Shown one piece after another: positions 1-64,000 of a stretch of 64,000 nucleotides of DNA. The notes under the pieces were generated by a model. It worked only from the letters and a program-made list of their open reading frames with translations, was not told where the DNA came from and did no database searches. Position numbers and translations under genes: made by a program. Location of the stretch: NCBI RefSeq assembly GCF_021026095.1, contig NZ_JAJNCU010000001.1:1-64000 (forward strand), written 5' to 3'. This stretch comes from Salinicoccus halitifaciens. GTDB taxonomy: Bacteria; Bacillota; Bacilli; Staphylococcales; Salinicoccaceae. Every line of letters starts with the position of its first letter. Position 1 is the first letter of the stretch.

Positions 1-18
1 CCGCTTTTTTTACCTGTC

Positions 19-47
19 GAAGGGCTTTATGTCCCAGCCCCTTTTTC
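19..47 (+). terminator. Probable terminator of an upstream gene
   Basis: A short hairpin pairs AGGGCT (from 21) with AGCCCCT (from 36) and is followed by a run of five T. The gene it would terminate lies outside the window. The stem is short, so confidence is moderate. Confidence 0.45.
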
Positions 48-378
48 ATTTTGGCGCATCTTCAGATTCGAATGTTGCGTCACAGGTTTGATGGTCTTTA
101 TTAAAACACAGTGTGGCTTGCCTGCAGGATTCATCAGGAGTTTCTGATAATTAAGAAGTAACATATATCTATTTGGTTTACTTGCCCAACAAATTATCTA
201 TATTTTCTAATTAATCACTTTTTTATATTGTCCAATGAGATTCAGTATGATATATTACAAATAATAATTAGTTTAATTGATAAATTAATTATATTAAATC
301 AAACATTGGGTTGATACTGAGGGGAAATATCTGTAGACATTCTAATGTTATTGAATGACTAATTTTTATAACACTGTT
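48..378 (+). other. AT-rich intergenic region before the glucuronide permease
   Basis: No convincing coding frame is present. The stretch becomes very AT-rich from about 150 and probably holds the promoter for the glucuronide genes, but I could not identify a -35/-10 pair with good spacing. The only clear element is the cre-like site at its end. Confidence 0.4.
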
Positions 379-392
379 TGTAAGCGATTGCA
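379..392 (+). promoter_or_regulatory. Candidate cre (CcpA) site before the glucuronide permease
   Basis: TGTAAGCGATTGCA matches 13 of 14 positions of the consensus TGWAANCGNTNWCA. It ends a few bases before the ribosome site AGGGGAG of the permease, so bound CcpA could repress by blocking polymerase. Carbon catabolite control of glucuronide use would be expected; binding itself is inferred. Confidence 0.6.
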
Positions 393-410
393 AAAGGGGA
401 GAATGATTTT

Positions 411-1961
411 ATGGCAAGGCCGAAATTGGAAGGTGATTTCTCAAGGGAAAAATATCATGTAGCAAAACTGTGGCAGATTGCATTCTTTGCACTGAACAAT
501 ACTGCGACAAATATTTTCCTGTTTGGTATGGGGTTTGTGACCTACTATGCAGCCGGGATTGCGGGGCTTGCTGTCATGACAGTCAGCACCATCCTCGCAC
601 TGATGCGGGTGTTCGACAGCATCACCGATCCCATCATAGGATTCATTATCGACAGGACGGAAACCAAGCTCGGAAAATTCAGGCCGATCATGGTCATCGG
701 TAACCTGATCCTGCTCACAGCGTTCTTGCTAATGTTCAATGTCCTGCATCTCTTTCCGGAGAACATGCAGATGATGGTGTTCATAGTGCTCCAGTTCATC
801 TATATCATCGGGTATACAATGCAGACGACGGTGACCCGGGCGGCGCAGACCGTGCTCACGAACCATCCGAGGCAGAGGCCGTTGTTCTCGATCTTTGATG
901 CGGTGTTTACATTGTCATTGTTCACTTTTGGACAGGTATATGCTTCACAATATCTTATGGGCAGGTACGGAGATTTCACTTATGGCTATTTTGTTGAATT
1001 GTCACTGACATTCGCAGCCGTTTCAGCACTCTTCACAGTACTCGCCGTCATCGCAATCTGGGGCAAGGACAGGAAAGAGTTTTACGGAATAGAGGAAGTG
1101 AACGTCCGGACAAGGTTTAGGGATTATTGGCCGGTGCTGAAAAGGAACAGGGCGCTGCAGATGCTCGTGTTGTCAGCTGCGACCGACAAGTTTGCAGCGA
1201 TGTTCATGAATCAGCAGGTTGTGCAGGTCATGTTCTTCGGCATATTGATGGGCAACTTTGCGCTGAGTGGACAGTTTGGGTTGATCGTCCTTGTGCCAAG
1301 TTTGATCTTCATTTTCTTTGGTGTCAGGTACGCTCAGAACCTCGGGCTCAGGCGCGCATTGGTGCTGTTCTCTTATATTGGTGCGATTTCATTCTCCATC
1401 CTTTTCATCTTGATGGTGCTGTTTGACCCGGAAGAGTTTGCGCTCGGCAACTGGGGTGTACTATCGATTGCATTCCTGATCCTGTATTCAGCCGGCAGGG
1501 CCATCAGTTCATTGACGCCCTCAATCGTCATACCGATGATTGCGGATGTCTCCGACTACGAAACATATTCGTCGGGCAGGTATATACCGGGCATGATTTC
1601 TGCATTGTTCTCCTTCGTTGATAAGCTGGTGTCCAGTCTGACGCCATTTGTAATCGGTGCTCTGGTTGCCCTGATTGGCTTTGGCGATGAGTTCCCGACG
1701 GTGACCGATGAAATGACGACCGGGATATTCTGGGTGGCGATGATCACGGCATTAGGATTCCCGATCGCCGGGTGGGTCATTTCAATCATTGCGATGCGGT
1801 TTTATCCTCTGACAAAAGAGAAAATGGCTGAAGTCCAGGAAGAATTGAACAAAACTAAGAATTTCATACTGGATGCACGTGATAAGAAAAGAGCAGAGGC
1901 AGCTGCTGATCCGGGTCGGGGTATTGAAGAAGGCTCAGAAGACGATGATTCCAGGAGATAA
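411..1961 (+). CDS. GPH-family glucuronide/hexuronide cation symporter
   Basis: Membrane permease of the glycoside-pentoside-hexuronide (GPH) symporter family, 516 residues with about twelve hydrophobic segments. The N-terminal third carries the family signature: an aspartate-rich loop reading D-x-I-T-D-P-I-I-G and then D-R-T-E-T-K-L-G-K-F-R-P near residues 70-92. UidB and related permeases of this family import beta-glucuronides or hexuronides with H+ or Na+. The charged C-terminal tail (about 60 residues, ending in acidic residues) is cytoplasmic. A ribosome site AGGGGAG lies about 9 bases before the ATG. The beta-glucuronidase gene follows 39 bp later, so the pair probably imports and hydrolyses glucuronides. 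The exact glycoside cannot be read from the sequence. A cre-like site sits just upstream. Confidence 0.85.
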   Translation: MARPKLEGDFSREKYHVAKLWQIAFFALNNTATNIFLFGMGFVTYYAAGIAGLAVMTVSTILALMRVFDSITDPIIGFIIDRTETKLGKFRPIMVIGNLILLTAFLLMFNVLHLFPENMQMMVFIVLQFIYIIGYTMQTTVTRAAQTVLTNHPRQRPLFSIFDAVFTLSLFTFGQVYASQYLMGRYGDFTYGYFVELSLTFAAVSALFTVLAVIAIWGKDRKEFYGIEEVNVRTRFRDYWPVLKRNRALQMLVLSAATDKFAAMFMNQQVVQVMFFGILMGNFALSGQFGLIVLVPSLIFIFFGVRYAQNLGLRRALVLFSYIGAISFSILFILMVLFDPEEFALGNWGVLSIAFLILYSAGRAISSLTPSIVIPMIADVSDYETYSSGRYIPGMISALFSFVDKLVSSLTPFVIGALVALIGFGDEFPTVTDEMTTGIFWVAMITALGFPIAGWVISIIAMRFYPLTKEKMAEVQEELNKTKNFILDARDKKRAEAAADPGRGIEEGSEDDDSRR

Positions 1962-2000
1962 GTAGTTTATTCATATAAAAATTATTTAGGAGAGATTTCA

Positions 2001-3803
2001 ATGCTATATCCAATCACAACAGAAACAAGAAATGTCATCGATCTATCAGGTATATGGAAATTCAAGGTGGACGAAGGTAATGGCCACGATGAAAAATGGT
2101 ATGAAGATAAGCTCGATACCAAGAGGCATATGGCGGTCCCGGCCTCTTACAACGATGCGGCTGTTTATGAAGAAATCAGAAATCATGTGGGGACGGTATG
2201 GTATGAAAAAGAATTCACCGTACCTAAAATGCTATTGGGTGAGACGATCATCCTGAGGTTCGGGTCTGTCACGCACCATGCGGAAGTTTACTTGAACGGT
2301 AAAAAGATCACCCAGCATAAAGGCGGATTCCTGCCGTTCGAAGTGGCCGTGAATGAACATCTGGAAAATGGGCAGAACAGGCTGACGGTCGCGGTGGATA
2401 ATATATTAGATGAATCCACATTGCCGGTCGGGATGTACGAGGAAAAAGAAGTGAACGGCCGTACGAAGAGATATAACAGCCCGAACTTCGATTTCTTCAA
2501 TTATGCAGGTATCCACCGTCCGGTCAAGATCTACACGGTGCCTGAAAACCACATTCAGGACCTGAAGGTATTTACAGAGCAGACGGGTAATGAATATGCA
2601 TTCAACTATAACGTGGAAGTTGCAGGCACGGCGGAAACGGTGGAAATCGCAGTTGAAGACGAAGAGGGGAACATCGTTTATGAAGGGGAAGGCGCAAGCG
2701 GCAGTGCAAAGATTGAGGATGCCAAGCTCTGGCAGCCGTTGGACAGCTATTTGTACAACTTCCATGTGTACCTTAAAGACGGTGACGGCGAAACAGTCGA
2801 CCATTATACACTTCCGACAGGGTTGAGGACGGTTGAGGTCAAAGAGGGTCAGTTCAGGATCAACGGAGAACCATTCTACTTCAAAGGGTTTGGGAAACAT
2901 GAAGATGTCCACATCAACGGCAGGGGATTCAATGAAGCGGCAAATGTGATGGACTTCAATCTGATGAAGTGGATCGGGGCGAACTCATTCAGAACGGCGC
3001 ATTACCCTTATTCAGAAGAGATGATGCGGCTTGCCGACCGGGAAGGCTTTGTTGTGATTGACGAAACTTCGGCGGTCGGGGTGCATTTAAACTTCATGGC
3101 GACAATGTTTGGAGATGCTGAAAAGAAAGATACATGGAAAGAGATTAAGACGGCAGAACACCACGAAGACGTCATCCGGGACTTGATCGCCCGTGATAAG
3201 AACCATCCATCGGTTGTGCTGTGGAGCATTGCGAACGAACCTGCGTCTGAAGAAGAAGGGGCATATGAATACTTCAAACCATTATATGATTTGACAAAAG
3301 AGCTCGACCCTGAAAAACGTCCGGCCACAGTCGTGACGCATATGATGTCCACACCGGAAACAGAGCAGGTGGCAGGTCTTGTTGATGTACTGGGGATGAA
3401 CCGCTACTACGGCTGGTATTCCCAGAGCGGTGATCTGGAGGATGCGAAAATCGCACTCCAGGAGGAGTTCGATTTTTATACATCCGAGTACCCGGACAAA
3501 CCGATCATTATGACAGAGTACGGTGCAGATACCGTTGCCGGACTGCATGCAGTCGATCCGATCATGTTCACAGAGGAATACCAGAAGTTATACCTGGAAG
3601 CGAATCATGAAGTCTTCGATAAGACGAAAAACTTCGTCGGTGAGCATATATGGAATTTCGCAGACTTTGAAACAAGCCAGGGCGTGATCAGGGTCCAGGG
3701 GAACAGGAAGGGCATATTTACGCGTGACCGCAGGCCGAAGCTTGCCGCACATTATATGAAAGAACGCTGGGAAAGCATCCCGGACTTCAACTATAAGAAA
3801 TGA
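2001..3803 (+). CDS. uidA: Beta-glucuronidase, glycoside hydrolase family 2
   Basis: Cytoplasmic GH2 beta-glucuronidase of 600 residues, close to the 603 of the E. coli enzyme, with no signal peptide. Domain order is the jelly-roll sugar-binding domain (about 1-180), immunoglobulin-like domain (about 180-275) and TIM barrel (about 275-600). The acid/base glutamate lies in the N-E-P motif at residue 413, and the nucleophile in M-T-E-Y-G at about residue 506. The N-R-K motif at about 568-570 corresponds to the N-x-K motif that contacts the glucuronic acid carboxylate, which separates glucuronidases from galactosidases. It releases D-glucuronate from conjugates or oligosaccharides taken up by the upstream permease; UxaC and later enzymes then use the glucuronate. 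RBS AGGAGAG precedes the ATG. A terminator follows, so the TRAP genes downstream probably have their own promoter. Confidence 0.93.
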
Positions 3804-3811
3804 TGGATATG

Positions 3812-3846
3812 AAAGGTGCCGGCCTGCTGATGCCGGTGCCTTTTAT
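3812..3846 (+). terminator. Rho-independent terminator after uidA
   Basis: A 12-bp stem including two G-U pairs is formed by AAAGGTGCCGGC and GCCGGTGCCTTT around an 8-base loop, ending in TTTT. It separates the permease-uidA unit from the TRAP operon. Confidence 0.75.
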
Positions 3847-3994
3847 GTTCATACTTCAGAATCTCTTCCCATCAATTATAGTGAGATGGTTCATTGAAAA
3901 AAACTAAATATAATAAATGTTTTTAATTTGGACATTGAATTTAAGCATAATTAGTTGTACCATTAAACTATTAAATTACGGGAGATTTTTGAAT

Positions 3995-5002
3995 ATGATG
4001 AGATATTATATAGTTTTTGTAAGCGTCTTCATTTTATTTCTAGGCGCGTGCACCAATACCACGGCGGGTGAAGCGGACAGGCATGATATCACGCTTGCGC
4101 ATAACCATGCAACGGACCATCCGGTTCATGCTTCTTTGGAACACTTTAAGGAGGAAGTCGAAACCAATTCTGACGGTGATATGCAGGTCACAATCTACGC
4201 CAATGAGCAGCTCGGCAGTGAAAGGGAAGTGATCGAGCTGACGCAGACGGGTGCGGTGGATGCGACGAAGGTCAGTGCCGCAGCACTTGAAAGTTTCCGT
4301 CCGGAGTATTCAATCTTCAACCTGCCTTACTTGTTCGAATCGGAGGACGAATTCAAAGAGAAGATGAATGATCCGGAAATCGCGAATGTCCTTTACCAGT
4401 CTTCAGAAGATATCGGATTCGTGGGCCTGACTTACTTCGATGCGGGAATGCGGAGCCTTTATACGGCGGATCGTGTGGTTGAGAGTACGGATGATATGGC
4501 CGGTCTGAAGGTGCGTGTCCAGCCGAGTGCTGCAAGTGTCAATATGATCGAGGCACTTGGCGGGACGGCGACACCGATGGGCTACGGTGAAGTTTATACT
4601 GCACTGCAGTCGGGCATCATTGATGCTGCAGAGAACAATCTGACCTCACTTGTCAGCAGCCGTCACGGTGAAGTGGCGGATTACTGGATCTACACGGAGC
4701 ACACTGTCGTACCGGATATGTTCATCATGAACAAGGCACTTCTGGATGAGATGTCGGATGAACACCGTGAAATCATCTATGACGCATCGGATTCTGCAAA
4801 CGAGTTCCACGAAGTGGTGTGGGCTGAGGCGACGCGTGAAGCGGAAGACATAGCACAGAATGAGATGGGTGTTGAATTCAGGGAAGTCGACAAATCTTCA
4901 TTCATCGAAGCATCCCAGCCGCTTCACGAAGAGATGAAGCAGGATGAAACGATGGCACCGATCTATGAAATGTTCAGGGGGGAAGATGATGAAGCAAATT
5001 AA
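3995..5002 (+). CDS. TRAP transporter solute-binding lipoprotein (DctP family), hexuronate-type
   Basis: Extracytoplasmic solute receptor of a TRAP transporter. From the ATG at 3995 the protein starts MMRYYIVF and has a hydrophobic signal with lipobox L-G-A-C near residue 20, so it should be a membrane-anchored lipoprotein of about 335 residues. I chose this start rather than an in-frame ATG at 3917 because GGGAGA lies shortly upstream and the signal peptide then begins correctly. The mature part shows the DctP pattern, including the conserved arginine segment G-L-K-V-R-V-Q-P that usually contacts the carboxylate. DctQ and DctM genes overlap and follow, then uxaC and uxuA. The context points to D-glucuronate or a similar hexuronate as ligand (inference). 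A cre-like site lies just inside the coding region. Confidence 0.85.
   Translation: MMRYYIVFVSVFILFLGACTNTTAGEADRHDITLAHNHATDHPVHASLEHFKEEVETNSDGDMQVTIYANEQLGSEREVIELTQTGAVDATKVSAAALESFRPEYSIFNLPYLFESEDEFKEKMNDPEIANVLYQSSEDIGFVGLTYFDAGMRSLYTADRVVESTDDMAGLKVRVQPSAASVNMIEALGGTATPMGYGEVYTALQSGIIDAAENNLTSLVSSRHGEVADYWIYTEHTVVPDMFIMNKALLDEMSDEHREIIYDASDSANEFHEVVWAEATREAEDIAQNEMGVEFREVDKSSFIEASQPLHEEMKQDETMAPIYEMFRGEDDEAN
4017..4031 (+). promoter_or_regulatory. Candidate intragenic cre site at the start of dctP
   Basis: TTGTAAGCGTCTTCA matches 14 of 15 positions of WTGNAARCGNWWWCA. It lies about 22 bases inside the TRAP receptor gene, where CcpA could act as a roadblock. It may also be chance in coding sequence. 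Confidence 0.4.
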
Positions 5003-5486
5003 ACTGACCGTGGATAAAGTGATCCTCGGTTTTGCGAGTATCGCGATTGTCGCCATGACGCTCCTTGCGGTGTGGCAGGTCATCGCGAGATACATACTGA
5101 ACGACCCGAGTACGCTCAGTGAAGAGATCATCAGATACACCCTGATCTGGTTCACACTGCTCGGTGCGGCTTATGTATTCGGACAGAATAAGCATATTAC
5201 GATTTTATTCATACGTGAAAAATTCCCTTGGAAGGTGCAGCTGTTCCTGACATATCTGGCGCAGTTCGCCGTGCTTTTGACCGCGATCGTCGTCTTCATA
5301 TACGGCGGCATCAGGATAACGATGCTCACAATCCCACAGATTGCGCCGGCGACGGGCATCTCCATGGGGTTTGTCTACTCGGCACTCCCGGTGTCGGGTG
5401 TGATCATTTTATTCTATACGATATATAACATCATGACGATCGAACGTACCGCAATGACAGATGAAGAGGATGTGAAAAGCGTATGA
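4989..5486 (+). CDS. TRAP transporter small membrane subunit (DctQ family)
   Basis: Four-helix small permease subunit of the TRAP transporter, about 165 residues. It has the typical N-terminal helix and the motif W-Q-V-I-A-R-Y-I-L-N-D-P near residues 25-40. The start at 4989 (MKQIKLTV) is preferred because the G-rich ribosome site GGGGGG lies about 7 bases upstream; in-frame ATGs further upstream fall inside dctP. The gene overlaps the end of dctP by 14 bp and the start of dctM by 4 bp, so translation is probably coupled. It works with DctM to move the substrate delivered by the lipoprotein. Confidence 0.85.
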   Translation: MKQIKLTVDKVILGFASIAIVAMTLLAVWQVIARYILNDPSTLSEEIIRYTLIWFTLLGAAYVFGQNKHITILFIREKFPWKVQLFLTYLAQFAVLLTAIVVFIYGGIRITMLTIPQIAPATGISMGFVYSALPVSGVIILFYTIYNIMTIERTAMTDEEDVKSV

Positions 5487-6787
5487 GTACAACCGTATTG
5501 GCAGGCATCATGATTTTCGGGCTGCTGCTCTTATTCCTGGTGATTGGGTTTCCGATCGCGATCGCCATCCTGCTCAGTTCATTGTTCACGCTGATGCTCA
5601 TACTGCCGTTTGACACGACGGTCTTGACCGGGGCACAGCGGCTCGTCACCGAAATGGACAGCTTCACGATGCTTGCGATTCCTTTATTCGTCCTGGCCGG
5701 GATCATCATGAACAACGGTGGCATCGCGTTCCGTCTCATCAACTTTGCGAAAGTGCTCGTCGGCAGGATGCCGGGATCGCTTGCGCATACGAACGTCGTC
5801 GGGAACATGTTATTTGGTTCGATTGCGGGATCGAGTGTGGCATCTGCTGCTGCAATGGGGCGCATCATGGGGCCGATGCAGGAGAACAGCGGCTATGACA
5901 GGAAGTATTCTGCTGCCGTCAATATCGCCTCGGCGCCGGCCGGTCTGATCATTCCACCGACGACGATACTGATCGTCTACTCGCTTGTGAGCGGCGGGAC
6001 GTCCATTGCAGCGCTCTTCATCGCCGGATACATACCGGGTATACTGTGGGGACTTACAACGATGGTGATTGCCTATATATTCGCGAAAAAATATAAATAT
6101 CCGGTTGCCGATAAAATCTCATGGCGTGATAAGGCGTTTTTGACAGTCGATGCGATTCCAAGCCTTCTTCTGATCATCATCGTCATCGGTGGGATTGTTG
6201 CCGGGATATTTACGGCAACGGAAGGTGCGGCGATCGCTGTCATCTACTCGACAGTGCTGTCGATTATATATAAGAGCCTGAAGTTCGAGGACTTCCCGAA
6301 GATCATGAAGGAGACGGTGGAGATCACCGGCATGATACTGCTTCTGATCACGGCATCCGGCCTGTTTTCACTCGTCATGTCCTATACGGGTCTGCCGGAG
6401 GCGATGAGTGAAGGGCTGCTCAGCCTCACCGACAACCCGATATTCATCCTGCTGCTGATGACGATTTTCCTTTTGGCTATTGGCACATTTATGGACATCA
6501 CGCCGGCCGTATTGATATTCACACCGATATTCCTGCCGATCGCGATGGATATGGGCATCGACCCGATCCACTTCGGTATCATCATGACGTTCAACCTGTG
6601 CATCGGCAACATCACACCGCCGGTCGGCTCAGCGCTTTTCGTCGGTGCAAGTGTTGCGAACATCAGGGTCGAGAAAGTGATTCCGATGCTGGTGCCTTTC
6701 TTCATCGCGTTGATCGTTATGCTGCTGGTCATCACGTTCGTACCTTGGTTCAGCATGTTCCTACCGGACCTTTTGGGCCTGAGTTGA
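5483..6787 (+). CDS. TRAP transporter large permease subunit (DctM family)
   Basis: Large membrane subunit of the TRAP transporter, 434 residues, roughly eleven to twelve membrane segments. It carries family hallmarks such as the G-S-I-A-G-S-S-V-A-S-A-A-A segment around residue 110 and the I-I-P-P-T-T motif around residue 155. TRAP permeases couple uptake to Na+ or H+ gradients. The gene overlaps dctQ by the sequence ATGA and is followed 26 bp later by uxaC, so transport and the first catabolic step are probably one transcript. Substrate assignment to a hexuronate rests on that context. Confidence 0.87.
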   Translation: MSTTVLAGIMIFGLLLLFLVIGFPIAIAILLSSLFTLMLILPFDTTVLTGAQRLVTEMDSFTMLAIPLFVLAGIIMNNGGIAFRLINFAKVLVGRMPGSLAHTNVVGNMLFGSIAGSSVASAAAMGRIMGPMQENSGYDRKYSAAVNIASAPAGLIIPPTTILIVYSLVSGGTSIAALFIAGYIPGILWGLTTMVIAYIFAKKYKYPVADKISWRDKAFLTVDAIPSLLLIIIVIGGIVAGIFTATEGAAIAVIYSTVLSIIYKSLKFEDFPKIMKETVEITGMILLLITASGLFSLVMSYTGLPEAMSEGLLSLTDNPIFILLLMTIFLLAIGTFMDITPAVLIFTPIFLPIAMDMGIDPIHFGIIMTFNLCIGNITPPVGSALFVGASVANIRVEKVIPMLVPFFIALIVMLLVITFVPWFSMFLPDLLGLS

Positions 6788-6813
6788 TATAAATGAAATT
6801 TAGGAGAGATACA

Positions 6814-8211
6814 ATGATTGACAAGGATTTCCTGCTCACTACAGAGACGGCGAAATGGTTATACCATGATGTGGCAAAAGATATGCCGATCATCGACTAT
6901 CATAATCATCTTGATCCAAAAGAAATATATGAAAATGAAAACTATGCCTCCATCACCGACGTGTGGCTCGGCGGCGACCACTACAAATGGCGTGCCATGC
7001 GGGCGGCAGGGATTGATGAGGAAAAGATCACGGGTGATGCGGATGAAAAAGAGAAGTTCGACGCATTCGCCGAGACCCTGCCCAAGCTTTTCGGCAACCA
7101 ATTGCTGCACTGGACGCAGCTTGAACTGAAGCACTTTTTCGGTATCGAAGAATTTCTTTCCCCAAAGACGGCGGATGACATTTATGAGCAGACGAACAGG
7201 ATGCTGGCGGATGATGCTCTTAAGCCGAGAAGCATTTTGAAGAACTTGAATGTCGAGTTCCTCGGTACGACGGATGATCCTGCGGATGATTTGAAGTACC
7301 ATAAGCTGCTTGCAGAAGACGAGACGTTTGATGTGAAGATTGCACCGTCATTCCGTCCGGATAAGGCATTGGCGATCGATGCGGAGGATTACGGCGAGTG
7401 GCTTGAAAGACTAGAGTCTGCTGCGGATATGAAAGTGGACAATTATGAGAGGTTTTTGGAGGCGATGGATGCGCGTCTTGAGTACTTCGATGCGCACGGC
7501 TGCAAGGCTTCCGATCATGGCATCAATGAGATGTTCTATGAGGAAGCTTCGGTTGATGAGGCGGCTGATATATTTGAAAAAGTTTTGGGCGGCGGTGCCG
7601 TGAGTGAGAAGGAAGTCGCGCAGTTCAAGACGTATACGCTTGTGCATCTTGCGAAGCGGTATAATGCGTACGGCTGGGCGATGCAGCTGCACATAGGGCC
7701 GCTCAGGAACAATAATTCAAGGATGTTCGAGCGCACGGGTCCGGACAGCGGATTCGACTCCATCAATGACGGGCTTGTGGCACAGCCATTGAGCAGATTT
7801 TTAGATGCAGTCGATAAGACGGATGAGCTGCCGAAGACGATACTGTACACATTGAACCCGAGGGACAACATCATCATGGCGACGATGGCGGGTAACTTCC
7901 AATCCGGCGGTGTGCCTGGCAAAGTGCAGTTCGGCACGGCATGGTGGTTCAACGACAACTATGACGGCATGATGGCACAGATGAAGGAGCTTGCGAATGC
8001 GGGTGCATTCAAGACGTTCATCGGCATGCTGACGGATTCACGGAGTATGCTCAGTTTCGTGCGCCACGAGTACTTCAGAAGGATACTGTGCGAGCTGCTC
8101 GGGCAGTGGGCGGAGCAGGGCATGATTCCACGTGATGAGGATCTTTTGAAAGAGTACGTGGAAGGCATCTGCTATTTAAATGCGAAAAATTACTTCGGCC
8201 TGGAAGGCTGA
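6814..8211 (+). CDS. uxaC: Glucuronate isomerase
   Basis: Uronate isomerase that converts D-glucuronate to D-fructuronate (and D-galacturonate to D-tagaturonate), an amidohydrolase-fold metal enzyme. The protein from the ATG at 6814 is 465 residues, the usual family length. The metal-binding pattern D-Y-H-N-H-L-D-P lies near residues 28-35, and W-W-F-N-D-N-Y-D-G-M and the C-terminal R-H-E-Y-F-R-R-I-L motif are family hallmarks. The start at 6814 is preferred over 6793 because TAGGAGAG lies 7 bases before it. It follows the TRAP genes and precedes uxuA by 15 bp, so it links uptake to the mannonate branch. It is the only uxaC in the window; the second hexonate cluster lacks one. Confidence 0.93.
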   Translation: MIDKDFLLTTETAKWLYHDVAKDMPIIDYHNHLDPKEIYENENYASITDVWLGGDHYKWRAMRAAGIDEEKITGDADEKEKFDAFAETLPKLFGNQLLHWTQLELKHFFGIEEFLSPKTADDIYEQTNRMLADDALKPRSILKNLNVEFLGTTDDPADDLKYHKLLAEDETFDVKIAPSFRPDKALAIDAEDYGEWLERLESAADMKVDNYERFLEAMDARLEYFDAHGCKASDHGINEMFYEEASVDEAADIFEKVLGGGAVSEKEVAQFKTYTLVHLAKRYNAYGWAMQLHIGPLRNNNSRMFERTGPDSGFDSINDGLVAQPLSRFLDAVDKTDELPKTILYTLNPRDNIIMATMAGNFQSGGVPGKVQFGTAWWFNDNYDGMMAQMKELANAGAFKTFIGMLTDSRSMLSFVRHEYFRRILCELLGQWAEQGMIPRDEDLLKEYVEGICYLNAKNYFGLEG

Positions 8212-8226
8212 GGAGGAGAGATATCA

Positions 8227-9264
8227 ATGGAAATGAGCTTCAGATGGTACGGCAACGACGACCCTGTGACACTTGAATATATACGCCAGATTCCGCAGAT
8301 GAAAGGCATCGTCTCTGCAATCTACGACATTCCTGCAGGCGAAGTGTGGCCGTATGAAGAGATCGTGAAATTGCGGGATCAGATTGCTGGGCATGGCATG
8401 AGATTGAACGTCATAGAATCCGTCCCGGTGCATGAGGACATCAAGATGGGCCGCGGACGGCGCGATGAGCTGATTGAAAACTATAAGGAGACGATCCGTA
8501 ATCTGTCTAGGGCAGGAATTAAGACAGTTTGTTATAACTTCATGCCGGTCTTCGACTGGACGCGCACGGAGCTTGAGGCGCCTTTGGAAGATGGATCGAA
8601 TTCACTGAAGTATGACGAAGCGACGGTCAAAAACATCGATCCGCTGAGCGGTGAACTGACACTGCCGGGGTGGGACTTGTCCTATCAGACGGATGACCTG
8701 AAGGAAATCATTGATGCTTACCAGGAAATCAGTGAAGATCAGCTGTTTGAAAACCTGGTTTACTTCCTTGAGCGGATCATTCCGGTGGCTGAAGAAGAAG
8801 ACGTGCTGATGGCCATCCATCCGGACGATCCGCCATGGGGTATCTTCGGACTGCCGCGCATCATCACGGGTGCTAGTGCTTTACGCAAGCTGTTCGAAGC
8901 GGTGCCGAGCAGGCATAACGGCATCACGTTCTGCACCGGTTCCTACGGTGCAAGCCCGGATAATGATTTGTTTGAAATCATTGAGCTTGCTAAAGAACGA
9001 ATCCATTTCGTCCATGCAAGGAACGTGAAATGGACGGGGGACTTGTCCTTCCAGGAAACGTCCCATTCGGTCCATGACGGGTCGCTTGATATGGTGGGCA
9101 TCGTTGAAGCGCTGATTCAGGCGGGCGTTGACGCACCAATCCGTCCGGACCACGGCCGCATGATTTGGGGCGAGACTGGGCGCCCGGGTTATGGTCTTTA
9201 TGACAGGGCCCTCGGTGCCGCCTACCTGAACGGCATCATCGATACGGTGAATCGGACAGACTGA
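8227..9264 (+). CDS. uxuA: Mannonate dehydratase (copy 1)
   Basis: D-mannonate dehydratase, which removes water from D-mannonate to give 2-keto-3-deoxy-D-gluconate. It has 345 residues with a TIM-barrel fold. Visible family motifs are the N-terminal M-E-M-S-F-R-W-Y-G, the central H-P-D-D-P-P-W near residue 198, F-C-T-G-S-Y-G near residue 237, H-A-R-N near 262 and R-P-D-H-G-R near 302, which together form the Mn/Fe site. A strong ribosome site GAGGAGGAGAG precedes the ATG. It lies 15 bp after uxaC and is followed by a strong terminator. The second copy at 48652-49710 is very similar; the third at 55733-56800 is more divergent. Confidence 0.93.
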   Translation: MEMSFRWYGNDDPVTLEYIRQIPQMKGIVSAIYDIPAGEVWPYEEIVKLRDQIAGHGMRLNVIESVPVHEDIKMGRGRRDELIENYKETIRNLSRAGIKTVCYNFMPVFDWTRTELEAPLEDGSNSLKYDEATVKNIDPLSGELTLPGWDLSYQTDDLKEIIDAYQEISEDQLFENLVYFLERIIPVAEEEDVLMAIHPDDPPWGIFGLPRIITGASALRKLFEAVPSRHNGITFCTGSYGASPDNDLFEIIELAKERIHFVHARNVKWTGDLSFQETSHSVHDGSLDMVGIVEALIQAGVDAPIRPDHGRMIWGETGRPGYGLYDRALGAAYLNGIIDTVNRTD

Positions 9265-9265
9265 T

Positions 9266-9300
9266 AAAAAAATCCCTCCCTGCATATGCAGGGAGGGTTC
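9266..9300 (+). terminator. Bidirectional terminator between uxuA and the ROK pseudogene
   Basis: A near-perfect hairpin pairs CCCTCCCTGCAT with ATGCAGGGAGGG at 9274-9297, with A-rich sequence on the left and T-containing sequence on the right. It can serve uxuA on the plus strand and the ROK gene on the minus strand. Confidence 0.8.
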
Positions 9301-9306
9301 ACTTAT

Positions 9307-10490
9307 TCAGCGGTAAGCATTGAGGTTCAGGTGGTTCACATCCAGGAACTTCGCAAGGGGCACGAGTGCTGCGCCGAGCGCACTGGAATGCTCGCCGAGC
9401 GGGGAGATGAGTATTTCCTCATAATCGATGAACGATGAAGAGAGAGTTGGTTTCAGATCATCCAGCAGCTCCGGGTACTGCGTGAATATGCGGCTGTTGA
9501 TGACGAGTTTCCTCGGGTTGAATATGTTGATGATATTATTCAATCCGACAGCGAGGTCCGAAATATAGTCTTTGATGACGACTTTCGTCTTCTCATCCGC
9601 CATCAGGGAAGCGTAAGTCGGATGGTCATGCAGGCTGATGTTGTGACTGCTGAGCTTTTGGACCAGCACCTCATCTGAAGCATACTGTTCGAAGCAGCCT
9701 TTATTGCCGCACCGGCATTCGGCGCCGTTCTTCCGGATGATCATATGGCCGACCTCGCCCGCATAGCCGGTGAAGCCGCGGAAGACTTCATCGTTTAAGA
9801 GTATGCCGAGTCCGATGCCGCTTTGAAGCGTCACTGAGAACAGGTTCGACTGGTAGTCCGTGAAGGATTTTTCGGCAAGGACGGCCATATTCGCATTATT
9901 ATCGACATACACAGGTACCTGGTAAGTGTCTTTGAGCAGGTCGATCAGCGGGGCCAGCTCAAACTGTGTCGGCGGGGCATAAAGCAGCTCATGGTTTTCA
10001 TTCACAATGCCGTGCAGGCTGATGCCGATCCCGGCGAGCCGATCCCGGCGAGCCGATTCGGCGTATAGACCGAGTTGTACTCCTTGATAATCGGACCGAG
10101 GATCTCCGGCAGGCGTGATGCGAGCTCATCGGTGCGCCGGATGTCGAAGTCGAATATGTTGTTGTAGATCGTCATCCCCTTAAGGTTGATCAGGACGATG
10201 CGTATATGGCCGCGGTCGATATCGATCCCGATGGTGTATGTACTCATTGGATTCAGTTCAAGGTTGATCGGCCGGCGCCCCGGCTGCTGGTAGTTTTCCA
10301 CCGGCTTCTCGATGACGAGGGACTGGTTGATCAGGGTATTGACCTGGGAGGAGACCGTCGCCTTGTTGAGACCGGTGCGTTTTGCGATGTTCACCCGGGA
10401 GATCGACCTGCTGCGGATGATATCTTCCAGCACAAGCCGCCGGTTCATGGATTTAATATAGTTTGCATCACCTGTTACCATTGAAGGCAC
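9307..10490 (-). pseudogene. ROK-family (XylR/NagC-type) repressor broken by a 14-bp duplication
   Basis: The reading frame is split into an N-terminal piece (10490 to 10002) and a C-terminal piece (10005 to 9307). The N-terminal piece has a winged helix-turn-helix (I-S-R-V-N-I-A-K-R-T-G-L-N-K-A-T-V-S near residues 28-47) and the start of the ROK domain (G-I-D-I-D-R-G-H). The C-terminal piece has the ROK zinc motif C-R-C-G-N-K-G-C and the G-Y-A-G-E-V-G-H segment. The break is an exact 14-bp tandem repeat at 10027-10054. Removing one unit joins the frames as R-L-A-G-I-G-I-S-L-H-G, as expected for a ROK protein, giving about 389 residues. It sits between uxuA and uxuB on the opposite strand, so it was probably a local hexuronate repressor. 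Re-initiation at an internal ATG (near 10005) could give a domain without DNA binding. A sequencing error is possible but unlikely for an exact duplication. Confidence 0.85.
10027..10054. repeat. 14-bp direct tandem duplication inside the ROK gene
   Basis: The unit GATCCCGGCGAGCC occurs twice in direct succession (10027-10040 and 10041-10054). Fourteen is not a multiple of three, so the repeat shifts the frame. Slipped-strand loss of one unit would restore it. Confidence 0.95.
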
Positions 10491-10496
10491 CTCATT

Positions 10497-10517
10497 TTAG
10501 TATGGTTATTGAACTAA
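10497..10517. promoter_or_regulatory. Candidate ROK-type operator in front of uxuB
   Basis: TTAGT and ACTAA form an inverted repeat with 11 bases between the arms, in the 81-bp gap between the divergent ROK gene and uxuB. XylR-type ROK repressors bind TTAGTTT/AAACTAA half sites, so this is a plausible operator of the neighbouring, now broken, repressor. Binding is inferred. Confidence 0.45.
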
Positions 10518-10571
10518 TTCTACCAAACAGAAGCACAGTGGACAAACCCATAATGAATTACAGGAGGAATA

Positions 10572-11426
10572 ATGATGAATATCAATACACAGACAGACTT
10601 GAGCGGCAAAGTAGCTATCGTTACAGGCGGCGGCGGGGTCATTGGGTCTTATTTCTGCAGGGCACTTGCTGCAGCGGGGGCAAAAGTCGCCGTACTCGGC
10701 CGGACGCTTGAGACATGCGAGAATGTCGCTGAAGAGATTAAAATCTCGGGCGGGGAAGCGATCGCCGTCAGCTGTGACGTGACGGATAAGTCATCGGTCG
10801 AAGCGGCGCGTGAAACGATCAATGATGCGCTCGGCACATGCGACATCCTTGTCAACGGCGCGGGCGGCAACCATCCTTCCGCCTCGACGGAGGACGAGTA
10901 CCTCGATCTCGATAAACTTGATGATCCGGATGTGAAGAATTTCTTCGCACTCGACACCGACGGCATCGATTTCGTCTTCAAGCTGAACTTCCTCGGCACG
11001 CTGATCCCTTCCCAGATCTTCGGGAAGGATATGGCACCGAAAGAGCATGCGACGGTCATCAACATCTCATCGATGAACGCATTCACGCCGCTCACCAAAA
11101 TACCAGCGTACAGCGGGGCGAAGTCATCGGTGACGAACTTCACCCAGTGGCTGAGCGTCTACATGTCGAAAACGGGCGTGCGTGTGAACGGCATCGCGCC
11201 GGGCTTCCTTGCAACAAAGCAGAATAAAGACCTCCTCTTCGACCAGGACGGCAACCTCACCGAACGCAGCCACAAGATCATCGGTGCAACACCGATGGGC
11301 CGCTTCGGCGAACCGGAGGAATTGCTCGGCACACTGCTTTACCTGGCGGACGAGAAAGCCTCAGGTTTCGTCACGGGCATCACCATACCGGTGGACGGCG
11401 GATTCTCTGCCTACTCCGGCGTCTAA
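10572..11426 (+). CDS. uxuB: SDR-family D-mannonate oxidoreductase (fructuronate reductase)
   Basis: Short-chain dehydrogenase of 284 residues that most likely reduces D-fructuronate to D-mannonate with NAD(P)H, as the SDR-type UxuB/YjmF of Bacillus does. It has a Rossmann glycine motif G-G-G-G-V-I-G-S near residues 19-26, N-G-A-G-G near 94-98, catalytic S-S-M-N near 165 and Y-S-G-A-K near 179-183, and the C-terminal P-V-D-G-G-F-S-A-Y-S-G-V ending. RBS AGGAGG precedes an ATG doublet. It is divergent from the broken ROK gene and convergent with kdgK. It fills the step between UxaC and UxuA. A paralogue lies at 56797-57624. Confidence 0.85.
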   Translation: MMNINTQTDLSGKVAIVTGGGGVIGSYFCRALAAAGAKVAVLGRTLETCENVAEEIKISGGEAIAVSCDVTDKSSVEAARETINDALGTCDILVNGAGGNHPSASTEDEYLDLDKLDDPDVKNFFALDTDGIDFVFKLNFLGTLIPSQIFGKDMAPKEHATVINISSMNAFTPLTKIPAYSGAKSSVTNFTQWLSVYMSKTGVRVNGIAPGFLATKQNKDLLFDQDGNLTERSHKIIGATPMGRFGEPEELLGTLLYLADEKASGFVTGITIPVDGGFSAYSGV

Positions 11427-11439
11427 TTGGAAATGAAGA

Positions 11440-11472
11440 ACTCCCCTCAAAAAGATGAGGGGAGTCTTTTTA
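11440..11472 (+). terminator. Bidirectional terminator between uxuB and kdgK
   Basis: ACTCCCCTC pairs with GAGGGGAGT around an 8-base A-rich loop, then TTTTTATT. The genes on both sides converge on it. Confidence 0.85.
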
Positions 11473-11484
11473 TTGTATATTATT

Positions 11485-12492
11485 TTACCGCTTCACTTCA
11501 CTCGTTGCATCGAGCACTGTGTGCATGCCGGAGATGTCCTCGGTCAGGAAGTCGCCGCTGATCGTGTGTTTATAGAGCATGTTGCCAAGTGCATTCTTAA
11601 CGGTGTCTTCGTGACTCAGATTGTTCATCAGGCCGTGGATGATGCCCGCTGTATACGCGTCCCCGGTGCCGATCCGGTCGAGGATGTCCACTTCGTAGGA
11701 TTCCGTTTCAGTGATTTCACGATCCGTGTACATCATCCCTTTGATGATGTTTTTATTGGAATGGATGACGGTGCGCTGTGTGAAGGCGATGTGTTTGATC
11801 TTGTAGCGATCGCTGATTTTCTCAAGGATCGGCTTGAGCGTATCAGCATCCGGATTGCGTTCAAGGCCGTCCTTGATGTCTGTGCCGTCCTCGATCAGTT
11901 CCAACGGTTCATAGCCGAATATGACATCGCAGTAATGGATGAACTGCGGCATCGTCCGCCTGGCCTCCTCGAAACTCCAGAGGTTCCCCCTGAAGTTCAG
12001 GTCGGCACTGACGGTCATGCCCTCACTTTTGGCTGCCTTCAATGCTTCCAGCAGTATGGCCTGCAGCTCGATGTTGAGTGCCGGCGTGATGCCGCTGAAA
12101 TGGAACCAGTCATAATCTTGGAGAATTTTCTCGAAATCGTAGTCTTCCATGCTGGACTGTTCGAAGCTCGAGTACTTCCTGTCATAGATGACGGCGGAAG
12201 GGCGGAGATTGAACCCCTGTTCGAGGAAATATGTCCCCATGCGTGCACCCTGCATGTTGATGTGCTCAGTGTTGACATTGTTGCTTTTGAGTAAGGAGAC
12301 TGTACGCTGGCCGAACCCATTGTCGGGGAGGGCAGTGATCATGGATGTATCGATGCCTGAAGCGGCAAGGCTCATGGCGACATTCATCTCACTGCCGCCG
12401 ATATTGATGTTGAACTGATTGGCGGTCTTGAAAGTGGAGGAAGTCTCCGTACTCAACCGCATCATGATTTCACCGAAAGTAATAAATTTCAT
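11485..12492 (-). CDS. kdgK: 2-keto-3-deoxygluconate kinase (copy 1)
   Basis: PfkB-family sugar kinase of 335 residues that phosphorylates 2-keto-3-deoxygluconate with ATP. Visible PfkB features are the N-terminal G-E-I-M-M-R-L, the G-G-S-E-M-N-V-A segment near residue 33, and the C-terminal active-site motif D-R-I-G-T-G-D-A-Y-T-A-G near residue 265, where the second aspartate is the catalytic base. It lies 2 bp after kdgA in a two-gene operon transcribed away from the LacI-type regulator, so it should be under that operator. A paralogue at 47007-48014 is highly similar, with a central block almost identical at DNA level. Confidence 0.9.
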   Translation of the reverse strand: MKFITFGEIMMRLSTETSSTFKTANQFNINIGGSEMNVAMSLAASGIDTSMITALPDNGFGQRTVSLLKSNNVNTEHINMQGARMGTYFLEQGFNLRPSAVIYDRKYSSFEQSSMEDYDFEKILQDYDWFHFSGITPALNIELQAILLEALKAAKSEGMTVSADLNFRGNLWSFEEARRTMPQFIHYCDVIFGYEPLELIEDGTDIKDGLERNPDADTLKPILEKISDRYKIKHIAFTQRTVIHSNKNIIKGMMYTDREITETESYEVDILDRIGTGDAYTAGIIHGLMNNLSHEDTVKNALGNMLYKHTISGDFLTEDISGMHTVLDATSEVKR

Positions 12493-12494
12493 CT

Positions 12495-13133
12495 TTATTC
12501 TCCTTCCGCCAATTCCTGGTATCTTGCGACGAAGCTCTGTGTATTTTCTTTGACGACTTCAGGATTGGAACCATTATAGCCTTTCGCAAGCGCGCTGCCG
12601 ATGCCGATCGCAAACGCGCCATTCGCCATCCACTCGGACATATTCTCTTTATTGACACCGCCGGACGGCATAAGGTTTGCGTACGGGATCGGCCCTTTGA
12701 TGTCCTTGATGAAGGAAGCACCGAGCACCCCGCCCGGGAAGATCTTGATGACGTCCACACCGGACTTCATCGCAGCAGTGATTTCCGTTGCGGTGGCACA
12801 TCCCGGCAGGTAGGGGATCTGGTTCAGGTTGCACAGCTCGGAAACTTCCGCATCGAAGTGCGGGCTCACGACATAGCGGGCGCCGCTGCGGATGGCTGCA
12901 TCGGCGGTGCCGACGGACATCACCGTACCTGCACCGACGCATATGCCTGGTTGTTCTGCGAAGTGCTCGATGAGTTCTCCCGCTTTCGGCGTTGTGTAGG
13001 TGATTTCAATATTCTTGATGCCGCCCTCGATGATGCCTTCAATCATTTTGACGGTGTCGTCGAAACCCTGGCCCCTGACGACCGCAATGAGGTAGTTCTC
13101 TTTGATCTGTTTCAATATTTCATATTTCTTCAT
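12495..13133 (-). CDS. kdgA: KDPG aldolase (copy 1)
   Basis: 2-keto-3-deoxy-6-phosphogluconate aldolase, 212 residues, a class I TIM-barrel aldolase that yields pyruvate and glyceraldehyde 3-phosphate. The motifs V-V-R-G near residue 20, G-A-G-T-V-M near 68, V-S-P-H-F near 94, P-G-C-A-T-A-T-E near 115 and the Schiff-base lysine in V-I-K-I-F-P-G near 133 are all visible. It is the first gene of the kdgA-kdgK operon, with the divergent LacI regulator 113 bp upstream. A paralogue is at 48017-48655. Confidence 0.92.
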   Translation of the reverse strand: MKKYEILKQIKENYLIAVVRGQGFDDTVKMIEGIIEGGIKNIEITYTTPKAGELIEHFAEQPGICVGAGTVMSVGTADAAIRSGARYVVSPHFDAEVSELCNLNQIPYLPGCATATEITAAMKSGVDVIKIFPGGVLGASFIKDIKGPIPYANLMPSGGVNKENMSEWMANGAFAIGIGSALAKGYNGSNPEVVKENTQSFVARYQELAEGE

Positions 13134-13201
13134 AAATTCCGCTCCTTAAAAATTAATAATCTTGACGGTATACACAAGAGGGTATACATTTGAAATACTA
13201 C

Positions 13202-13226
13202 TAAAACGATTTACTAAAACGTTTTA
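13202..13226. promoter_or_regulatory. Two tandem LacI-type operators between kdgA and kdgR
   Basis: TAAAACGATTTA (13202-13213) and the perfect palindrome TAAAACGTTTTA (13215-13226) lie side by side with their central CG steps 13 bp apart. LacI-family proteins recognise palindromes with a central CG, and the site lies between the divergent kdgA-kdgK operon and the regulator. The same arrangement with the same 13-bp spacing occurs before the second LacI gene at 49785-49808. Confidence 0.7.
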
Positions 13227-13246
13227 TCATTTAGGAGCATTATACC

Positions 13247-14215
13247 ATGAAAAGAATCACAATCAAAGATGTCGCAGAGCATGCCGGCGTCTCCATCAGT
13301 ACGGTCTCCCAGTACATCAACGGGCGCTACAGCTACATGGGGGAGGAGACGAAAAGGAGGATTGAAGAAGCCGTGCGGGAGCTCGGATACCGGCCAAACT
13401 TCATGGCGCGCAACCTGAAGAAGCGCTCCACCAGGACGATCGGCATCATCGTCTCGAACATACTTCACCATTTCGCCGTGTCCGTGACCCGGAAGATCGA
13501 GGACTACTGCGATGCCGACGGCTACAGCCTCATCATCTGCAATGCAGACGATGACCCGGCGAAAGAGGAAAAGTACATCAACAACCTGCTTGAGAAGCAG
13601 GTCGACGGTCTTGTCATCATGCCGACGGCGGGGAATGACGCGCTGTACAGGAAACTCGCCGAGCAGAAATTCCCGGTCGTCTTCATCGACCGCTTCATGG
13701 AAGGCGTGGATATACCTTCATTTAAATTGGACAACCGGCATGCAGTGGGACTCTCTTATGATTATCTGAGGAGGCAGCAGGTCGAAAACTGTTATTATAT
13801 CGGCGCCTCCAATGTCATGGACATCACCCCGCGCACCGAGCGCCTTGAGGCCTTCAAGAAACTTGCACCCGGAGGGAAGATCATCACAGGTGAAAATGAA
13901 AGGTTGTACAACCGTATAGAGGAAGAATTCACAGACGGCCAGTCGAACGGCATCATACTCGCCAACGATTTCGCATTAATGGCTTTCTTGGAGTATGCGA
14001 AACAGCAGGGGTTGGATTTGGTGGAAGCGAACAAAGTGATCGCGATAGACGACCCCCCCCTTGCCGGTGTTTATAATCCAAGCATCCCAACCATCGCCCA
14101 GCCGATAGAGGAGATTGCTCAGAACGCGTATCGGCAGTTGATGAGGCATATCGAAGGCGAGGGCCGTGCAACGAAGATGGTGAACAATTATAAGGGGAAG
14201 ATTGTAGAGCGGTGA
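13247..14215 (+). CDS. kdgR: LacI-family transcriptional regulator, probable KdgR (copy 1)
   Basis: LacI/GalR-type repressor of 322 residues. The helix-turn-helix is I-T-I-K-D-V-A-E-H-A-G-V-S-I-S-T-V-S at residues 4-21, followed by the hinge helix, then a periplasmic-binding-protein-like effector domain beginning T-I-G-I-I-V near residue 65. It is divergent from kdgA-kdgK and is probably autoregulated through the tandem operators. By context the inducer is likely 2-keto-3-deoxygluconate or its phosphate, as for KdgR proteins (inference). RBS AGGAG lies before the ATG. A similar regulator, with the same neighbours, is at 49831-50820. Confidence 0.85.
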   Translation: MKRITIKDVAEHAGVSISTVSQYINGRYSYMGEETKRRIEEAVRELGYRPNFMARNLKKRSTRTIGIIVSNILHHFAVSVTRKIEDYCDADGYSLIICNADDDPAKEEKYINNLLEKQVDGLVIMPTAGNDALYRKLAEQKFPVVFIDRFMEGVDIPSFKLDNRHAVGLSYDYLRRQQVENCYYIGASNVMDITPRTERLEAFKKLAPGGKIITGENERLYNRIEEEFTDGQSNGIILANDFALMAFLEYAKQQGLDLVEANKVIAIDDPPLAGVYNPSIPTIAQPIEEIAQNAYRQLMRHIEGEGRATKMVNNYKGKIVER

Positions 14216-14298
14216 CTTTAGCTTTATTGATTATATTAATATGTATACGAGCGGTTCGGTGAGAAGGGTAGAGTAAGTGCTTAATTTAAATTTAATTT

Positions 14299-14336
14299 TA
14301 AAACCATCATTAATATTTTTTAATGATGGTTTTATC
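14299..14336 (+). terminator. Terminator after kdgR
   Basis: AAAACCATCATTA pairs with TAATGATGGTTTT across a short T-rich loop. It closes the glucuronate region. The sequence becomes clearly AT-richer from here on. Confidence 0.75.
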
Positions 14337-14619
14337 ATGCTAATGGGGTTTTCATTATGGTTCATCAACAGCTGGAAAAGATTGTGCTTGATTAGAACGA
14401 TTATGATAGTGTTGTTTTACTTCTCCCTGCTATCGCAGTTCTCCTAGATAAATAGTGCCTTCGCTTTGATAAACTTTTTAATCATAGTTTTTTCGAGATA
14501 TTTAATATAGCTTCTCACTAATAATCGATAAAAGTTCATGATATGAAACTTTAGAAATTTAAAAATATACACTGTTGATATAGTGGTTTAAAGATTAACA
14601 AAGAAAGTTGGAGGAAAGT
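14337..14619 (+). other. AT-rich intergenic region before the MFS transporter
   Basis: No coding frame is supported. At 14531-14552 AAAGTTCAT and ATGAAACTTT form an inverted repeat with one bulged base, which could be an operator (perhaps for the IclR protein encoded downstream). The promoter of the MFS gene must lie here, but no single -35/-10 pair stands out. Confidence 0.35.
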
Positions 14620-15828
14620 ATGGAAAATGTAACTGAATCCAGGCTTTTTCCTTGGAAAATGCTGGTGTTTTTATTTTTTATTCAACTTGTCATCGCTTTT
14701 GTAGCCAGAAGCCTGGCACCCTTGGGTGCAGTGATAGGTCAGGATTTGAATCTGACAATGTTTCAGATTGGTCTGTTTCCTGCTGCTTTGTTTTTAGGTC
14801 AATCTCTGGTTTCCATTCCATCCGGTATATTAACTGACAAAATTGGCTCCAGGAATATGCTGGTGATCATTTCATTGCTCTTAAGCATCACTTTTTATCT
14901 CATCGCTCTTTCATCTTCATTTCTGATGATTTTCATTTTGATAATTTTTGCAGGTTTTGCCTACGGCTCGTCACATCCTTCCACTAACAAAGGGGTCAAC
15001 TCTTGGTTTGATTTGAAAAAAAGAGGGACTGCGATGGGTATCAAACAAATGGGAGTGACCATGGGATCGGCATCAGCAGCTTTACTGCTCCTTCCACTTG
15101 CAACCAGTATTGGTTGGCCGGGAGCTTTGAGTGTTGCAGCTTCAATTCTGTTGATTTTCGGCATCATATTTTACTTTAAGTATCAGGAACCTGAGAAATT
15201 AAATACAATAAAAAAGACAGAAATAGAATCGAATCCCTTAAATATATTTTTACATAGAAAACTGATTCTTATAACGATTAGTGCCATGTTATTAAGCGGT
15301 TCGCAGGCTGTGCTTAACACGTTTATTGTTTTATATGCATTCGAGTCATTAAGTTTATCACTGATTCTTGCAGGAATTTTGCTGGGTATAGCAGAATTTG
15401 GTGGTGCCGTGGGGAGGCTAGGGTGGGGCTGGCTGAGTGACAATTTATTTTCGGGAAGAAGATTGATTGTATTACTGATCATCTCAGTGTTGGTGGCTGT
15501 TCAAAGCATAATCACTTCATTAATGCCCGTAGGGACGCCTTTTTATTTAACTTGTATTATTATCTTCATTTTCGGTCTTGGAGCATCAGGTTTTAATGGT
15601 ATATGGATGAACGCCACTTCAGAAATCGTTCCTTCTTCTTTATCAGGTACAGCGACAGGTGTCAGTATAACCTTCAGTTCATGGGGAGCAATTTTATTTC
15701 CTCCTTTGTTTGGGATAATCAGGGATTATACAGGTTCATATTTTTGGGGCTGGTGGTTGATTGTTTTATTGATGATAATTTCCACATTGGCATTATTAAT
15801 AGCTGTAAAATCCAAAAATAAATATTGA
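14620..15828 (+). CDS. MFS transporter, probably for an aromatic acid
   Basis: Major facilitator of about 402 residues with twelve predicted membrane segments. The loop between segments 2 and 3 has the MFS signature G-I-L-T-D-K-I-G-S-R-N near residues 70-80, and a polar G-I-K-Q-M-G-V-T-M-G segment lies near residue 140. I place the start at the ATG 14620 because GGAGG (14609-14613) precedes it; a TTG at 14608 overlaps that ribosome site. It is the first gene of the AT-rich cluster and is followed by an IclR regulator, so it may import the aromatic substrate or a related acid. Direction and substrate are not evident from the sequence. Confidence 0.75.
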   Translation: MENVTESRLFPWKMLVFLFFIQLVIAFVARSLAPLGAVIGQDLNLTMFQIGLFPAALFLGQSLVSIPSGILTDKIGSRNMLVIISLLLSITFYLIALSSSFLMIFILIIFAGFAYGSSHPSTNKGVNSWFDLKKRGTAMGIKQMGVTMGSASAALLLLPLATSIGWPGALSVAASILLIFGIIFYFKYQEPEKLNTIKKTEIESNPLNIFLHRKLILITISAMLLSGSQAVLNTFIVLYAFESLSLSLILAGILLGIAEFGGAVGRLGWGWLSDNLFSGRRLIVLLIISVLVAVQSIITSLMPVGTPFYLTCIIIFIFGLGASGFNGIWMNATSEIVPSSLSGTATGVSITFSSWGAILFPPLFGIIRDYTGSYFWGWWLIVLLMIISTLALLIAVKSKNKY

Positions 15829-15902
15829 AATTTCACTATTTTAAACAATCAGTTTGTTTAGTGGTTTTTTTAAACATATAATTGATTTAGAATTTTCAGA
15901 AA

Positions 15903-15916
15903 TGAAAGCGCTTTAT
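15903..15916 (+). promoter_or_regulatory. Candidate cre-like site before the IclR gene
   Basis: TGAAAGCGCTTTAT has the perfect cre core AAAGCGCTTT but differs from the consensus at the last two bases (12 of 14). It lies about 30 bp before the IclR gene, so catabolite control of the aromatic cluster is possible. Confidence 0.4.
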
Positions 15917-15947
15917 AAGCAAAGGGAGAAATTAGGGGGAGGATGAA

Positions 15948-16697
15948 TTGATTGAATCAGTCCGGCGAGCTTGTAACATTATCAGTTGTTTCACAAACGA
16001 AGAACCTATTTTAGGAAATGCAGAAATTGCAGAGAAGTTAAACTTAAGCAGGAGTACAACGCACCATCTAATTAAGACGTTACACACGGAAGGGGTTCTA
16101 ATGAAAGAAGGTGCGAGTAAGTATCGTCTCGGATGGAAAATCATCGATTGGAATAATGGAGTTATGCATCAGCATGAAATTTATAACACTGCTTTACCGA
16201 TGGTCAAGGGGCTCGTTGAAAAATACAATGGCACAGCTCACATTGGGATGTATGACAAAGGGGATGTAGTTTTCGTACTTCGAATTTCTTCAGAGAATGC
16301 CTATCCAGTGTCAACTTCCCTCGGAGGTAGAAAACCGGCTCATAGCACGAGTCTTGGCAAAGTGCTTCTCGCTTTCAATCGGGCTTATTTACAGGAAACG
16401 ATAGCAAGAGGACTTTCGAAGCAAGGAAGAAACACAATCACAGAAGTGAACATGTTGAAAAGAGAATTGAACACAGTTAAAAAGAATAGTTATTCCGTCA
16501 GTATAGATGAAAATGACACTTCTACATATGCAATAGCGGCACCCATTCAATCCTATTCTGGTGAAACTATAGCATCTGTAAACCTGGTTGGCTCGATTGA
16601 GTATATGAAAAATCAAAATAAGGAGGAAATGGTCAGAACTATTATAAATACAGGAAAGTCAGTATCCAGAGAACTAGGGTATATAGAACTTGCTTAA
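15948..16697 (+). CDS. IclR-family transcriptional regulator
   Basis: Regulator of about 249 residues with an N-terminal winged helix-turn-helix (N-A-E-I-A-E-K-L-N-L-S-R-S-T-T-H-H-L near residues 24-41) and a C-terminal IclR effector domain containing the typical H-S-T-S-L-G-K-V-L-L-A segment near residue 133. The start appears to be TTG at 15948, placed 5 bases after GGGGGAGG; the nearer ATG at 15943 meets a stop two codons later. IclR proteins often control aromatic-acid catabolism. Its position between two transporters and in front of the anthranilate-type genes makes it the likely cluster regulator; the effector is not known. Confidence 0.83.
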   Translation: MIESVRRACNIISCFTNEEPILGNAEIAEKLNLSRSTTHHLIKTLHTEGVLMKEGASKYRLGWKIIDWNNGVMHQHEIYNTALPMVKGLVEKYNGTAHIGMYDKGDVVFVLRISSENAYPVSTSLGGRKPAHSTSLGKVLLAFNRAYLQETIARGLSKQGRNTITEVNMLKRELNTVKKNSYSVSIDENDTSTYAIAAPIQSYSGETIASVNLVGSIEYMKNQNKEEMVRTIINTGKSVSRELGYIELA

Positions 16698-16724
16698 AAA
16701 TCTTATAAAAAGGGGACTAGCTTT

Positions 16725-17780
16725 ATGAAATTTCGACATATTTACTTATTCTTTGCGTTGATTGGGGTATTAGTTTTGGCAGCATGCGGAAACGGTGAGT
16801 CTGAAAATAATGGGGAAGCAGAGGAAAATGCAGAGGCTGAGGGTAGTGCAGAAGCGGATGCCGCAGCAAGCGAAGACGGTGAGACGTATGAATTCAGATT
16901 GGGACATATAGCACCTGATGACCATATATGGAATGAAGGCGCAAATAAGCTTGCTGAAGAGCTTGAAGAAAGATCCGGCGGCCGGATGACAATGGAAATT
17001 TATCCTGGTGGCCAACTGGGTAACGACGCAGATATGATGCAGCAGATACAATCAGGCTCTCTGGATTTTGGTCTGATTACTAATGCACATTTAACATCAG
17101 AATCAGATGCATTCAGTGCATGGTTTGCACCATTCCTGTTTGATTCCTATGAAGAAGCCTTGGAAGCAAGTAACACAGAACTGGCCGCTGAAATTTTGGC
17201 CACTCTGGACGGGCAGGGCGTAAAAGCGATGGATTATATGTTCTCCGGACACCGTACGATGATGTTCACTGAAAAAGTTGAGTCTCCAGAAGATATTTCA
17301 GGTTTGACTTTGAGAGTGACACCAAGCCCCGCACTGGAAGACTGGTACCGCATGTTAGGTGCAAGCCCTGAATCTATTCCTCTTCCGGATGTTTATCAGT
17401 CAGCACAAACAGGCGTCATTGACGGAATGGAAATGGATCTGGATGCCGCTGTCACATCAAACTTCAATGAGGTTACAGGTTACGGGGCGATGACCAACCA
17501 TATGGTCTGGCCTTCTGTAATGGTAATGAACGAGAATCTGTATGAGGGAATGTCTGAAGAAGACCAGGCGATAGTTGAAGAATCTATGGCCGCAGCTTCC
17601 GAATATGGAACTATGGAAAGAGCGAGTTTGGAAGAAGAATATATTGAAACGCTCACAGATCGCGGTATGGAACTTTATAATATGGAAGATGGTGCATTCG
17701 ACTCATATATAGAAGAATTTGATGCACAGTATAGAGAGCTCGACCCTCTCATTGATGAGTTTATCGGGGAATTCAGATAG
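16725..17780 (+). CDS. TRAP transporter solute-binding lipoprotein (second system)
   Basis: DctP-family solute receptor of 351 residues. The signal peptide ends in the lipobox L-A-A-C near residue 21, followed by an acidic, low-complexity spacer rich in E, A and N (about 22-52), which tethers the receptor. The receptor domain starts near Y-E-F-R-L-G-H-I-A and has the typical L-T-L-R-V-T-P-S-P arginine segment. A stem-loop in the 78-bp gap separates it from its dctQ. The neighbours (IclR regulator and an anthranilate/3-hydroxyanthranilate pathway) suggest an aromatic acid ligand such as anthranilate. That is inference, although TRAP receptors for aromatic acids are known. Confidence 0.85.
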   Translation: MKFRHIYLFFALIGVLVLAACGNGESENNGEAEENAEAEGSAEADAAASEDGETYEFRLGHIAPDDHIWNEGANKLAEELEERSGGRMTMEIYPGGQLGNDADMMQQIQSGSLDFGLITNAHLTSESDAFSAWFAPFLFDSYEEALEASNTELAAEILATLDGQGVKAMDYMFSGHRTMMFTEKVESPEDISGLTLRVTPSPALEDWYRMLGASPESIPLPDVYQSAQTGVIDGMEMDLDAAVTSNFNEVTGYGAMTNHMVWPSVMVMNENLYEGMSEEDQAIVEESMAAASEYGTMERASLEEEYIETLTDRGMELYNMEDGAFDSYIEEFDAQYRELDPLIDEFIGEFR

Positions 17781-17797
17781 CACTGTAATTTTGAGCA

Positions 17798-17828
17798 GAG
17801 ATGATCATCTTCGACAGATGGTCATCTC
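17798..17828 (+). other. Intercistronic stem-loop between dctP and dctQ
   Basis: GAGATGATCATCT pairs with AGATGGTCATCTC (13 bp with one G-U) around a 5-base loop. There is no immediate T-run. It probably protects the dctP message or weakens read-through, so that more receptor than permease is made. A hairpin occupies the same position in the third TRAP system. Confidence 0.6.
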
Positions 17829-17858
17829 GTATCATTTTTATATAAAGGAGGAGGACAT

Positions 17859-18344
17859 ATGGAGAAAATCAGCAATCTAATCGCAACAATTGAAAAATTC
17901 CTCTCTATTTTGCTTATAGCTGGAATTACACTGGTTCTATTTATACATGTTATTTTTAGGTACATATTAAATGACCCCATTTATTGGGCAAGCGAAGCCA
18001 GCATATTCATGATGGCTTGGGCTACATTTCTTGGGGGAAGTTTAGGTTTAAAGTATAAAATGCAATCATCATTTACCTTTTTTATAAATAGGCTCACTGC
18101 AGCACAGCGAAGGGTTTTGAGCATCATAACCCATATACTGATGTTAGGTTTTTTAGGACTTCTGATTTATGTCAGTTTTGAATGGGTTTTATCTCTATCC
18201 GGAAGTTCTTCCAGTTCTTTGAGAATACCTATGTGGATCCCGTATTCATGTGTCCCGGTTGGATTGACATTCGCATTCATACATTTGCTAAATCATCTGG
18301 TTAATTTATTCAAAGGTCAAGAAGAGGAGGAGGCTGTTGTATGA
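17859..18344 (+). CDS. TRAP transporter small membrane subunit (second system)
   Basis: DctQ-family protein of 161 residues with four hydrophobic segments and the characteristic I-F-R-Y-I-L-N-D-P motif near residues 33-41. RBS AAGGAGGAGG precedes the ATG. It ends with an ATGA overlap into dctM. Together with DctM and the upstream lipoprotein it forms a complete TRAP transporter. Confidence 0.85.
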   Translation: MEKISNLIATIEKFLSILLIAGITLVLFIHVIFRYILNDPIYWASEASIFMMAWATFLGGSLGLKYKMQSSFTFFINRLTAAQRRVLSIITHILMLGFLGLLIYVSFEWVLSLSGSSSSSLRIPMWIPYSCVPVGLTFAFIHLLNHLVNLFKGQEEEEAVV

Positions 18345-19618
18345 TCATTGTAACCATACTTATATTCATTCTTCTTCTGTTTATAGGAATGCCAATTTCG
18401 TTGGTCTTGATTATTTCATCATTGTCCTACCTTCTTCTGACAGGTAATCTGGATTTGCTGAACTCTGTACCGCAGCAAATGTTTTCAGGGATTAATAACA
18501 GCGGATTGCTGGCGATTCCCTTGTTCATGCTGGCAGGAGAATTGATGAACTCCGGAGGGATAACCACACGGTTGATTACTTTCTCCAAATCCATAATAGG
18601 ACATTTAAGAGGAGGACTCGCTTATGTTGCTGTCATAGCTAATATGTTCCTTGCCTCCATATTGGGTTCGGCGAATGCACAGGCAGCAATGATGAGTAAA
18701 GTTATGGTGCCGGAGATGGAACGTGAAGGGTATGACCGGGGATTTGCTTCAGCGCTCACCTTGTCATCTTCCATAGTCGCACCTGTCATCCCGCCAAGTA
18801 TGCTATTCATTATATATGGCACATTGAGCGGCGCATCGATCGGCACATTATTCCTCGCCGGAATTGTACCAGGTGTGATGCTGGGACTGAGTTTCATGCT
18901 CATCATCATATATTTAAGCAAAAAAAATAATTTTCCAAAAAGTGAACGTCCGCCTGTTAAGGAGATGACAATAAATTTTTTTCAAGTGATACCAGCTCTC
19001 TTGATACCATTCATCATCATCTTTGGTATATTGAGTGGCATCTTTACGCCAACAGAGTCAGCTGCTGTGGCATGTATTCTTGCAGTCATCCTCGGCTTTT
19101 CTTATAAACAGCTAAAAATCAAAAATATACCTGAAATTTTAAAAAGTACAGCAATCAGTACAGCTGTCATCACCTTTTTAATAGTTATGGCGAATGTGTT
19201 CGGGTTCATTCTCGCTTTCGAAAGAATACCTCAGTTGATTACTGAGACGATGTTAAGTCTTTCTGAAAATCCAATTGTATTCCTGCTTCTGGTCAATATA
19301 TTGCTACTTTTGTTGGGGACTGTATTGGATGGTATAGCGGCATTGATTATACTGGTGCCTGTCTTTACTCCTTTACTGCCAATTTATGATGTGGATCCTG
19401 TACATTTTGGTGTAATCATAACAATCAACTTGACCATAGGTTTAATGACACCGCCAGTAGGAACCGGGTTGTTCATAGTTTCATCCATAGCTAAAGTCAC
19501 CTTGGAAAGATTATTGAAGTCAATGTTTCCTTTTTTAGTAGTAGCAATCATCATGTTGCTGGTCATTACTTATTGGGAAGATGCCATATTGTGGATTCCC
19601 AATCTATATTCAGAATAA
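18341..19618 (+). CDS. TRAP transporter large permease subunit (second system)
   Basis: DctM-family permease of 425 residues, strongly hydrophobic throughout, with the family segments G-S-A-N-A-Q-A-A-M-M-S-K near residue 110 and V-I-P-P-S-M near residue 150. It overlaps dctQ by 4 bp and is followed by a strong terminator, so the transporter unit ends here and the catabolic genes at 19.9 kb begin a new transcript. Confidence 0.87.
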   Translation: MIIVTILIFILLLFIGMPISLVLIISSLSYLLLTGNLDLLNSVPQQMFSGINNSGLLAIPLFMLAGELMNSGGITTRLITFSKSIIGHLRGGLAYVAVIANMFLASILGSANAQAAMMSKVMVPEMEREGYDRGFASALTLSSSIVAPVIPPSMLFIIYGTLSGASIGTLFLAGIVPGVMLGLSFMLIIIYLSKKNNFPKSERPPVKEMTINFFQVIPALLIPFIIIFGILSGIFTPTESAAVACILAVILGFSYKQLKIKNIPEILKSTAISTAVITFLIVMANVFGFILAFERIPQLITETMLSLSENPIVFLLLVNILLLLLGTVLDGIAALIILVPVFTPLLPIYDVDPVHFGVIITINLTIGLMTPPVGTGLFIVSSIAKVTLERLLKSMFPFLVVAIIMLLVITYWEDAILWIPNLYSE

Positions 19619-19629
19619 ATTTTACATGC

Positions 19630-19659
19630 TGAGCAACTCGTTGGAGTTGCTCTTTTTTT
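19630..19659 (+). terminator. Terminator after the second TRAP operon
   Basis: GAGCAACTC pairs with GAGTTGCTC around GTTG and is followed by seven T. A textbook rho-independent terminator. Confidence 0.92.
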
Positions 19660-19914
19660 ATTGAAACTAAAATTTTTATATTTTAGATAAGAATTTTCAG
19701 ATAATATCACCATGTGAAATTATCAAGTTGTTGGATGAAAGGGCTTACATTATAGTTTAGATAATACATATTTCAGATTAAGGAGGAAAAATTTTATGGA
19801 GTAATTATTAACATTTAGAATTTTCCTGATTTTACTAAGTCTCTATCAGGAAATTCAATGCATCATATTTAAACTAAATATAACTTAGGAATAAGTTGGA
19901 GGAGGAATCTTTAA
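19660..19914 (+). promoter_or_regulatory. Leader of the aromatic catabolic operon, with a two-codon mini-ORF and a stem-loop
   Basis: The region must contain the promoter of the monooxygenase operon. A near-perfect ribosome site AAGGAGGA (19780-19787) is followed at 19796 by ATG GAG TAA, a two-codon frame. Downstream, GAATTTTCCTGAT (19818-19830) pairs with ATCAGGAAATTC (19845-19856), with one bulge and no T-run. The real RBS GGAGGAGGAA of the monooxygenase follows. This may be a translated regulatory leader or the scar of a lost gene. GATAAT/ATTATC arms near 19700-19726 could be an operator. Confidence 0.45.
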
Positions 19915-21408
19915 ATGAGCATAAGAACAGGACAAGAGTTCATCGATTCAATCAGGAAGCAAAAACCGGACATTTGGTTAGGTGGAAAGAAAATTGAAAA
20001 TGTGGTCGACCATCCATACTTTGAACAACCAGTAAAAGAGATTGCAAAGTTGTATGACATGCAGCATGATCCGGAGTATCAAGATGAGATCACCCATATT
20101 TGTGAGGAGACAGGCGAGCGAATTAATAACTCTTTCCTTAATCCGACGGAACCTGAACATATTCAAATGAGAAGACGTCTATTTGAAGTGTGGGCCGAGT
20201 CCACTTTTGGACTCATGGGAAGAACGCCCGATTTTCTTAATACAGTAGTGACAGGCATGGCTGCAAATGACTGGTTCTACAGGAATTATGGAGAAGAATA
20301 TGGGGATAATATAGTCAACTATTATAAATATATCAGGGACAATGATTTATTTTTAACGCATGCAATTGTGAATCCGCAGAATGACAGAAGCCAGTCTTCC
20401 CATGGACAACAGGATGAATTCACTCATCTGGGTGTCGTTAAGGAAACTGAAGAAGGTCTGGTCGTCAGAGGTGCGAAAATGCTGGCCACGCTTGCCCCTA
20501 TTACAAACGAAGTGATCATTTACTCTTACCCTGGCTTCAGTCCTGGAGACGAGAAATATGCAATATCATTTGCACTTCCAATCGACACACCGGGATTGCG
20601 TTTATACTGTCGTGAACAAGCCCAGTCTGGAGAGCGTTCCACCTGGGATCACCCACTGGCTTCCCGGTTTGAAGAGTCAGATGCTCTGCTTGTATTTAAT
20701 GATGTTCTTGTACCTTGGGAGAGGGTTTTCATCAATCAGAACGTGGAAGCAGGGAACAGACTTTACGCAGGCACAGGTGTCAATCAGCAGCCTTCACATC
20801 AGTCAGCTGTCAGGGGTCTTGCCAAGCTTTCCTTCGTTTCCGACGTTGCTTGCTCTGTGGCAGACAGCATAGGAGTGGATGGATTCTTAAATGTACAAAA
20901 TCAACTCTCAGAGTTGATTCAATCTGCAGAAGTTATCAGGGCTTTGGTCAGAACGGCAGAAAGGGAATACGAAGTGACTGCAACAGGAGAACTCAGACCG
21001 AACATCGTCCCGCTTGAAACGATACGGGGATTGTTACCTCACACATATCCAAAAGCAATTCAAATTTTACAGACGATCGGTGCAGGAGGGTTATTGATGT
21101 CACCGACTGAAGCAGATTTTAATAATCCTGAAATTGCTGATCAAATGGAGCAATACTATGTAGGCCGAACAGATGTGACGTCAGAAGACCGAGTCAGGTT
21201 GTTCAAACTGGCCTGGGATTTATGTGGTGAAGCATTTGGTCAAAGACTGGTCCAGTATGAGAGATATTATTCAGGAGACCCTGTCAGGAAAATGGGTATG
21301 TTCTACAATGCACATAAAAAGAAAAATCCGACTTATCCAAGAGTGGAAAGAGCATTACAAGAGGGTGCAGAGCTTTCAGAGTATGGTAAAACTCAAACAG
21401 CTAATTAA
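19915..21408 (+). CDS. FADH2-dependent aromatic hydroxylase, probable anthranilate 3-monooxygenase
   Basis: Oxygenase component of a two-component flavin-dependent monooxygenase of the HpaB family, 497 residues. The HpaB-type N-terminal domain begins [12 protein letters not shown] and contains the conserved R-S-Q-S segment near residue 160; the C-terminal part has [10 protein letters not shown] near residue 395. It needs FADH2 from a separate reductase, and one is encoded at 25844. The following genes degrade 3-hydroxyanthranilate, so the likely reaction is 3-hydroxylation of anthranilate, as in the Geobacillus thermodenitrificans system (EC 1.14.14.8), which also includes a flavin reductase and a RibF-type protein. 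4-Hydroxyphenylacetate or another phenol cannot be excluded from family membership alone. Confidence 0.8.
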
Positions 21409-21481
21409 ATAATAAAAAGATAAACAGAGAAACTTTAGGATTAAGCAAAAAAATAAATTATATATTATGGAGGTTTTACTT

Positions 21482-22021
21482 ATGGTTAGAGAATTCAAAG
21501 CAGAAAGTTTACAAGGATGGATTGTTGAAAACGAGGATAAATTACAGCCACCTGTCAACAACAAAGAAATGTTCCCAGGTTCGAATATGATTGTAATGAT
21601 GGTCGGGGGACCGAATAGAAGACGTGATTTCCACGTCAGCCCAGCGGAGGAATTCTTCTATCAGATTAAGGGCGACTGTTATGTGGAAATTATCAATGAT
21701 GAAGGAAATCGTGAAGTCGTTGAGGTTAAGGAAGGGGAAGTATTCATGCTCCCGGCCAATGTCCCGCATTCACCACACCGTGTTGCTGACACAATTGGCA
21801 TGGTCATAGAAGAAAACAGAGGCGAAGGGGTGCAGGAAGACATGGTCTGGTACTGTGAAAACTGCAACCATGAAATGCACAGAGCCACAATGGAACTGAC
21901 AGATATTGCTGTTCAGATCAAGGGGGCCATCGATGAATTCAACTCCAGTAAAGAACTGAGAACTTGTGACAATTGTGGCCATGTCATGTCGGAGGAAGTT
22001 GAACTATGGAAACCAGAGTAG
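21482..22021 (+). CDS. 3-hydroxyanthranilate 3,4-dioxygenase
   Basis: Cupin-fold Fe(II) dioxygenase of about 179 residues that opens the ring of 3-hydroxyanthranilate to 2-amino-3-carboxymuconate 6-semialdehyde (ACMS). The first cupin motif R-R-D-F-H-V-S-P-A-E-E-F-F-Y gives metal ligands His and Glu, and P-A-N-V-P-H-S-P-H-R near residue 95 gives the third ligand and a substrate arginine. The C-terminus carries two C-x-x-C pairs (C-E-N-C and C-D-N-C), the rubredoxin-like iron site of bacterial forms of this enzyme. The start at 21482 follows GGAGG by 8 bases; an ATG at 21467 overlaps that site. It overlaps the decarboxylase gene by 16 bp. Confidence 0.92.
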   Translation: MVREFKAESLQGWIVENEDKLQPPVNNKEMFPGSNMIVMMVGGPNRRRDFHVSPAEEFFYQIKGDCYVEIINDEGNREVVEVKEGEVFMLPANVPHSPHRVADTIGMVIEENRGEGVQEDMVWYCENCNHEMHRATMELTDIAVQIKGAIDEFNSSKELRTCDNCGHVMSEEVELWKPE

Positions 22022-23034
22022 ATTTTCATACCCATATCATCCCTGAGGAAATTCCTGACTTTGTAGAAAAGTTTGGGGACGGAAAATGGCCGACATTGGA
22101 AAAAACATGCTCTTGCGGAGCGAACATTATGGTGGAAGGTAAAGTTTTTCGGGAAGTGACTGATCAAGTTTGGAGTCCCGAGAAGCGGATTGAAGATATG
22201 GATAGGGAAGGCGTCGACATTCAAGTGTTGTCGCCAATCCCTGTAACCTTCTCTTATTGGGCTGAAGCGGGTCAGGCTGAAGAAATGTCTAAAATACAAA
22301 ACGATTTCATCGCACAGACGGTGCAGCAATATCCCGATCGCTTCATCGGTCTTGGGACGGTGCCACTGCAAGATACTGAAGTCTCCATAAGAGAGATGGA
22401 ACGTTGTAAATATGAATTGGGTTTGAAAGGTATAGAAATTGGCACCAATATTAATGGGAAAAACCTTGATGATCCTGCATTCACCGAGTTTTTCAAAAAA
22501 GCAGAAGAGTGGGAAGTCCCTTTGTTTGTTCATCCGTGGGAAACGTTGGGAAGGGAAAGGATGCCGCGACATAATTTCATGTATACCGTCGGCATGCCGA
22601 GTGAGACGGCACTTGCTGCTGCCAGCCTTATTAACGGCGGAGTCATCGAAAAGTTCCCAGATTTGAAAGTGTGCTTTGCACACGGTGGCGGTTCTTTTCC
22701 ATATATACTCCCAAGGTTGGATCAAGGCTGGGAAGTATGGCCGGACTTGAGAAAAACCAGTAAACCACCAAGTCATTACACCAAGAACTTTTATTTTGAT
22801 TCCTTGAATTATAGTCCACAGAATTTAAAGTATCTAATTGAAAAGTTCGGCTATACGAATGTTGTCATGGGATCGGATTATCCTTTCCTGTTACGTGAAA
22901 TTCCCCCTGGAAAAGTCATTGATGATACGCCTGAGCTCGCCGATGAGGAAAGAGAAGCAGTACTTGGCCTGAATGCACTTGATTTTCTGAATATTGATAA
23001 GGAGGCACTTCTTCATGCAAACAAAAAGTCCTGA
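22006..23034 (+). CDS. ACMS decarboxylase (2-amino-3-carboxymuconate-6-semialdehyde decarboxylase)
   Basis: Amidohydrolase-superfamily metal decarboxylase, 342 residues, matching the ACMSD/NbaD family. The N-terminal metal motif V-D-F-H-T-H-I-I-P-E is at residues 5-14, then F-V-H-P-W-E near 177, C-F-A-H-G-G-G near 223 and the C-terminal metal aspartate in M-G-S-D-Y-P near 290. It converts ACMS to 2-aminomuconate 6-semialdehyde and so prevents its spontaneous cyclisation to quinolinate. The start lies inside the dioxygenase gene with RBS GGAGGAAG, and its 3' end overlaps the RidA-type gene, so the genes are translationally coupled. Confidence 0.9.
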   Translation: METRVDFHTHIIPEEIPDFVEKFGDGKWPTLEKTCSCGANIMVEGKVFREVTDQVWSPEKRIEDMDREGVDIQVLSPIPVTFSYWAEAGQAEEMSKIQNDFIAQTVQQYPDRFIGLGTVPLQDTEVSIREMERCKYELGLKGIEIGTNINGKNLDDPAFTEFFKKAEEWEVPLFVHPWETLGRERMPRHNFMYTVGMPSETALAAASLINGGVIEKFPDLKVCFAHGGGSFPYILPRLDQGWEVWPDLRKTSKPPSHYTKNFYFDSLNYSPQNLKYLIEKFGYTNVVMGSDYPFLLREIPPGKVIDDTPELADEEREAVLGLNALDFLNIDKEALLHANKKS

Positions 23035-23470
23035 AGAACAACTAGAGGAAATGGGTTTGAAACTTCCTGCTCTGCGTCCTGCTGTCGGCAGTTATGTCAG
23101 TTGCATGAGAAGCGGTAATCTGATTTTCACAGCTGGTCAAGGTGTGGACGAATACCATGGAAAGCTGGGGCGTGAATTGACGACCGAAGAAGGCTACCTC
23201 GCAGCGCGTCAGTCCATGCTTAATCTCTTAGCTGTCTTAAAAAATGAGCTGGGCGACCTTGGTAAAGTTAACAAATTCTTAAAGCTGTTGGTCATGATCA
23301 ACTCGACCGAAGAGTTTATCGAACAGCCTAAAGTAGCAAATGGAGCTTCTGACCTTTTGGAAGAATTATTTTCTGAGAAAGGGAAACACAGCCGTTCAGC
23401 AGTTGGGATGGCACAGTTACCGAACAACACGGCAATTGAAATCGAGATGGTCGTCGAAGTAAAAGAGTAG
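23015..23470 (+). CDS. RidA-family protein, probable 2-aminomuconate deaminase
   Basis: YjgF/RidA-family protein of about 151 residues. RidA features include V-S-C-M-R-S-G-N-L-I-F-T-A-G-Q near residues 30-44 and the C-terminal N-N-T-A-I-E-I-E-M-V-V-E-V. In the 3-hydroxyanthranilate meta-cleavage pathways a protein of this family removes ammonia from 2-aminomuconate to give 4-oxalocrotonate, and the gene position supports that role. I start it at 23015 because AAGGAGG lies 9 bases upstream; an in-frame TTG at 22994 is less likely. It overlaps the decarboxylase gene by 20 bp and precedes the dehydrogenase gene by 9 bp. Confidence 0.82.
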   Translation: MQTKSPEEQLEEMGLKLPALRPAVGSYVSCMRSGNLIFTAGQGVDEYHGKLGRELTTEEGYLAARQSMLNLLAVLKNELGDLGKVNKFLKLLVMINSTEEFIEQPKVANGASDLLEELFSEKGKHSRSAVGMAQLPNNTAIEIEMVVEVKE

Positions 23471-23479
23471 GAGGATAAA

Positions 23480-24946
23480 ATGAACATTGAAGTAGGGAAT
23501 ATAAAACTTATTGAAGATGCAAAGTTATTTATCGATGGTGAATATGTGGATTCTCATACAGGTGAAACTTTCGATACTATCAACCCAGCCACGAATGAAA
23601 AACTGGCTTCAGTGGCTAAAGCGGATATCACAGACACCAAACGGGCCATTGATATTGCTCACCGCACATTTGAAAGCGGAATCTGGAGTAAGATGCCAGT
23701 GGAGGAAAGATCCAAAATTCTGTGTAAAATGTCAGACTTGATTTTGGAAAAACTAGATGAACTGGCATACATTGAAACGATGGACGTGGGTAAACCAATT
23801 AGTGAAAGCAAAGGTTTTGATATACCAAGGTCAGCCTCCAATTTCAGATTCTTTGCAGAAATGATTAAATATATCACGCAGGAATATTATGAAATGAATA
23901 ATTATTATTCATATTCCCAGTATAATCCAGCCGGGGTCACGAGTTTGATAATCCCATGGAACCTACCTTTCATGCAAATGACATGGAAAGCATCAGCGGC
24001 GCTCGCAGTTGGAAACACCGTAGTGATAAAACCAGCTTCCAATACACCGCTCAGTGCACTGAAGCTCGGAGAAATTGCAAACGAAGCGGGGCTGCCGCCA
24101 GGTGTACTCAATATCATCACCGGTTCGGGTAGCGTGGTAGGTACAGAAATGTCAGTCAACCCGAAAGTAAAAAGACTCTCTTTTGTAGGAGAAACAGAAA
24201 CTGGAAAGACTGTTATGCAAAACGCAGCGAAAAGTTTAACTCCTGTTTCTTTAGAGCTAGGGGGTAAATCAGCCAATATAATTTTTGAAGATGCTGATCT
24301 TGATGAAGCAGTTGAAGGTTCCATAGAAGCCATCTTCAGAAATCAAGGAGAAATCTGTTTGGCCGGATCAAGAATCCTTGTGGAGGAAAAAGTCTATCAA
24401 CAATTCCTGGACAGGTTCGTCGAGAGGGTTAAGAAGATAAAGGTCGGCGATCCCCTGGATGAAGAGACAGATATGGGAGCTATAGTATCTAAGGACCAAT
24501 TGGGCACTGTAGAATACTACGTCCAGTTAGGATTGGATGAGGGTGCTAAGATCGCATATGGCGGAGAGAGAGTAAAAGAATTTGAGAATGGTAATTATTA
24601 TCAGCCTACAGTCGTTTATGATGTAGACAATAAAATGAGGATTGCCCAGGAGGAAATATTTGGCCCCGTCGCTGTTGTCATTCCTTTTAAGGACGAACAG
24701 GAAGCAATCGATATAGCCAATGATTCCATATATGGTTTAGCAGGGGTGGTCTGGACGAATGACTTAAGAAAAGCTCAGCGAGTCACTTCTGCTGTCGATT
24801 CAGGTTTATTATGGGTCAACTGCTGGTACATACGTGATTTACGTACACCTTTCGGTGGCTCCAAGGATAGCGGAATCGGCAGAGAAGGCGGCAAATATAG
24901 CTTTGACTTCTATTCTGAAATTAAAACAATCACAATGAAAAAATAA
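23480..24946 (+). CDS. 2-aminomuconate 6-semialdehyde dehydrogenase
   Basis: Aldehyde dehydrogenase superfamily enzyme, 488 residues, NAD-type. The catalytic elements are visible: N-L-P-F near 155 in the oxyanion region, E-L-G-G-K near 256 for the general base and N-Q-G-E-I-C-L-A-G-S-R near 290 with the catalytic cysteine, followed by E-E-I-F-G-P-V near 392. It belongs with the NbaE/AmnC-type enzymes that oxidise 2-aminomuconate 6-semialdehyde to 2-aminomuconate, the step between ACMSD and the deaminase. RBS AGGAGG precedes the ATG. Substrate specificity is inferred from context, because hydroxymuconic semialdehyde dehydrogenases are close relatives. Confidence 0.85.
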   Translation: MNIEVGNIKLIEDAKLFIDGEYVDSHTGETFDTINPATNEKLASVAKADITDTKRAIDIAHRTFESGIWSKMPVEERSKILCKMSDLILEKLDELAYIETMDVGKPISESKGFDIPRSASNFRFFAEMIKYITQEYYEMNNYYSYSQYNPAGVTSLIIPWNLPFMQMTWKASAALAVGNTVVIKPASNTPLSALKLGEIANEAGLPPGVLNIITGSGSVVGTEMSVNPKVKRLSFVGETETGKTVMQNAAKSLTPVSLELGGKSANIIFEDADLDEAVEGSIEAIFRNQGEICLAGSRILVEEKVYQQFLDRFVERVKKIKVGDPLDEETDMGAIVSKDQLGTVEYYVQLGLDEGAKIAYGGERVKEFENGNYYQPTVVYDVDNKMRIAQEEIFGPVAVVIPFKDEQEAIDIANDSIYGLAGVVWTNDLRKAQRVTSAVDSGLLWVNCWYIRDLRTPFGGSKDSGIGREGGKYSFDFYSEIKTITMKK

Positions 24947-25012
24947 AAGGCTTAATATGAAGTATTTATTGAATCAATATAATCTATTATAAATAGAAGT
25001 GAAGGTGCGGAA

Positions 25013-25807
25013 ATGAAAGTTACTGAGGAGATTAATAGCGAAATTATTGAGTACTTATTGTATGCGGAAAGAGACGCACATGAAGTACTTAAAATAACAA
25101 ACGAATATCCCGAACTGAATATAGAACAGGCTTATAAGATTCAAAAAGGGTTACTGGAAAAGCGAATAAAAGAAAACAATACGGAAAAAGTCGGCATAAA
25201 GCTAGGGTTGACCAGTAAAGCGAAACAAGAAATGATGGGCGTGAATGAGCCGATTTATGGAGATTTACATGCCGACATGAGAGAGGAAAGCGATCAGCCA
25301 ATCAGTTGTTCAGATTTGATTCACCCCAAAATTGAACCGGAAATCGCTTTTTTCATAGAGGAAGATATAGTTGGGAGTAATATCTCCGAAGATGATATTT
25401 TAAAAGCGACAAAGTATATAGCGCCTGCCTTAGAAATTATCGACAGCAGATATAAAGATTTTAAGTTTACTCTTGTTGATGTAGTAGCGGATAATTGTTC
25501 TTCTTCTAAATTTTTGGTCGGCGAAAAAACTTTATTAAATGAAGAAATTGATTTAGGTAATATTCAGATGTCTATGGATAAAAATGAAGTAACAGTACAA
25601 ACCGGTGTAAGTTCAGCTGTATTGGGACATCCGCTCACAGCTATGGCTTGGGCAGCGAATCTGCTGATTGAAAATGGAGGTGGCTTCAAGAAAGGTGATA
25701 TTGTGCTCAGTGGTGCCATCACTGAAGCTGTCACAGTTGAACCTGGAGACACTATTTCAGCTGAATTTGACTATATTGGGGCAATTAAGGCATCATTCTC
25801 CGAATAG
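25013..25807 (+). CDS. 4-oxalocrotonate decarboxylase / 2-oxopent-4-enoate hydratase family (paralogue A)
   Basis: Fumarylacetoacetase-like (MhpD/XylI family) enzyme of 264 residues. Family motifs are K-L-G-L-T-S-K-A-K near residue 64, E-P-E-I-A-F near 107, E-I-I-D-S-R near 141 and D-N-C-S-S near 159, which include the Mg-binding acids. The family contains both 4-oxalocrotonate decarboxylases and 2-oxopent-4-enoate hydratases. A second paralogue lies at 27195-27968, so the pair probably supplies both successive steps after 2-aminomuconate deamination. I cannot tell which does which. This copy is AT-rich like the genes before it, whereas paralogue B is GC-rich. Confidence 0.8.
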   Translation: MKVTEEINSEIIEYLLYAERDAHEVLKITNEYPELNIEQAYKIQKGLLEKRIKENNTEKVGIKLGLTSKAKQEMMGVNEPIYGDLHADMREESDQPISCSDLIHPKIEPEIAFFIEEDIVGSNISEDDILKATKYIAPALEIIDSRYKDFKFTLVDVVADNCSSSKFLVGEKTLLNEEIDLGNIQMSMDKNEVTVQTGVSSAVLGHPLTAMAWAANLLIENGGGFKKGDIVLSGAITEAVTVEPGDTISAEFDYIGAIKASFSE

Positions 25808-25843
25808 AGCGGAAGTAATTCAAATACTTGAAGGAGTGGTATC

Positions 25844-26320
25844 ATGGATGATCGTCAGTTTAGAAATGCAATGGGTAAATTTGCTACAGGTGTCAACGTA
25901 ATCGCAACAGAGGTGGACGGTGAAACTTACGGCATGACAGCCAATGCATTCATGTCGGTCTCACTCGATCCAAAACTCATCGTCATCTCAATCGGAGACA
26001 AAGCAAAGATGCTGGAGCGCATCAGGGAGAGCGGCAAATTCTCGGTCAACGTGTTGTCTTGTGAGCAGCAGGAAGAATCCATGCGCTTTGCAGGCCAGAA
26101 GCAGTTCGAGGATAAGTTCGAATTCGATGAACTCGCCGGTGTGCCGGTCGTGGAAAACGCAGTCTGCCAATTGTCATGCGAAGTGTACAACGAACACACC
26201 GAAGGGGACCATGTTCTCTTCATCGGAAAAGTCAATGACTTGGCTATGACAGAAGCGGATCCGTTGATTTTCAACTGCGGAAAATACAGAAGACTGGAAG
26301 CTATGGAAGAAGTTAAATAA
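25844..26320 (+). CDS. Flavin reductase (HpaC-like), reductase partner of the hydroxylase
   Basis: FMN-binding split-barrel flavin:NAD(P)H reductase of 158 residues. It begins D-D-R-Q-F-R-N-A-M-G-K-F-A-T-G-V, typical of the family, with G-M-T-A-N-A-F near residue 29-35 for flavin binding and S-V-S-L-D-P-K-L near 37-44. It should make free reduced FAD for the HpaB-type hydroxylase encoded 4.4 kb upstream. The adjacent RibF-like gene would supply FAD. RBS AAGGAG precedes the ATG. The coding sequence shows the beginning of a shift from AT-rich to GC-rich codon use. Confidence 0.85.
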   Translation: MDDRQFRNAMGKFATGVNVIATEVDGETYGMTANAFMSVSLDPKLIVISIGDKAKMLERIRESGKFSVNVLSCEQQEESMRFAGQKQFEDKFEFDELAGVPVVENAVCQLSCEVYNEHTEGDHVLFIGKVNDLAMTEADPLIFNCGKYRRLEAMEEVK

Positions 26321-26351
26321 TTATATTTAAACCTTAAAGGGGATGTTGGAA

Positions 26352-27179
26352 ATGGAAATCATACACCTGAAAGATACCAATCTGCAGTATTGGCAAACAC
26401 ATTCAAGGGAAAATGTTGTCGCACTCGGCTTTTTCGACGGGGTGCATAAAGGTCATCAACATGTCATTGATACAGCCAAGGCAGTCGCGGATGAGAAGAA
26501 CGTATCGCTCGATGTCATGAGTTTCTTTCCTCATCCCAAGACGGTGCTCTCAAACGGCAAAATCGTCATCCAGTACCTGATGACGCTCGATGAGAAGGCG
26601 AAAGCGCTGGAAGCGATGGGCGTGGACCGGTTCTATATCGTCAATTTCACCAAAGCCTTCGCCGCGCTGCCGCCGGAGGAGTATATCGAAGAATATCTCT
26701 ATAAGTTCGGCACGGTGCATGCCGTGGCAGGGTTCGATTTCACGTACGGTTCCAAAGGCGCAGGGAAGATCGGTACGCTCTACGAAACATCCGGCCGCCG
26801 GATCACAGCGACAGAGGTCGGCAAAGTGGAATGCCAGGGCGAGAAAGTGAGCTCGACGCTGATCCGGGAGATGATCCTCACCGGGCGCATGCAGAAAGTG
26901 GAAGAGCTGATGGGCAGGCCTTTCACCACCCATACCCGCATTTCGAACGGCTACTTCCAGCATCAGCCGGCATTCATACTGCCGGAGAGCGGCTACTATG
27001 ACGTGATGCTCGAATCGCGGTTCCACAAGCTGAACTGTACATTATATGTGGATAATGAGAACAACCATATCGGCTTTACCGACAAGACGCTGTTGAAGCA
27101 TTTCAACAACAGGAATATCAAGATCACATGGTTCAATAAAACAGCTGCATTTGCGTACAAGCAATATGCCACCGTGTAG
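26352..27179 (+). CDS. RibF-like FAD synthetase with a degenerate riboflavin kinase domain
   Basis: About 275 residues, shorter than the roughly 310-320 of housekeeping RibF. The N-terminal FMN adenylyltransferase domain is intact, with A-L-G-F-F-D-G-V-H-K-G-H near residues 23-34, F-F-P-H-P near 60 and S-S-T-L-I-R near 170. The C-terminal region begins G-R-P-F but lacks the G-F-P-T-A-N kinase motif expected just after it, and is truncated. It therefore probably makes FAD from FMN only. In Geobacillus the anthranilate hydroxylase gene cluster also contains a RibF-type gene. The housekeeping RibF is expected elsewhere in the genome. The start at 26352 follows AAAGGGG; the upstream in-frame ATG at 26343 is possible. 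Confidence 0.8.
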   Translation: MEIIHLKDTNLQYWQTHSRENVVALGFFDGVHKGHQHVIDTAKAVADEKNVSLDVMSFFPHPKTVLSNGKIVIQYLMTLDEKAKALEAMGVDRFYIVNFTKAFAALPPEEYIEEYLYKFGTVHAVAGFDFTYGSKGAGKIGTLYETSGRRITATEVGKVECQGEKVSSTLIREMILTGRMQKVEELMGRPFTTHTRISNGYFQHQPAFILPESGYYDVMLESRFHKLNCTLYVDNENNHIGFTDKTLLKHFNNRNIKITWFNKTAAFAYKQYATV

Positions 27180-27194
27180 AAGGAGATCAGCATA

Positions 27195-27968
27195 ATGCCA
27201 GATATCAAGAAATTAGCAGATGAAATATATGAAGCAGAAAAGACGGGCGTACCCATCCAGCCGCTCACCGAAAGGCATCCGGAGCTCACAGCTGCGGATG
27301 CTTATGCGGTCCAGCTGAAATATGCCGAACGCCGGATGGATGACGGCGCGGTCGTCAAAGGCAAGAAGATCGGCCTGACGTCCAAGGCCATGCAGGAGAT
27401 GCTCGGCGTCGACCAGCCGGATTACGGCCATATCTTCGATGATATGATCTACAAGGAAGGCGAGAAAATCGATGTCGGCCGGTTCATTCAGCCGAGGATC
27501 GAATTCGAGATCGCCTTCGTGCTGAAAGAAGACATCGATGCTGCGAATATCACAGCGGATAATGCGGCGGACTACATCGATTATGCGGTGCCGGCCGCAG
27601 AACTCATCGACAGCCGGATCGCCGACTGGAAGATCAAGTTCGAGGATACGGTGTCCGATAACGGTTCCTCCGCCGGTGCACTGCTCGGTGAAAAGCAGCT
27701 GAAGCTTGACGATATCGACCTGCCGGCTGAACGGATGGAGATCTTCAAAAACGGCATGAAGATCGACAAAGGCTATGGCAGCGCGGTGCTCGGCAACCCG
27801 CTGGAAGCCGTCGTATGGCTTGCGAAGTCCCTCGACGAGTACGATATCGGCTTGAAAAAAGGCGAAGTCGTGCTGGCCGGATCACTGACCAAAGCCATGG
27901 ATGTGGACGCTGGTGATATATTCGAAGCGCATTTTGAGAATCTTGGCTCGGTCAAGGTTGAATTTTAA
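27195..27968 (+). CDS. 2-oxopent-4-enoate hydratase / 4-oxalocrotonate decarboxylase family (paralogue B)
   Basis: Second MhpD/XylI-family enzyme, 257 residues, with the same motifs as paralogue A: K-I-G-L-T-S-K-A-M near residue 57, E-F-E-I-A-F near 100, E-L-I-D-S-R near 134 and D-N-G-S-S near 152. It lies 15 bp after the RibF-like gene with a good AGGAGATC ribosome site. Its GC-rich codon use differs from paralogue A, suggesting separate origins rather than a recent duplication. With paralogue A it would convert 4-oxalocrotonate via 2-oxopent-4-enoate to 4-hydroxy-2-oxovalerate. No aldolase or acetaldehyde dehydrogenase gene follows. Confidence 0.8.
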   Translation: MPDIKKLADEIYEAEKTGVPIQPLTERHPELTAADAYAVQLKYAERRMDDGAVVKGKKIGLTSKAMQEMLGVDQPDYGHIFDDMIYKEGEKIDVGRFIQPRIEFEIAFVLKEDIDAANITADNAADYIDYAVPAAELIDSRIADWKIKFEDTVSDNGSSAGALLGEKQLKLDDIDLPAERMEIFKNGMKIDKGYGSAVLGNPLEAVVWLAKSLDEYDIGLKKGEVVLAGSLTKAMDVDAGDIFEAHFENLGSVKVEF

Positions 27969-28159
27969 GTACACTAACATTCCTATCGAAGATATTTTAA
28001 TTTCGCATTAGATACTGGTCTCTTATAAAATTTATATACAGAAATGAGAAAGCACCCATGAGAATATGGTTGTTTTAATTTGAATCCTTTGTAGCTTTTC
28101 GTCCATGTTCCTCATACGCAGTTAACACAGGCATGAGTGTAATTTATAAGTTGAGAAAG
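27969..28159 (+). other. Intergenic stretch after the aromatic cluster
   Basis: AT-rich sequence with no supported gene or repeat. It joins the terminator at 28160. Confidence 0.4.
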
Positions 28160-28190
28160 TGATGTATCCATAAGGGTACATCATTTTTTT
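28160..28190 (+). terminator. Terminator of the aromatic cluster
   Basis: GATGTA-CC pairs with GG-TACATC around a short A-rich loop and is followed by ATTTTTTT. It ends the transcript that includes the flavin reductase, RibF-like and hydratase genes. Confidence 0.75.
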
Positions 28191-28250
28191 ATTGATAAAA
28201 GATTTACGTTAACTGAATTTTATTTCACATAAATTAATTATTTTTAAAAT

Positions 28251-28291
28251 TTAATTGAAATTTCAATTAATTATGATGTATAATTACATCA
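28251..28291 (+). promoter_or_regulatory. Promoter of the OatA-like gene embedded in two palindromes
   Basis: TTGAAA (28255-28260) and TATAAT (28279-28284) are spaced by 18 bp. The -35 lies inside a perfect 20-bp palindrome whose half is TTAATTGAAA (28251-28270). The -10 is flanked by the inverted repeat TGATGTA/TACATCA (28274-28291). This arrangement strongly suggests repression by dimeric regulators, but which ones is unknown. Confidence 0.65.
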
Positions 28292-28320
28292 ACTATTCAG
28301 CAAAATGAAAAGAAGGTGTT

Positions 28321-30348
28321 ATGATGACAAAGTCAAGCTCCGAACTCGATATGGAAAGAAAGCGCTTCAGACCTGAAATTGAAGGGTTGCGTATCGTCGC
28401 AGCACTGCTTGTCGCGGTTTATCACATTTGGATGCAGAGGGTGTCGGGCGGTGTGGATGTATTTTTCGTCGTATCGGGTTTCCTCATTACTGCTTCTTTG
28501 TTATCGAAAGTCAGGAAAGACGGTACAGTCAATTTCTTCGACTTCATACTGGGTCTTGCCAAAAGGCTGTTTCCCGCCGCTTTCACCGTACTTTTCACCG
28601 TGATCATCGTAAGCTACTTCATTTTGCCTGAAACACAGTGGATGCAGACGATCAAAGAAGTCTTCGCTTCAATTCTGTATCTTGAAAACTGGCAGCTCGC
28701 CATATCGAATACCGATTATCTGGACCAATCAAATGCGAAAAGCCCGGTGCAGCACTTCTGGGCCATGAGCATCCAGGGTCAGTTTTATATCATCTGGTTC
28801 TTCATCATTATGCTCGCACTCTGGATCAGTCGGAAGCTGAGAGGGGAAATCAAAAAGACGCTGTTCATCATACTCACTGCCCTGACGGTTGTCTCCTTTG
28901 GTTTTTCCGTTTATCTCACGGAAGTGAACCAGCCTTTCGCATATTTCGATACAAGGACACGAGTATGGGAATTCGCCCTCGGCGGTCTGTTGTTCCTGTT
29001 CATCACCAAAATCAAACTTCCGTACTGGATGAGCGGCATGGTCGGATGGTTCGGTCTCGCTGCCCTCGTCAGCTGCGGTGTGCTTTTGGATGTAGGCGGA
29101 CAGTTTCCAGGTTACGTCGCCCTCTGGCCGGTATTGGCGGCAATACTGATCCTCGCCGCAGGAGAGAATCCGACAAGATTCGGAGTGGAGAAATTCCTCG
29201 GTTCCGGACCTATGAGGAAACTCGGCGGCTATTCATACGGCCTGTACTTATGGCATTGGCCGATTGTGGCATTTTATTATGTGGTGATGGAGACGCGAGA
29301 TATACCAGTGCTTCACGGTATCCTCATTATCCTGGTGTCATTTGGATTGTCATGGATTGTGACGAATGTCGTTGAAAAACCAATCAGAAGCATAAAAGGA
29401 ATAAAGAACTACCGGCCGAAGGTGGCCACCGTCCTGGTGATGATGGCACTTCCGGCGGTCATAGCCAACACGGCGTGGGTCGGTTCACTCCAGAACAATG
29501 TCGCTGAAAGCACGACAGATTCGGCGCAGGATTTTCCGGGAGCGATGGCGGTGGAAAATGATATAGACATTACTTATGATGCCGACACCCCGCTGCTGCC
29601 GAGGCCAGCGAACCTGGATGGCGATGTCGCCGACACCTATGAAATCGGCTGCCATCATGAAGACGGACAGAAGGAACTCCCGGTATGTGAATATGGGGAT
29701 CTGGAAGATCCGAAATATGAAGTGATACTGGTCGGCGGGTCGCATGTCGTGCCGTGGCTGGGTACACTGCAGACCTTCGCGCAGGAAGAGGAAATCAAGA
29801 TCTATAACATCACCAAGATCAGCTGCCGCTTCAACGGGGAAGGTGTCGGTGAGGAAATGTCGCCGGACTGCCTTGAATGGAACCAGATGGCGAAAGAAAA
29901 GGTGATCGAGCTCGATGCGGACCTGATTATCGTCAATACGGACGTGGGGGATGGAAGCGTGCCGGAAGTCGAACCTGAAAGGGTCGATTTGTACCGGGAA
30001 CTGGAGAAGCACGACGTTGAAATATTCGGCATCAGGAACAATCCGCGCCCGCTGTTCGATATGAACATATGCGCAAATCCTGAAAATGTCGATCATGAAG
30101 ACTGTGTAATCCCTGCAGAAGAATACGTCCCGCAACCGAGCAAATGGAGCAGGGTGGAAAATAAACCCGGAAACGTCACAGAATATGACTACTCCGAATA
30201 CTTCTGTCCGGACGGCAGCTGTCCGGCCATCATCGGCAAGACAATCGTCTATTTCGACGGCTTCCATATGTCGAACAGCTATGCTGAGTCCATGGGTCCG
30301 ATAGTCAGGGAAGATCTGATGGAGAAGCTTGAGAGCTTGGAGCGCTAG
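28321..30348 (+). CDS. OatA-like O-acyltransferase (acyltransferase-3 plus SGNH domain)
   Basis: Polytopic membrane acyltransferase of 675 residues. The N-terminal acyltransferase-3 domain (about 10-375) has R-P-E-I-E-G-L-R, V-A-V-Y-H near residues 34-38 and D-V-F-F-V-V-S-G-F-L near 45-54. The extracellular C-terminal SGNH-type domain (about 420-670) has V-G-G-S-H near residue 478 in place of the usual G-D-S block and a terminal D-G-F-H motif near 645 for the catalytic Asp-His. Proteins of this build O-acetylate peptidoglycan or surface polysaccharides. Unlike classic OatA, the first SGNH block reads G-G-S-H. RBS AAGGTG precedes the ATG pair. It is a single gene between two terminators. Confidence 0.82.
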   Translation: MMTKSSSELDMERKRFRPEIEGLRIVAALLVAVYHIWMQRVSGGVDVFFVVSGFLITASLLSKVRKDGTVNFFDFILGLAKRLFPAAFTVLFTVIIVSYFILPETQWMQTIKEVFASILYLENWQLAISNTDYLDQSNAKSPVQHFWAMSIQGQFYIIWFFIIMLALWISRKLRGEIKKTLFIILTALTVVSFGFSVYLTEVNQPFAYFDTRTRVWEFALGGLLFLFITKIKLPYWMSGMVGWFGLAALVSCGVLLDVGGQFPGYVALWPVLAAILILAAGENPTRFGVEKFLGSGPMRKLGGYSYGLYLWHWPIVAFYYVVMETRDIPVLHGILIILVSFGLSWIVTNVVEKPIRSIKGIKNYRPKVATVLVMMALPAVIANTAWVGSLQNNVAESTTDSAQDFPGAMAVENDIDITYDADTPLLPRPANLDGDVADTYEIGCHHEDGQKELPVCEYGDLEDPKYEVILVGGSHVVPWLGTLQTFAQEEEIKIYNITKISCRFNGEGVGEEMSPDCLEWNQMAKEKVIELDADLIIVNTDVGDGSVPEVEPERVDLYRELEKHDVEIFGIRNNPRPLFDMNICANPENVDHEDCVIPAEEYVPQPSKWSRVENKPGNVTEYDYSEYFCPDGSCPAIIGKTIVYFDGFHMSNSYAESMGPIVREDLMEKLESLER

Positions 30349-30367
30349 AAACTGTTTAAAACAATAT

Positions 30368-30423
30368 AAAACACCTCCGAAATGGTACAATGAATCAGGT
30401 ACCGAGTCCCGGAGGTGTTTTTG
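30368..30423 (+). terminator. Bidirectional-looking terminator after the acyltransferase
   Basis: AAAACACCTCCG pairs with CGGAGGTGTTTT across a 30-base loop that itself contains GGTAC repeats. T-rich on the right side. Confidence 0.8.
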
Positions 30424-30554
30424 CGTGGACAGAAACAGATATTCAACTGATGGGGAGTGTACGGCCAGGATGGTTTTATTTATTTCAGTATAGTTTACTT
30501 ACATAATTACAGCGGGTACATGATAGTATAACGATGAAGGCGGGGTGGACGGTT

Positions 30555-31697
30555 ATGGACATGCAGGAAATGAAGCGGATATTCTCAAGCAATGAAGGTA
30601 TCGTACTGACATTCATATTCACCCTGATCTTCATCATCACGAACCTCATCATGGTGGATTTCGCAGGTGTTCAGGAGCTGATCATAGGACAGGACCAGAC
30701 ACCGTTCTTCATCCTGATACTCATCGTGATCCTGGCATACCTCTTTAAAAATTCGAAAGTTGAAATGAATCAGACGAGATTTTTATTTATAACAGTATGG
30801 AGCTTGTACGTCCTCAGCATCTTCATCAGCATGGTCGTGAACCGGGACTTCGTATGGACGGAAGGGTTCGTGCTTGTGATGCTGTCGGTCATGTTCTGCT
30901 TCAGGCTGCCGAGGGAACTTTTAACTATCATAGTGATTTCAGCCTTGATCAGTCTGCCGGCGTTGCTGTTGCAGCCGCATGTCCTGAATGAGACCGGTGC
31001 GACATTCGTATTGATCTATACTGCTGGATTGATGTTCCTGCCGAGGAGTAATAAAGCCATGTTGTATTACGGCCTGCCGGCATTTGCACTGCTGCTGGTA
31101 ATGACACACAGCAGAACTGCGATTGCGGTGTTTGTGGTGGTCACTGTGATCCAGCTGATTTACATCAATTTATATCAGAAGTCAGGACGGGACAGGAGAC
31201 GGTTCTTTATTGTTTTGGCAGCAGTGCTTCTCGGGGTGATCATCGCATTCATCAGACCGATATACAATTTCTTCATCGGCGGCAGCATCACTTCCGATGG
31301 GACGGATTTGAATCAGCTGACCTCCGGCAGGTTCGAGCCGTGGATGCATGTCGTGGATAATATGTCATGGTTCGGTGAGGGGCGTGACTATATCGACTTT
31401 ACATCACTGCTCCATGTGCACAATATATTTTTTGATACATTGGGACGGTACGGCCTCATCACCACTCTGCTGTTTACCGTGTTGCTTATCGGGGCGTTGA
31501 TCATTGCGTTGAGGTCGGTCAGGACATTTCATATCGCACTGTACATCTTCACATTCATCCTGATTGGGATGACGGAGTACAATTACCTTTTCATGTTTGT
31601 TTACTTCAGCCCGGTGATACTGTTGTTTGCGATAGTGAGTTATATGATAGAGACAGCGGATATAAATTATTTTAAACACCTGCACCCATTTAGATGA
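30555..31697 (+). CDS. O-antigen-ligase / polymerase-like membrane protein (Wzy_C type)
   Basis: Membrane protein of about 380 residues with roughly ten to eleven hydrophobic segments and the Wzy_C/O-antigen ligase signature in a large loop: L-T-S-G-R-F-E-P-W, G-E-G-R-D-Y and H-V-H-N-I-F-F-D-T-L-G-R-Y-G near residues 255-305. Such proteins polymerise or transfer surface polysaccharide units outside the membrane. I prefer the ATG at 30555, which follows GGGGTGG by about 7 bases, over the one at 30534. A sequence closely matching its last third of membrane segments reappears as a remnant at 33143-33244. Confidence 0.72.
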   Translation: MDMQEMKRIFSSNEGIVLTFIFTLIFIITNLIMVDFAGVQELIIGQDQTPFFILILIVILAYLFKNSKVEMNQTRFLFITVWSLYVLSIFISMVVNRDFVWTEGFVLVMLSVMFCFRLPRELLTIIVISALISLPALLLQPHVLNETGATFVLIYTAGLMFLPRSNKAMLYYGLPAFALLLVMTHSRTAIAVFVVVTVIQLIYINLYQKSGRDRRRFFIVLAAVLLGVIIAFIRPIYNFFIGGSITSDGTDLNQLTSGRFEPWMHVVDNMSWFGEGRDYIDFTSLLHVHNIFFDTLGRYGLITTLLFTVLLIGALIIALRSVRTFHIALYIFTFILIGMTEYNYLFMFVYFSPVILLFAIVSYMIETADINYFKHLHPFR

Positions 31698-31720
31698 GTG
31701 TAGGTGTTTATCTTGTTCTT
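31674..31720 (+). terminator. Terminator overlapping the end of the ligase-like gene
   Basis: AAACACCTGCAC pairs with GTGTAGGTGTTT (12 bp, one G-U). The left arm lies in the last codons of the gene and the right arm after the stop. The following sequence is T-rich but interrupted. Confidence 0.6.
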
Positions 31721-31849
31721 TAAATGAAAATGTTAATAACTTTTTTGTGTGAGATGTCTCCTAGAATAATTGAGGTGAATAATAAAGTAATTAAGCATTT
31801 TGAAACTCAAGATGTTTAACAACAAATCATAATATTTTACAAAAAATGA

Positions 31850-32710
31850 TTACTCTATACAAACATTGTAAAATGCAGTACCGAAACTAGTTACAGAAGC
31901 ATGAGTTTTATCAACATCAACTTCTCTGAACTGTTTAGTGCTATCGAAAATCTCACGTGTCATTCCTAAGGTCTGGATGACTTTTTCTTCATCTCCACCA
32001 AATTCATCTAATAAACGATCAATAGCTTCTTTAGATTTTATAATACTATCGTTAGACTTAATATCAAAATATTCTTGAGTATTATAATAGGGATCATAAA
32101 AAGTTTTCTTTTTCAAAGGTTTGCCAGGTGGGATATTGATTAATCCTACTCTTTGCAAATTACTTAAACTAATAGCAGTTTGATCAGAGTCGAACATATC
32201 ATCTATTATAAAATAATTATTTAAATAAATACTACTTAAATCCTCAAATTTTAGAAGATAACGAGCCACCGGAATCGTTGACTTATTCATCTTTTTAAAA
32301 AGATAAGCATCAATAGGAGATAATTGTTTAATAACCTCTACGAAAGCATGATTAACTTCTTTGTTATATCTATTGTCCATTGACCTTGATATTAAGTTGA
32401 TAAACAACTCTCTTAAATCCTTTTCATCTATATAATATTTAGTACTTTCTAAGGCTGGTCCAATAAGGCTAAGTTTAGGTTCCTGGATATTTTCGTCAGG
32501 TATTTCTGATATATTATCACCAATTGTTAAAAGAAATTTTTCTAAATCTTTTTGACGGATCGCTTGTTTCTTAGCACTGGCAAAATTTACCCAACCGAAT
32601 GCATAATCCCAGGCTGCTCCAAATGTTTCTGCAGGTTTTTCCGCAGCTTTGCCTGCGAATTTATCTAAAAAAGCTTTTGTTGCACCATATCCTAAATTAT
32701 TTTCATCCAT
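31850..32710 (-). CDS. Abi-alpha (DUF4393) family protein, possible phage defence
   Basis: Protein of about 286 residues matching the Abi_alpha/DUF4393 pattern: a basic and small-residue N-terminus, then E-P-K-L-S-L-I-G-P-A-L-E-S near residue 88, E-L-F-I-N-L-I-S-R-S-M-D near 111 and E-V-I-K-Q-L-S-P-I-D-A near 136. Members have been linked to abortive infection, but the biochemical activity is unknown. The start at 32710 follows GGAGGAAG. The gene is distinctly AT-rich, points against its neighbours and lies between an intact O-antigen-ligase-like gene and the 3' remnant of a second one, so it was probably acquired by insertion. No partner gene is visible. Confidence 0.7.
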   Translation of the reverse strand: MDENNLGYGATKAFLDKFAGKAAEKPAETFGAAWDYAFGWVNFASAKKQAIRQKDLEKFLLTIGDNISEIPDENIQEPKLSLIGPALESTKYYIDEKDLRELFINLISRSMDNRYNKEVNHAFVEVIKQLSPIDAYLFKKMNKSTIPVARYLLKFEDLSSIYLNNYFIIDDMFDSDQTAISLSNLQRVGLINIPPGKPLKKKTFYDPYYNTQEYFDIKSNDSIIKSKEAIDRLLDEFGGDEEKVIQTLGMTREIFDSTKQFREVDVDKTHASVTSFGTAFYNVCIE

Positions 32711-33142
32711 TTTTCTTCCTCCGCCTCTTAGTTTCAAAAAATTATAATATCATTTTGAAAATAACAGTCCATAACTACTCTTTTAATTTTAACTTTGTCC
32801 AATTCTAAAGTCATAGTTTGGATTTTATCTTTATTGAGTTTCTAAAAATCTAGAATATCTATTCTGATACTTTTTCTTTGTGAAATATATAAAGATAGGA
32901 TTATAAATTCTAACATTTCTTCAAATATAACATGTATTATTTAGAATTTTAAGAAATCTACTGTAATAGTATTTAAGCTTTTCTCTTACGTTAAAGTCAA
33001 TTACGAAATACCTATAATAAATTTGAAAAATTATTACTGAATTAAATTTATTTCTCTTTCAAGATTTATTGCTTATTATTTTAGTAAGAAATACTGATGA
33101 GTATTTTTAAGATCTTATCTTAATTAGCACTCCGAATCTATT
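32711..33142. other. Very AT-rich non-coding stretch
   Basis: No coding frame, tRNA or clear repeat is seen. It must carry the promoter of the Abi-alpha gene at its left end. It reaches to the edge of the polysaccharide-gene remnant and probably belongs to the acquired segment. Confidence 0.4.
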
Positions 33143-33244
33143 TACCTTTTCATGTTCGTCTACTTCAGCCCGGTGATATTGTTGTTTGTGATAGTGAGTC
33201 ATCTGCTTGAAGTTATCCGGGAGGAAAAAAGAAGATATATATAA
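33143..33244 (+). pseudogene. 3' remnant of an O-antigen-ligase-like gene
   Basis: An open frame encodes about 33 residues: Y-L-F-M-F-V-Y-F-S-P-V-I-L-L-F near its start, then H-L-L-E-V-I-R-E-E-K and a stop at 33242. The first 20 or so residues match the end of the intact protein encoded at 30555-31697 nearly exactly, and the DNA is also very similar. No start codon or upstream domain remains. It is followed by its own terminator. The simplest reading is a second, tandem ligase-like gene whose front part was lost when the AT-rich Abi-alpha segment arrived. Confidence 0.8.
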
Positions 33245-33263
33245 TAGAATCATTGAGTGAGTT

Positions 33264-33293
33264 TGCCCATGCCAAGAGGCGTGGGTATTTTTT
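33264..33293 (+). terminator. Terminator after the ligase remnant
   Basis: GCCCATGCC pairs with GGCGTGGGT (G-U included) around AAGA, followed by ATTTTTT. Confidence 0.8.
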
Positions 33294-33397
33294 AAAGTTT
33301 TTGTAAGGACAGGGTCATTTTATTTTAAGCCGTTCAATGTTAAACTGTATTATGGTAAAAAATACAAGTTAAAACAATGATGAGAAAGGACGTTTTC

Positions 33398-33952
33398 ATG
33401 CCAAGGTTCACTAGGATGGTTTTATTGACTTTAAGCTTCATTACGGTGATTGGGGTGGTCCTTGCCAGTGTCATCGCACTCAACTTCTCCGAAGTGAGAA
33501 GCGGCATCGGGAGTGTTTTCGGTCAGTCTTCTCCGGATGAGTCGGAAATGCCTGAAGAGGACGAAGAACTTGCGGAACTGGCCGATGCCGGTTCGGACGG
33601 AGAGTTTAATGTATCCGATGAATCAATGGATGATGGCCTGCCGAGTGAGCAGCAATTCGCAGACGATCTTCACCATATGACCCATCAGAAGGTCAGAGCC
33701 TCACCAAAGTGGGGGAGCCTTGCAATCACAGATGAGCGTATCGAGCAGATGTATGAAACAGCCGAGGCATCGGATTATACCTACAGGAAATTTTATATGA
33801 GAGCTCTTGAAGATTGGATGGAAGGCGACTTCTCGAATGCCGTTCAGGTGCACAACATTATATGGACTGAACAGAACGGCAATGTCGGTAAGGCTACAGG
33901 TCTGATGACACCGGAAGAAGAAGAGGAATATATTGAAAGACATTTTGAGTGA
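33398..33952 (+). CDS. Membrane-anchored protein with acidic linker (possible DUF6241 family)
   Basis: About 184 residues from the ATG at 33398, chosen because AGAAAGGA lies 7 bases upstream; earlier in-frame ATGs overlap this site. One N-terminal membrane segment (about 5-27) is followed by an acidic linker rich in D, E and S (about 45-85), then a small helical domain with L-H-H-M-T-H-Q-K-V-R-A near residue 90 and an E-rich C-terminus. The H-H-M-T-H-Q-K-V motif resembles DUF6241 proteins of Bacillota, whose function is unknown. Topology suggests an extracellular domain. A terminator overlaps its end, so it is monocistronic. Confidence 0.65.
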   Translation: MPRFTRMVLLTLSFITVIGVVLASVIALNFSEVRSGIGSVFGQSSPDESEMPEEDEELAELADAGSDGEFNVSDESMDDGLPSEQQFADDLHHMTHQKVRASPKWGSLAITDERIEQMYETAEASDYTYRKFYMRALEDWMEGDFSNAVQVHNIIWTEQNGNVGKATGLMTPEEEEEYIERHFE

Positions 33953-33976
33953 GCAGGCCATCGGCCTGCTTTTTTC
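33952..33976 (+). terminator. Terminator after the membrane-anchored protein
   Basis: AGCAGGCC pairs with GGCCTGCT around ATC, then TTTTTC. The left arm overlaps the stop codon region. Confidence 0.9.
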
Positions 33977-34061
33977 ATTTTGGAAAAGCAAAAAAAGTAG
34001 TCGGGGAAGACTGCACCTTAAGTGTTATTAAATATTTTTATCACACTCTATACAAATCCGG

Positions 34062-34073
34062 TATTTCACTTAT
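34062..34073 (+). promoter_or_regulatory. 12-mer shared with the tctC promoter region
   Basis: TATTTCACTTAT occurs here, about 50 bp before the TcuA-like gene, and again at 36636-36647 before tctC. Both genes flank the LysR regulator and probably belong to one regulon, so it may be a regulator half site. It could be chance in AT-rich DNA. Confidence 0.4.
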
Positions 34074-34124
34074 CACCGAATATATCCTATCCTTGAGTTA
34101 TCAATTTCAGTGAGGGGTATGAAA

Positions 34125-35621
34125 ATGACAAATTATAATTATGATGTAGTGGTAGTGGGTACAGGAAACGCGGCTTTGAGTGCAGCGCTGAGTGCAGGCG
34201 AAGATGGTTTGAAGGTGCTGATGGTGGAGAAGGGGCCGAAGCATAAGCGTGGGGGCAACTCATTCTTCACAGATGGTGCGATCCGTACGGCCTACGGTGA
34301 TAAGGAAGGTTTAAGCCGTGTCATTGATAGCTTAAGTGAATCGGAGCTTGAGGAAATAGAACTTCCGGAATACATGGAGGAGGATTACTACGGGGACATC
34401 ATGAAGGTGACCCAGGAGAAAAGTGATCCGGCTCTGGCGGGTCACCTCAGCTCGAAATCCTATGAGACAATCCTTTGGATGAAGGAGCAGGGCGTCGAGT
34501 TCCAGCTCAACGAAAACCAGTACTTCGAGAAGGATGGCAAAAAGGTGTTCTGGGGCGGCCTGCCGATCAAGACGGTGAACAAGGGCATCGGTCTTGTGGA
34601 GGCATTGTTTGATAAAGCTGAGGAGCGCGGCATCGATATCTGGTACGAATCGCCGGCGGTCTCCGTTGAAAAGACGGATGGAAAGATTTCAGGCGTCCAT
34701 GTAGACAGTAAGGAGTTTGGTGAAGTGCTCGTGGAATGCCGTTCTGTGATTCTTGCGTGCGGCGGATTTGAAGCGAACAAGGAGAAGCGTGCGGAGCACT
34801 TGGGCCCGCAGTGGGAAAATGCGGTCGTCCGCGGCAGTGAGTACAATACTGGCGACGGTATTTCCATGGCACTGGGTGTGGGTGTAGCGAAGTCAGGACA
34901 GTATGACGGATGCCATGCGCATACGACGGATTACAATTCACCACGTACTGGAGATTACAGTAAACCGGGCGACATTTATAAAAAGTCCTCGTATCCATTG
35001 GGTCTGATCGTGAACGTGGAAGGTGAACGCTTCGTCGATGAAGGTCTGGATTTCAGAAACTATACTTATGCCAAGTACGGCAAGGAAACGCTGAAGCAGA
35101 CGGATCAGAAGGCATTCCAGATTTATGATTCCCAGGTGAGACACCTGCTCAGGAAAGAGTACGACCTTGAAGAGGCGACGATGATTAAAGCTGATACAGT
35201 GGAGGAATTGGCTGAGAAGATGGGCGTGGATAAGGAGAACTTCCTTCAGACCATCAAAGGATACAATGCGGCGGTCCAGGACGGCGACTACAACCCGGGT
35301 GTGAAGGACGGCAAGTCGACCAAAGGTTTGGATGTCGATAAGACGAACTGGGCATTGAAGTTCGAAGAGGGGCCATTCTATGCCTATCCGGTCACATGCG
35401 GCATCACATTCACATTCGGTGCGGTCAAAGTGAACGAGCATGCCGAAGCGCTGGATGAGAACGGTGAGAAAATCGACGGCCTCTATGCGGCCGGGGAAAT
35501 GGTCGGGGACCTGTTCCATCATAACTATCCGGGCGGTTCGGGCCTCATGTCCGGTTCCGTCTTCGGAAGGACGGCAGGGGATTCCGTCAAAGAATATTTG
35601 AAGCAGCCGGCAGGGATATAA
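34125..35621 (+). CDS. FAD-dependent tricarballylate dehydrogenase-like protein (TcuA family)
   Basis: Fumarate reductase/succinate dehydrogenase-type flavoprotein of about 498 residues. The N-terminal dinucleotide motif is V-V-V-G-T-G-N-A-A near residues 8-16, followed by G-G-N-S-F-F-T-D-G-A near 45, the pattern of TcuA. The C-terminal FAD motif L-Y-A-A-G-E and N-Y-P-G-G-S-G-L are also present. TcuA oxidises tricarballylate to cis-aconitate in Salmonella, with TcuB re-oxidising the flavin. No TcuB-like gene is nearby. The LysR gene, TctCAB transporter and PrpF-like isomerase in the neighbourhood support a tricarboxylate role. The start at 34125 is chosen because GAGGGG lies 7 bases upstream. 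Other fumarate-reductase-like oxidoreductases remain possible. Confidence 0.75.
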   Translation: MTNYNYDVVVVGTGNAALSAALSAGEDGLKVLMVEKGPKHKRGGNSFFTDGAIRTAYGDKEGLSRVIDSLSESELEEIELPEYMEEDYYGDIMKVTQEKSDPALAGHLSSKSYETILWMKEQGVEFQLNENQYFEKDGKKVFWGGLPIKTVNKGIGLVEALFDKAEERGIDIWYESPAVSVEKTDGKISGVHVDSKEFGEVLVECRSVILACGGFEANKEKRAEHLGPQWENAVVRGSEYNTGDGISMALGVGVAKSGQYDGCHAHTTDYNSPRTGDYSKPGDIYKKSSYPLGLIVNVEGERFVDEGLDFRNYTYAKYGKETLKQTDQKAFQIYDSQVRHLLRKEYDLEEATMIKADTVEELAEKMGVDKENFLQTIKGYNAAVQDGDYNPGVKDGKSTKGLDVDKTNWALKFEEGPFYAYPVTCGITFTFGAVKVNEHAEALDENGEKIDGLYAAGEMVGDLFHHNYPGGSGLMSGSVFGRTAGDSVKEYLKQPAGI

Positions 35622-35630
35622 TTAATAGTG

Positions 35631-35664
35631 AAGCGCGCTAGCCATGAGGCAGCGCGCTTTTTTA
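35631..35664. terminator. Bidirectional terminator between tcuA-like and LysR genes
   Basis: AGCGCGCT appears on both sides of a short loop with GCC/GGC extension, and T-run TTTTTT follows. The LysR stop codon lies at its right edge. Confidence 0.85.
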
Positions 35665-36531
35665 GTGATTGATATTTCCCCACTCCTGCATGTGGGTGAT
35701 GAACTTATCCACAGTCACAAGGTGCTGGACATCAGCATTGTACATGAGCCAGGTGTCACGTGTGATCGGCGCACCTTCCGAATCCAGGACCGGTTCTTTG
35801 TGCAGATGGTCTTCTTCTTTTAAACAGATGGCGGGTACGATGGTGTAGCCGAGGCCGCGCTTCACCAGTTCCTTGCTCGTTTCCAGCCGGTCGACCTCCA
35901 TTTCGATGGTGGCGGGCGTGGCATATGTATCGGCCCACCAGTGCTGAATCGTTTCCTTTAGGGAGGTGTCGGTGCTGTACCGGATCTGCCGATGTCCCGG
36001 AAGCTGCTTAAGGTCAAGCTTCTCCTGGGAGATGATGTAGAGGGGTTCTTTATTTAAAAGTGTCTTATGTTTATGGCCCGGGTAGTCCGTGCGCAGTATG
36101 CCGATATGGATATTGCCTCTGGATAAGGCGCTGTGGATGGCACTGCTCCAGCCGGTCTGAACGTTGAAGCGGACTTTCGGGTATTTGAGCGAGAAGCTTT
36201 TGAGCAGGTCCGGCAGCACATACTGTGCAAAGTTGCTCGAGACGCCGATCTTCAATGTACCTGCGATTTCGCCCTCCATATTATTGATGTTGTCCTTCAT
36301 GACCATGAACGCTTTCAGCATATCGCGGGCATAGGCGACGAGGTATTCACCTTCCGCAGTGAACTCGATGCCGCTCCGCGTCTTGATGATGAGTCCCGCC
36401 CCGATTTCCTCCTCAAGGTTCTTCAGCCTGTAGCTTAGGGAAGGCTGGGAGACGTACAAACGTTCCGCCGTCTTCGTTATATTCTTCTCTTCATGCAGTA
36501 TGTTCAGCATATGCCAATCTTTATAGTCCAT
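35662..36531 (-). CDS. LysR-family transcriptional regulator of the tricarboxylate cluster
   Basis: LysR-type regulator of about 289 residues. The helix-turn-helix is near residues 15-35 (N-I-T-K-T-A-E-R-L-Y-V-S-Q-P-S-L-S) and a type-2 periplasmic-binding effector domain follows (G-T-L-K-I-G-V-S-S near 91). I place the start at 36531 because AAGGTGAT precedes it; a GTG at 36540 is possible. It is divergent from tctC and convergent with the TcuA-like gene, so it probably activates one or both in response to a tricarboxylate. The gap to tctC contains an inverted repeat at 36608-36631. Confidence 0.85.
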   Translation of the reverse strand: MDYKDWHMLNILHEEKNITKTAERLYVSQPSLSYRLKNLEEEIGAGLIIKTRSGIEFTAEGEYLVAYARDMLKAFMVMKDNINNMEGEIAGTLKIGVSSNFAQYVLPDLLKSFSLKYPKVRFNVQTGWSSAIHSALSRGNIHIGILRTDYPGHKHKTLLNKEPLYIISQEKLDLKQLPGHRQIRYSTDTSLKETIQHWWADTYATPATIEMEVDRLETSKELVKRGLGYTIVPAICLKEEDHLHKEPVLDSEGAPITRDTWLMYNADVQHLVTVDKFITHMQEWGNINH

Positions 36532-36607
36532 CGATATCACCTTGAATATTTAAAATATTTTGTTAACTCATATATCATTATGGCTTATAAACACAGGGTT
36601 ATCAAAT

Positions 36608-36631
36608 TATTTTATCGTATCGGATAAAATA
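36608..36631. promoter_or_regulatory. Inverted repeat in the LysR-tctC intergenic region
   Basis: Arms TATTTTATC and GATAAAATA flank a 6-base centre. It lies between the two divergent promoters and contains an ATC-N-GAT core suited to a LysR-type site. The shared 12-mer TATTTCACTTAT follows at 36636-36647. Confidence 0.5.
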
Positions 36632-36650
36632 TCAATATTTCACTTATGTA

Positions 36651-36665
36651 ATGTAAGCGGTTACT
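36651..36665 (+). promoter_or_regulatory. Candidate cre site before tctC
   Basis: ATGTAAGCGGTTACT matches 14 of 15 positions of WTGNAARCGNWWWCA, only the last base differing. It is about 28 bp before the tctC start, a position suited to CcpA repression of tricarboxylate uptake. Confidence 0.6.
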
Positions 36666-36692
36666 CTATGTCTATAACATTCAGGGGGATGG

Positions 36693-37802
36693 ATGAATAT
36701 GAAAAAACTATCTTTGATGATATCGATAATATTTTTATGCGGCGCGCTTATGGCATTGAATCCGCTGACCACGAGCGGCAGCGGGGAAGAGGATCCGGCC
36801 GGGCACAACCTTTTGACATTCGTCGTGCCTTTTGAGGCAGGAGGCGGCACCGATATATTCGGCCGCTTTTTCACACCATATTTCTCGGACCAGATGGAAG
36901 GGAATCCGCTGGTGCAGGTCGAGAATATCCCGGGCGGGGGAAGCATCACGGGGACGAATGAATTTGCGCAGTCGAAGCCGAAGGACGGCAGCCATTTGCT
37001 GACATCCAGTGCTTCCTCGCATATCCCTTATATGCTGGATCAGTCTTCCGTGAACTATGATTTCAAAAACATGAAGCCGATCATCGGCTCGCCAATGGGC
37101 GGTGTCGTCTACACCACACCTGAGAAAGCCGAACAGTTCAGGGAGGATTTGACGAGTTTCGAGGAGCCGCTTTATTACGCAGGCATTTCACCGAGCGGAC
37201 TGGACCTCGTGACGCTGTTGTCATATGAAGTGCTCGACCTCAATTTCCATGGTGTACTCGGCTACGGCGGACGCGGCCCGTCACGTGTTGCATTCGAGCA
37301 GGGTGAGAGCAATCTGGATTACCAGACGACCTCTGCCTACAACAACAACGTCAAGCCGCTTGTGGAGAACGGCACGGCCGAACCTTTGTACAGTCTCGGA
37401 CAGATCGATCAGAACGGCGACCTTGTAAGGGATCCGCAGTTCCCGGAGCTGCCGACGGTGGAGGAAGTTTATATTGACCAATACGGCGAAGCACCGTCCG
37501 GTGAAGTATGGGAGGCGTACAAGCAGATGGTGAATGCCGCATATACTTTGAATAAAGTCATCTGGGTCCATGAAGATGCACCGGTGGAATCAATCGCCCG
37601 CCTGCAGGATGGGGCCGAAGGCATCAGACAGGACGAAGATTTTATAGAAAACTCGGAAACCGTGCTTGAAGGCTACGATGTCCTGTCCGGTGATGCGCTG
37701 CAGAAACAGATTGACGAAGCGTTCAATGTTTCCGAAAGCAGTAAGACACTGATACAGGATTACCTGCTTGAAAAATACGATCTGGATATTACAGAGCTCT
37801 AG
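36693..37802 (+). CDS. tctC: Tripartite tricarboxylate transporter receptor (TctC/Bug family)
   Basis: Solute receptor of a TTT transporter, 369 residues. The hydrophobic leader (about 4-23) ends before the mature domain, which has the Bug-family pattern F-V-V-P-F-E-A-G-G-G-T-D near residue 44-55 and N-I-P-G-G-G-S near 82. The only cysteine of the leader lies in I-F-L-C-G, not a standard lipobox, so how the receptor stays on the cell is unclear. An uncleaved signal anchor is one possibility. It is the first gene of the tctC-tctA-tctB-prpF operon, with AGGGGGAT as RBS. The ligand is likely a tricarboxylate such as tricarballylate, citrate or aconitate, by context. Confidence 0.82.
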   Translation: MNMKKLSLMISIIFLCGALMALNPLTTSGSGEEDPAGHNLLTFVVPFEAGGGTDIFGRFFTPYFSDQMEGNPLVQVENIPGGGSITGTNEFAQSKPKDGSHLLTSSASSHIPYMLDQSSVNYDFKNMKPIIGSPMGGVVYTTPEKAEQFREDLTSFEEPLYYAGISPSGLDLVTLLSYEVLDLNFHGVLGYGGRGPSRVAFEQGESNLDYQTTSAYNNNVKPLVENGTAEPLYSLGQIDQNGDLVRDPQFPELPTVEEVYIDQYGEAPSGEVWEAYKQMVNAAYTLNKVIWVHEDAPVESIARLQDGAEGIRQDEDFIENSETVLEGYDVLSGDALQKQIDEAFNVSESSKTLIQDYLLEKYDLDITEL

Positions 37803-37814
37803 GAGGGGTTCATT

Positions 37815-39302
37815 ATGATAGAAAGCGCAATTGAAGCATTGGCGATCGTACTTGATCCTTCACGGCTCATTTATATGTTCCTAGGCATCGGAATCGGCAT
37901 CGTCGTGGGTCTTTTGCCGGGGCTGAGCGGCACGGTGGGTATGGCATTGCTGCTGCCGTTCGTCTTCGGGATGGACCCTTATGTAGGGATCGCCCTACTC
38001 ATCGGCATGGTCGCGGTCATACAGACCGGGGACACGTTCCCCTCCATACTGCTTGGCATACCCGGCACTTCCGGCTCCCAGGCAACCATCATGGACGGCT
38101 ATCCGCTCGCACAGCAGGGTAAGGCCGCAAAAGCGATGGGGGCGGCGTTCTTCAGTTCGCTCGTCGGCGGGGTCATCGGCGGCATCGCTCTGTTCCTCAC
38201 GATCCCGTTCGCAGAACCCTTGATCACAGCATTCAGCTCACCTGAACTGTTCATGCTGACGATGCTCGGGCTCAGCATGACGGGACTCCTGGCAGGAAAA
38301 TCGGTTTTCAAAGGCATTCTTGCAGGCCTGGTCGGTCTGCTGCTCGGTGCAATCGGCAGTGCACCTGCGGTGCCGGAATACCGTTATACTTTCGACTCAT
38401 TGTATTTGACGCAGGGATTGTCGCTGCCGGTGGTGGCCATGGCGATATTCGCCTTCCCGATCATCATTACAATGCTTACGGAAAAGAAGAAAGTGTCTGA
38501 AGTCGCAAAGCTTGAAGGCGGCGCCCTGCAGGGTGTGATGACTTCATTGAAGAATAAATTCCTCATGGCACGGAGTGCAGTCATCGGGGTCATCATCGGT
38601 TTCATACCGGGCCTCGGTGGCAGCGTCGTCGACTGGATCGCCTACGGCTTCGGTAAAAAGACCGTGAAGAACAACACCTTCGGCGAAGGGGACATCCGGG
38701 GTGTCATCGCACCTGAAAGTGCAAACAACGCAAAAGAGGGCGGATCGATGATCCCGACGCTTTTATTCGGCATACCGGGGAGCGGGACGACCGCAATACT
38801 GCTCGGTGGACTCACGCTGATGGGGCTTGAAGCGGGACCGTCCATGATCACGACGAACTTGGACGTGACACTTTCAATAGTATGGACACTTGTATTCGCG
38901 AACATATTCGGTGCAATACTATGCCTGATGTTGATACGGCCGATCTCTAAACTCAGTACGATCAGCGGTGAAATGATCGTGCCGTTCCTGCTGGTGCTGC
39001 TCGTCATCGGCGCATATCAGAGTTCATTGTCCTGGGGCGATCTTGTCGTATTCGTCATTATCGGACTGTTCGGCTATCTCATGACCATACTCGACTGGCC
39101 GAGGCCGCCGCTCCTCATCGGTTTCGTCCTTGCGATGTCGGCTGAAAGATACTATTGGATATCCATTGAACGGTACGGCTGGGAATGGATCACCAATCCG
39201 CTGGTGATCATCCTTGCGGTGGTCATCATCGTGCTCCTGACAGGAGGCGCCATCATGAAGCGGTTCAGTAGAAGGATAGAAAGTGGAGGTGAAAGCCGAT
39301 GA
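37815..39302 (+). CDS. tctA: TTT transporter large membrane subunit (TctA)
   Basis: TctA-family permease, 495 residues with about eleven to twelve membrane segments. The family motif G-L-L-P-G-L-S-G-T-V-G near residues 33-43 and a second copy-like motif F-I-P-G-L-G-G near residue 262 are visible, with G-T-S-G-S-Q-A-T-I near 88. It carries out Na+- or H+-coupled uptake together with TctB. It lies 12 bp after tctC with AGGAGGGG as RBS and overlaps tctB by 4 bp. Confidence 0.92.
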   Translation: MIESAIEALAIVLDPSRLIYMFLGIGIGIVVGLLPGLSGTVGMALLLPFVFGMDPYVGIALLIGMVAVIQTGDTFPSILLGIPGTSGSQATIMDGYPLAQQGKAAKAMGAAFFSSLVGGVIGGIALFLTIPFAEPLITAFSSPELFMLTMLGLSMTGLLAGKSVFKGILAGLVGLLLGAIGSAPAVPEYRYTFDSLYLTQGLSLPVVAMAIFAFPIIITMLTEKKKVSEVAKLEGGALQGVMTSLKNKFLMARSAVIGVIIGFIPGLGGSVVDWIAYGFGKKTVKNNTFGEGDIRGVIAPESANNAKEGGSMIPTLLFGIPGSGTTAILLGGLTLMGLEAGPSMITTNLDVTLSIVWTLVFANIFGAILCLMLIRPISKLSTISGEMIVPFLLVLLVIGAYQSSLSWGDLVVFVIIGLFGYLMTILDWPRPPLLIGFVLAMSAERYYWISIERYGWEWITNPLVIILAVVIIVLLTGGAIMKRFSRRIESGGESR

Positions 39303-39742
39303 ACAAAGCTTTGGCCAATATATTATTCACCGGCTTCATATTCGTCATGTTCACCCTCGCCTGGATCGAGGCGCTGACATTCACCCGGCTGGCGCAGTTC
39401 TTTCCATTATATATATCACTCGCAGGTTCGACCTTATCGCTCGTATATCTGTTGAAGACGCTGATTGATTACAGGAAGGAGACGTCGGCGGAGGAACGCG
39501 CAGAGCATATACAGATACTTAAACCATTGCGTTACGTCGTATGGGTGCTCGGCTATCTGCTGCTGATCTATGTCTTCGGATTCATCATAGCGACCGCAGT
39601 CTTCCTGTTCGTATTCCTGATATACGAATCCCGCATGAAGGTGATGCAGTCTTTAGTGTCCATGGCCATCACGCTTGTCGTCGTGACATATTTGAGCGCA
39701 GCAATCAACATCGAGTGGCCGGCGAGCCTGCTCGGACTATAG
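39299..39742 (+). CDS. tctB: TTT transporter small membrane subunit (TctB)
   Basis: TctB-family protein of 147 residues with four hydrophobic segments and a charged loop around residues 50-72. It starts within the ATGA overlap with tctA and is followed by prpF after 19 bp. TctB subunits are poorly conserved in sequence, so position and topology are the main evidence. Confidence 0.83.
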   Translation: MNKALANILFTGFIFVMFTLAWIEALTFTRLAQFFPLYISLAGSTLSLVYLLKTLIDYRKETSAEERAEHIQILKPLRYVVWVLGYLLLIYVFGFIIATAVFLFVFLIYESRMKVMQSLVSMAITLVVVTYLSAAINIEWPASLLGL

Positions 39743-39761
39743 GAGAAAAGGAGAGTAAACC

Positions 39762-40958
39762 ATGCATGAATTTGAAAAGATCCGCTCCGTCATCATTAGG
39801 GGCGGCACAAGCAAAGGTGTATTCATAATGAAGAATGAGCTGCCGACAGATCCCGTGGTGCGGGATGCAGTCATTTCATCAATGTTCGGCGGTGCAGACG
39901 ATAGGCAGATCGACGGCCTCGGCGGTGCAAACTCCTTGACCAGCAAGGTCGCCATCATCAGTGTATCGAGAAGGGAAGATGCAGATGTCGATTACACATT
40001 CGGCCAGGTCGATGTGAAAACCGGAGTCGTCGATTACAACTCCAACTGCGGCAATATATTGAGCGGTGTCGGCCCTTTTGCGATAGATGAAGGGCTGGTT
40101 GAAATCACGGAACCTGTGACCCGCGTCAGGATCTACAATACGAATACGGATAAGGTAATCCATGCGGAAGTGCCGGTGCAGAACGGCAAGGCGGCAATCA
40201 CCGGTGACTATGCGATAGACGGCGTGCCGGGCACTGGGGCGAAGATCACTCTCGACTTCATCGATGCAGCGGGCTCCAAGACCGGTGAGTTGTTCCCGAC
40301 GGGGCAGAGGAAGGAGTTTATGGCACTCGGTGATTACGGTGATATCGAAGTCAGTATTGTCGATGTTGCGGCACCTGCCGTCTTCGTCCGGGCAGAAAGC
40401 CTCGGACTGACGGGAAGGGAGTTGAGCCATGAGCTCTCCGATGAACACCTTGAAGTCTTGGAACGGATACGCGGCACCGCAGCCGAGCGGCTCGGCTTCG
40501 TCGATGATCCGACGGAAGCGGTGGCGAAGACCCCGTCTTCCCCGAAAGTCATCATGGTTGCGAAAAGCATGGATTATACATCGGAGGCGGGTGTCGTGAT
40601 TGAGGGGAAAGATACCAGCCTCACCGCACGGGCGATGTCAATGCAGAAGATGCACAAAGCCTATCCCGTGACCGGTGGACTCTGCACAGCCAGTGCCACG
40701 CAGCTTGAAGGGACAGTCGTCCATGATGTTTATAGCGGGACGGAGAGTGACGGTGATATCGTGATCGGCCACCCGACGGGGAAGATGAAGTTTGTCGTCG
40801 ACATTGAAGACTCAGGGGATGCCGTCGTATTCCATAAGACCGCAACGGCAAGGACCGCAAGGCGTCTGATGGAAGGCAATGCCTATGTTTCGAAGGAAAT
40901 ATTCTGGCAGTCGCCGGTGGGTGAGGAGCATCAGAGTCAGCAGAAGACGCTCGCCTGA
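39762..40958 (+). CDS. PrpF-family isomerase (methylaconitate / oxalomesaconate type)
   Basis: PrpF-like cofactor-independent isomerase of 398 residues with the diaminopimelate-epimerase fold. The start has I-R-G-G-T-S-K-G-V-F near residues 11-20, typical of the family. Candidate catalytic cysteines are in N-S-N-C-G-N near residue 90 and G-G-L-C-T-A near 308. Family members isomerise 2-methylaconitate, 4-oxalomesaconate or aconitate-type double bonds. In an operon with tctCAB and near a TcuA-like dehydrogenase, a role in moving an aconitate double bond is plausible. No prpB/C/D genes are present, so a methylcitrate role is unlikely here. A terminator follows. Confidence 0.82.
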   Translation: MHEFEKIRSVIIRGGTSKGVFIMKNELPTDPVVRDAVISSMFGGADDRQIDGLGGANSLTSKVAIISVSRREDADVDYTFGQVDVKTGVVDYNSNCGNILSGVGPFAIDEGLVEITEPVTRVRIYNTNTDKVIHAEVPVQNGKAAITGDYAIDGVPGTGAKITLDFIDAAGSKTGELFPTGQRKEFMALGDYGDIEVSIVDVAAPAVFVRAESLGLTGRELSHELSDEHLEVLERIRGTAAERLGFVDDPTEAVAKTPSSPKVIMVAKSMDYTSEAGVVIEGKDTSLTARAMSMQKMHKAYPVTGGLCTASATQLEGTVVHDVYSGTESDGDIVIGHPTGKMKFVVDIEDSGDAVVFHKTATARTARRLMEGNAYVSKEIFWQSPVGEEHQSQQKTLA

Positions 40959-40991
40959 TCAAAGAGTAAACCATAAGTGAAAGATGAGGGA

Positions 40992-41026
40992 AATCATATC
41001 CATATTGAATGGATATGATTTTTTTG
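40992..41026 (+). terminator. Terminator after the tct-prpF operon
   Basis: ATCATATCCAT pairs with ATGGATATGAT around a 5-base loop, followed by TTTTTT. Confidence 0.9.
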
Positions 41027-41105
41027 TGGTGAAGGGCTTTATTTTTCCAGAAATCGGGAAAGTGATATACATGTGAATGTGGTTTATTTAACAGATTCTA
41101 TTATA

Positions 41106-41131
41106 AAAGTCTGATATGAGTCTCAGACTTT
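41106..41131. promoter_or_regulatory. Inverted repeat before the CPWC oxidoreductase gene
   Basis: AAAGTCTGA (41106-41114) and TCAGACTTT (41123-41131) are perfect 9-bp arms with an 8-base centre. It lies about 28 bp before the start codon and next to a possible -10 (TATTAT near 41099), a typical repressor position. Confidence 0.6.
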
Positions 41132-41158
41132 GACAATATAAATGAAGGTGGAATAAAT

Positions 41159-42052
41159 ATGTATGATGTAATCGTTATAGGAGGAGGGCCCGCAGGGCTC
41201 AGTGCCGCCTTGAATTTCGGCCGTGGATTGAAGGAGACGCTCGTCATCGATGCAGGCGAGCCGAGGAACAGAGTCGCTGAGGTGTCGAACGGCTTCCTGA
41301 CACAGGATGATATCAATCCGTACGAATTCAGGGAAAAGGCACGAAAAGATGTATTAAAGTATGACAATGTATCGCTCACGGAGGACCGGGTGACGGATAT
41401 CGATAAAGACGGAGAGGACTTTATTATTACTACAGAGTCGGATGAATTCAAAAGCCGTCAGGTCCTGCTCGCCACAGGGCTTAAGGAAGAAACACCGGAT
41501 ATCGAAAATTTTGATGAATTCTACGGTACTTCGGCATTCTACTGCCCGTGGTGCGACGGCTATGAACTGAAAGGTAAGAGGATTGCCGTCATGGCCGATG
41601 AAGACTCCACAAGCAACCTGGTCATGCTGCTTGCCAATTGGAGTCAGGACCTCATCCTATGCACGGGCGGTAAAAGTCTATTGAATGATGAAGATAAGAT
41701 AATGCTGAAAGATAAAGGATTTGACTACAGCGAATCACCAGTTTCCAGGATGGTGGGCAGTGACGGCATGCTGGAAAAACTCGAATTTGAAGATGGAACG
41801 ACTGAAGCGGTTGAAGGCATGTTCGCCAAAATGAAATGGGACACCGATTTTGATTTCCTCGAGACTCTGAACCCGGACAGGGAAGATGACGGCGGACTCA
41901 GGACAAATCCAGTCGGTGAAACATCGGTGAAAGGACTTTTTACAGCTGGCGAAACGAAGACAGGCGTCTCCAGCCAACTGATCAACGCTGCCGCAAGCGG
42001 TGCCGATGTCGCGAAAAGCATGATGATCGGGTTGATGAAGGAAGAATTCTAA
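41159..42052 (+). CDS. Thioredoxin-reductase-like FAD oxidoreductase with CPWC motif
   Basis: NAD(P)/FAD-dependent oxidoreductase of 297 residues. It has the FAD-binding G-G-G-P-A-G-L near residues 8-14, then the redox motif Y-C-P-W-C-D-G-Y near residues 126-133, and the C-terminal F-T-A-G-E-T near 262. Thioredoxin reductase carries C-A-T-C at this position, and the C-P-W-C group is a separate set of small flavoproteins with unclear partners. It is monocistronic, with an inverted repeat upstream and a terminator downstream. It may respond to disulfide or electrophile stress, but that is inference. Confidence 0.8.
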   Translation: MYDVIVIGGGPAGLSAALNFGRGLKETLVIDAGEPRNRVAEVSNGFLTQDDINPYEFREKARKDVLKYDNVSLTEDRVTDIDKDGEDFIITTESDEFKSRQVLLATGLKEETPDIENFDEFYGTSAFYCPWCDGYELKGKRIAVMADEDSTSNLVMLLANWSQDLILCTGGKSLLNDEDKIMLKDKGFDYSESPVSRMVGSDGMLEKLEFEDGTTEAVEGMFAKMKWDTDFDFLETLNPDREDDGGLRTNPVGETSVKGLFTAGETKTGVSSQLINAAASGADVAKSMMIGLMKEEF

Positions 42053-42074
42053 AGCGATATTTAAATCTATTTTT

Positions 42075-42103
42075 AAAGGAATCTGGAGACGGATTCCTTT
42101 TTA
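42075..42103 (+). terminator. Terminator after the CPWC oxidoreductase
   Basis: AAAGGAATC pairs with GATTCCTTT around an 8-base loop, followed by TTTAAATT. Confidence 0.75.
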
Positions 42104-42238
42104 AATTGATATAAATTTCGGAATATTACTAAATCTTATTGTAAATATCTTCTTAATATAGGATAATTATTACAATATATTTATTTCGAATTCAATGTAT
42201 GCTTCCTTTTGAAAACAAATAACGATTAGGAGAAAAAT

Positions 42239-44248
42239 ATGAAAAACTTACTAATGATTTTAGGTGTGACTTTTATTCTTGGTGCGTGTAACAACATTGT
42301 TTTTGATGAAGCCGAAAGTGATGAATCAAAAACAGTTGCTTCAAGCGAAGAGAGTACGGATGCAGCCGAAGCCGCAGAGGAAAATGCAGTTGAGGAAAAG
42401 GAGGCTGATGTGGAGGAGGCAGTGCAAGAGGAGGAATGGATTGCTTATGAAGATATGGAGCAACCATCAGTACAATACATAAAAGATATTTCCCCCAATG
42501 ACCTGGCTCTGGAGATAGAAAAGAATCAGTATGATTATCCGGTGGTGAATGAGGAAAATCTGGAGAATTACGTTCAAAGATTCGACCTCGACAGTGACGG
42601 CAATGAAGAAGAAATAAAAATTCTGATGGATGGTACTTATTCAGGTGAACATGCTTCGTTTATCCTGGCAATTTATGACCACAGGGGTAATCCTAAATAC
42701 GCAGAATATCTGTATAATGCGGAATCAGTGGAGAAGCCAATGCCGATTTTGACGGTTGCTGAACTTACAGGCGATGGGTTTCTTGAAATTGTCATAGATA
42801 GCACCAGGGGCTATGGTTATATGGAAGGAAATGGCGACCAATCCATCAGCCGCCTTGTATATGGTTTCGATGCTTACACAGGTAACTTTAGGCAGTTGCC
42901 TGCAATCGGCAGTTATTATGATATCGTCTGGCAGGAAGATGTCGCAGTACAGATTGATGAAAGAGTCAGCGGTTTATCAGATATTCTGAATTACAGGGAG
43001 AAAGATAATGAATCAGTGGATTTAATGATCGAACATGGTCTCCTTGATGATTATGATTCACGGATAGGGCAAAGGCTCGTTGGAGAGTCTAGGCGGGTCT
43101 ACCCGGAGAAGGCGATGAAGTTGAACGAGGCGGATGAACATTTTAGCCTTGCTGTAGTGGATGTGATTCATGATATTCCAGATTTGAGCATCATCAGTAA
43201 GAATCTGTATCAGTGGAATGAAACATATGAGTGGTTCGAAGTAGTAGGAAGTAATTTCACTTCATTAGATGATGACACATTCAGCTTTAAGAAACCACTT
43301 TACACTCCTGCTAAGTTCAACGGGACTTTCGGAACAGGAGATAAGGCATTCGAAGATTATATGGGCAGCTGGCAAATGGTGATCGACGGCAAGTTGCAGT
43401 CGCGTTACTTGGATATTGAGGAAGAAGTGATTTATGAGACCGAGCGTGACCTGAAAGACTACGAGCAGGTCATCGAGCGTGAGATTACGATAGAAGACTA
43501 CGTATATAAAGAAGAGACCGGTCAGTTAATACCGAGAGGTGTTATGAAACCCTTCCTCGACCAACCATATAATAAAGAGTACCAAAATCTGTTCACGCTA
43601 CTTGAAATCGATAATGAAGTCATGTTGATGGACCAGTACGGTCATTTGTATGTAGAAGAAGGCAATGGTGATAGGGAGCCTGAAGAGGATGGATGGGTTT
43701 ATTCGGCTGAAGCGGAAGATGTGGATTCGATTGAAGAAGTGGATCAACCAGTCTCGATTGAGACATCCATAGATGTGCTTTCACCAGATTTCATGAATGA
43801 GTACTTTGCAGGACCTGAGCCGTATACTTTTGATGGAATAGAAGAGGGCATGAGTCAGACAGAGGTTGAAAACCTGCTCGGTCTTCCTGAGGAGTATTAT
43901 GCAGTGGAGGGCGCAGAATTTGCGGTTTACGATAACTTGGCAATACTTTATTCGCAATATTTCCCTACACGTTCAGGAGCTTTCGAACACATCAATCCGG
44001 ATGAGAACTTTGTCACCGATACCGAAGTTATTTTAAGAGTGCCACATGAAGAAGTCGTCGCAGCCTATGGCGAACCGACACTCAGTTATGAGGAATATTC
44101 CGAGCTGGGACCAGGGCCAGGTAGAGACCAGACAATATATGACCACACGAGGGGCAATGGCTATGCCATCTATATTGAAGTCGGATTATCGGGGACAGCG
44201 TGGCTGATGACCAAGGATGAAGAGTGGGATCTGCTGGATGAGGATTGA
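42239..44248 (+). CDS. Large acidic surface lipoprotein of unknown function
   Basis: Lipoprotein of 669 residues: the signal peptide ends in L-G-A-C at residue 16. A linker rich in E, A and S (about 20-65) follows. Around residue 115 F-D-L-D-S-D-G-N-E-E-E looks like a calcium-binding, FG-GAP-type loop, and a similar region G-D-G-F-L-E-I follows near 180. The C-terminus has two stretches resembling DUF4309-type domains, with E-G-M-S-Q-T-E-V-E-N-L-L-G-L-P near residue 540. The function is not recognised. It lies next to an LPXTG protein, but with a 173-bp gap and no clear operon link. Confidence 0.7.
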   Translation: MKNLLMILGVTFILGACNNIVFDEAESDESKTVASSEESTDAAEAAEENAVEEKEADVEEAVQEEEWIAYEDMEQPSVQYIKDISPNDLALEIEKNQYDYPVVNEENLENYVQRFDLDSDGNEEEIKILMDGTYSGEHASFILAIYDHRGNPKYAEYLYNAESVEKPMPILTVAELTGDGFLEIVIDSTRGYGYMEGNGDQSISRLVYGFDAYTGNFRQLPAIGSYYDIVWQEDVAVQIDERVSGLSDILNYREKDNESVDLMIEHGLLDDYDSRIGQRLVGESRRVYPEKAMKLNEADEHFSLAVVDVIHDIPDLSIISKNLYQWNETYEWFEVVGSNFTSLDDDTFSFKKPLYTPAKFNGTFGTGDKAFEDYMGSWQMVIDGKLQSRYLDIEEEVIYETERDLKDYEQVIEREITIEDYVYKEETGQLIPRGVMKPFLDQPYNKEYQNLFTLLEIDNEVMLMDQYGHLYVEEGNGDREPEEDGWVYSAEAEDVDSIEEVDQPVSIETSIDVLSPDFMNEYFAGPEPYTFDGIEEGMSQTEVENLLGLPEEYYAVEGAEFAVYDNLAILYSQYFPTRSGAFEHINPDENFVTDTEVILRVPHEEVVAAYGEPTLSYEEYSELGPGPGRDQTIYDHTRGNGYAIYIEVGLSGTAWLMTKDEEWDLLDED

Positions 44249-44421
44249 TAATACTTTAGACAGCTGCTCTTATGGAGATAAAACTCTGAACCAATAATGC
44301 GGCTTATTTTCCAATATTTATATTAAAAGTAAAAATATTGTTGATAAGTTTTTTTAATTGTAGCATAATTAAAATGAATTAATGCATAAATATCAATAAA
44401 GAAAATTTTGGAGGAACTAAT
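44249..44421 (+). other. Intergenic region before the LPXTG protein
   Basis: AT-rich, with no clear terminator for the lipoprotein gene. The promoter of the LPXTG gene probably lies here. The TTG start at 44422 is preceded by GGAGG (44410-44414). Confidence 0.4.
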
Positions 44422-46095
44422 TTGAACAAGAAAAGAAATTCTTATATGAAGAAAGCATCTCTGGCAAGTGTTCTCACACTATCTGTCTTAGTAACAATGC
44501 CGCTGACTGTATCTGCTTCAGAAGATATTGAAAATGAAGTTCGAGATAGTACAGAATTAAACCTGGAAACTGAAATTCATTTGGAGCCAGTGGAAACTGA
44601 AAATGAAATTTCTGAAGGTGAAGTTGCAGAAGGAGACAACACCAGCAATGATGATACAGACACTCTTACCGAAGAAGATCAGTTAGTTGAAGTCCCAGAA
44701 ATAAATGAAGATATAGCCTCTGAAAATGCTGAGGTAATCATCGACGAACCTGAAGTAGAAGAGCAAGTTCAAGAAGAGTCGGTTCAGGGAGCTCAAACTC
44801 AGGAAGAAGATATTGTAAGTCATGCTGAAGATACCGGGGTAATCATTGAAGAATCTGAGGTAGAAGTGCCATTTCAAGAAACAACATTGCAAGAAAATCA
44901 AACTCAACAGGAAGATGATTTCTCTATAAGCGATTCAGAAAATGAAACTGAAGAGTGGTATTCAGAAGATGCATCTCCTGCACAAGAGGGAGAGTATGTT
45001 GCTGAAGAATGGGACGAAACATATGAAGAATATTATGAGCTACAAGAAGATCCATATGAGGGAGAAACAGTGATTACTGCTGTCGGTATCCTCGATGCGG
45101 GTAGTAATGACATCATAGAAATACTCACTTTATACGGGGAAAACTATCAAGAGCAATTAGAGTCATATCTGGAAAGTATGGATTATGAAGCAGTGAGAGA
45201 CATAATTCCTCAATCTTATACAGAAGAAGTGGAATATGAAGGTGAGACTTTCACAAGGACATTTAATAACTTGACGATTTTTGTGATGACTGACGAGACT
45301 GTAATGGAAACTTATTATGATGATGTAGACTCTAGAGAGGCCATGCGCACTATAACCATCCATCATGATAACGGAATCTTTCCGCCTTACTCTTATGTTG
45401 CAAGTGAAACGATAGATGATTCCATTCGATATGCCTTATATAATATGGAGCATGTTTTTGGTGGACAATTCACTCTAGGACATATTGACGTTTCCACCGG
45501 TTACGGCACTAAAACTTTTGAATCAGGTGAATCTTATACAGGTCATCTATACGATATTCAAATTTATTTAGGCGATTCATACCAACCGGAAAGTGAAGAC
45601 GAAAGCGCAGAAGATGATGTCAACAGCATTCCTTCCACTGGAAGTGGACAAGTAGCTACTGACCATGGCGAAGAATCAAGGGAGCAGTATGATCAAAACG
45701 ATGGTAATCAACTTCTTCAACAAGAAGAAAATGTTGAGGATGAGCCGGTGATCCCAGGTCAAAGTTCCAATCTAAATAATGACTTAGAGAATGGTTTGAC
45801 TGAAAGCGGGGATTTGGTGACTGGTTATTCAACAGAAAATGTCAAGGAGTCAAAGAACGCAGGACAAATTCAGACATCCAACGTAACAAAAGCTGTTACT
45901 CAGACAACTGAAGATGGAACCAAAAAAGCTTTGTCAGATAGTACTTCAGTAAATCCTTCTGAAGCATCTGAAGCAAGATCTCAGGAAGTTTTACCTGATA
46001 CAGGCCTCGCTGGGAATAACATAATCATTCCAGCTGCTGTAATGATGGTTTTGGGAAGTGCATTCATCTTCTTCACTAGACGCAAACAAAACTGA
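44422..46095 (+). CDS. LPXTG-anchored acidic surface protein
   Basis: Cell-wall-anchored protein of 557 residues. The start is TTG, 7 bases after GGAGG. A signal peptide (about 1-32) is followed by a long, acidic region rich in E, with two imperfect repeats of about 27 residues at DNA 44731-44811 and 44837-44917. A central domain of mixed composition (about residues 215-390) has no family I recognise. The C-terminus has a low-complexity spacer and a sortase signal: L-P-D-T-G, hydrophobic segment, then R-R-K at the very end. Sortase A would link it to peptidoglycan. Its role (adhesion or other) is unknown. Confidence 0.88.
   Translation: MNKKRNSYMKKASLASVLTLSVLVTMPLTVSASEDIENEVRDSTELNLETEIHLEPVETENEISEGEVAEGDNTSNDDTDTLTEEDQLVEVPEINEDIASENAEVIIDEPEVEEQVQEESVQGAQTQEEDIVSHAEDTGVIIEESEVEVPFQETTLQENQTQQEDDFSISDSENETEEWYSEDASPAQEGEYVAEEWDETYEEYYELQEDPYEGETVITAVGILDAGSNDIIEILTLYGENYQEQLESYLESMDYEAVRDIIPQSYTEEVEYEGETFTRTFNNLTIFVMTDETVMETYYDDVDSREAMRTITIHHDNGIFPPYSYVASETIDDSIRYALYNMEHVFGGQFTLGHIDVSTGYGTKTFESGESYTGHLYDIQIYLGDSYQPESEDESAEDDVNSIPSTGSGQVATDHGEESREQYDQNDGNQLLQQEENVEDEPVIPGQSSNLNNDLENGLTESGDLVTGYSTENVKESKNAGQIQTSNVTKAVTQTTEDGTKKALSDSTSVNPSEASEARSQEVLPDTGLAGNNIIIPAAVMMVLGSAFIFFTRRKQN
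44731..44917 (+). repeat. Two imperfect 81-bp coding repeats in the LPXTG gene
   Basis: Units at 44731-44811 and 44837-44917 share the pattern V-I-I-x-E/D-x-E-V-E-x followed by x-Q-T-Q-x-E-D. The first is E-V-I-I-D-E-P-E-V-E, the second G-V-I-I-E-E-S-E-V-E. Units are diverged, so this is an old duplication in the stalk. Confidence 0.7.
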
Positions 46096-46134
46096 TAATA
46101 ATGAATTGACTTGTTAATCAACCAAGAGAAATAA

Positions 46135-46178
46135 AAAAACCTTCCCTGTCTAAAGTAAATAGTATTGGGAAGGTTTTT
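46135..46178. terminator. Bidirectional terminator after the LPXTG gene
   Basis: AAAAACCTTCCC pairs with GGGAAGGTTTTT around a 20-base loop. It can serve the LPXTG gene and the decayed gene on the opposite strand. Confidence 0.85.
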
Positions 46179-46235
46179 GTATACAGAAAAGTAACTGAAA
46201 GGGGAAGGTTTTGCATGCTGCACATAGGGTTTTAT

Positions 46236-46580
46236 TCATTTCATAAACTGTAGGGAGAAGGGTACGAAGTAATCTTCCCCTTGGTTGACCTTTGCCATGC
46301 CGATGAATGAATAGACGTAAAATGCGATTGAGCAGATGATTAACGGTACAACGCCAATCAGAATCGCAATATAAGGGAAATGATAATGTAGATGTCATAA
46401 CTGATCATGAAATTGAAATAGTTCTTGCCCTGGATGTGGATAAATTTGATTCATCTTTTTCAGTACATAAGTAATGAGTGGATTGAGAAAACAGGTGAAC
46501 ATATCGAGCGTCTTTTCTTCTGTGTTCAGTTCAATTTCAGAAAATCTTTTTGAGTTGTGCGAATTATTGATAAGGTTCAT
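46236..46580 (-). pseudogene. Decayed DUF4870 (Tic20-like) membrane protein gene
   Basis: Reading the minus strand, the start codon at 46580 opens a frame (M-N-L-I-N-N) that ends prematurely. Further homology is found in other frames: G-K-N-Y-F-N-F-M-I-S-Y-D-I-Y-I, then I-A-I-L-I-G-V-V-P-L-I and F-I-G-M-A-K-V-N-Q-G-E-D-Y-F-V-P ending at a stop at 46236. This is the typical DUF4870 pattern (F-x-x-S-Y then I-x-x-A-x-x-A-N-x-G-E-x-Y-x-x-P). At least two frameshifts separate the pieces, so the gene is inactive. Confidence 0.75.
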
Positions 46581-46700
46581 GGTTTTACTTTCTTTTTAAT
46601 GATCTGCCTTAAGTATAAAAAAACGAGTGGACAGTTTTTGTCGTAAAAATATAATAGAGTTGAATTGACCATCAAATCATTAAAGGTCAGGAGATGAACC

Positions 46701-46788
46701 ATGAGTAAATCATTGAAATTGCTCGAACTATTTACACGACTGCAGGGTGGTGAGAAGTTTTTCAAAAAAAATGGCTGAGCTTGCTTGA
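46701..46788 (+). pseudogene. Fragment of a HTH/WYL-type regulator gene
   Basis: From the ATG at 46701, with AGGAGA as RBS, a short frame reads M-S-K-S-L-K-L-L-E-L-F-T-R-L-Q-G-G-E-K-F-F, the usual start of YafY/WYL-domain regulators. A run of eight A then shifts the frame, after which M-A-E-L-A continues the expected pattern and stops at 46788. The rest of the gene is missing. It is divergent from the DUF4870 remnant. Confidence 0.6.
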
Positions 46789-46919
46789 GTGTTATATTTC
46801 ATATGGGTTGTTTATAAAAAGGAAAATTGAAGGATGACTATGCATTCCAAGCAGTGAGTCCGTGAGGATCCATCGAGGTAAAACTTCCGAAGGTCACCAA
46901 TTTGTTCAAGCTTGTCATT
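46789..46919. other. Intergenic sequence with no recognised feature
   Basis: No gene can be supported here. It may contain eroded sequence of the regulator fragment. Confidence 0.3.
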
Positions 46920-46951
46920 AAGAGGCCAATGAGATTTCTCATTGGCCTCTT
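46920..46951. other. Long stem-loop with GGCCAATGAGA arms
   Basis: AAGAGGCCAATGAGA (from 46920) is followed almost directly by its exact complement TCTCATTGGCCTCTT, leaving a two-base centre. It may be a terminator or the trace of an inverted insertion end. Confidence 0.55.
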
Positions 46952-46958
46952 TGTTGTT

Positions 46959-47005
46959 AAAGATTCCTTAGTAGCATGTGTAGCAGACGTTTATAAGGAA
47001 TCTTT
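46959..47005 (-). terminator. Stem-loop after kdgK2
   Basis: AAAGATTCCTTA pairs with TAAGGAATCTTT across 23 bases, directly next to the kdgK2 stop codon. Probable terminator or message-stabilising hairpin of the minus-strand operon. Confidence 0.6.
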
Positions 47006-47006
47006 C

Positions 47007-48014
47007 TTATCTTTTAACTTCCTGGGTAGCATGCAGGACTTTATTCATCATGGCAATATCTTCAACAAGAAAATCTCCACTCACTGTATGCTTATAAAGC
47101 ATATTGCCTAGTGCATTATCAAGAGTTTCTTCATGACTTAAACCATTCATCAGCCCATGGATGATTCCTGAAGTATATGCATCTCCTGTACCGATCCGAT
47201 CTAAAATCTCCACTTCATATGCATCTGTTTCGATAATCTTCCCGTCAGTGAACATCATTCCTTTGATTATATTTTTGTTGGAATGGATGACCGTGCGCTG
47301 GGTAAATGCGATGTGCTTGATCTTGTAATGGCTGCTGATTTTCTCGAGAATCGGCTTGAGTGTATCAGCATTCGGATTGCGTTGAAGGCCGTCCTTGATG
47401 TCTGTGCCGTCCTCGATCAGTTCTAATGGCTCATAGCCGAATATGACATCGCAGTAATGGATGAACTGCGGCATCGTCCGCCTGGCCTCTTCAAAGCTCC
47501 AGAGGTTGCCCCTGAAGTTCAAATCCGCACTGACGGTCATGCCCTTATTTTTAGCGGTCTTCAATGCTTCGAGCAGTATGGCCTGTAGCTCGATGTTGAG
47601 CGCGGGGGTGATGCCGCTGAAATGGAACCAGTCATAATCTTCGAAGATGCTCTCGAAATCGTAATCTTCAATACCGGACTGTTCGAAGCTGGAATGTTTT
47701 CTGTCATATATAACAGATGAAGATCGCATATTAAATCCCTGTTCCAAAAAATAGACACCCATTTTGGAACCTTGCATTTTGATATTTCCAGTCTCAACGT
47801 TGTTACTCTTGAGAAGAGATATCACACGATATCCAAATCCATTATCTGGTAAAGTGCTGATTACGGATGTTTCAATTCCCGAAGCTGCAAGACTCATCGC
47901 TACATTCATTTCACTGCCACCAATATTGATGTTGAATTGATCAGCTGTTTTAAATGTGGAGGAGACATCTGTACTCAGGCGCATCAATATCTCGCCAAAA
48001 GTAATGAATTTCAA
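47007..48014 (-). CDS. kdgK: 2-keto-3-deoxygluconate kinase (copy 2)
   Basis: PfkB-family kinase of 335 residues, the same length as copy 1 and very similar along its whole length, including D-R-I-G-T-G-D-A-Y-T-S-G at the active site. It is the last gene of the minus-strand operon uxuA2-kdgA2-kdgK2. The ends of the gene are AT-rich and well diverged from copy 1, but the middle (about 47280-47700) is GC-rich and nearly identical to copy 1, including an exact 59-bp match (47431-47489 with 11909-11967). That suggests gene conversion. The function is the same as copy 1. Confidence 0.9.
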   Translation of the reverse strand: MKFITFGEILMRLSTDVSSTFKTADQFNINIGGSEMNVAMSLAASGIETSVISTLPDNGFGYRVISLLKSNNVETGNIKMQGSKMGVYFLEQGFNMRSSSVIYDRKHSSFEQSGIEDYDFESIFEDYDWFHFSGITPALNIELQAILLEALKTAKNKGMTVSADLNFRGNLWSFEEARRTMPQFIHYCDVIFGYEPLELIEDGTDIKDGLQRNPNADTLKPILEKISSHYKIKHIAFTQRTVIHSNKNIIKGMMFTDGKIIETDAYEVEILDRIGTGDAYTSGIIHGLMNGLSHEETLDNALGNMLYKHTVSGDFLVEDIAMMNKVLHATQEVKR

Positions 48015-48016
48015 TA

Positions 48017-48655
48017 TTATTCTCCTCCTGTCAGTTCCTTATATCTGGTCGAAAAAGCTTTGGCATTTTCTGAAATGACTTCAGGATTTGAGCCATCATA
48101 ACCTTTTACAAGCGCACTTCCGATACCAACAGCAAATGCACCATTATTAATCCAATCTCCCATGTTTTCCTTATTGACACCACCGGAAGGCATCAAATTC
48201 ACATGTGGAATCGGACCTTTGATATCTTTCATGTATGAAGCGCCGAGAAGACCACCCGGGAAGATTTTAATGACATCTACACCACTTTTTAAGGCTTGGG
48301 TGATTTCAGTTGCTGTAGTACATCCCGGAAGATAAGGAATCTGGTTTAAGTTGCAAAGTGCAGAGATGTCCGGATCAAAATGCGGACTTACCACGTATTT
48401 TGCGCCGGAACGGATGGCTGCATCAGCAGTTTCTCTGGACATTACAGTACCGGCACCTACACAAATGTTCGGGGTGTCTGCAAAGTGTTCGATAAGCTCG
48501 CTTGCTTTCGGTGTTGTGTAAGTGATTTCAATGTTTCTAATTCCACCTTTAATGATAGCGTCTATCATCTTAACAGTGTCATCAAAGTTTTTCCCTCTCA
48601 CAACAGCTACCAGATAGTTTTTATGAATTTTATTCAGAGTTTCGAATTTTTTCAT
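48017..48655 (-). CDS. kdgA: KDPG aldolase (copy 2)
   Basis: 212-residue KDPG aldolase with all class I motifs of copy 1, including V-V-R-G, G-A-G-T-V-M, P-G-C-T-T-A-T-E and the lysine in V-I-K-I-F-P-G. It lies 2 bp before kdgK2 and overlaps the end of uxuA2 by 4 bp. DNA is AT-richer than copy 1. It splits KDPG made by KdgK2 into pyruvate and glyceraldehyde 3-phosphate. Confidence 0.9.
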   Translation of the reverse strand: MKKFETLNKIHKNYLVAVVRGKNFDDTVKMIDAIIKGGIRNIEITYTTPKASELIEHFADTPNICVGAGTVMSRETADAAIRSGAKYVVSPHFDPDISALCNLNQIPYLPGCTTATEITQALKSGVDVIKIFPGGLLGASYMKDIKGPIPHVNLMPSGGVNKENMGDWINNGAFAVGIGSALVKGYDGSNPEVISENAKAFSTRYKELTGGE

Positions 48656-49710
48656 GTCGTTTCCTCCTGGATTTCATTTTGATTTCTCAGTGTATCAATA
48701 ATGCCATTTAAATATGTTGCTCCTAAGGCGCGATCATAAAGTCCATATCCTGGTCTGCCCGTTTCGCCCCAGATCATTCGTCCGTGATCAGGTCGGATTG
48801 GTACATTTATGCCTTCTTTGACGAGCTTCTCTATAATACCAACCATATCTAAAGAACCATCATGGATGGAATGTGAAGTTTCCTGGAATGAACGTTCACC
48901 GGTCCACTTGACGTTCCTGGCATGTACAAAATAAATACGCTCTTTAGCTACATCAATGATTTCAAATAAATCATTTTCAGAGCTTGCCCCGTAAGAACCG
49001 GTACAGAATGTAATACCGTTATTTTTACTTGGTACGGCCTTGAATAATTTGCGTAACGCTTCAGCGCCTGTAATGATGCGTGGCAGGCCGAAAATGCTCC
49101 ATGGTGGATCGTCCGGATGTATTGCCATCAGTACGTCTTCTTCCTCGGCTACCGGGATGATACGTTGCAGAAAATAAATGAGATTTTCAAAAAGTTGATT
49201 CTCATCGATGTCCTGATAGGCATCCATTATTTCTTTTAAATCATCCGTTTGATAGGACAAGTCCCACCCCGGCAATGTGAGTTCACCACTCAAGGGATTT
49301 ATGTCTTTAATCAATGATTCATCATATTTCAGGGAATTGGAACCATCTTCAAGTGGTGCATCAAGCTCGATCCGTGTCCAGTCGAAAACCGGCATGAAGT
49401 TATAGCACACGGTTTTGATTCCTGCTTTGGATAGATTGCGGATTGTTTCTTTATAGTTTTCAATCAATTCATCGCGACGGCCTCGTCCCATCTTGATGCC
49501 CTCATGCACTGGGACGGACTCAATCACATTCAACCTCATACCATGAGCTGCGATTTGATCTCTTAATTCCACAATATCTTCATATGGCCAAACTTCACCT
49601 GCAGGAATGTCGTAAATGGCTGATACAATCCCTTTCATCTGCGGAATCTGACGAATGTTCTCAAGCGTGACAGGATCCTCCTTACCATACCATCTAAAAC
49701 TCATTTCCAT
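48652..49710 (-). CDS. uxuA: Mannonate dehydratase (copy 2)
   Basis: 352-residue UxuA, closely similar to copy 1 (same M-E-M-S-F-R-W-Y-G start, H-P-D-D-P-P-W, F-C-T-G-S-Y-G, H-A-R-N and R-P-D-H-G-R motifs) with a few extra C-terminal residues. It is the first gene of the minus-strand operon and lies back to back with the second LacI regulator, in contrast to cluster 1, where uxuA is elsewhere. RBS GGAGATA precedes the ATG. Confidence 0.9.
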   Translation of the reverse strand: MEMSFRWYGKEDPVTLENIRQIPQMKGIVSAIYDIPAGEVWPYEDIVELRDQIAAHGMRLNVIESVPVHEGIKMGRGRRDELIENYKETIRNLSKAGIKTVCYNFMPVFDWTRIELDAPLEDGSNSLKYDESLIKDINPLSGELTLPGWDLSYQTDDLKEIMDAYQDIDENQLFENLIYFLQRIIPVAEEEDVLMAIHPDDPPWSIFGLPRIITGAEALRKLFKAVPSKNNGITFCTGSYGASSENDLFEIIDVAKERIYFVHARNVKWTGERSFQETSHSIHDGSLDMVGIIEKLVKEGINVPIRPDHGRMIWGETGRPGYGLYDRALGATYLNGIIDTLRNQNEIQEETT

Positions 49711-49750
49711 AGGTATCTCCTCCGAATAATAACAATTTTCAAAACACTAT

Positions 49751-49765
49751 TGTAAAACGCTTTCA
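49751..49765 (-). promoter_or_regulatory. Cre-like site in the uxuA2-LacI gap
   Basis: On the minus strand TGAAAGCGTTTTACA resembles cre, but the right half carries one extra base before CA. It lies about 40 bp upstream of uxuA2. Weak evidence. Confidence 0.35.
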
Positions 49766-49784
49766 CTTTTGATAATATTATATC

Positions 49785-49808
49785 AAATCGATTTAGTAAA
49801 CCGATTTA
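49785..49808. promoter_or_regulatory. Two tandem LacI-type operators before the second LacI gene
   Basis: AAATCGATTT (49785-49794, perfect palindrome) and TAAACCGATTTA (49797-49808) have their CG centres 13 bp apart, exactly as in the kdgR copy 1 promoter at 13202-13226. They lie between the divergent uxuA2 operon and the LacI gene. Confidence 0.7.
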
Positions 49809-49830
49809 TTAATCTCGAGGGTAGTATATC

Positions 49831-50820
49831 ATGAAAAAAATTACAATCAAAGAGGTAGCAAAAGAAGCTGGTGTTTCTGTAAGTACTGTCTCACAATACT
49901 TGAACAAGAGATTTAGTTATATGAGTGAATCTACAAAGTTAAGAATCGATTCAGCTATAGAAAAATTGAATTATAAGCCGAACTATCTGGCGAGAAATTT
50001 AAAGGGCGGTTCTACAAAAACAATAGGCATCATTGTTGCCAATATACTACATCATTTTTCCACTTCAATCACCAGGAGTATAGAAGATATTTGTGATAAA
50101 AACGGTTATCATTTAATTATTTGTAATGCTGATGATAACCCTGAAAAAGAAAGGAAATATATAGAGAATTTAATGTCCAAGCAAGTGGATGGTTTAATAA
50201 TATTTCCAACTTTTGGGAATGAAACGCTCTATCGTCAACTGCTTGAACAAAAATTTCCTTTAGTATTCGTCGATCGTTATATTGAGGGATTGGAGATCCC
50301 TTGCTTTAAATTAGATAACATTACTGCGATTAAAGAGTCATATGATTATTTAATGAAGTATGATTTGGATAGGATTTATTACATCAGCACCTCCCTTGAA
50401 AAAAGCATCACTCCCAGGATAGAAAGAATGAGGGCATTCAAGTCTATACAAAAAGAATCAGAGTCTGCCATCGATCACTCAATCATTGCAAATGATGTTC
50501 AGGACTTATCACAGAAAATCTCGAAAGAAATAGATTTATCGATTGAGCGTAATGGGGTAATATTGGCAAATGATTTTGCCCTTGCAGAATTCTTGGGATT
50601 TGCAAGTCAGAATGAAGTTGCCATCCAAGAGAAGTTTAAACTGGTATCAATAGACGATATACCGTTGGCACAGTTATATCAACCGCCAATTTCCACAATC
50701 AAGCAGCCAATTGAAATCATATCTGAAAATGCTTTTGATTGTTTACTTCAACAGATTAAGTTTAAAGAACACAACTATGAATTCATCAATGAATACCCAC
50801 CTCAATTAATTGAGAGATAA
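49831..50820 (+). CDS. LacI-family transcriptional regulator, KdgR-like (copy 2)
   Basis: LacI-type regulator of 329 residues with HTH I-T-I-K-E-V-A-K-E-A-G-V-S-V-S-T-V-S at residues 4-21 and effector domain starting T-I-G-I-I-V-A-N near residue 65. It is clearly paralogous to copy 1 (identical S-x-Y-M hinge region pattern). It probably represses the uxuA2-kdgA2-kdgK2 operon and itself through the tandem operators, and may also control the following genes, since its stop overlaps the next frame. Confidence 0.83.
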   Translation: MKKITIKEVAKEAGVSVSTVSQYLNKRFSYMSESTKLRIDSAIEKLNYKPNYLARNLKGGSTKTIGIIVANILHHFSTSITRSIEDICDKNGYHLIICNADDNPEKERKYIENLMSKQVDGLIIFPTFGNETLYRQLLEQKFPLVFVDRYIEGLEIPCFKLDNITAIKESYDYLMKYDLDRIYYISTSLEKSITPRIERMRAFKSIQKESESAIDHSIIANDVQDLSQKISKEIDLSIERNGVILANDFALAEFLGFASQNEVAIQEKFKLVSIDDIPLAQLYQPPISTIKQPIEIISENAFDCLLQQIKFKEHNYEFINEYPPQLIER

Positions 50821-51847
50821 AGGAGTTGATAGTATTTTAAAATCAGTAGATATCCCGATGGCAAAGGAGAGAGCGACAGAAAAACTAGTAAGCAGGGGAG
50901 TGGAAAGGGGGCCTGCCGGCATAGTTGCAGATGTCCTGCTTCATGCAGACCAGAGAGGGGTTTCCTCGCATGGACTCATGCGCCTTGAACACTATTTAAA
51001 AAGAATTGAACACGGTGGTTTAAATGTTCGACCTGATATACATATAGAGATGACTTCAGGCTCTTCCTTTGTATGTGATGGAGACGATGGACTGGGCCAT
51101 TATATTGTCCATGAAGCCGCAGAATATGCGGTAGACAAAGTAAAAGAGCAGGGCATTGTAATGGGATTGATTAAAAACAGCAGTCATTGTGGCGCGCTCT
51201 CTTATTACGTCAAAGAAATCGCTGAACATGGATATATTGGAATGATGTTCAGCCAAACGGATACGATAGCAGTTCCTTTCAAAGGGAGCGCCCCATATTT
51301 TGGTAGTAACCCTCTTGCTTTTGGCTTTCCAAAGGGTGAAGGGGAGTACCCAACAATAATAGATATTGCAACTACTGAAGTCGCATTGGGCAAAGTCCTG
51401 CATGCTCAAGAGGCAGGAGGAGAAATCCCCTACGGATGGGGCACAACTGCAGATGGAGAAGAGACAAATAATCCAAATGATATCAAATATCTAAAACACT
51501 TCGGTGGGCCCAAGGGATATGCTCTTGCATTTGCCATAGATGTTCTTACAGGAATTTTGGGCAATGAATCATATGGCACTAACATCCCGCCGATGTACGA
51601 AGACCTGCATAGGTACCGTAACCTATCACAAAGTATTATAGTGATCAATCCCAAGATGTTCGGCAATAATTTGATGTTTGAAAGTATGTTGAAACAGATG
51701 GAAACAGAATTAAAAGATATTCCCACAACTGATGGTTCATTTGTAAAAATACCAGGAGAAATAGAGATGGAAAAAGCATTTGAATCCGATGAAGTGGTTA
51801 TCAATGAAAATACTTACAAAATATTATTTGAGGAGGAAGAAAGATGA
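50810..51847 (+). CDS. Ldh_2 family NAD(P)-dependent oxidoreductase
   Basis: Malate/L-lactate dehydrogenase type 2 (YiaK/AllD/YbiC-like) oxidoreductase of about 340 residues. Motifs include D-Q-R-G-V-S-S-H-G-L near residues 48-57, N-S-S-H-C-G near 124-129 and the C-terminal G-G-P-K-G-Y-A-L-A near 230. The start is uncertain: a TTG at 50810 lies inside the LacI gene, while an ATT at 50834 sits 8 bases after the excellent site AAAGGAG (50819-50825). Family members include 2,3-diketo-L-gulonate reductase (YiaK), which in E. coli is also linked to a TRAP transporter. Here it is coupled to a TRAP operon by an ATGA overlap. It may reduce or oxidise a 2-keto sugar acid; substrate is unknown. Confidence 0.72.
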   Translation: MRDKGVDSILKSVDIPMAKERATEKLVSRGVERGPAGIVADVLLHADQRGVSSHGLMRLEHYLKRIEHGGLNVRPDIHIEMTSGSSFVCDGDDGLGHYIVHEAAEYAVDKVKEQGIVMGLIKNSSHCGALSYYVKEIAEHGYIGMMFSQTDTIAVPFKGSAPYFGSNPLAFGFPKGEGEYPTIIDIATTEVALGKVLHAQEAGGEIPYGWGTTADGEETNNPNDIKYLKHFGGPKGYALAFAIDVLTGILGNESYGTNIPPMYEDLHRYRNLSQSIIVINPKMFGNNLMFESMLKQMETELKDIPTTDGSFVKIPGEIEMEKAFESDEVVINENTYKILFEEEER

Positions 51848-52893
51848 AGAAATTTTTATGGTTAACTTTATTATCAGTTATGGTATTAGCTTTAGCAGCA
51901 TGTGGGAACGGTGGAGAAGAAGGAGAGGAAACAGAAGAGCAGACAGCCGACAACGATAATGATTCAGAAGAGCAGGCAAGCGGTGATGGAGAGCAAATTA
52001 CATGGAGCTTAGGACACCTCTCTAATGAAGATCATATTTGGCACACAACATCAGAAGAGTTCGCCAGACTTGTAGAGGAAAAAACAGATGGTCAAATAAA
52101 TATTGAAATTTATCCAAACAGCCAACTGGGCGGAGAAGTCGATACCATCAATAGTATCAGAGCAGGTAACACCGATATGGTCATTACAGGTGAGTCCATG
52201 GAGAACTGGTCACCAAAGGCTGCTTTGCTCGCTGCTCCTTATGCAATTCGTGACTCAGAACATCTTCAGACAGTAGTAGAAGGAGATGTAGGCAGCGAAA
52301 TTGAAGAAGATATCGTTGATAAAGTTGGAGTGACTCCATTATTTTATATGGAGAGAGCACCAAGGAACCTCACTTCTAATGAGCCGATTGAATCACCAGA
52401 AGACCTCAGTGGATTCAGCATGAGAATCCCGAACGTACCGCTCTTCATGGATGCTTGGAGTGCAGCTGGAGCAAGTCCACAAGTTATGGACTTTAGCGAG
52501 GTATTTACAGGGTTACAGCAAAATGTCATTGATGGTCAAGAGAATCCGGTAGATCTTATCCACAGTGGAGGGCTATACGAAGTACAAGAATACGTCAACG
52601 AAACAGAGCATGTTTATTCTTGGATATATGTTGTAGTCGGAAACGAGCAATGGGAGTCTATTGGAGAGGATCTGCAGGCAAGCGTCATGGAAGCTGCTGA
52701 AGAATCCGAAGAATATGCTGCCGGCTTACTTGGAGAGGAAATAGAGAATTACAGACAAATGCTTGAAGATGAAGGTATGGAGTTCGTTGAAGTGGACAGA
52801 GAAGCTTTCCAGGAAGCTATGCAGCCAGGCATTGAAAATTCACTTGACGAGGAACAACTGGACCTTTACGAGCGTATTATCGATACAGAATAA
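51844..52893 (+). CDS. TRAP transporter solute-binding lipoprotein (third system)
   Basis: DctP-family receptor of 349 residues with the lipobox L-A-A-C near residue 20 and an acidic linker (about 22-50, rich in E, D, Q). The receptor domain has S-L-G-H-L-S-N-E-D-H near its start and the arginine segment F-S-M-R-I-P-N-V-P. It overlaps the Ldh_2 gene by ATGA. A stem-loop separates it from dctQ. Neighbours point to a hexonate such as L-gulonate or D-mannonate as ligand (inference). Confidence 0.86.
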   Translation: MKKFLWLTLLSVMVLALAACGNGGEEGEETEEQTADNDNDSEEQASGDGEQITWSLGHLSNEDHIWHTTSEEFARLVEEKTDGQINIEIYPNSQLGGEVDTINSIRAGNTDMVITGESMENWSPKAALLAAPYAIRDSEHLQTVVEGDVGSEIEEDIVDKVGVTPLFYMERAPRNLTSNEPIESPEDLSGFSMRIPNVPLFMDAWSAAGASPQVMDFSEVFTGLQQNVIDGQENPVDLIHSGGLYEVQEYVNETEHVYSWIYVVVGNEQWESIGEDLQASVMEAAEESEEYAAGLLGEEIENYRQMLEDEGMEFVEVDREAFQEAMQPGIENSLDEEQLDLYERIIDTE

Positions 52894-52901
52894 AGAATGG
52901 T

Positions 52902-52927
52902 GGGAGGGATGAAATGATATCCCTCCC
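52902..52927 (+). other. Intercistronic stem-loop between dctP3 and dctQ3
   Basis: GGGAGGGAT pairs with ATCCCTCCC around an 8-base loop, with no T-run after it. It lies in the same place as the hairpin of the second TRAP operon and probably raises the receptor-to-permease ratio. Confidence 0.65.
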
Positions 52928-52950
52928 TCTACTATATTGAGGGTGAAATT

Positions 52951-53424
52951 ATGAAATTAATTAAAAGCTTATTTCGTATACTTGATAAAATACTTTCAGT
53001 GCTCACAATTGTATTTTTCACGGCTTTGATTCTTATTGTTTTATTACAAATAATCACACGCTTCACTCCCCTTTCTTTTGTATGGACTGAGGAACTGACC
53101 CGTTATTTCTTTTTATATTCAATTGCAGCTTCAGCCGGGTTGGCAGTCGTGAGGAATGAGTATATGGGAATTGATTTTATACTTGAACTTTTTTCAGAAA
53201 AATGGAAGGCTATTTATTTAAGAGGGACTTACATAGTAATAATTGGGATGAACTTAGTTATCTCATATTATGCATATGAGTTTGTACTGCTCGGGCAGGG
53301 CCAGATGACTTCTACACTTGGATTCCATATGGGTTATATACATCTTTCAATATTCTTCATGTCCTTTTTTATAATGATCTTTTATATTGAAAAACTTCTG
53401 AGTAAGGATGTGGATTTGAAATGA
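52951..53424 (+). CDS. TRAP transporter small membrane subunit (third system)
   Basis: DctQ-family protein of 157 residues with four hydrophobic segments and a W-T-E-E-L-T-R-Y motif near residues 47-54 (TRAP small subunit signature). RBS GAGGGTG precedes the ATG and the 3' end overlaps dctM by ATGA. Confidence 0.85.
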   Translation: MKLIKSLFRILDKILSVLTIVFFTALILIVLLQIITRFTPLSFVWTEELTRYFFLYSIAASAGLAVVRNEYMGIDFILELFSEKWKAIYLRGTYIVIIGMNLVISYYAYEFVLLGQGQMTSTLGFHMGYIHLSIFFMSFFIMIFYIEKLLSKDVDLK

Positions 53425-54695
53425 TGGCGTTATTATTATTCGGTTTGTTTTTTCTCTTTATGTTTTTGAGAATTCCAATTGCATTCAGCTTGGCTTTATC
53501 TTCCATCATTTACTTATTGGTAAATGGGATACCCCTTAATATCGTGCCTCAACGTATGTTTGGTGGACTCAATTCATTTGTCCTCATCTGTATTCCTGGC
53601 TTTATACTTGCGGGAAACTTGATGAATGCGAGTGGAATCACGGATAGAATTATAAAATTTGCGGACAGCCTCCTTGGACATATAAGGGGAGGATTGGGAC
53701 TTGCTAACGTAGGCGCTTCACTCGGCTTTGCCGGCATTTCCGGAACGGCGCTGGCAGATACTGCAAGCATTGGTTCTGTAATGATTCCTGCGATGAAGAA
53801 AAAAGGATATGATGCTAAGTTTGCAGCGGCGGTCACCTCAGCTTCTTCTGTAGTGGGTCCGATTATACCGCCTTCTTTACCGTTTATTATCGTCGGTACA
53901 CTTGCTACTGTCTCTATAGGAGATCTGTTCATTGCAGGAGCTGTTCCAGGCTTCTTGATGGGAATTGGTTTGATGATACCTACTTATCTCATATCAGTGA
54001 AGAGGGGATATCCGAAAGGGGAAAGGGTTCCATTAACAGGGATCATCAAGGATTTCTTCGGTGCTTTTTGGGCTATTATGATGGTTGTCATTATTCTCTA
54101 TGGAATTCTCAGTGGTTTCTTCACGCCAACTGAAGCATCAATTATAGCTGTAGTTTATGCACTTTTAGTGGGTCTTTTTATATATAGAGATTTAAATATA
54201 AAAGACGTGCCAAGTGTAATGCTAAAATCCATGGTTCAGGCGGCATCAATAATGATGCTGGTTGCATTCGCGAACCTCTTCGGTTGGATTCTGACAAGCG
54301 AGGGGATTCCTACGCTGGTCGCCAACACGATTCTTTCCATCAGCACGAATGATATAGTCGTGATTCTGCTGATTATTTTACTGCTGCTTATAGTTGGTAC
54401 TTTTATGGAAACAATTGCAGCACTCGTGATTTTATTCCCTGTTCTGCTTCCGGTAGCTTCACAAATTGGAATGGATCCCGTTCAATTTGGTGTAGTAATG
54501 GTACTTGGACTTGTAATCGGCCTTTCAACTCCACCTGTCGGCGTCTGTTTGTTTGTCGCCGCAAGTATAGGGAAAGTGGGGATTTTGACCGTGAGTAAAG
54601 AACTCATTCCTTTCTTGTTAGTAAGTTTGATTGTTCTCTTACTGGTTGCATTCGTTCCGCAGATTACACTGTTTTTACCAAGTTTATTTGAATAA
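53421..54695 (+). CDS. TRAP transporter large permease subunit (third system)
   Basis: DctM-family permease of 424 residues with the family segments G-I-S-G-T-A-L-A-D-T-A-S near residue 110 and I-I-P-P-S-L near 150. With DctP3 and DctQ3 it completes the transporter. The zinc dehydrogenase gene follows 14 bp later, so uptake and catabolism are one operon. Confidence 0.87.
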   Translation: MMALLLFGLFFLFMFLRIPIAFSLALSSIIYLLVNGIPLNIVPQRMFGGLNSFVLICIPGFILAGNLMNASGITDRIIKFADSLLGHIRGGLGLANVGASLGFAGISGTALADTASIGSVMIPAMKKKGYDAKFAAAVTSASSVVGPIIPPSLPFIIVGTLATVSIGDLFIAGAVPGFLMGIGLMIPTYLISVKRGYPKGERVPLTGIIKDFFGAFWAIMMVVIILYGILSGFFTPTEASIIAVVYALLVGLFIYRDLNIKDVPSVMLKSMVQAASIMMLVAFANLFGWILTSEGIPTLVANTILSISTNDIVVILLIILLLLIVGTFMETIAALVILFPVLLPVASQIGMDPVQFGVVMVLGLVIGLSTPPVGVCLFVAASIGKVGILTVSKELIPFLLVSLIVLLLVAFVPQITLFLPSLFE

Positions 54696-54709
54696 TAGGA
54701 GTGTATATA

Positions 54710-55720
54710 ATGAAACAAGTACTTGTAAAAAACCCTCAGGATATACAGATCGTTGAAGCTGAGGAAATAGATAAGCCTCAGAGAAATGAAGTGAAGGTTA
54801 AGGTGATATATGCCGGACTTTGTGGTTCAGATGTCCATATTTTCGAAGGTCATAATCCCTTTGCAACTTATCCACGAATCATCGGGCACGAAGTTATGGG
54901 TGTCGTAGAAGAGGTCGGTGAAGATGTGTCCGATCTTGAATCGGGAGATCAAGTGATACTTGAACCGATTAAAACTTGTGGAGAATGCAGGCCATGCAGA
55001 ATAGGACGACCAAACATTTGTGAAAACCTTCAAGTTTATGGAGTACACAGAGACGGTGGTATGCAGGAATACTTTGTCATTGAAAGTGACAAACTCCATA
55101 AGATTTCATCAGAGGTAACACCCGAAAAAGCAGTGCTCGCCGAGCCGCTCACAATAGGTGCTCAAGCTTCATTGAGAGGAGAAGTTGGAGAAGGCGACAC
55201 GGTACTCATACAAGGCGCCGGTACGATTGGTTTATGTTGTTTATTGATAGCCAAGCATAAAGGAGCTACCGTGATAGTATCTGATTTGGATGATGACAAA
55301 CTGCAGTTTGCTGAAGACAAAGGGGCAGATTATACAATCAATATCGGAGAAAACAATTTATTGGATGAAGTCTTTAAAATTACTGAAGATAAAGGTGTAA
55401 ATGTCTCTATGGATGCTGTAGGTTTGAATGCAACATTTGAATCTGCGGTCAAAAGCTGTGCACCAGCTGGCAAAGTGGTAGTGTTGGGCTTCGAGGAAAA
55501 GCCGGCACAAGTGAGCCAGGTGGATATTACAAAAGGAGAATTGGATGTAAGAGGTTCAAGACTTCAGACAGATCAGTTCCCTTATATTATTTCACTTCTT
55601 GAAAAAAATCTTATAGATGTTGATGGAATTGTTACACATATTAAAGATAAAGAAGAAATTAATGATGCCCTGGAATTATTTAAAGATAACTCAAGCAGAA
55701 AGATTCTTATAAAGTTCTAA
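54710..55720 (+). CDS. Zinc-dependent medium-chain dehydrogenase (probable hexonate 5-dehydrogenase)
   Basis: Zinc-containing medium-chain alcohol dehydrogenase of about 336 residues. Catalytic zinc ligands are C in G-L-C-G-S-D near residue 37 and H-E in G-H-E-V-M-G near 60; structural zinc cysteines are C-G-E-C-R-P-C then C near 88-102; the Rossmann motif G-A-G-T-I-G-L is near 168. RspB/LgoD-type relatives oxidise L-gulonate or L-galactonate at C5 to D-fructuronate or D-tagaturonate. Next to UxuA and an SDR mannonate oxidoreductase, an L-gulonate 5-dehydrogenase role fits well, but is inferred. The start at 54710 is chosen because AGGAG lies 8 bases upstream. Confidence 0.78.
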   Translation: MKQVLVKNPQDIQIVEAEEIDKPQRNEVKVKVIYAGLCGSDVHIFEGHNPFATYPRIIGHEVMGVVEEVGEDVSDLESGDQVILEPIKTCGECRPCRIGRPNICENLQVYGVHRDGGMQEYFVIESDKLHKISSEVTPEKAVLAEPLTIGAQASLRGEVGEGDTVLIQGAGTIGLCCLLIAKHKGATVIVSDLDDDKLQFAEDKGADYTINIGENNLLDEVFKITEDKGVNVSMDAVGLNATFESAVKSCAPAGKVVVLGFEEKPAQVSQVDITKGELDVRGSRLQTDQFPYIISLLEKNLIDVDGIVTHIKDKEEINDALELFKDNSSRKILIKF

Positions 55721-55732
55721 GGGAGTGCTTTT

Positions 55733-56800
55733 ATGGAAATGACATTCAGATGGTTTGGAGAAAAAAATGATTCAATCAAATTGGAAGATATTCGTCAAAT
55801 ACCCAACGTGAGAGGGATAGTCTGGACATTGTTAGACCAGCCTGTCGGCGAAATTTGGCCTGAATCTGAAATCGCAAAGGAAGTAGAGAAAATCAAAAAG
55901 AAGGGTTTTCATCCTGAAGTGGTTGAAAGTCTGAATATACATGAAGATATCAAGTTGGGTAAGACTTCAAGAGACGACTATATAGAGAAGTATATTAAAA
56001 CGATGGATTTGCTTTCAAAACACGGTGTTAAGGTGATTTGCTATAACTTTATGCCAGTCTTCGATTGGATAAGAACCGATTTGGAAAAGCCCTTGGAAGA
56101 TAACTCCACGGCGATGCATTATGAACATAAAATATTGAGCAATATGACTCCTGCAGAACTTATAAAGAATATGAAAGACAATACGACATTTGAGCTTCCA
56201 GGGTGGGAAAAAGAAAAGCTGGATATCATTCAAGAATTATTTGCAGAGTATAGAAGTGTTACGAAAGAGGATCTATGGAACAACCTGAAGTACTTTTTGG
56301 ATGCTGTAATTCCCAGGGCCGAAGAATTGGATATCAAACTTGCAATTCACCCGGATGATCCACCATGGTCTCTATTTGAATTGCCAAGAATCATTTCAGA
56401 TAAAAATGATCTAAAGAAAGTGATAAATCTCCATCCGAGCACTCATAATGGAATCACTTTTTGTACGGGTTCCTTAGGAGCAAATCGGGAAAATGATTTG
56501 GAAGAAATAGCTGGTGAATTTATCGATAAAATATTCTTTGCGCATATCCGAAATATTAGATACCTGAATGAAACGGATTTTATAGAAACCTCACATAGAG
56601 AGAGTGACGGTAATATCCCTATCGTATCTATCATTGAGATACTGCAGAAGAACAACTATAAATATTACATACGTCCGGATCATGGACGTCAAATATGGAA
56701 TGAAAAATGCAGGCCGGGGTATGGGCTGTACGATAGAGCACTTGGTATTATGTACTTGAATGGGATTATTGATCATATTATCAAGGAGGAAAAGCATTGA
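55733..56800 (+). CDS. uxuA: Mannonate dehydratase-family protein (copy 3)
   Basis: UxuA-family protein of 355 residues. It keeps the diagnostic motifs M-E-M-T-F-R-W-F-G, H-P-D-D-P-P-W, F-C-T-G-S-L-G, H-I-R-N and R-P-D-H-G-R, so the metal site is intact, but it is much more diverged from copies 1 and 2 than they are from each other and has an insertion around residues 125-150. It lies between the zinc dehydrogenase and the SDR gene and overlaps the latter by 4 bp. D-mannonate is the expected substrate; a related hexonate is possible given the divergence. Confidence 0.85.
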   Translation: MEMTFRWFGEKNDSIKLEDIRQIPNVRGIVWTLLDQPVGEIWPESEIAKEVEKIKKKGFHPEVVESLNIHEDIKLGKTSRDDYIEKYIKTMDLLSKHGVKVICYNFMPVFDWIRTDLEKPLEDNSTAMHYEHKILSNMTPAELIKNMKDNTTFELPGWEKEKLDIIQELFAEYRSVTKEDLWNNLKYFLDAVIPRAEELDIKLAIHPDDPPWSLFELPRIISDKNDLKKVINLHPSTHNGITFCTGSLGANRENDLEEIAGEFIDKIFFAHIRNIRYLNETDFIETSHRESDGNIPIVSIIEILQKNNYKYYIRPDHGRQIWNEKCRPGYGLYDRALGIMYLNGIIDHIIKEEKH

Positions 56801-57624
56801 GTTATTTCAAAAATAAAAACATCGCAATTACTGGCGGAACCGGGATATTATGCAAGACCTTGGCAAGATTCCTGGTGCAACAAGGTGCAAATGTAGCCGT
56901 CTTATCTCGAGGCGAAGAAGCTGGCAAAGAAGTTGAAAAAGAACTGTCCGAGTATGAGGGGCAAGTCCGTTTTATAAGATGTGATGTGCTGGATGAGGAT
57001 TCCGTGCAGAGTGCCAAAGAAGAATTCAATCGGGTTTTAGGTAAATGCGATATTCTTCTCAATGGTGCGGGTGGCAATAATCCAAAAGCATCCACTACTT
57101 TTGAGACCCACATAGAGGCCACAAAGCAAGGCCAGGGCTTTCAAGATTTGGATCTGAAAAGCTTTTCTGAAGCCATGGATCTTAATTTTATGGGGACGGT
57201 GATTCCTACACAGATTTTTGTGGAAGATATGGTTGAATCAGGTAGTGGAACCATTCTGAATATCAGTTCAATGAGCGCTTTCTCGCCAATGACAAAAGTT
57301 CCGGCATACAGTGCAGGCAAAGCTTCCATCAATAATTTCACTCAATGGTTGGCAGTTTATTATGGTGAAGCTAATATCAGGGTCAACGCAATAGCTCCAG
57401 GATTTTTCATAACTAAACAAAACTATGATTTACTTATCGATTCAGAAGGGGAGTATACCGCTCGTGCCAAGAAAATTTTGAATAATACTCCAATGAACAG
57501 GTTTGGTAAACCTGAAGATTTGATAGGTCCCGTAAAGTGGTTGTTAAATGATGAAGAATCTGAGTTTGTTACCGGAATCGTTGTACCTATTGATGGTGGT
57601 TTTATGGCGTATTCTGGAGTCTAG
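56797..57624 (+). CDS. uxuB: SDR-family mannonate oxidoreductase (copy 2)
   Basis: Short-chain dehydrogenase of 275 residues, paralogous to uxuB copy 1. Motifs are G-G-T-G-I-L near residues 12-17, N-G-A-G-G-N near 88-93, S-S-M-S near 155, Y-S-A-G-K near 169-173 and the same V-P-I-D-G-G-F-M-A-Y-S-G-V ending. The start is TTG at 56797, with AAGGAGG 7 bases upstream, overlapping the end of uxuA3. It would interconvert D-fructuronate and D-mannonate and so link the zinc dehydrogenase product to UxuA. A terminator follows. Confidence 0.82.
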   Translation: MSYFKNKNIAITGGTGILCKTLARFLVQQGANVAVLSRGEEAGKEVEKELSEYEGQVRFIRCDVLDEDSVQSAKEEFNRVLGKCDILLNGAGGNNPKASTTFETHIEATKQGQGFQDLDLKSFSEAMDLNFMGTVIPTQIFVEDMVESGSGTILNISSMSAFSPMTKVPAYSAGKASINNFTQWLAVYYGEANIRVNAIAPGFFITKQNYDLLIDSEGEYTARAKKILNNTPMNRFGKPEDLIGPVKWLLNDEESEFVTGIVVPIDGGFMAYSGV

Positions 57625-57644
57625 CTTTAGAACAGTATTATGAG

Positions 57645-57680
57645 CATCTGACTCTCTATGGAGAGTTAGGTGTTTTTTTT
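57645..57680 (+). terminator. Terminator of the second hexonate operon
   Basis: A 12-bp stem with G-U pairs is formed by sequence around CTGACTCTC and GAGAGTTAG, with loop TATG and a run of eight T. Confidence 0.85.
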
Positions 57681-57691
57681 AAAACGGTTAA

Positions 57692-57835
57692 AAAGTAATC
57701 AAAAACAGAGGTAGTTACTCCAAGCGGAACACAGCAGCAGTAATTGAAGAACTGGAAGTAAGTTTGATATTTGCAGAGTTTGCGAAGAAGTACTATGGAA
57801 TGGAAATTATTGCTTTCGAGAAGAAGTGCCATTGA
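57692..57835 (+). pseudogene. Unidentified gene fragment without a start codon
   Basis: A 47-codon frame without ATG, GTG or TTG near its start encodes a segment containing R-N-T-A-A-V-I-E-E-L-E-V-S-L-I-F-A-E-F-A-K-K then Y-Y-G-M-E-I-I. It looks like a coding remnant rather than random AT-rich sequence, but I cannot name the family. Confidence 0.35.
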
Positions 57836-57871
57836 AGAGGAAAGTGTTGAAAATCATATAAATGAAAGAAA

Positions 57872-57908
57872 ATCCCCTAAAGTCTGATTTGAAATTACTT
57901 TAGGGGAA
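57872..57908 (-). terminator. Strong hairpin, probably terminating the small minus-strand gene
   Basis: TCCCCTAAAGT pairs with ACTTTAGGGGA around a 13-base loop. The T-rich side is on the minus strand (TTTTCTTTC), fitting the small gene at 57977-58150. Confidence 0.7.
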
Positions 57909-57976
57909 TAGAATTAAATTTCTTATATTATTATATGATTTCCCAATTTCAATCTGGCATTGAATCATCTGAAATT

Positions 57977-58150
57977 TCATCTGAATTCTTCGTAAGCTCT
58001 TAAATCAGCGTCTTCTGTATTGTTCTCTGTTGGAACTTTCATAAAATCATCATTATTGTTTAGCATATTTATAAACTCTTCAGGTGAATAAACGCTGAAT
58101 TCAACATACTCTTCTTCATCAATTCTGGATCCTTCGATGAATTTTCCCAT
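57977..58150 (-). CDS. Small acidic protein of unknown function
   Basis: A 57-codon gene on the minus strand, starting M-G-K-F-I-E-G-S-R-I-D-E-E-E-Y and ending D-L-R-A-Y-E-E-F-R. It is strongly acidic with no membrane segment. A weak GGAAG lies upstream and a strong terminator hairpin follows. No family is recognised. The clean frame, composition and terminator support it as a real small gene. Confidence 0.5.
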   Translation of the reverse strand: MGKFIEGSRIDEEEYVEFSVYSPEEFINMLNNNDDFMKVPTENNTEDADLRAYEEFR

Positions 58151-58225
58151 TTCTGCACTTCCAATCTTTATTGGTTATATTATATCAATAGAATAAAGGT
58201 TTATTAGTTTATGAACTGTTAATCA

Positions 58226-59047
58226 CTATCCCTCCGTCACCGGCTGCTTTCGTCTTTCCAAAGCTTTATCCACGTGTATATGCGGTGAGAACACGAAGTC
58301 TTCAGGGCCGGAACCGACGACTGTATCAATGTTTTTACTGGTGGTGATGGTGAGGGCGGTGTTCCTCGTCAGCATGCAGATGGCATCCATCACATCGATA
58401 GACCTGAAGGTCTGTTTAAAGTTACTGCCATCCCTCAATGCTTGCCAGGCGCTCAACACCTTCTCGTATTCTTTTCCTGAATATTGTTTCGCTTCCTTGA
58501 TCGTCATTAAAACATATTCTTCTATTGAAGCGTTGTTGGTGACTTCAATGTCATGATCATCCACCCGGCCTTCGGGTGAGAAGGCTAAAGCTGTTTTAAT
58601 GCGCACCTTTGCGCTGTTGAAGGATTCCCTCATAAGGATCGGCGGCATCAATTCCTGGTCTTCGACGATCAACCTCGTTATACCGCGTTCATTAATCGCT
58701 GAAAGTATCTGCTCGGGCTCATCCTGCAGGACCACCTCATTGCTTGGCGGCCAGACATCAAGTGCGCCGTGTTCCATATTTTGTTTGCCGACATGAAAAA
58801 TATAAAATTCCGGATAAATGCGCAGTTTATCATCTTCATTCCCTAAAAGATGACGGTAAAAATCGTAGAATTTAGTTATCGTTGCCGTCAGCAATATACT
58901 GGCACCTATTGCACCGGTGTCGCTGTTCACAACGATGCCCAACCGGTCGGCAGGGCTGAACCCCGGGAATATATCTTCAATATCCCCTTTTTGATTATTA
59001 ACGGCGAATCCAAAATCATCTGATTTGAGTACTCTGCTGGTGTGCAT
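58226..59047 (-). CDS. Conserved-looking cytoplasmic protein of unknown function
   Basis: 273 residues, soluble, starting after GGAGG with an ATG at 59047. It has no motif that I recognise. A stretch near residues 40-55 (V-V-N-S-D-T-G-A-I-G-A-S) could be a nucleotide- or metabolite-binding turn. It overlaps the end of a possible small membrane protein gene at 59016-59294 by 32 bp, and the two may be an operon. Confidence 0.6.
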   Translation of the reverse strand: MHTSRVLKSDDFGFAVNNQKGDIEDIFPGFSPADRLGIVVNSDTGAIGASILLTATITKFYDFYRHLLGNEDDKLRIYPEFYIFHVGKQNMEHGALDVWPPSNEVVLQDEPEQILSAINERGITRLIVEDQELMPPILMRESFNSAKVRIKTALAFSPEGRVDDHDIEVTNNASIEEYVLMTIKEAKQYSGKEYEKVLSAWQALRDGSNFKQTFRSIDVMDAICMLTRNTALTITTSKNIDTVVGSGPEDFVFSPHIHVDKALERRKQPVTEG

Positions 59048-59294
59048 GAATAAAAACCTCCGTCCATTGTTTTGATTTTAAATAATCGCTAAGCAGTTCA
59101 AGCAACATAACAACACGCAAGTTGATGATAAAACCGCTGAGAAGCCCACCTGGCGGGAAGTTGTCCGGAGTGGAGCTGGTTATGAACAAGAAGGAGATGA
59201 TCATTGATGAACCGGTACCGGCCATTATGCCCGCAACACCTGCATAAAAGGAAAATAGTCTCAAAAGATTGAAGGTACTGGTAAGCGCTTTCAA
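59016..59294 (-). CDS. Possible small membrane protein, start uncertain
   Basis: A frame of 92 codons with TTG as first codon and no clear ribosome site. It contains two hydrophobic segments (about residues 14-37 and 52-68, including G-V-A-G-I-M-A-G-T-G). The downstream gene at 58226 has its RBS inside this frame, which supports an operon. It may be truncated or have a later start. Confidence 0.4.
   Translation of the reverse strand: MKALTSTFNLLRLFSFYAGVAGIMAGTGSSMIISFLFITSSTPDNFPPGGLLSGFIINLRVVMLLELLSDYLKSKQWTEVFIHAHQQSTQIR
59280..59294 (-). promoter_or_regulatory. Candidate cre site upstream of the unknown pair
   Basis: On the minus strand TTGAAAGCGCTTACC matches 14 of 15 positions of the cre consensus, failing only at the last base. 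It overlaps the putative TTG start of the small membrane protein, which may mean that this start is wrong and the site is regulatory. Confidence 0.45.
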
Positions 59295-59507
59295 TAAACT
59301 AAATAGTCTGAAAATTCTTCTTAAAAGTCATGCTACTTCATCTCCGGGTAAATGTCAATTGGAACTTACTTGTATTTGCCATATAATTTTTTATGGAGGG
59401 ATATCAATATAATTGAGAGGTTTTTGAATAGGTTTTGATGTGTTAGGTTAATAGGGAAATAGATGATTTAAAGAGTCATTAAGCAATGATAGTGAAAGGG
59501 AGATTAG
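59295..59507. other. Intergenic region between the unknown pair and the ABC-class ATPase
   Basis: AT-rich, without a gene. Divergent promoters for the two sides are expected here, but none is certain. Confidence 0.35.
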
Positions 59508-61208
59508 ATGAAGACAAGTCAGGATTTGATTCATCTGCTGACGTCTTTGGACTGGCAGACATATGGAAGGTACAAACAGATTAAAGGGAGATATGACTTC
59601 GGCAAGTTCCATCTTGCCGTCGATCATGTGCAGGTCGATCCCTTTGCGCCACCGTCCAAAATACGAGTCATCATCGACCGTAAAACCGCAGACCTCCCGG
59701 ATGATCTGCTCGATTCAAAAAGCAAACGGATTGCCGCTTCCGATTTTCTAATACGGACTTTCGATAAAAGCATCCAGCAGCTCAATAAAAAGTCTAAAGG
59801 GCAGGGGAAGAACGGTAAAGTATTCATCGACCGCTGCGGCCAGGAGATGCTCGAGCGGACTGCGGTCGTGATCGGTGATAAAGAGATCGAAGTCCGGATT
59901 GAAGTCGGCCTCCCTGCTGCGGGCCGGAAGATACTCGGCAAAGCAGCCGCTTCCATCTTCAGTGAGATGCTGCCTAAAGCGGTGGAGACTTTATTATACA
60001 AAAACCTTGATCAACAGGGTTTGAAAGATCAGATCACCCTGATGCTTGACCAGGATCATATACTGGAAGTGATGAAGGAGCAGAATTTGATTGCATTCGT
60101 TGCGGACGGTGCAGTTTTGCCGAGGGAGAGCGGGGTATCGGATAAGCCGATGCAGGATGCCGTACCTTTCAAGAGTCCGGAAAGCCTGGAGACGGAGATT
60201 GAACTGCCGAGTGGCAGAAAAATCACGGGCATGGGGATTCCTGAAGAGATTACACTTATTGTCGGTGGAGGATACCACGGTAAGTCAACATTGCTCGAGG
60301 CATTGGAGCGCGGTGTCTATCACCATATTGCAGGCGACGGCAGGGAAATGGTGCTCACGCGTCCGGATGCGGTGAAGATCCGTGCAGAGGACGGACGCAG
60401 CGTATCGGGTGTCGATATTGCACCGTTCATCAACAACCTGCCGGGCGGCAAGGATACCCGCAAGTTTTCAACCGCAAATGCCAGCGGCAGCACTTCACAG
60501 GCGGCAAACGTGATGGAAGCGTTGGAAGCAGGGTCTTCACTGATGCTGATTGATGAAGATACTTCCGCCACCAACTTCATGATCCGGGATGCCCGTATGC
60601 AGAAGCTGATCGCCCCGGACAAGGAACCGATCACGCCGTTCGCCGATAAGATCCGGGCGCTGTATGAGGAGAAGGGTGTATCCACCATACTCATTGTTGG
60701 CGGATCAGGTGATTACTTTGAAGCGGCCGACCATGTGCTCATGATGGATGAGTACCGGTTGAAGGATGTGACCAAGGAGGCTAAGGCTATCGCCAATACC
60801 GACGGCTACAGAAGACCGGATACTTTACATAAAGAGTTCGGAGCACTGCCTGACCGCACACCATTCAAGAAGAGTTTTGCCAAAAGGGGCAAGGATGGCA
60901 GGTTGAAGTCTAAGGGTCTCCATACCATCCTCTACGGCAGGGAAACAATCGATATTTCCGGGCTCGAGCAATTAACCGATACAAGCCAGACGAATGCGAT
61001 TACGGCAATGATCGCATACTTCAAGGATGAAGTGCTGGATGATAGGGTCACGATATCTGAAGCGGCCGACAAAATATATGCTCATATTGAAAAGGAGGGC
61101 TTGGACGGCATTTCTCCATTCGGGGGACATCCGGGCAATATGGCACTCCCGAGAAAACAGGAGTTTATTGCTGCGGTGAACAGGTATAGGGGATTGAAGA
61201 CAAAGTGA
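59508..61208 (+). CDS. Predicted ABC-class ATPase (PF09818 family)
   Basis: Protein of 566 residues. The Walker A-like motif G-G-G-Y-H-G-K-S-T-L-L is near residues 253-263, a signature-like serine-rich segment N-A-S-G-S-T-S-Q-A near 325, and the Walker B L-M-L-I-D-E-D near 346. The N-terminal part (1-230) is the specific domain of the family and has no membrane segment. Proteins of this type are widespread in bacteria, but the cellular role is not established. RBS GGGAG precedes the ATG. It is monocistronic. Confidence 0.85.
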   Translation: MKTSQDLIHLLTSLDWQTYGRYKQIKGRYDFGKFHLAVDHVQVDPFAPPSKIRVIIDRKTADLPDDLLDSKSKRIAASDFLIRTFDKSIQQLNKKSKGQGKNGKVFIDRCGQEMLERTAVVIGDKEIEVRIEVGLPAAGRKILGKAAASIFSEMLPKAVETLLYKNLDQQGLKDQITLMLDQDHILEVMKEQNLIAFVADGAVLPRESGVSDKPMQDAVPFKSPESLETEIELPSGRKITGMGIPEEITLIVGGGYHGKSTLLEALERGVYHHIAGDGREMVLTRPDAVKIRAEDGRSVSGVDIAPFINNLPGGKDTRKFSTANASGSTSQAANVMEALEAGSSLMLIDEDTSATNFMIRDARMQKLIAPDKEPITPFADKIRALYEEKGVSTILIVGGSGDYFEAADHVLMMDEYRLKDVTKEAKAIANTDGYRRPDTLHKEFGALPDRTPFKKSFAKRGKDGRLKSKGLHTILYGRETIDISGLEQLTDTSQTNAITAMIAYFKDEVLDDRVTISEAADKIYAHIEKEGLDGISPFGGHPGNMALPRKQEFIAAVNRYRGLKTK

Positions 61209-61314
61209 TGATTTTGAAGGGTTTTTCTTTAAATAAGAAGAGTTCTATGCTTTAATTCTCGACACCTTATTAAATAGGCGGTATTTTTATAGTAAATAAA
61301 AAGAGGACATGAAT

Positions 61315-61652
61315 ATGAAAGACTTTAATTTATTCGAATCATTGGATAAAGGTCTGGATGAGGCAATACTTCATGCTGAAGGCAAAAGGGATGTACGGAT
61401 CAGGAGAATCAAGTTCAAAGAAAGAACTCACTATTCAGCTGAAGAAATTAAATCTATGAGAAAGAAGCTGTAGTTATCCCAGGGCTTATTGGTTGTATTG
61501 TTAGGTGTATCTAAAAACCAGTGGAGGCCTGGGAGGCTGGTACCAATAAACCGAATGGTTCAGCTGAGCGTTTACTGCAACTTATAGAAACCAATCTAGA
61601 AGTTTTTCTGGAAGAAATTACAGAGCCTGAAGAGGATTTAGTGAACCATTAA
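61315..61652 (+). pseudogene. Broken NadS-like helix-turn-helix antitoxin gene
   Basis: The frame M-K-D-F-N-L-F-E-S-L-D-K-G-L opens after AAGAGGA and reads E-G-K-R-D-V-R-I-R-R and S-A-E-E-I-K-S-M-R-K-K-L, then meets an in-frame TAG. The expected helix-turn-helix follows (L-S-Q-G-L-L-V-V-L-L-G-V-S-K), then the frame shifts at an AAAAA run and continues as E-A-W-E-A-G-T-N-K-P-N-G-S-A-E-R-L-L-Q-L to a stop at 61650. This is the typical order of a NadS/HigA-type antitoxin of about 110 residues. One stop and one frameshift make it inactive. No toxin gene is adjacent. Confidence 0.8.
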
Positions 61653-61672
61653 ATCCCCTTCAGGCTTTTATC
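61624..61672. terminator. Bidirectional terminator after the antitoxin remnant
   Basis: AGCCTGAAG-GGATTTA pairs with TAAATCC-CTTCAGGCT (one mismatch) around a 9-base loop, with TTTTAT after it. The left arm lies in the end of the antitoxin gene. It also sits next to the stop of the minus-strand C45 gene. Confidence 0.85.
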
Positions 61673-61680
61673 TATATAAT

Positions 61681-62760
61681 TCAATTGCTGAACTCGTGAT
61701 AATATGTCTCTGTCGGTGAGCATGGTGTGCCTTCCATGATATGAAGGTTCTTTTTTGTCAGGTTCATGCTGATTCCGAATGCAGTGACCGTATCCGTATA
61801 ATGGGATCTTGCCGGGTTGCCGCCGTGCCTGCATATCGTATAAGGTGCGTTGTCATGGTTGGACAGCCACTCCCTAATCTGTTGATGATCGATTGTTTCA
61901 TTCTCTTCAATCGCTGTGCTGATCAGTTCATCGATTTTCTCCAGTCTTTGATAGGAGTTTTCATGGGAGGAATGCTCCGTTTCCAAGTTGTCCAGTATTT
62001 CCGATGAGCATATATGGTTGGTATGATATACATGTCCGGTTTCGGTGATTTCCCTTGAGCCGATATGAGTCACCGTCACTTCGTTGTTGACGATTTTCCT
62101 CGTGCTGCCTGCATCATCCTGGCCGACTAAAAGATTGGCGGCAGAGGCAACTTCCTTATTTTGAATAATTCCCAGTGCTTCATCGATATCTCCTGAGTTT
62201 AATATCTTCCTTAATGTAATATGAATCGGCAGGGTGGGCTGACGGTCATTCACCCGGAGGGCATTCAGGCATACACCCAGCCCATGGTTATTCATGCCAA
62301 TCTTCCCGAGGATGCCCGCTTCAGTCACCATGACGACCTCGGTCCCGTCTGTTTCTATATCGAGGGTCAGGAGACTTCTTTTCTGAGATGGACGCCAGTC
62401 CCATGTCTGGGCGAGATACAGATTTTCACTCCCCGGGCTGATGACCCCGAAGCTTGTGCAGCCATCCGTATTTCCCGTCAAGGCAATTTCACTCCTGGTG
62501 TTGAGTGCAAGTATGTCCTCAAAATCAACGGATGCCCCTTTGGCGATCCCTTCAATCTCTTCCAGGAAACCATCCCCGTTCCGGTCAAGATAGTTGATAT
62601 GATCTTTTGCGATCTCACGCGCCTCATTCCATGCGATATTCTTCTCATGATGGAACAACCTTTCATATGAATCCAAGCTGTAATGGACTTCCCGCTTTGC
62701 TTCTGTGCCGTGCTGGTAGCCAATCTCATAAGCCTTTCCCTGTATTTTTAAATGCTTCAA
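61681..62760 (-). CDS. C45-family Ntn hydrolase / acyl-CoA:6-APA acyltransferase-like protein
   Basis: Protein of 359 residues related to the penicillin acyltransferase (AAT) and choloylglycine-like Ntn hydrolases. The probable nucleophile is the Cys in T-D-G-C-T-S-F-G near residue 100, released by autocleavage in known members, and Q-T-W-D-W follows near 116. The N-terminal A-Y-E-I-G-Y-Q-H-G near residues 10-18 is the usual start of the family. Members hydrolyse or form amide bonds. The natural substrate of bacterial homologues is mostly unknown. The start is TTG at 62760 with AAGGGGTG upstream. It is convergent with the antitoxin remnant. Confidence 0.8.
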   Translation of the reverse strand: MKHLKIQGKAYEIGYQHGTEAKREVHYSLDSYERLFHHEKNIAWNEAREIAKDHINYLDRNGDGFLEEIEGIAKGASVDFEDILALNTRSEIALTGNTDGCTSFGVISPGSENLYLAQTWDWRPSQKRSLLTLDIETDGTEVVMVTEAGILGKIGMNNHGLGVCLNALRVNDRQPTLPIHITLRKILNSGDIDEALGIIQNKEVASAANLLVGQDDAGSTRKIVNNEVTVTHIGSREITETGHVYHTNHICSSEILDNLETEHSSHENSYQRLEKIDELISTAIEENETIDHQQIREWLSNHDNAPYTICRHGGNPARSHYTDTVTAFGISMNLTKKNLHIMEGTPCSPTETYYHEFSN

Positions 62761-62860
62761 AATTTACTGCACCCCTTGTTTTGTTGGAAGATTCATTTTG
62801 AATCAGTATTAAGTATAATAAAGCCCTTTGTGTAATAAGTATATACCCTAAGCATATACA

Positions 62861-62877
62861 AGATACTCAGAGTATCT
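62861..62877. promoter_or_regulatory. Perfect palindrome AGATACTC-A-GAGTATCT
   Basis: Two exact 8-bp arms around a single A, 84 bp before the zinc-ribbon membrane protein gene and upstream of its promoter. It may be an operator for that gene or for the divergent C45 gene. No family is assigned. Confidence 0.45.
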
Positions 62878-62902
62878 GGATGCTAGATAGCTTCATACTA
62901 CA

Positions 62903-62931
62903 TTGCCCTGTAAATATTTTACTGGTATACT
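62903..62931 (+). promoter_or_regulatory. Promoter of the zinc-ribbon membrane protein
   Basis: TTGCCC (62903-62908) and TATACT (62926-62931) are spaced by 17 bp, 30 bp before the ATG with its AAGGAGG ribosome site. Confidence 0.55.
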
Positions 62932-62960
62932 TTGGGTTAATTTAAATAAGGAGGAATTTC

Positions 62961-63764
62961 ATGAAATGCCCGAATTGCAGTGCCGAAATTTTCGAGGGGG
63001 ACAAGTTCTGTGGTGAGTGCGGTTATGCGCTTGCAGGGAAGAGTAAAGCCACCATACATACAGCTTCAGAAAATACTGGTACGAATGCTGCATATAACAA
63101 AGAGGAAACGGCATACGCCGATGCGCCTCATGCCACGGATCATCAAGCCGGGGGAGGGCCATCTTATTTCTCCGAAGTGCTTTCATTCTTTAAGGCAGCA
63201 TTGTTATCACCCGGCCGGACGATTGGTTCCAGTTTCAACATAGGCGTGACTTCCGGTACTGTCGGTCTGCTTATACTGCTTGCATCCCTGCTCAGTTTCA
63301 TACAGATGCGGGTGGCGGTGGGGGAGTTATTTATCACGTTCTCCACATTATTTGAAATGCTGATCGTGCTGGCAATCATGGTTGCAGTGTTCTTCGGTGT
63401 TACATATCTGCTGCTCGCAATCGTCATCAGGCAGAACCAGCATTGGCACCGTGTCTTCAATGATTACGCAGTCACCATGGTCATCACCATCTCATTTTTT
63501 ATCCTGGCGGCTTTACTGAATCTGGTGACCCTTTATGAACTGGGGATCATCGCCGGGCTGATCGGGTTTTTATTGTTCATCACTACACCGATATACTTGA
63601 TGCTGAGATATGCAGAGAACAATAATGTGAAGTTCGACAGTTTTTATGCGATCATCATCTATTTTGTACTGGTCGCCATCGTATTCTACCTCATCATCAG
63701 GATTTTCATGATCACTTTCTTCGCTAATTTTTTATATGACCTTGAGCGTATGATGATGTTTTAA
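62961..63764 (+). CDS. Zinc-ribbon membrane protein of unknown function
   Basis: 267 residues. The N-terminal zinc ribbon has C-P-N-C near residues 3-6 and C-G-E-C near 17-20. After a polar linker (about 27-70), six or so hydrophobic segments follow (about 80-267), resembling Yip1-type membrane domains. The role is not known. It is followed by a second zinc-ribbon protein, 22 bp later, with which it probably forms an operon. Confidence 0.72.
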   Translation: MKCPNCSAEIFEGDKFCGECGYALAGKSKATIHTASENTGTNAAYNKEETAYADAPHATDHQAGGGPSYFSEVLSFFKAALLSPGRTIGSSFNIGVTSGTVGLLILLASLLSFIQMRVAVGELFITFSTLFEMLIVLAIMVAVFFGVTYLLLAIVIRQNQHWHRVFNDYAVTMVITISFFILAALLNLVTLYELGIIAGLIGFLLFITTPIYLMLRYAENNNVKFDSFYAIIIYFVLVAIVFYLIIRIFMITFFANFLYDLERMMMF

Positions 63765-63786
63765 GTAATGGAAGAGGAGCAGAATA

Positions 63787-64000
63787 ATGAAATATTGTAA
63801 GAATTGCGGGCAGGAAATCCGCCCGGATGTTAAAGTATGTACCAATTGCGGTCAGAAGGTCGACGAGCAGGTGAAAGAGGCGCAGCAGACCCGTCCGGCA
63901 TCTGCACCGATGGATCCGAAAAAGAAGAGAAGGATTGGAATCATCATCGGGGCGATTGCTCTCGCGGCAATTGTACTTGCCGTGGCTTACAGTCTGATTG
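63787..64000 (+). CDS. Zinc-ribbon membrane-anchored protein, cut by window end (possible TcaA-like)
   Basis: The first 71 codons are present. A zinc ribbon (C-K-N-C near residue 4 and C-T-N-C near 19) is followed by a polar stretch, a K-K-K-R-R cluster and one membrane segment (about residues 50-70). The order zinc ribbon, basic cluster, single membrane helix resembles TcaA-type proteins of staphylococci, whose extracellular part would lie beyond the window. RBS GAGGAG is 8 bases upstream. Identity cannot be settled from the fragment. Confidence 0.6.
   Translation, partial: MKYCKNCGQEIRPDVKVCTNCGQKVDEQVKEAQQTRPASAPMDPKKKRRIGIIIGAIALAAIVLAVAYSLI

What the first reader, a model, noticed from the sequence alone, without database searches (positions are those of the whole stretch)
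31674..33244. Abi-alpha gene inserted at the expense of a second polysaccharide-ligase-like gene
The fragment at 33143-33244 is the C-terminal end of a protein nearly identical to the end of the intact gene at 30555-31697. Between them lies very AT-rich DNA with a minus-strand Abi-alpha gene. A replacement event by a defence gene in a surface-polysaccharide locus fits, and the locus may be an integration hot spot.
Basis: partly seen in the sequence, partly recalled or inferred. Interest (0 to 1): 0.65.

Follow-up and report, generated by a model that had tools for sequence, protein, structure and literature searches.

The report
Defence gene lodged behind duplicated gene-end
A phage-defence gene has been inserted at the very end of a cell-surface sugar gene, with about 70 bases of that gene repeated on its far side, and a few related bacteria show the same layout with other cargo and other target genes, so defence genes here may land on gene ends without carrying a mobility enzyme.

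Summary
Window 33142-33210 repeats 31583-31651, inside the 3' end of an intact Wzy/O-antigen-ligase-like gene (69 nt, 88%). Between the copies lies 28% G+C DNA with one minus-strand Abi-alpha gene (PF14337, E=7e-41).

The reading 'at the expense of a second ligase gene' is not supported. None of 15 family genomes with a (nearly) full-length gene has an intact tandem pair. The remnant carries the ancestral tail and terminator: its downstream DNA matches the empty-site relative Lacicoccus alkaliphilus (0/300 shuffles as good). The intact gene's last ~15 residues and terminator are new.

The hot-spot idea gains support. Salinicoccus kekensis has the same layout at the same gene with an AAA-ATPase/HNH cassette. 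A relative of that cassette in genome G043 follows another gene and is flanked by a 100-nt, 85% repeat of that gene's end; three relatives show the uninterrupted end. S. halodurans has a fourth case (211 nt), with unidentified cargo. A 400-kb sample of the window's genome showed none around AT-rich DNA.

This resembles 'insertion with long target duplication', described for restriction-modification genes. Here the cargo differs, the landing points are gene 3' ends, and no recombinase is recognised. The route is inferred.

The parts
30534..31697 (+). Intact Wzy_C/O-antigen-ligase-like membrane protein gene (387 aa; a second in-frame ATG at 30555), the insertion target
   Evidence: Pfam PF04932 E=3.7e-10; 85% identical orthologue in S. 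kekensis
31583..31651 (+). Left copy of the 69-nt direct repeat, inside the 3' end of the gene
31652..31697 (+). New 3' end of the gene: last ~15 codons (ETADINYFKHLHPFR), not shared with the relatives compared
   Evidence: C-termini; tail tests
31673..31710 (.). New hairpin spanning the stop codon, between the converging ligase and Abi-alpha genes; probable terminator
   Evidence: -20.6 kcal/mol, z=-5.7, 0/200 shuffles as good; inverted match. The consensus scan did not list it as a terminator
31850..32710 (-). Abi-alpha (DUF4393) abortive-infection gene, 286 aa from the ATG at 32710, preceded by GGCGGAGG; the mechanical ORF starts at 32737
   Evidence: start region printed; start chosen by eye
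32711..33106 (.). AT-rich DNA of the insert without recognised genes; presumably holds the Abi-alpha promoter (inference)
   Evidence: promoter-like sites no more than in shuffles; no DNA match to phages or plasmids outside the Abi gene
33107..33244 (+). Remnant of the ligase gene's 3' end: right repeat copy 33142-33210 followed by the ancestral tail codons and stop
33264..33287 (+). Ancestral terminator, corresponding to the one after the ligase gene in L. alkaliphilus
   Evidence: (-17.9, z=-5.3), alignment
33377..33952 (+). DUF6241 gene, the native right-hand neighbour (next gene after the ligase gene in L. alkaliphilus)

Best explanation
A short stretch of foreign DNA carrying an Abi-alpha gene and no recognised recombinase was inserted into the last ~100 bases of an intact Wzy-type ligase gene, leaving about 70-105 bases of that gene repeated on its far side. 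The ligase gene stays whole: the left copy keeps its reading frame and gains a new ~15-residue tail and hairpin from the insert, while the right copy keeps the ancestral tail and terminator as a 5'-truncated remnant. This is the anatomy called insertion with long target duplication. The same anatomy, at gene 3' ends, is seen with other cargo in relatives. Shown: the anatomy; the native origin of the remnant's tail (window, S. kekensis, G043; not resolved in S. halodurans); recurrence with other cargo and other genes. Inferred: that insertion ran through RecA-type recombination of incoming DNA (for instance after natural transformation), with one homologous and one illegitimate joint. Abi-alpha most likely protects by premature lysis of phage-infected cells, as its E. 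faecalis relative does; this is by homology only.
For: Repeat and cargo. Empty site: in L. alkaliphilus DUF6241 follows the ligase gene. Native tail: window remnant vs L. alkaliphilus z=5.4, S. kekensis remnant vs L. alkaliphilus z=4.7, remnant vs remnant z=15.1 (0/300 shuffles each), intact tail vs own remnant tail z=-0.1 (window) and 0.0 (S. kekensis). Same gene, other cargo: S. kekensis AAA+HNH. Other gene: G043, AAA+HNH after a Glyphos_transf gene with a 100-nt 85% repeat; DNA after the remnant's stop matches that after the intact gene in G044, G045, G046 (z=34.2, 18.0, 19.0; 0/300 each), DNA after the intact G043 gene does much less (3.1 with 4/300, 1.3, 0.8). S. halodurans: 211-nt, 90.6% repeat of a transporter-like gene's end around 31% G+C DNA. 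Gene-end alignment: the four cases z=11.9-113.5, three negative controls 0.1-0.8. Background: 400 kb of G000 gave two repeat pairs, neither around AT-rich DNA. No convincing terminal inverted repeats, and no shared ends except between the two related AAA/HNH cassettes' coding parts.
Against: The copies differ by 9-15%, and by 35% in the S. kekensis core (41/63), so no fresh exact duplication is seen. Both ligase remnants share GAATCTATT upstream of the repeat, absent from the intact genes, which two independent insertions would not give. Three further AT-rich inserts next to gene ends showed no clear repeat (S. kekensis acyltransferase/DUF6119 z=-0.4, S. carnicancri 0.5, S. sediminis 2.7 with 3/100 shuffles). 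Window intact tail vs L. alkaliphilus gave z=3.2 (4/300) and S. kekensis remnant vs L. qingdaonensis only 0.9. S. halodurans tails could not be polarised and its cargo is not identified as defence. The repeat scan's threshold missed the S. kekensis case, so the background figure is not sensitive to decayed repeats. The synonymous excess between copies may come from selection on the intact copy alone. Four cases, one family.
Confidence: 0.65

Rival explanations
1. Stripped-down integrated element: a prophage or island once integrated site-specifically at the ligase gene's 3' end, supplying a replacement end and displacing the old one (as e14 does at icd in E. coli), then lost everything but its defence gene. 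S. kekensis kept another element's cargo.
For: Abi-alpha relatives sit in phage settings: the four relatives among 156 other order genomes lie among phage-like ORFs (judged from the translations, no family search); 63 of the 80 viral loci kept (143 found) carry relatives of phage integrase, repressor, antirepressor or SSB genes, the integrase in 9; nine Staphylococcus phage records carry it. The icd/e14 layout, the prophage supplying a new gene end and leaving a 163-bp remnant, is the same in form (PMC6379469, passages).
Against: No integrase or other phage gene recognised in either insert; the four tyrosine-recombinase matches of G000 lie far away. The exact core pattern is in 0 viral contigs (a narrow pattern). 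Repeat lengths vary (about 70 to 210 nt) and three different genes are hit; in G043 and S. kekensis related cassettes use different genes.
Confidence: 0.2
2. One reading: an ancestral tandem pair of ligase genes, the second replaced by the defence gene, leaving its 3' end.
For: The remnants of the window and S. kekensis share ESIYLFM and EVIREE, unlike the intact genes; G024 has a decayed second copy elsewhere.
Against: No intact tandem pair in 15 family genomes with a (nearly) full-length gene. The single gene of L. alkaliphilus carries the remnant-type tail and terminator. The same anatomy recurs at two unrelated genes, where it would need further lost tandem copies.
Confidence: 0.08
3. One older insertion before the window species and S. 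kekensis split; cargo was later exchanged by homologous recombination in the ligase gene on the left and the remnant on the right (a hot spot kept up by flanking homology).
For: Shared right border GAATCTATTTACC and homologous remnant tails (z=15.1). Hot spots without mobile genes that turn over by recombination at flanking genes are known (PMC5635113 and PMC10250203, passages).
Against: Upstream of the shared border only the S. kekensis remnant is ligase-like (60 nt: z 3.3 and 3.8 against L. alkaliphilus and L. qingdaonensis, 1.2 and 1.3 against S. kekensis and window intact genes; window remnant -1.1 to 0.6). It does not explain the G043 and S. halodurans sites.
Confidence: 0.07

Closest known systems
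Insertion with long target duplication of restriction-modification genes (Nobusato et al. 2000; Furuta et al. 2010; both seen here only as cited in PMC3874152)
   Same: Defence gene without a mobility gene; [quoted passage not shown] uninterrupted site in relatives
   Different: Cargo is Abi-alpha or an AAA/HNH pair; landing points are gene 3' ends, where the insert can supply a new C-terminus; copies are 85-91% identical (65% in the S. kekensis core)
e14 prophage at icd (displaced gene 3' end)
   Same: Insert supplies the working 3' end; old 3' end left as a remnant beyond the insert (PMC6379469 passage)
   Different: No integrase recognised, inserts of 1.5-3.2 kb with the cargo only, three unrelated target genes
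Abi-alpha of Enterococcus faecalis V583 prophage 6 (EF2833, DUF4393)
   Same: Same Pfam family over 233 residues; the weak best fold match is 3H35, the entry that paper also names
   Different: Stand-alone chromosomal gene, no phage genes recognised beside it; activity untested
Core defence hotspots of Pseudomonas aeruginosa
   Same: Defence systems turn over between fixed flanking genes without an obvious single mobiliser (PMC10250203 passages)
   Different: Here a repeated gene end marks the insertion, and single small cassettes are involved

Membership tests
Abi-alpha (PF14337 / DUF4393) | Full-length profile match above the curated cut-off | tested here: met
   140.8 bits against 29, profile 2-196 of 196; PHROG 2232 E=3.5e-65
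Abi-alpha (PF14337 / DUF4393) | Carried in a prophage, the usual context (a habit, not a definition) | tested here: not met
   No phage gene recognised among the ORFs around it; DNA matches to phages and plasmids only in the Abi gene. Relatives are in phage settings
Abi-alpha (PF14337 / DUF4393) | Aborts phage infection by premature lysis | not testable with these tools
   Shown for the E. faecalis protein (PMC6356687, abstract and passages)
Insertion with long target duplication | Direct repeats in the order of 100 bp, variable in length, flanking the insert | tested here: met
   69 nt, ~120 nt (S. kekensis), 100 nt, 211 nt
Insertion with long target duplication | Uninterrupted site with one copy in relatives | tested here: met
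   L. alkaliphilus for the ligase gene; G044, G045, G046 for the G043 gene, over about 120 nt past the stop. Not resolved for S. halodurans
Insertion with long target duplication | No transposase, integrase or terminal inverted repeats in the insert | tested here: met
   None recognised among the ORFs (families; most small S. halodurans ORFs not searched); best terminal inverted match E=0.19
Insertion with long target duplication | The two copies derive from one target sequence at insertion | tested here: inconclusive
   Synonymous excess between copies P=0.017 (window), 9e-8 (S. kekensis), 0.010 (G043), 6e-5 (S. halodurans) fits aged duplicates with the intact copy under selection as well as two alleles
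Insertion with long target duplication | Cargo is a restriction-modification system, as in the described cases | tested here: not met
   Abi-alpha; AAA+HNH. It works like that class; it is not one of the described restriction-modification cases
Site-specific integration at a gene 3' end (e14/icd type) | Integrase encoded by the element | tested here: not met
   None recognised in the insert; four tyrosine-recombinase matches elsewhere in G000. Serine recombinases were not searched
Tandem ligase pair with the second gene replaced | Intact tandem pair in relatives | tested here: not met
   0 of 15 family genomes with a (nearly) full-length gene

The most novel reading that the evidence does not exclude
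In this family of Gram-positive bacteria, single phage-defence genes or pairs are themselves the mobile unit: they land without any recombinase at the 3' ends of host genes, duplicating 70-210 bases, and can hand the host gene a fresh C-terminus and terminator so that the insertion costs little. Long target duplication would then be a general route for defence genes and not a peculiarity of restriction-modification systems.
Probability: 0.35. Interest if true: 0.75.

Novelty: new variant of a known kind. Interest (0 to 1): 0.58.

Why it matters
How defence genes without mobility genes move is an open question; many hot spots lack recognisable mobile elements or integrases (PMC5635113, passages). 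Four insertions that still carry a scar, with uninterrupted relatives for two of the three target genes, make the route testable by comparison and in the laboratory. The scar (a gene-end repeat around AT-rich DNA) is a simple signature with which to look for further small defence cargo. It also shows how a surface-polysaccharide gene can take up a neighbour and change its own C-terminus without being lost.

Tried and rejected
Exact pattern of the ligase 3' core in viral contigs, to find an attachment site: 0. Gene-end repeats around the four Abi-alpha relatives in the order genomes: none seen around the Abi gene in three loci; L063 has several short direct repeats, read as phage intergenic repeats and not followed. 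DNA search of the insert: one plasmid and nine phage records, Abi gene stretches covering 11-16% of the query. Viral search with the single protein: no relative confirmed; with an alignment, 143, of which 80 were kept. Class-wide search for the HNH partner: 21 of 398 genomes, best E=6e-11, not followed. Structure: AlphaFold model with mean pLDDT 70.5, best solved-structure match 3H35 at E=0.17, no PDB sequence match; too weak for a mechanism. Common cassette ends or terminal inverted repeats: none convincing. New terminator at the left junction as a general feature: strong in the window and S. kekensis, weak in G043 (z=-2.3, 5/200), absent in S. halodurans (z=0.3), so not claimed as general.

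Papers: ten searches ran. In their listings I saw no paper on this locus. Five papers hold both 'target duplication' and 'abortive infection'; of these I saw passages of PMC3874152 only, the other four in the listing only. Passages were seen of PMC6356687 (with abstract), PMC6379469, PMC10250203, PMC5635113, PMC13376191 (not used), PMC3874152 and PMC4978471. No paper was read whole.
Full report
What is there. Window 30534-31697 encodes an intact 387-aa membrane protein of the O-antigen ligase/Wzy family (PF04932, E=3.7e-10). It is followed by 28% G+C DNA with one minus-strand gene of the Abi-alpha family (PF14337, E=7e-41; PADLOC PDC-S47), whose likely start is the ATG at 32710 behind GGCGGAGG (chosen by eye). 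Then comes a fragment of the ligase gene's 3' end. The match is 58/64 nt by BLAST and 69 nt at 88% without gaps (31583-31651 and 33142-33210). Beyond it the copies part: the intact gene ends in ETADINYFKHLHPFR, the fragment in EVIREEKRRYI.

Which end is the old one. In Lacicoccus alkaliphilus (G002, loci L019/L029) the gene after the ligase gene is DUF6241, which in the window follows the fragment. I compared the DNA 63-170 nt past the start of the repeat, 300 shuffles per pair. The fragment's tail matches L. alkaliphilus (z=5.4, 0/300), L. qingdaonensis more weakly (3.2, 3/300), and the fragment of S. kekensis (15.1, 0/300); the S. kekensis fragment matches L. alkaliphilus (4.7, 0/300) but not L. 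qingdaonensis (0.9). The intact gene's tail does not match its own fragment's tail (-0.1; S. kekensis 0.0). Against the simple picture, the window's intact tail gave z=3.2 (4/300) with L. alkaliphilus. The hairpin after the fragment (33264-33287) corresponds to the one after the whole gene in L. alkaliphilus; the intact window gene has a new hairpin across its stop codon (31673-31710). In S. kekensis the old hairpin has decayed (z=+0.8) while a new one follows the intact gene (z=-7.5). So the fragment most likely holds the ancestral end, and the working gene has a new one.

Not a second gene. Of 33 family genomes, 17 gave ligase matches, 15 of them (nearly) full length. A second, 3'-end copy beside the gene occurs only in the window's genome and in S. 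kekensis; no intact tandem pair occurs. A DNA pattern of the core was found twice in these two and once in L. alkaliphilus and L. qingdaonensis; it does not reach the more diverged genes of the other 11 species. G024 has a decayed second copy at another locus, before polysaccharide genes.

A hot spot. In S. kekensis DSM 23173 (G005; named by the equal contig) the same gene is followed by 26% G+C DNA with an AAA ATPase (AAA_21 E=3e-20) and a protein with HNH-family matches. In PADLOC the ATPase matches AriA best (1.6e-22), then AbiLi (1.9e-20) and PDC-M62A (2.6e-19); the second protein matches PDC-M62B best (2.3e-21) and Septu PtuB weakly; Pfam HNH is below its cut-off. Then follow a ligase fragment and the same downstream genes, DUF6241 being lost. 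The two inserts share nothing of note; similarity resumes at GAATCTATTTACC. The nine bases GAATCTATT are shared by both fragments but not by the intact genes, which suggests common ancestry of the right border, hence the rival of one insertion with later cargo exchange.

Other genes, same anatomy. A relative of the AAA/HNH pair (HNH 46% identical) in genome G043, of another genus, lies behind a 715-aa Glyphos_transf/glycosyltransferase gene and is flanked by a 100-nt, 85% repeat of that gene's end (here PDC-M62A and B are the best PADLOC matches). Thirteen orthologues were compared: the DNA behind the remnant matches that behind the intact genes of G044, G045 and G046 strongly (z=34.2, 18.0, 19.0; 0/300 each) and of three others weakly (3.4-4.7), whereas the DNA behind the intact G043 gene reaches at most 3.1 (4/300, with G044). 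A scan of 33 sequences in hand (500 kb, overlapping loci counted twice) found one further case around AT-rich DNA: S. halodurans, a transporter-like gene's end (211 nt, 90.6%) around 1.84 kb of 31% G+C DNA with only small, unidentified ORFs. There the tails of three relatives differ and the old end could not be told. The scan also found, in L. qingdaonensis, 151-column repeats (79%) around the ligase gene itself; the other hits were repeats inside long genes. At its threshold it missed the decayed S. kekensis pair. In 20 stretches of 20 kb from the window's own genome two pairs met the same filter, both apparently between neighbouring paralogous genes (not checked by a family search) and not around AT-rich DNA.

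Test on gene ends. The last 250 nt of a gene was aligned with the following DNA, with 100 shuffles. The four cases, already known, gave z=31.1 (window), 11.9 (S. kekensis), 113.5 (S. halodurans), 39.4 (G043). Three further AT-rich inserts beside a gene end gave -0.4, 0.5 and 2.7. Three negative controls gave 0.2, 0.1 and 0.8. So the repeat marks some, not all, such inserts.

How it may arise. [quoted passage not shown] also PMC4978471, passage). The primary papers were not seen. In S. halodurans all 15 counted base differences between the copies lie at positions 3-122 of the 198 compared and the rest is identical, a mosaic that suggests a crossover inside the repeat. This, and the notion of homology-facilitated illegitimate recombination (recalled; from no call), lead me to propose incoming DNA joined by homologous recombination on one side and illegitimately on the other. 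That step is inference. Differences between copies are richer in synonymous changes than random ones (P=0.017 window, 9e-8 S. kekensis, 0.010 G043, 6e-5 S. halodurans), but selection on the intact copy alone could cause much of that.

What the cargo does. Abi-alpha of E. faecalis prophage 6 causes premature lysis of phage-infected cells and is reported as widespread in prophages (PMC6356687, abstract and passages). Relatives here agree: 4 of 156 other order genomes, all among phage-like ORFs by my reading of the translations; 143 viral contigs, of which 80 were kept and 63 carry relatives of further phage genes; nine Staphylococcus phage records and one plasmid record. Within 33 family genomes the window's gene is the only member found. 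Its action is inferred by homology. The model is of moderate confidence and its best match, 3H35 (E=0.17), is an uncharacterised protein that the paper also names.

Verdict. It is a variant of a known but little-understood process.

Noticed in passing
L028:1996-2144 and 3659-3807 (Lacicoccus qingdaonensis): 151-column, 79% direct repeats flank the ligase gene itself, as if this gene had also been inserted with a long duplication, here of a gene's 5' part.
   Followed up: partly
L031:5682-8625 (S. carnicancri) and L030:7938-8542 (S. sediminis): The 3' end of the same transporter-like gene that carries the S. halodurans insert is followed by a PDC-S06 AAA_13 protein and two small HicAB-like genes (the latter by eye) in one species and by a Phd-type antitoxin with a partner in another: a second possible hot spot, without clear repeats.
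   Followed up: partly
L017:1226-4013 (S. kekensis): The ligase gene is also preceded by AT-rich genes (DUF6119 and an unknown 283-aa protein) between it and an acyltransferase gene; no repeat of the acyltransferase end was found.
   Followed up: partly
L026:5689-6249 (G024): Decayed, 5'-truncated second copy of the ligase gene at a separate locus before polysaccharide genes.
   Followed up: partly
L017:9600-9990 (S. kekensis): The DUF6241 gene is gone here, though bases before and after it in the window are still recognisable.
   Followed up: no
window 34110-40958: A block of metabolic genes (flavin reductase-like, LysR, tripartite-transport-like) lies between DUF6241 and a thioredoxin-reductase-like gene, which are neighbours in L. 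alkaliphilus (by eye); possibly another insertion.
   Followed up: no
window 11485-12842 and 47007-48364: Two stretches 35.5 kb apart are 71-73% identical in the same order, probably paralogous genes.
   Followed up: no
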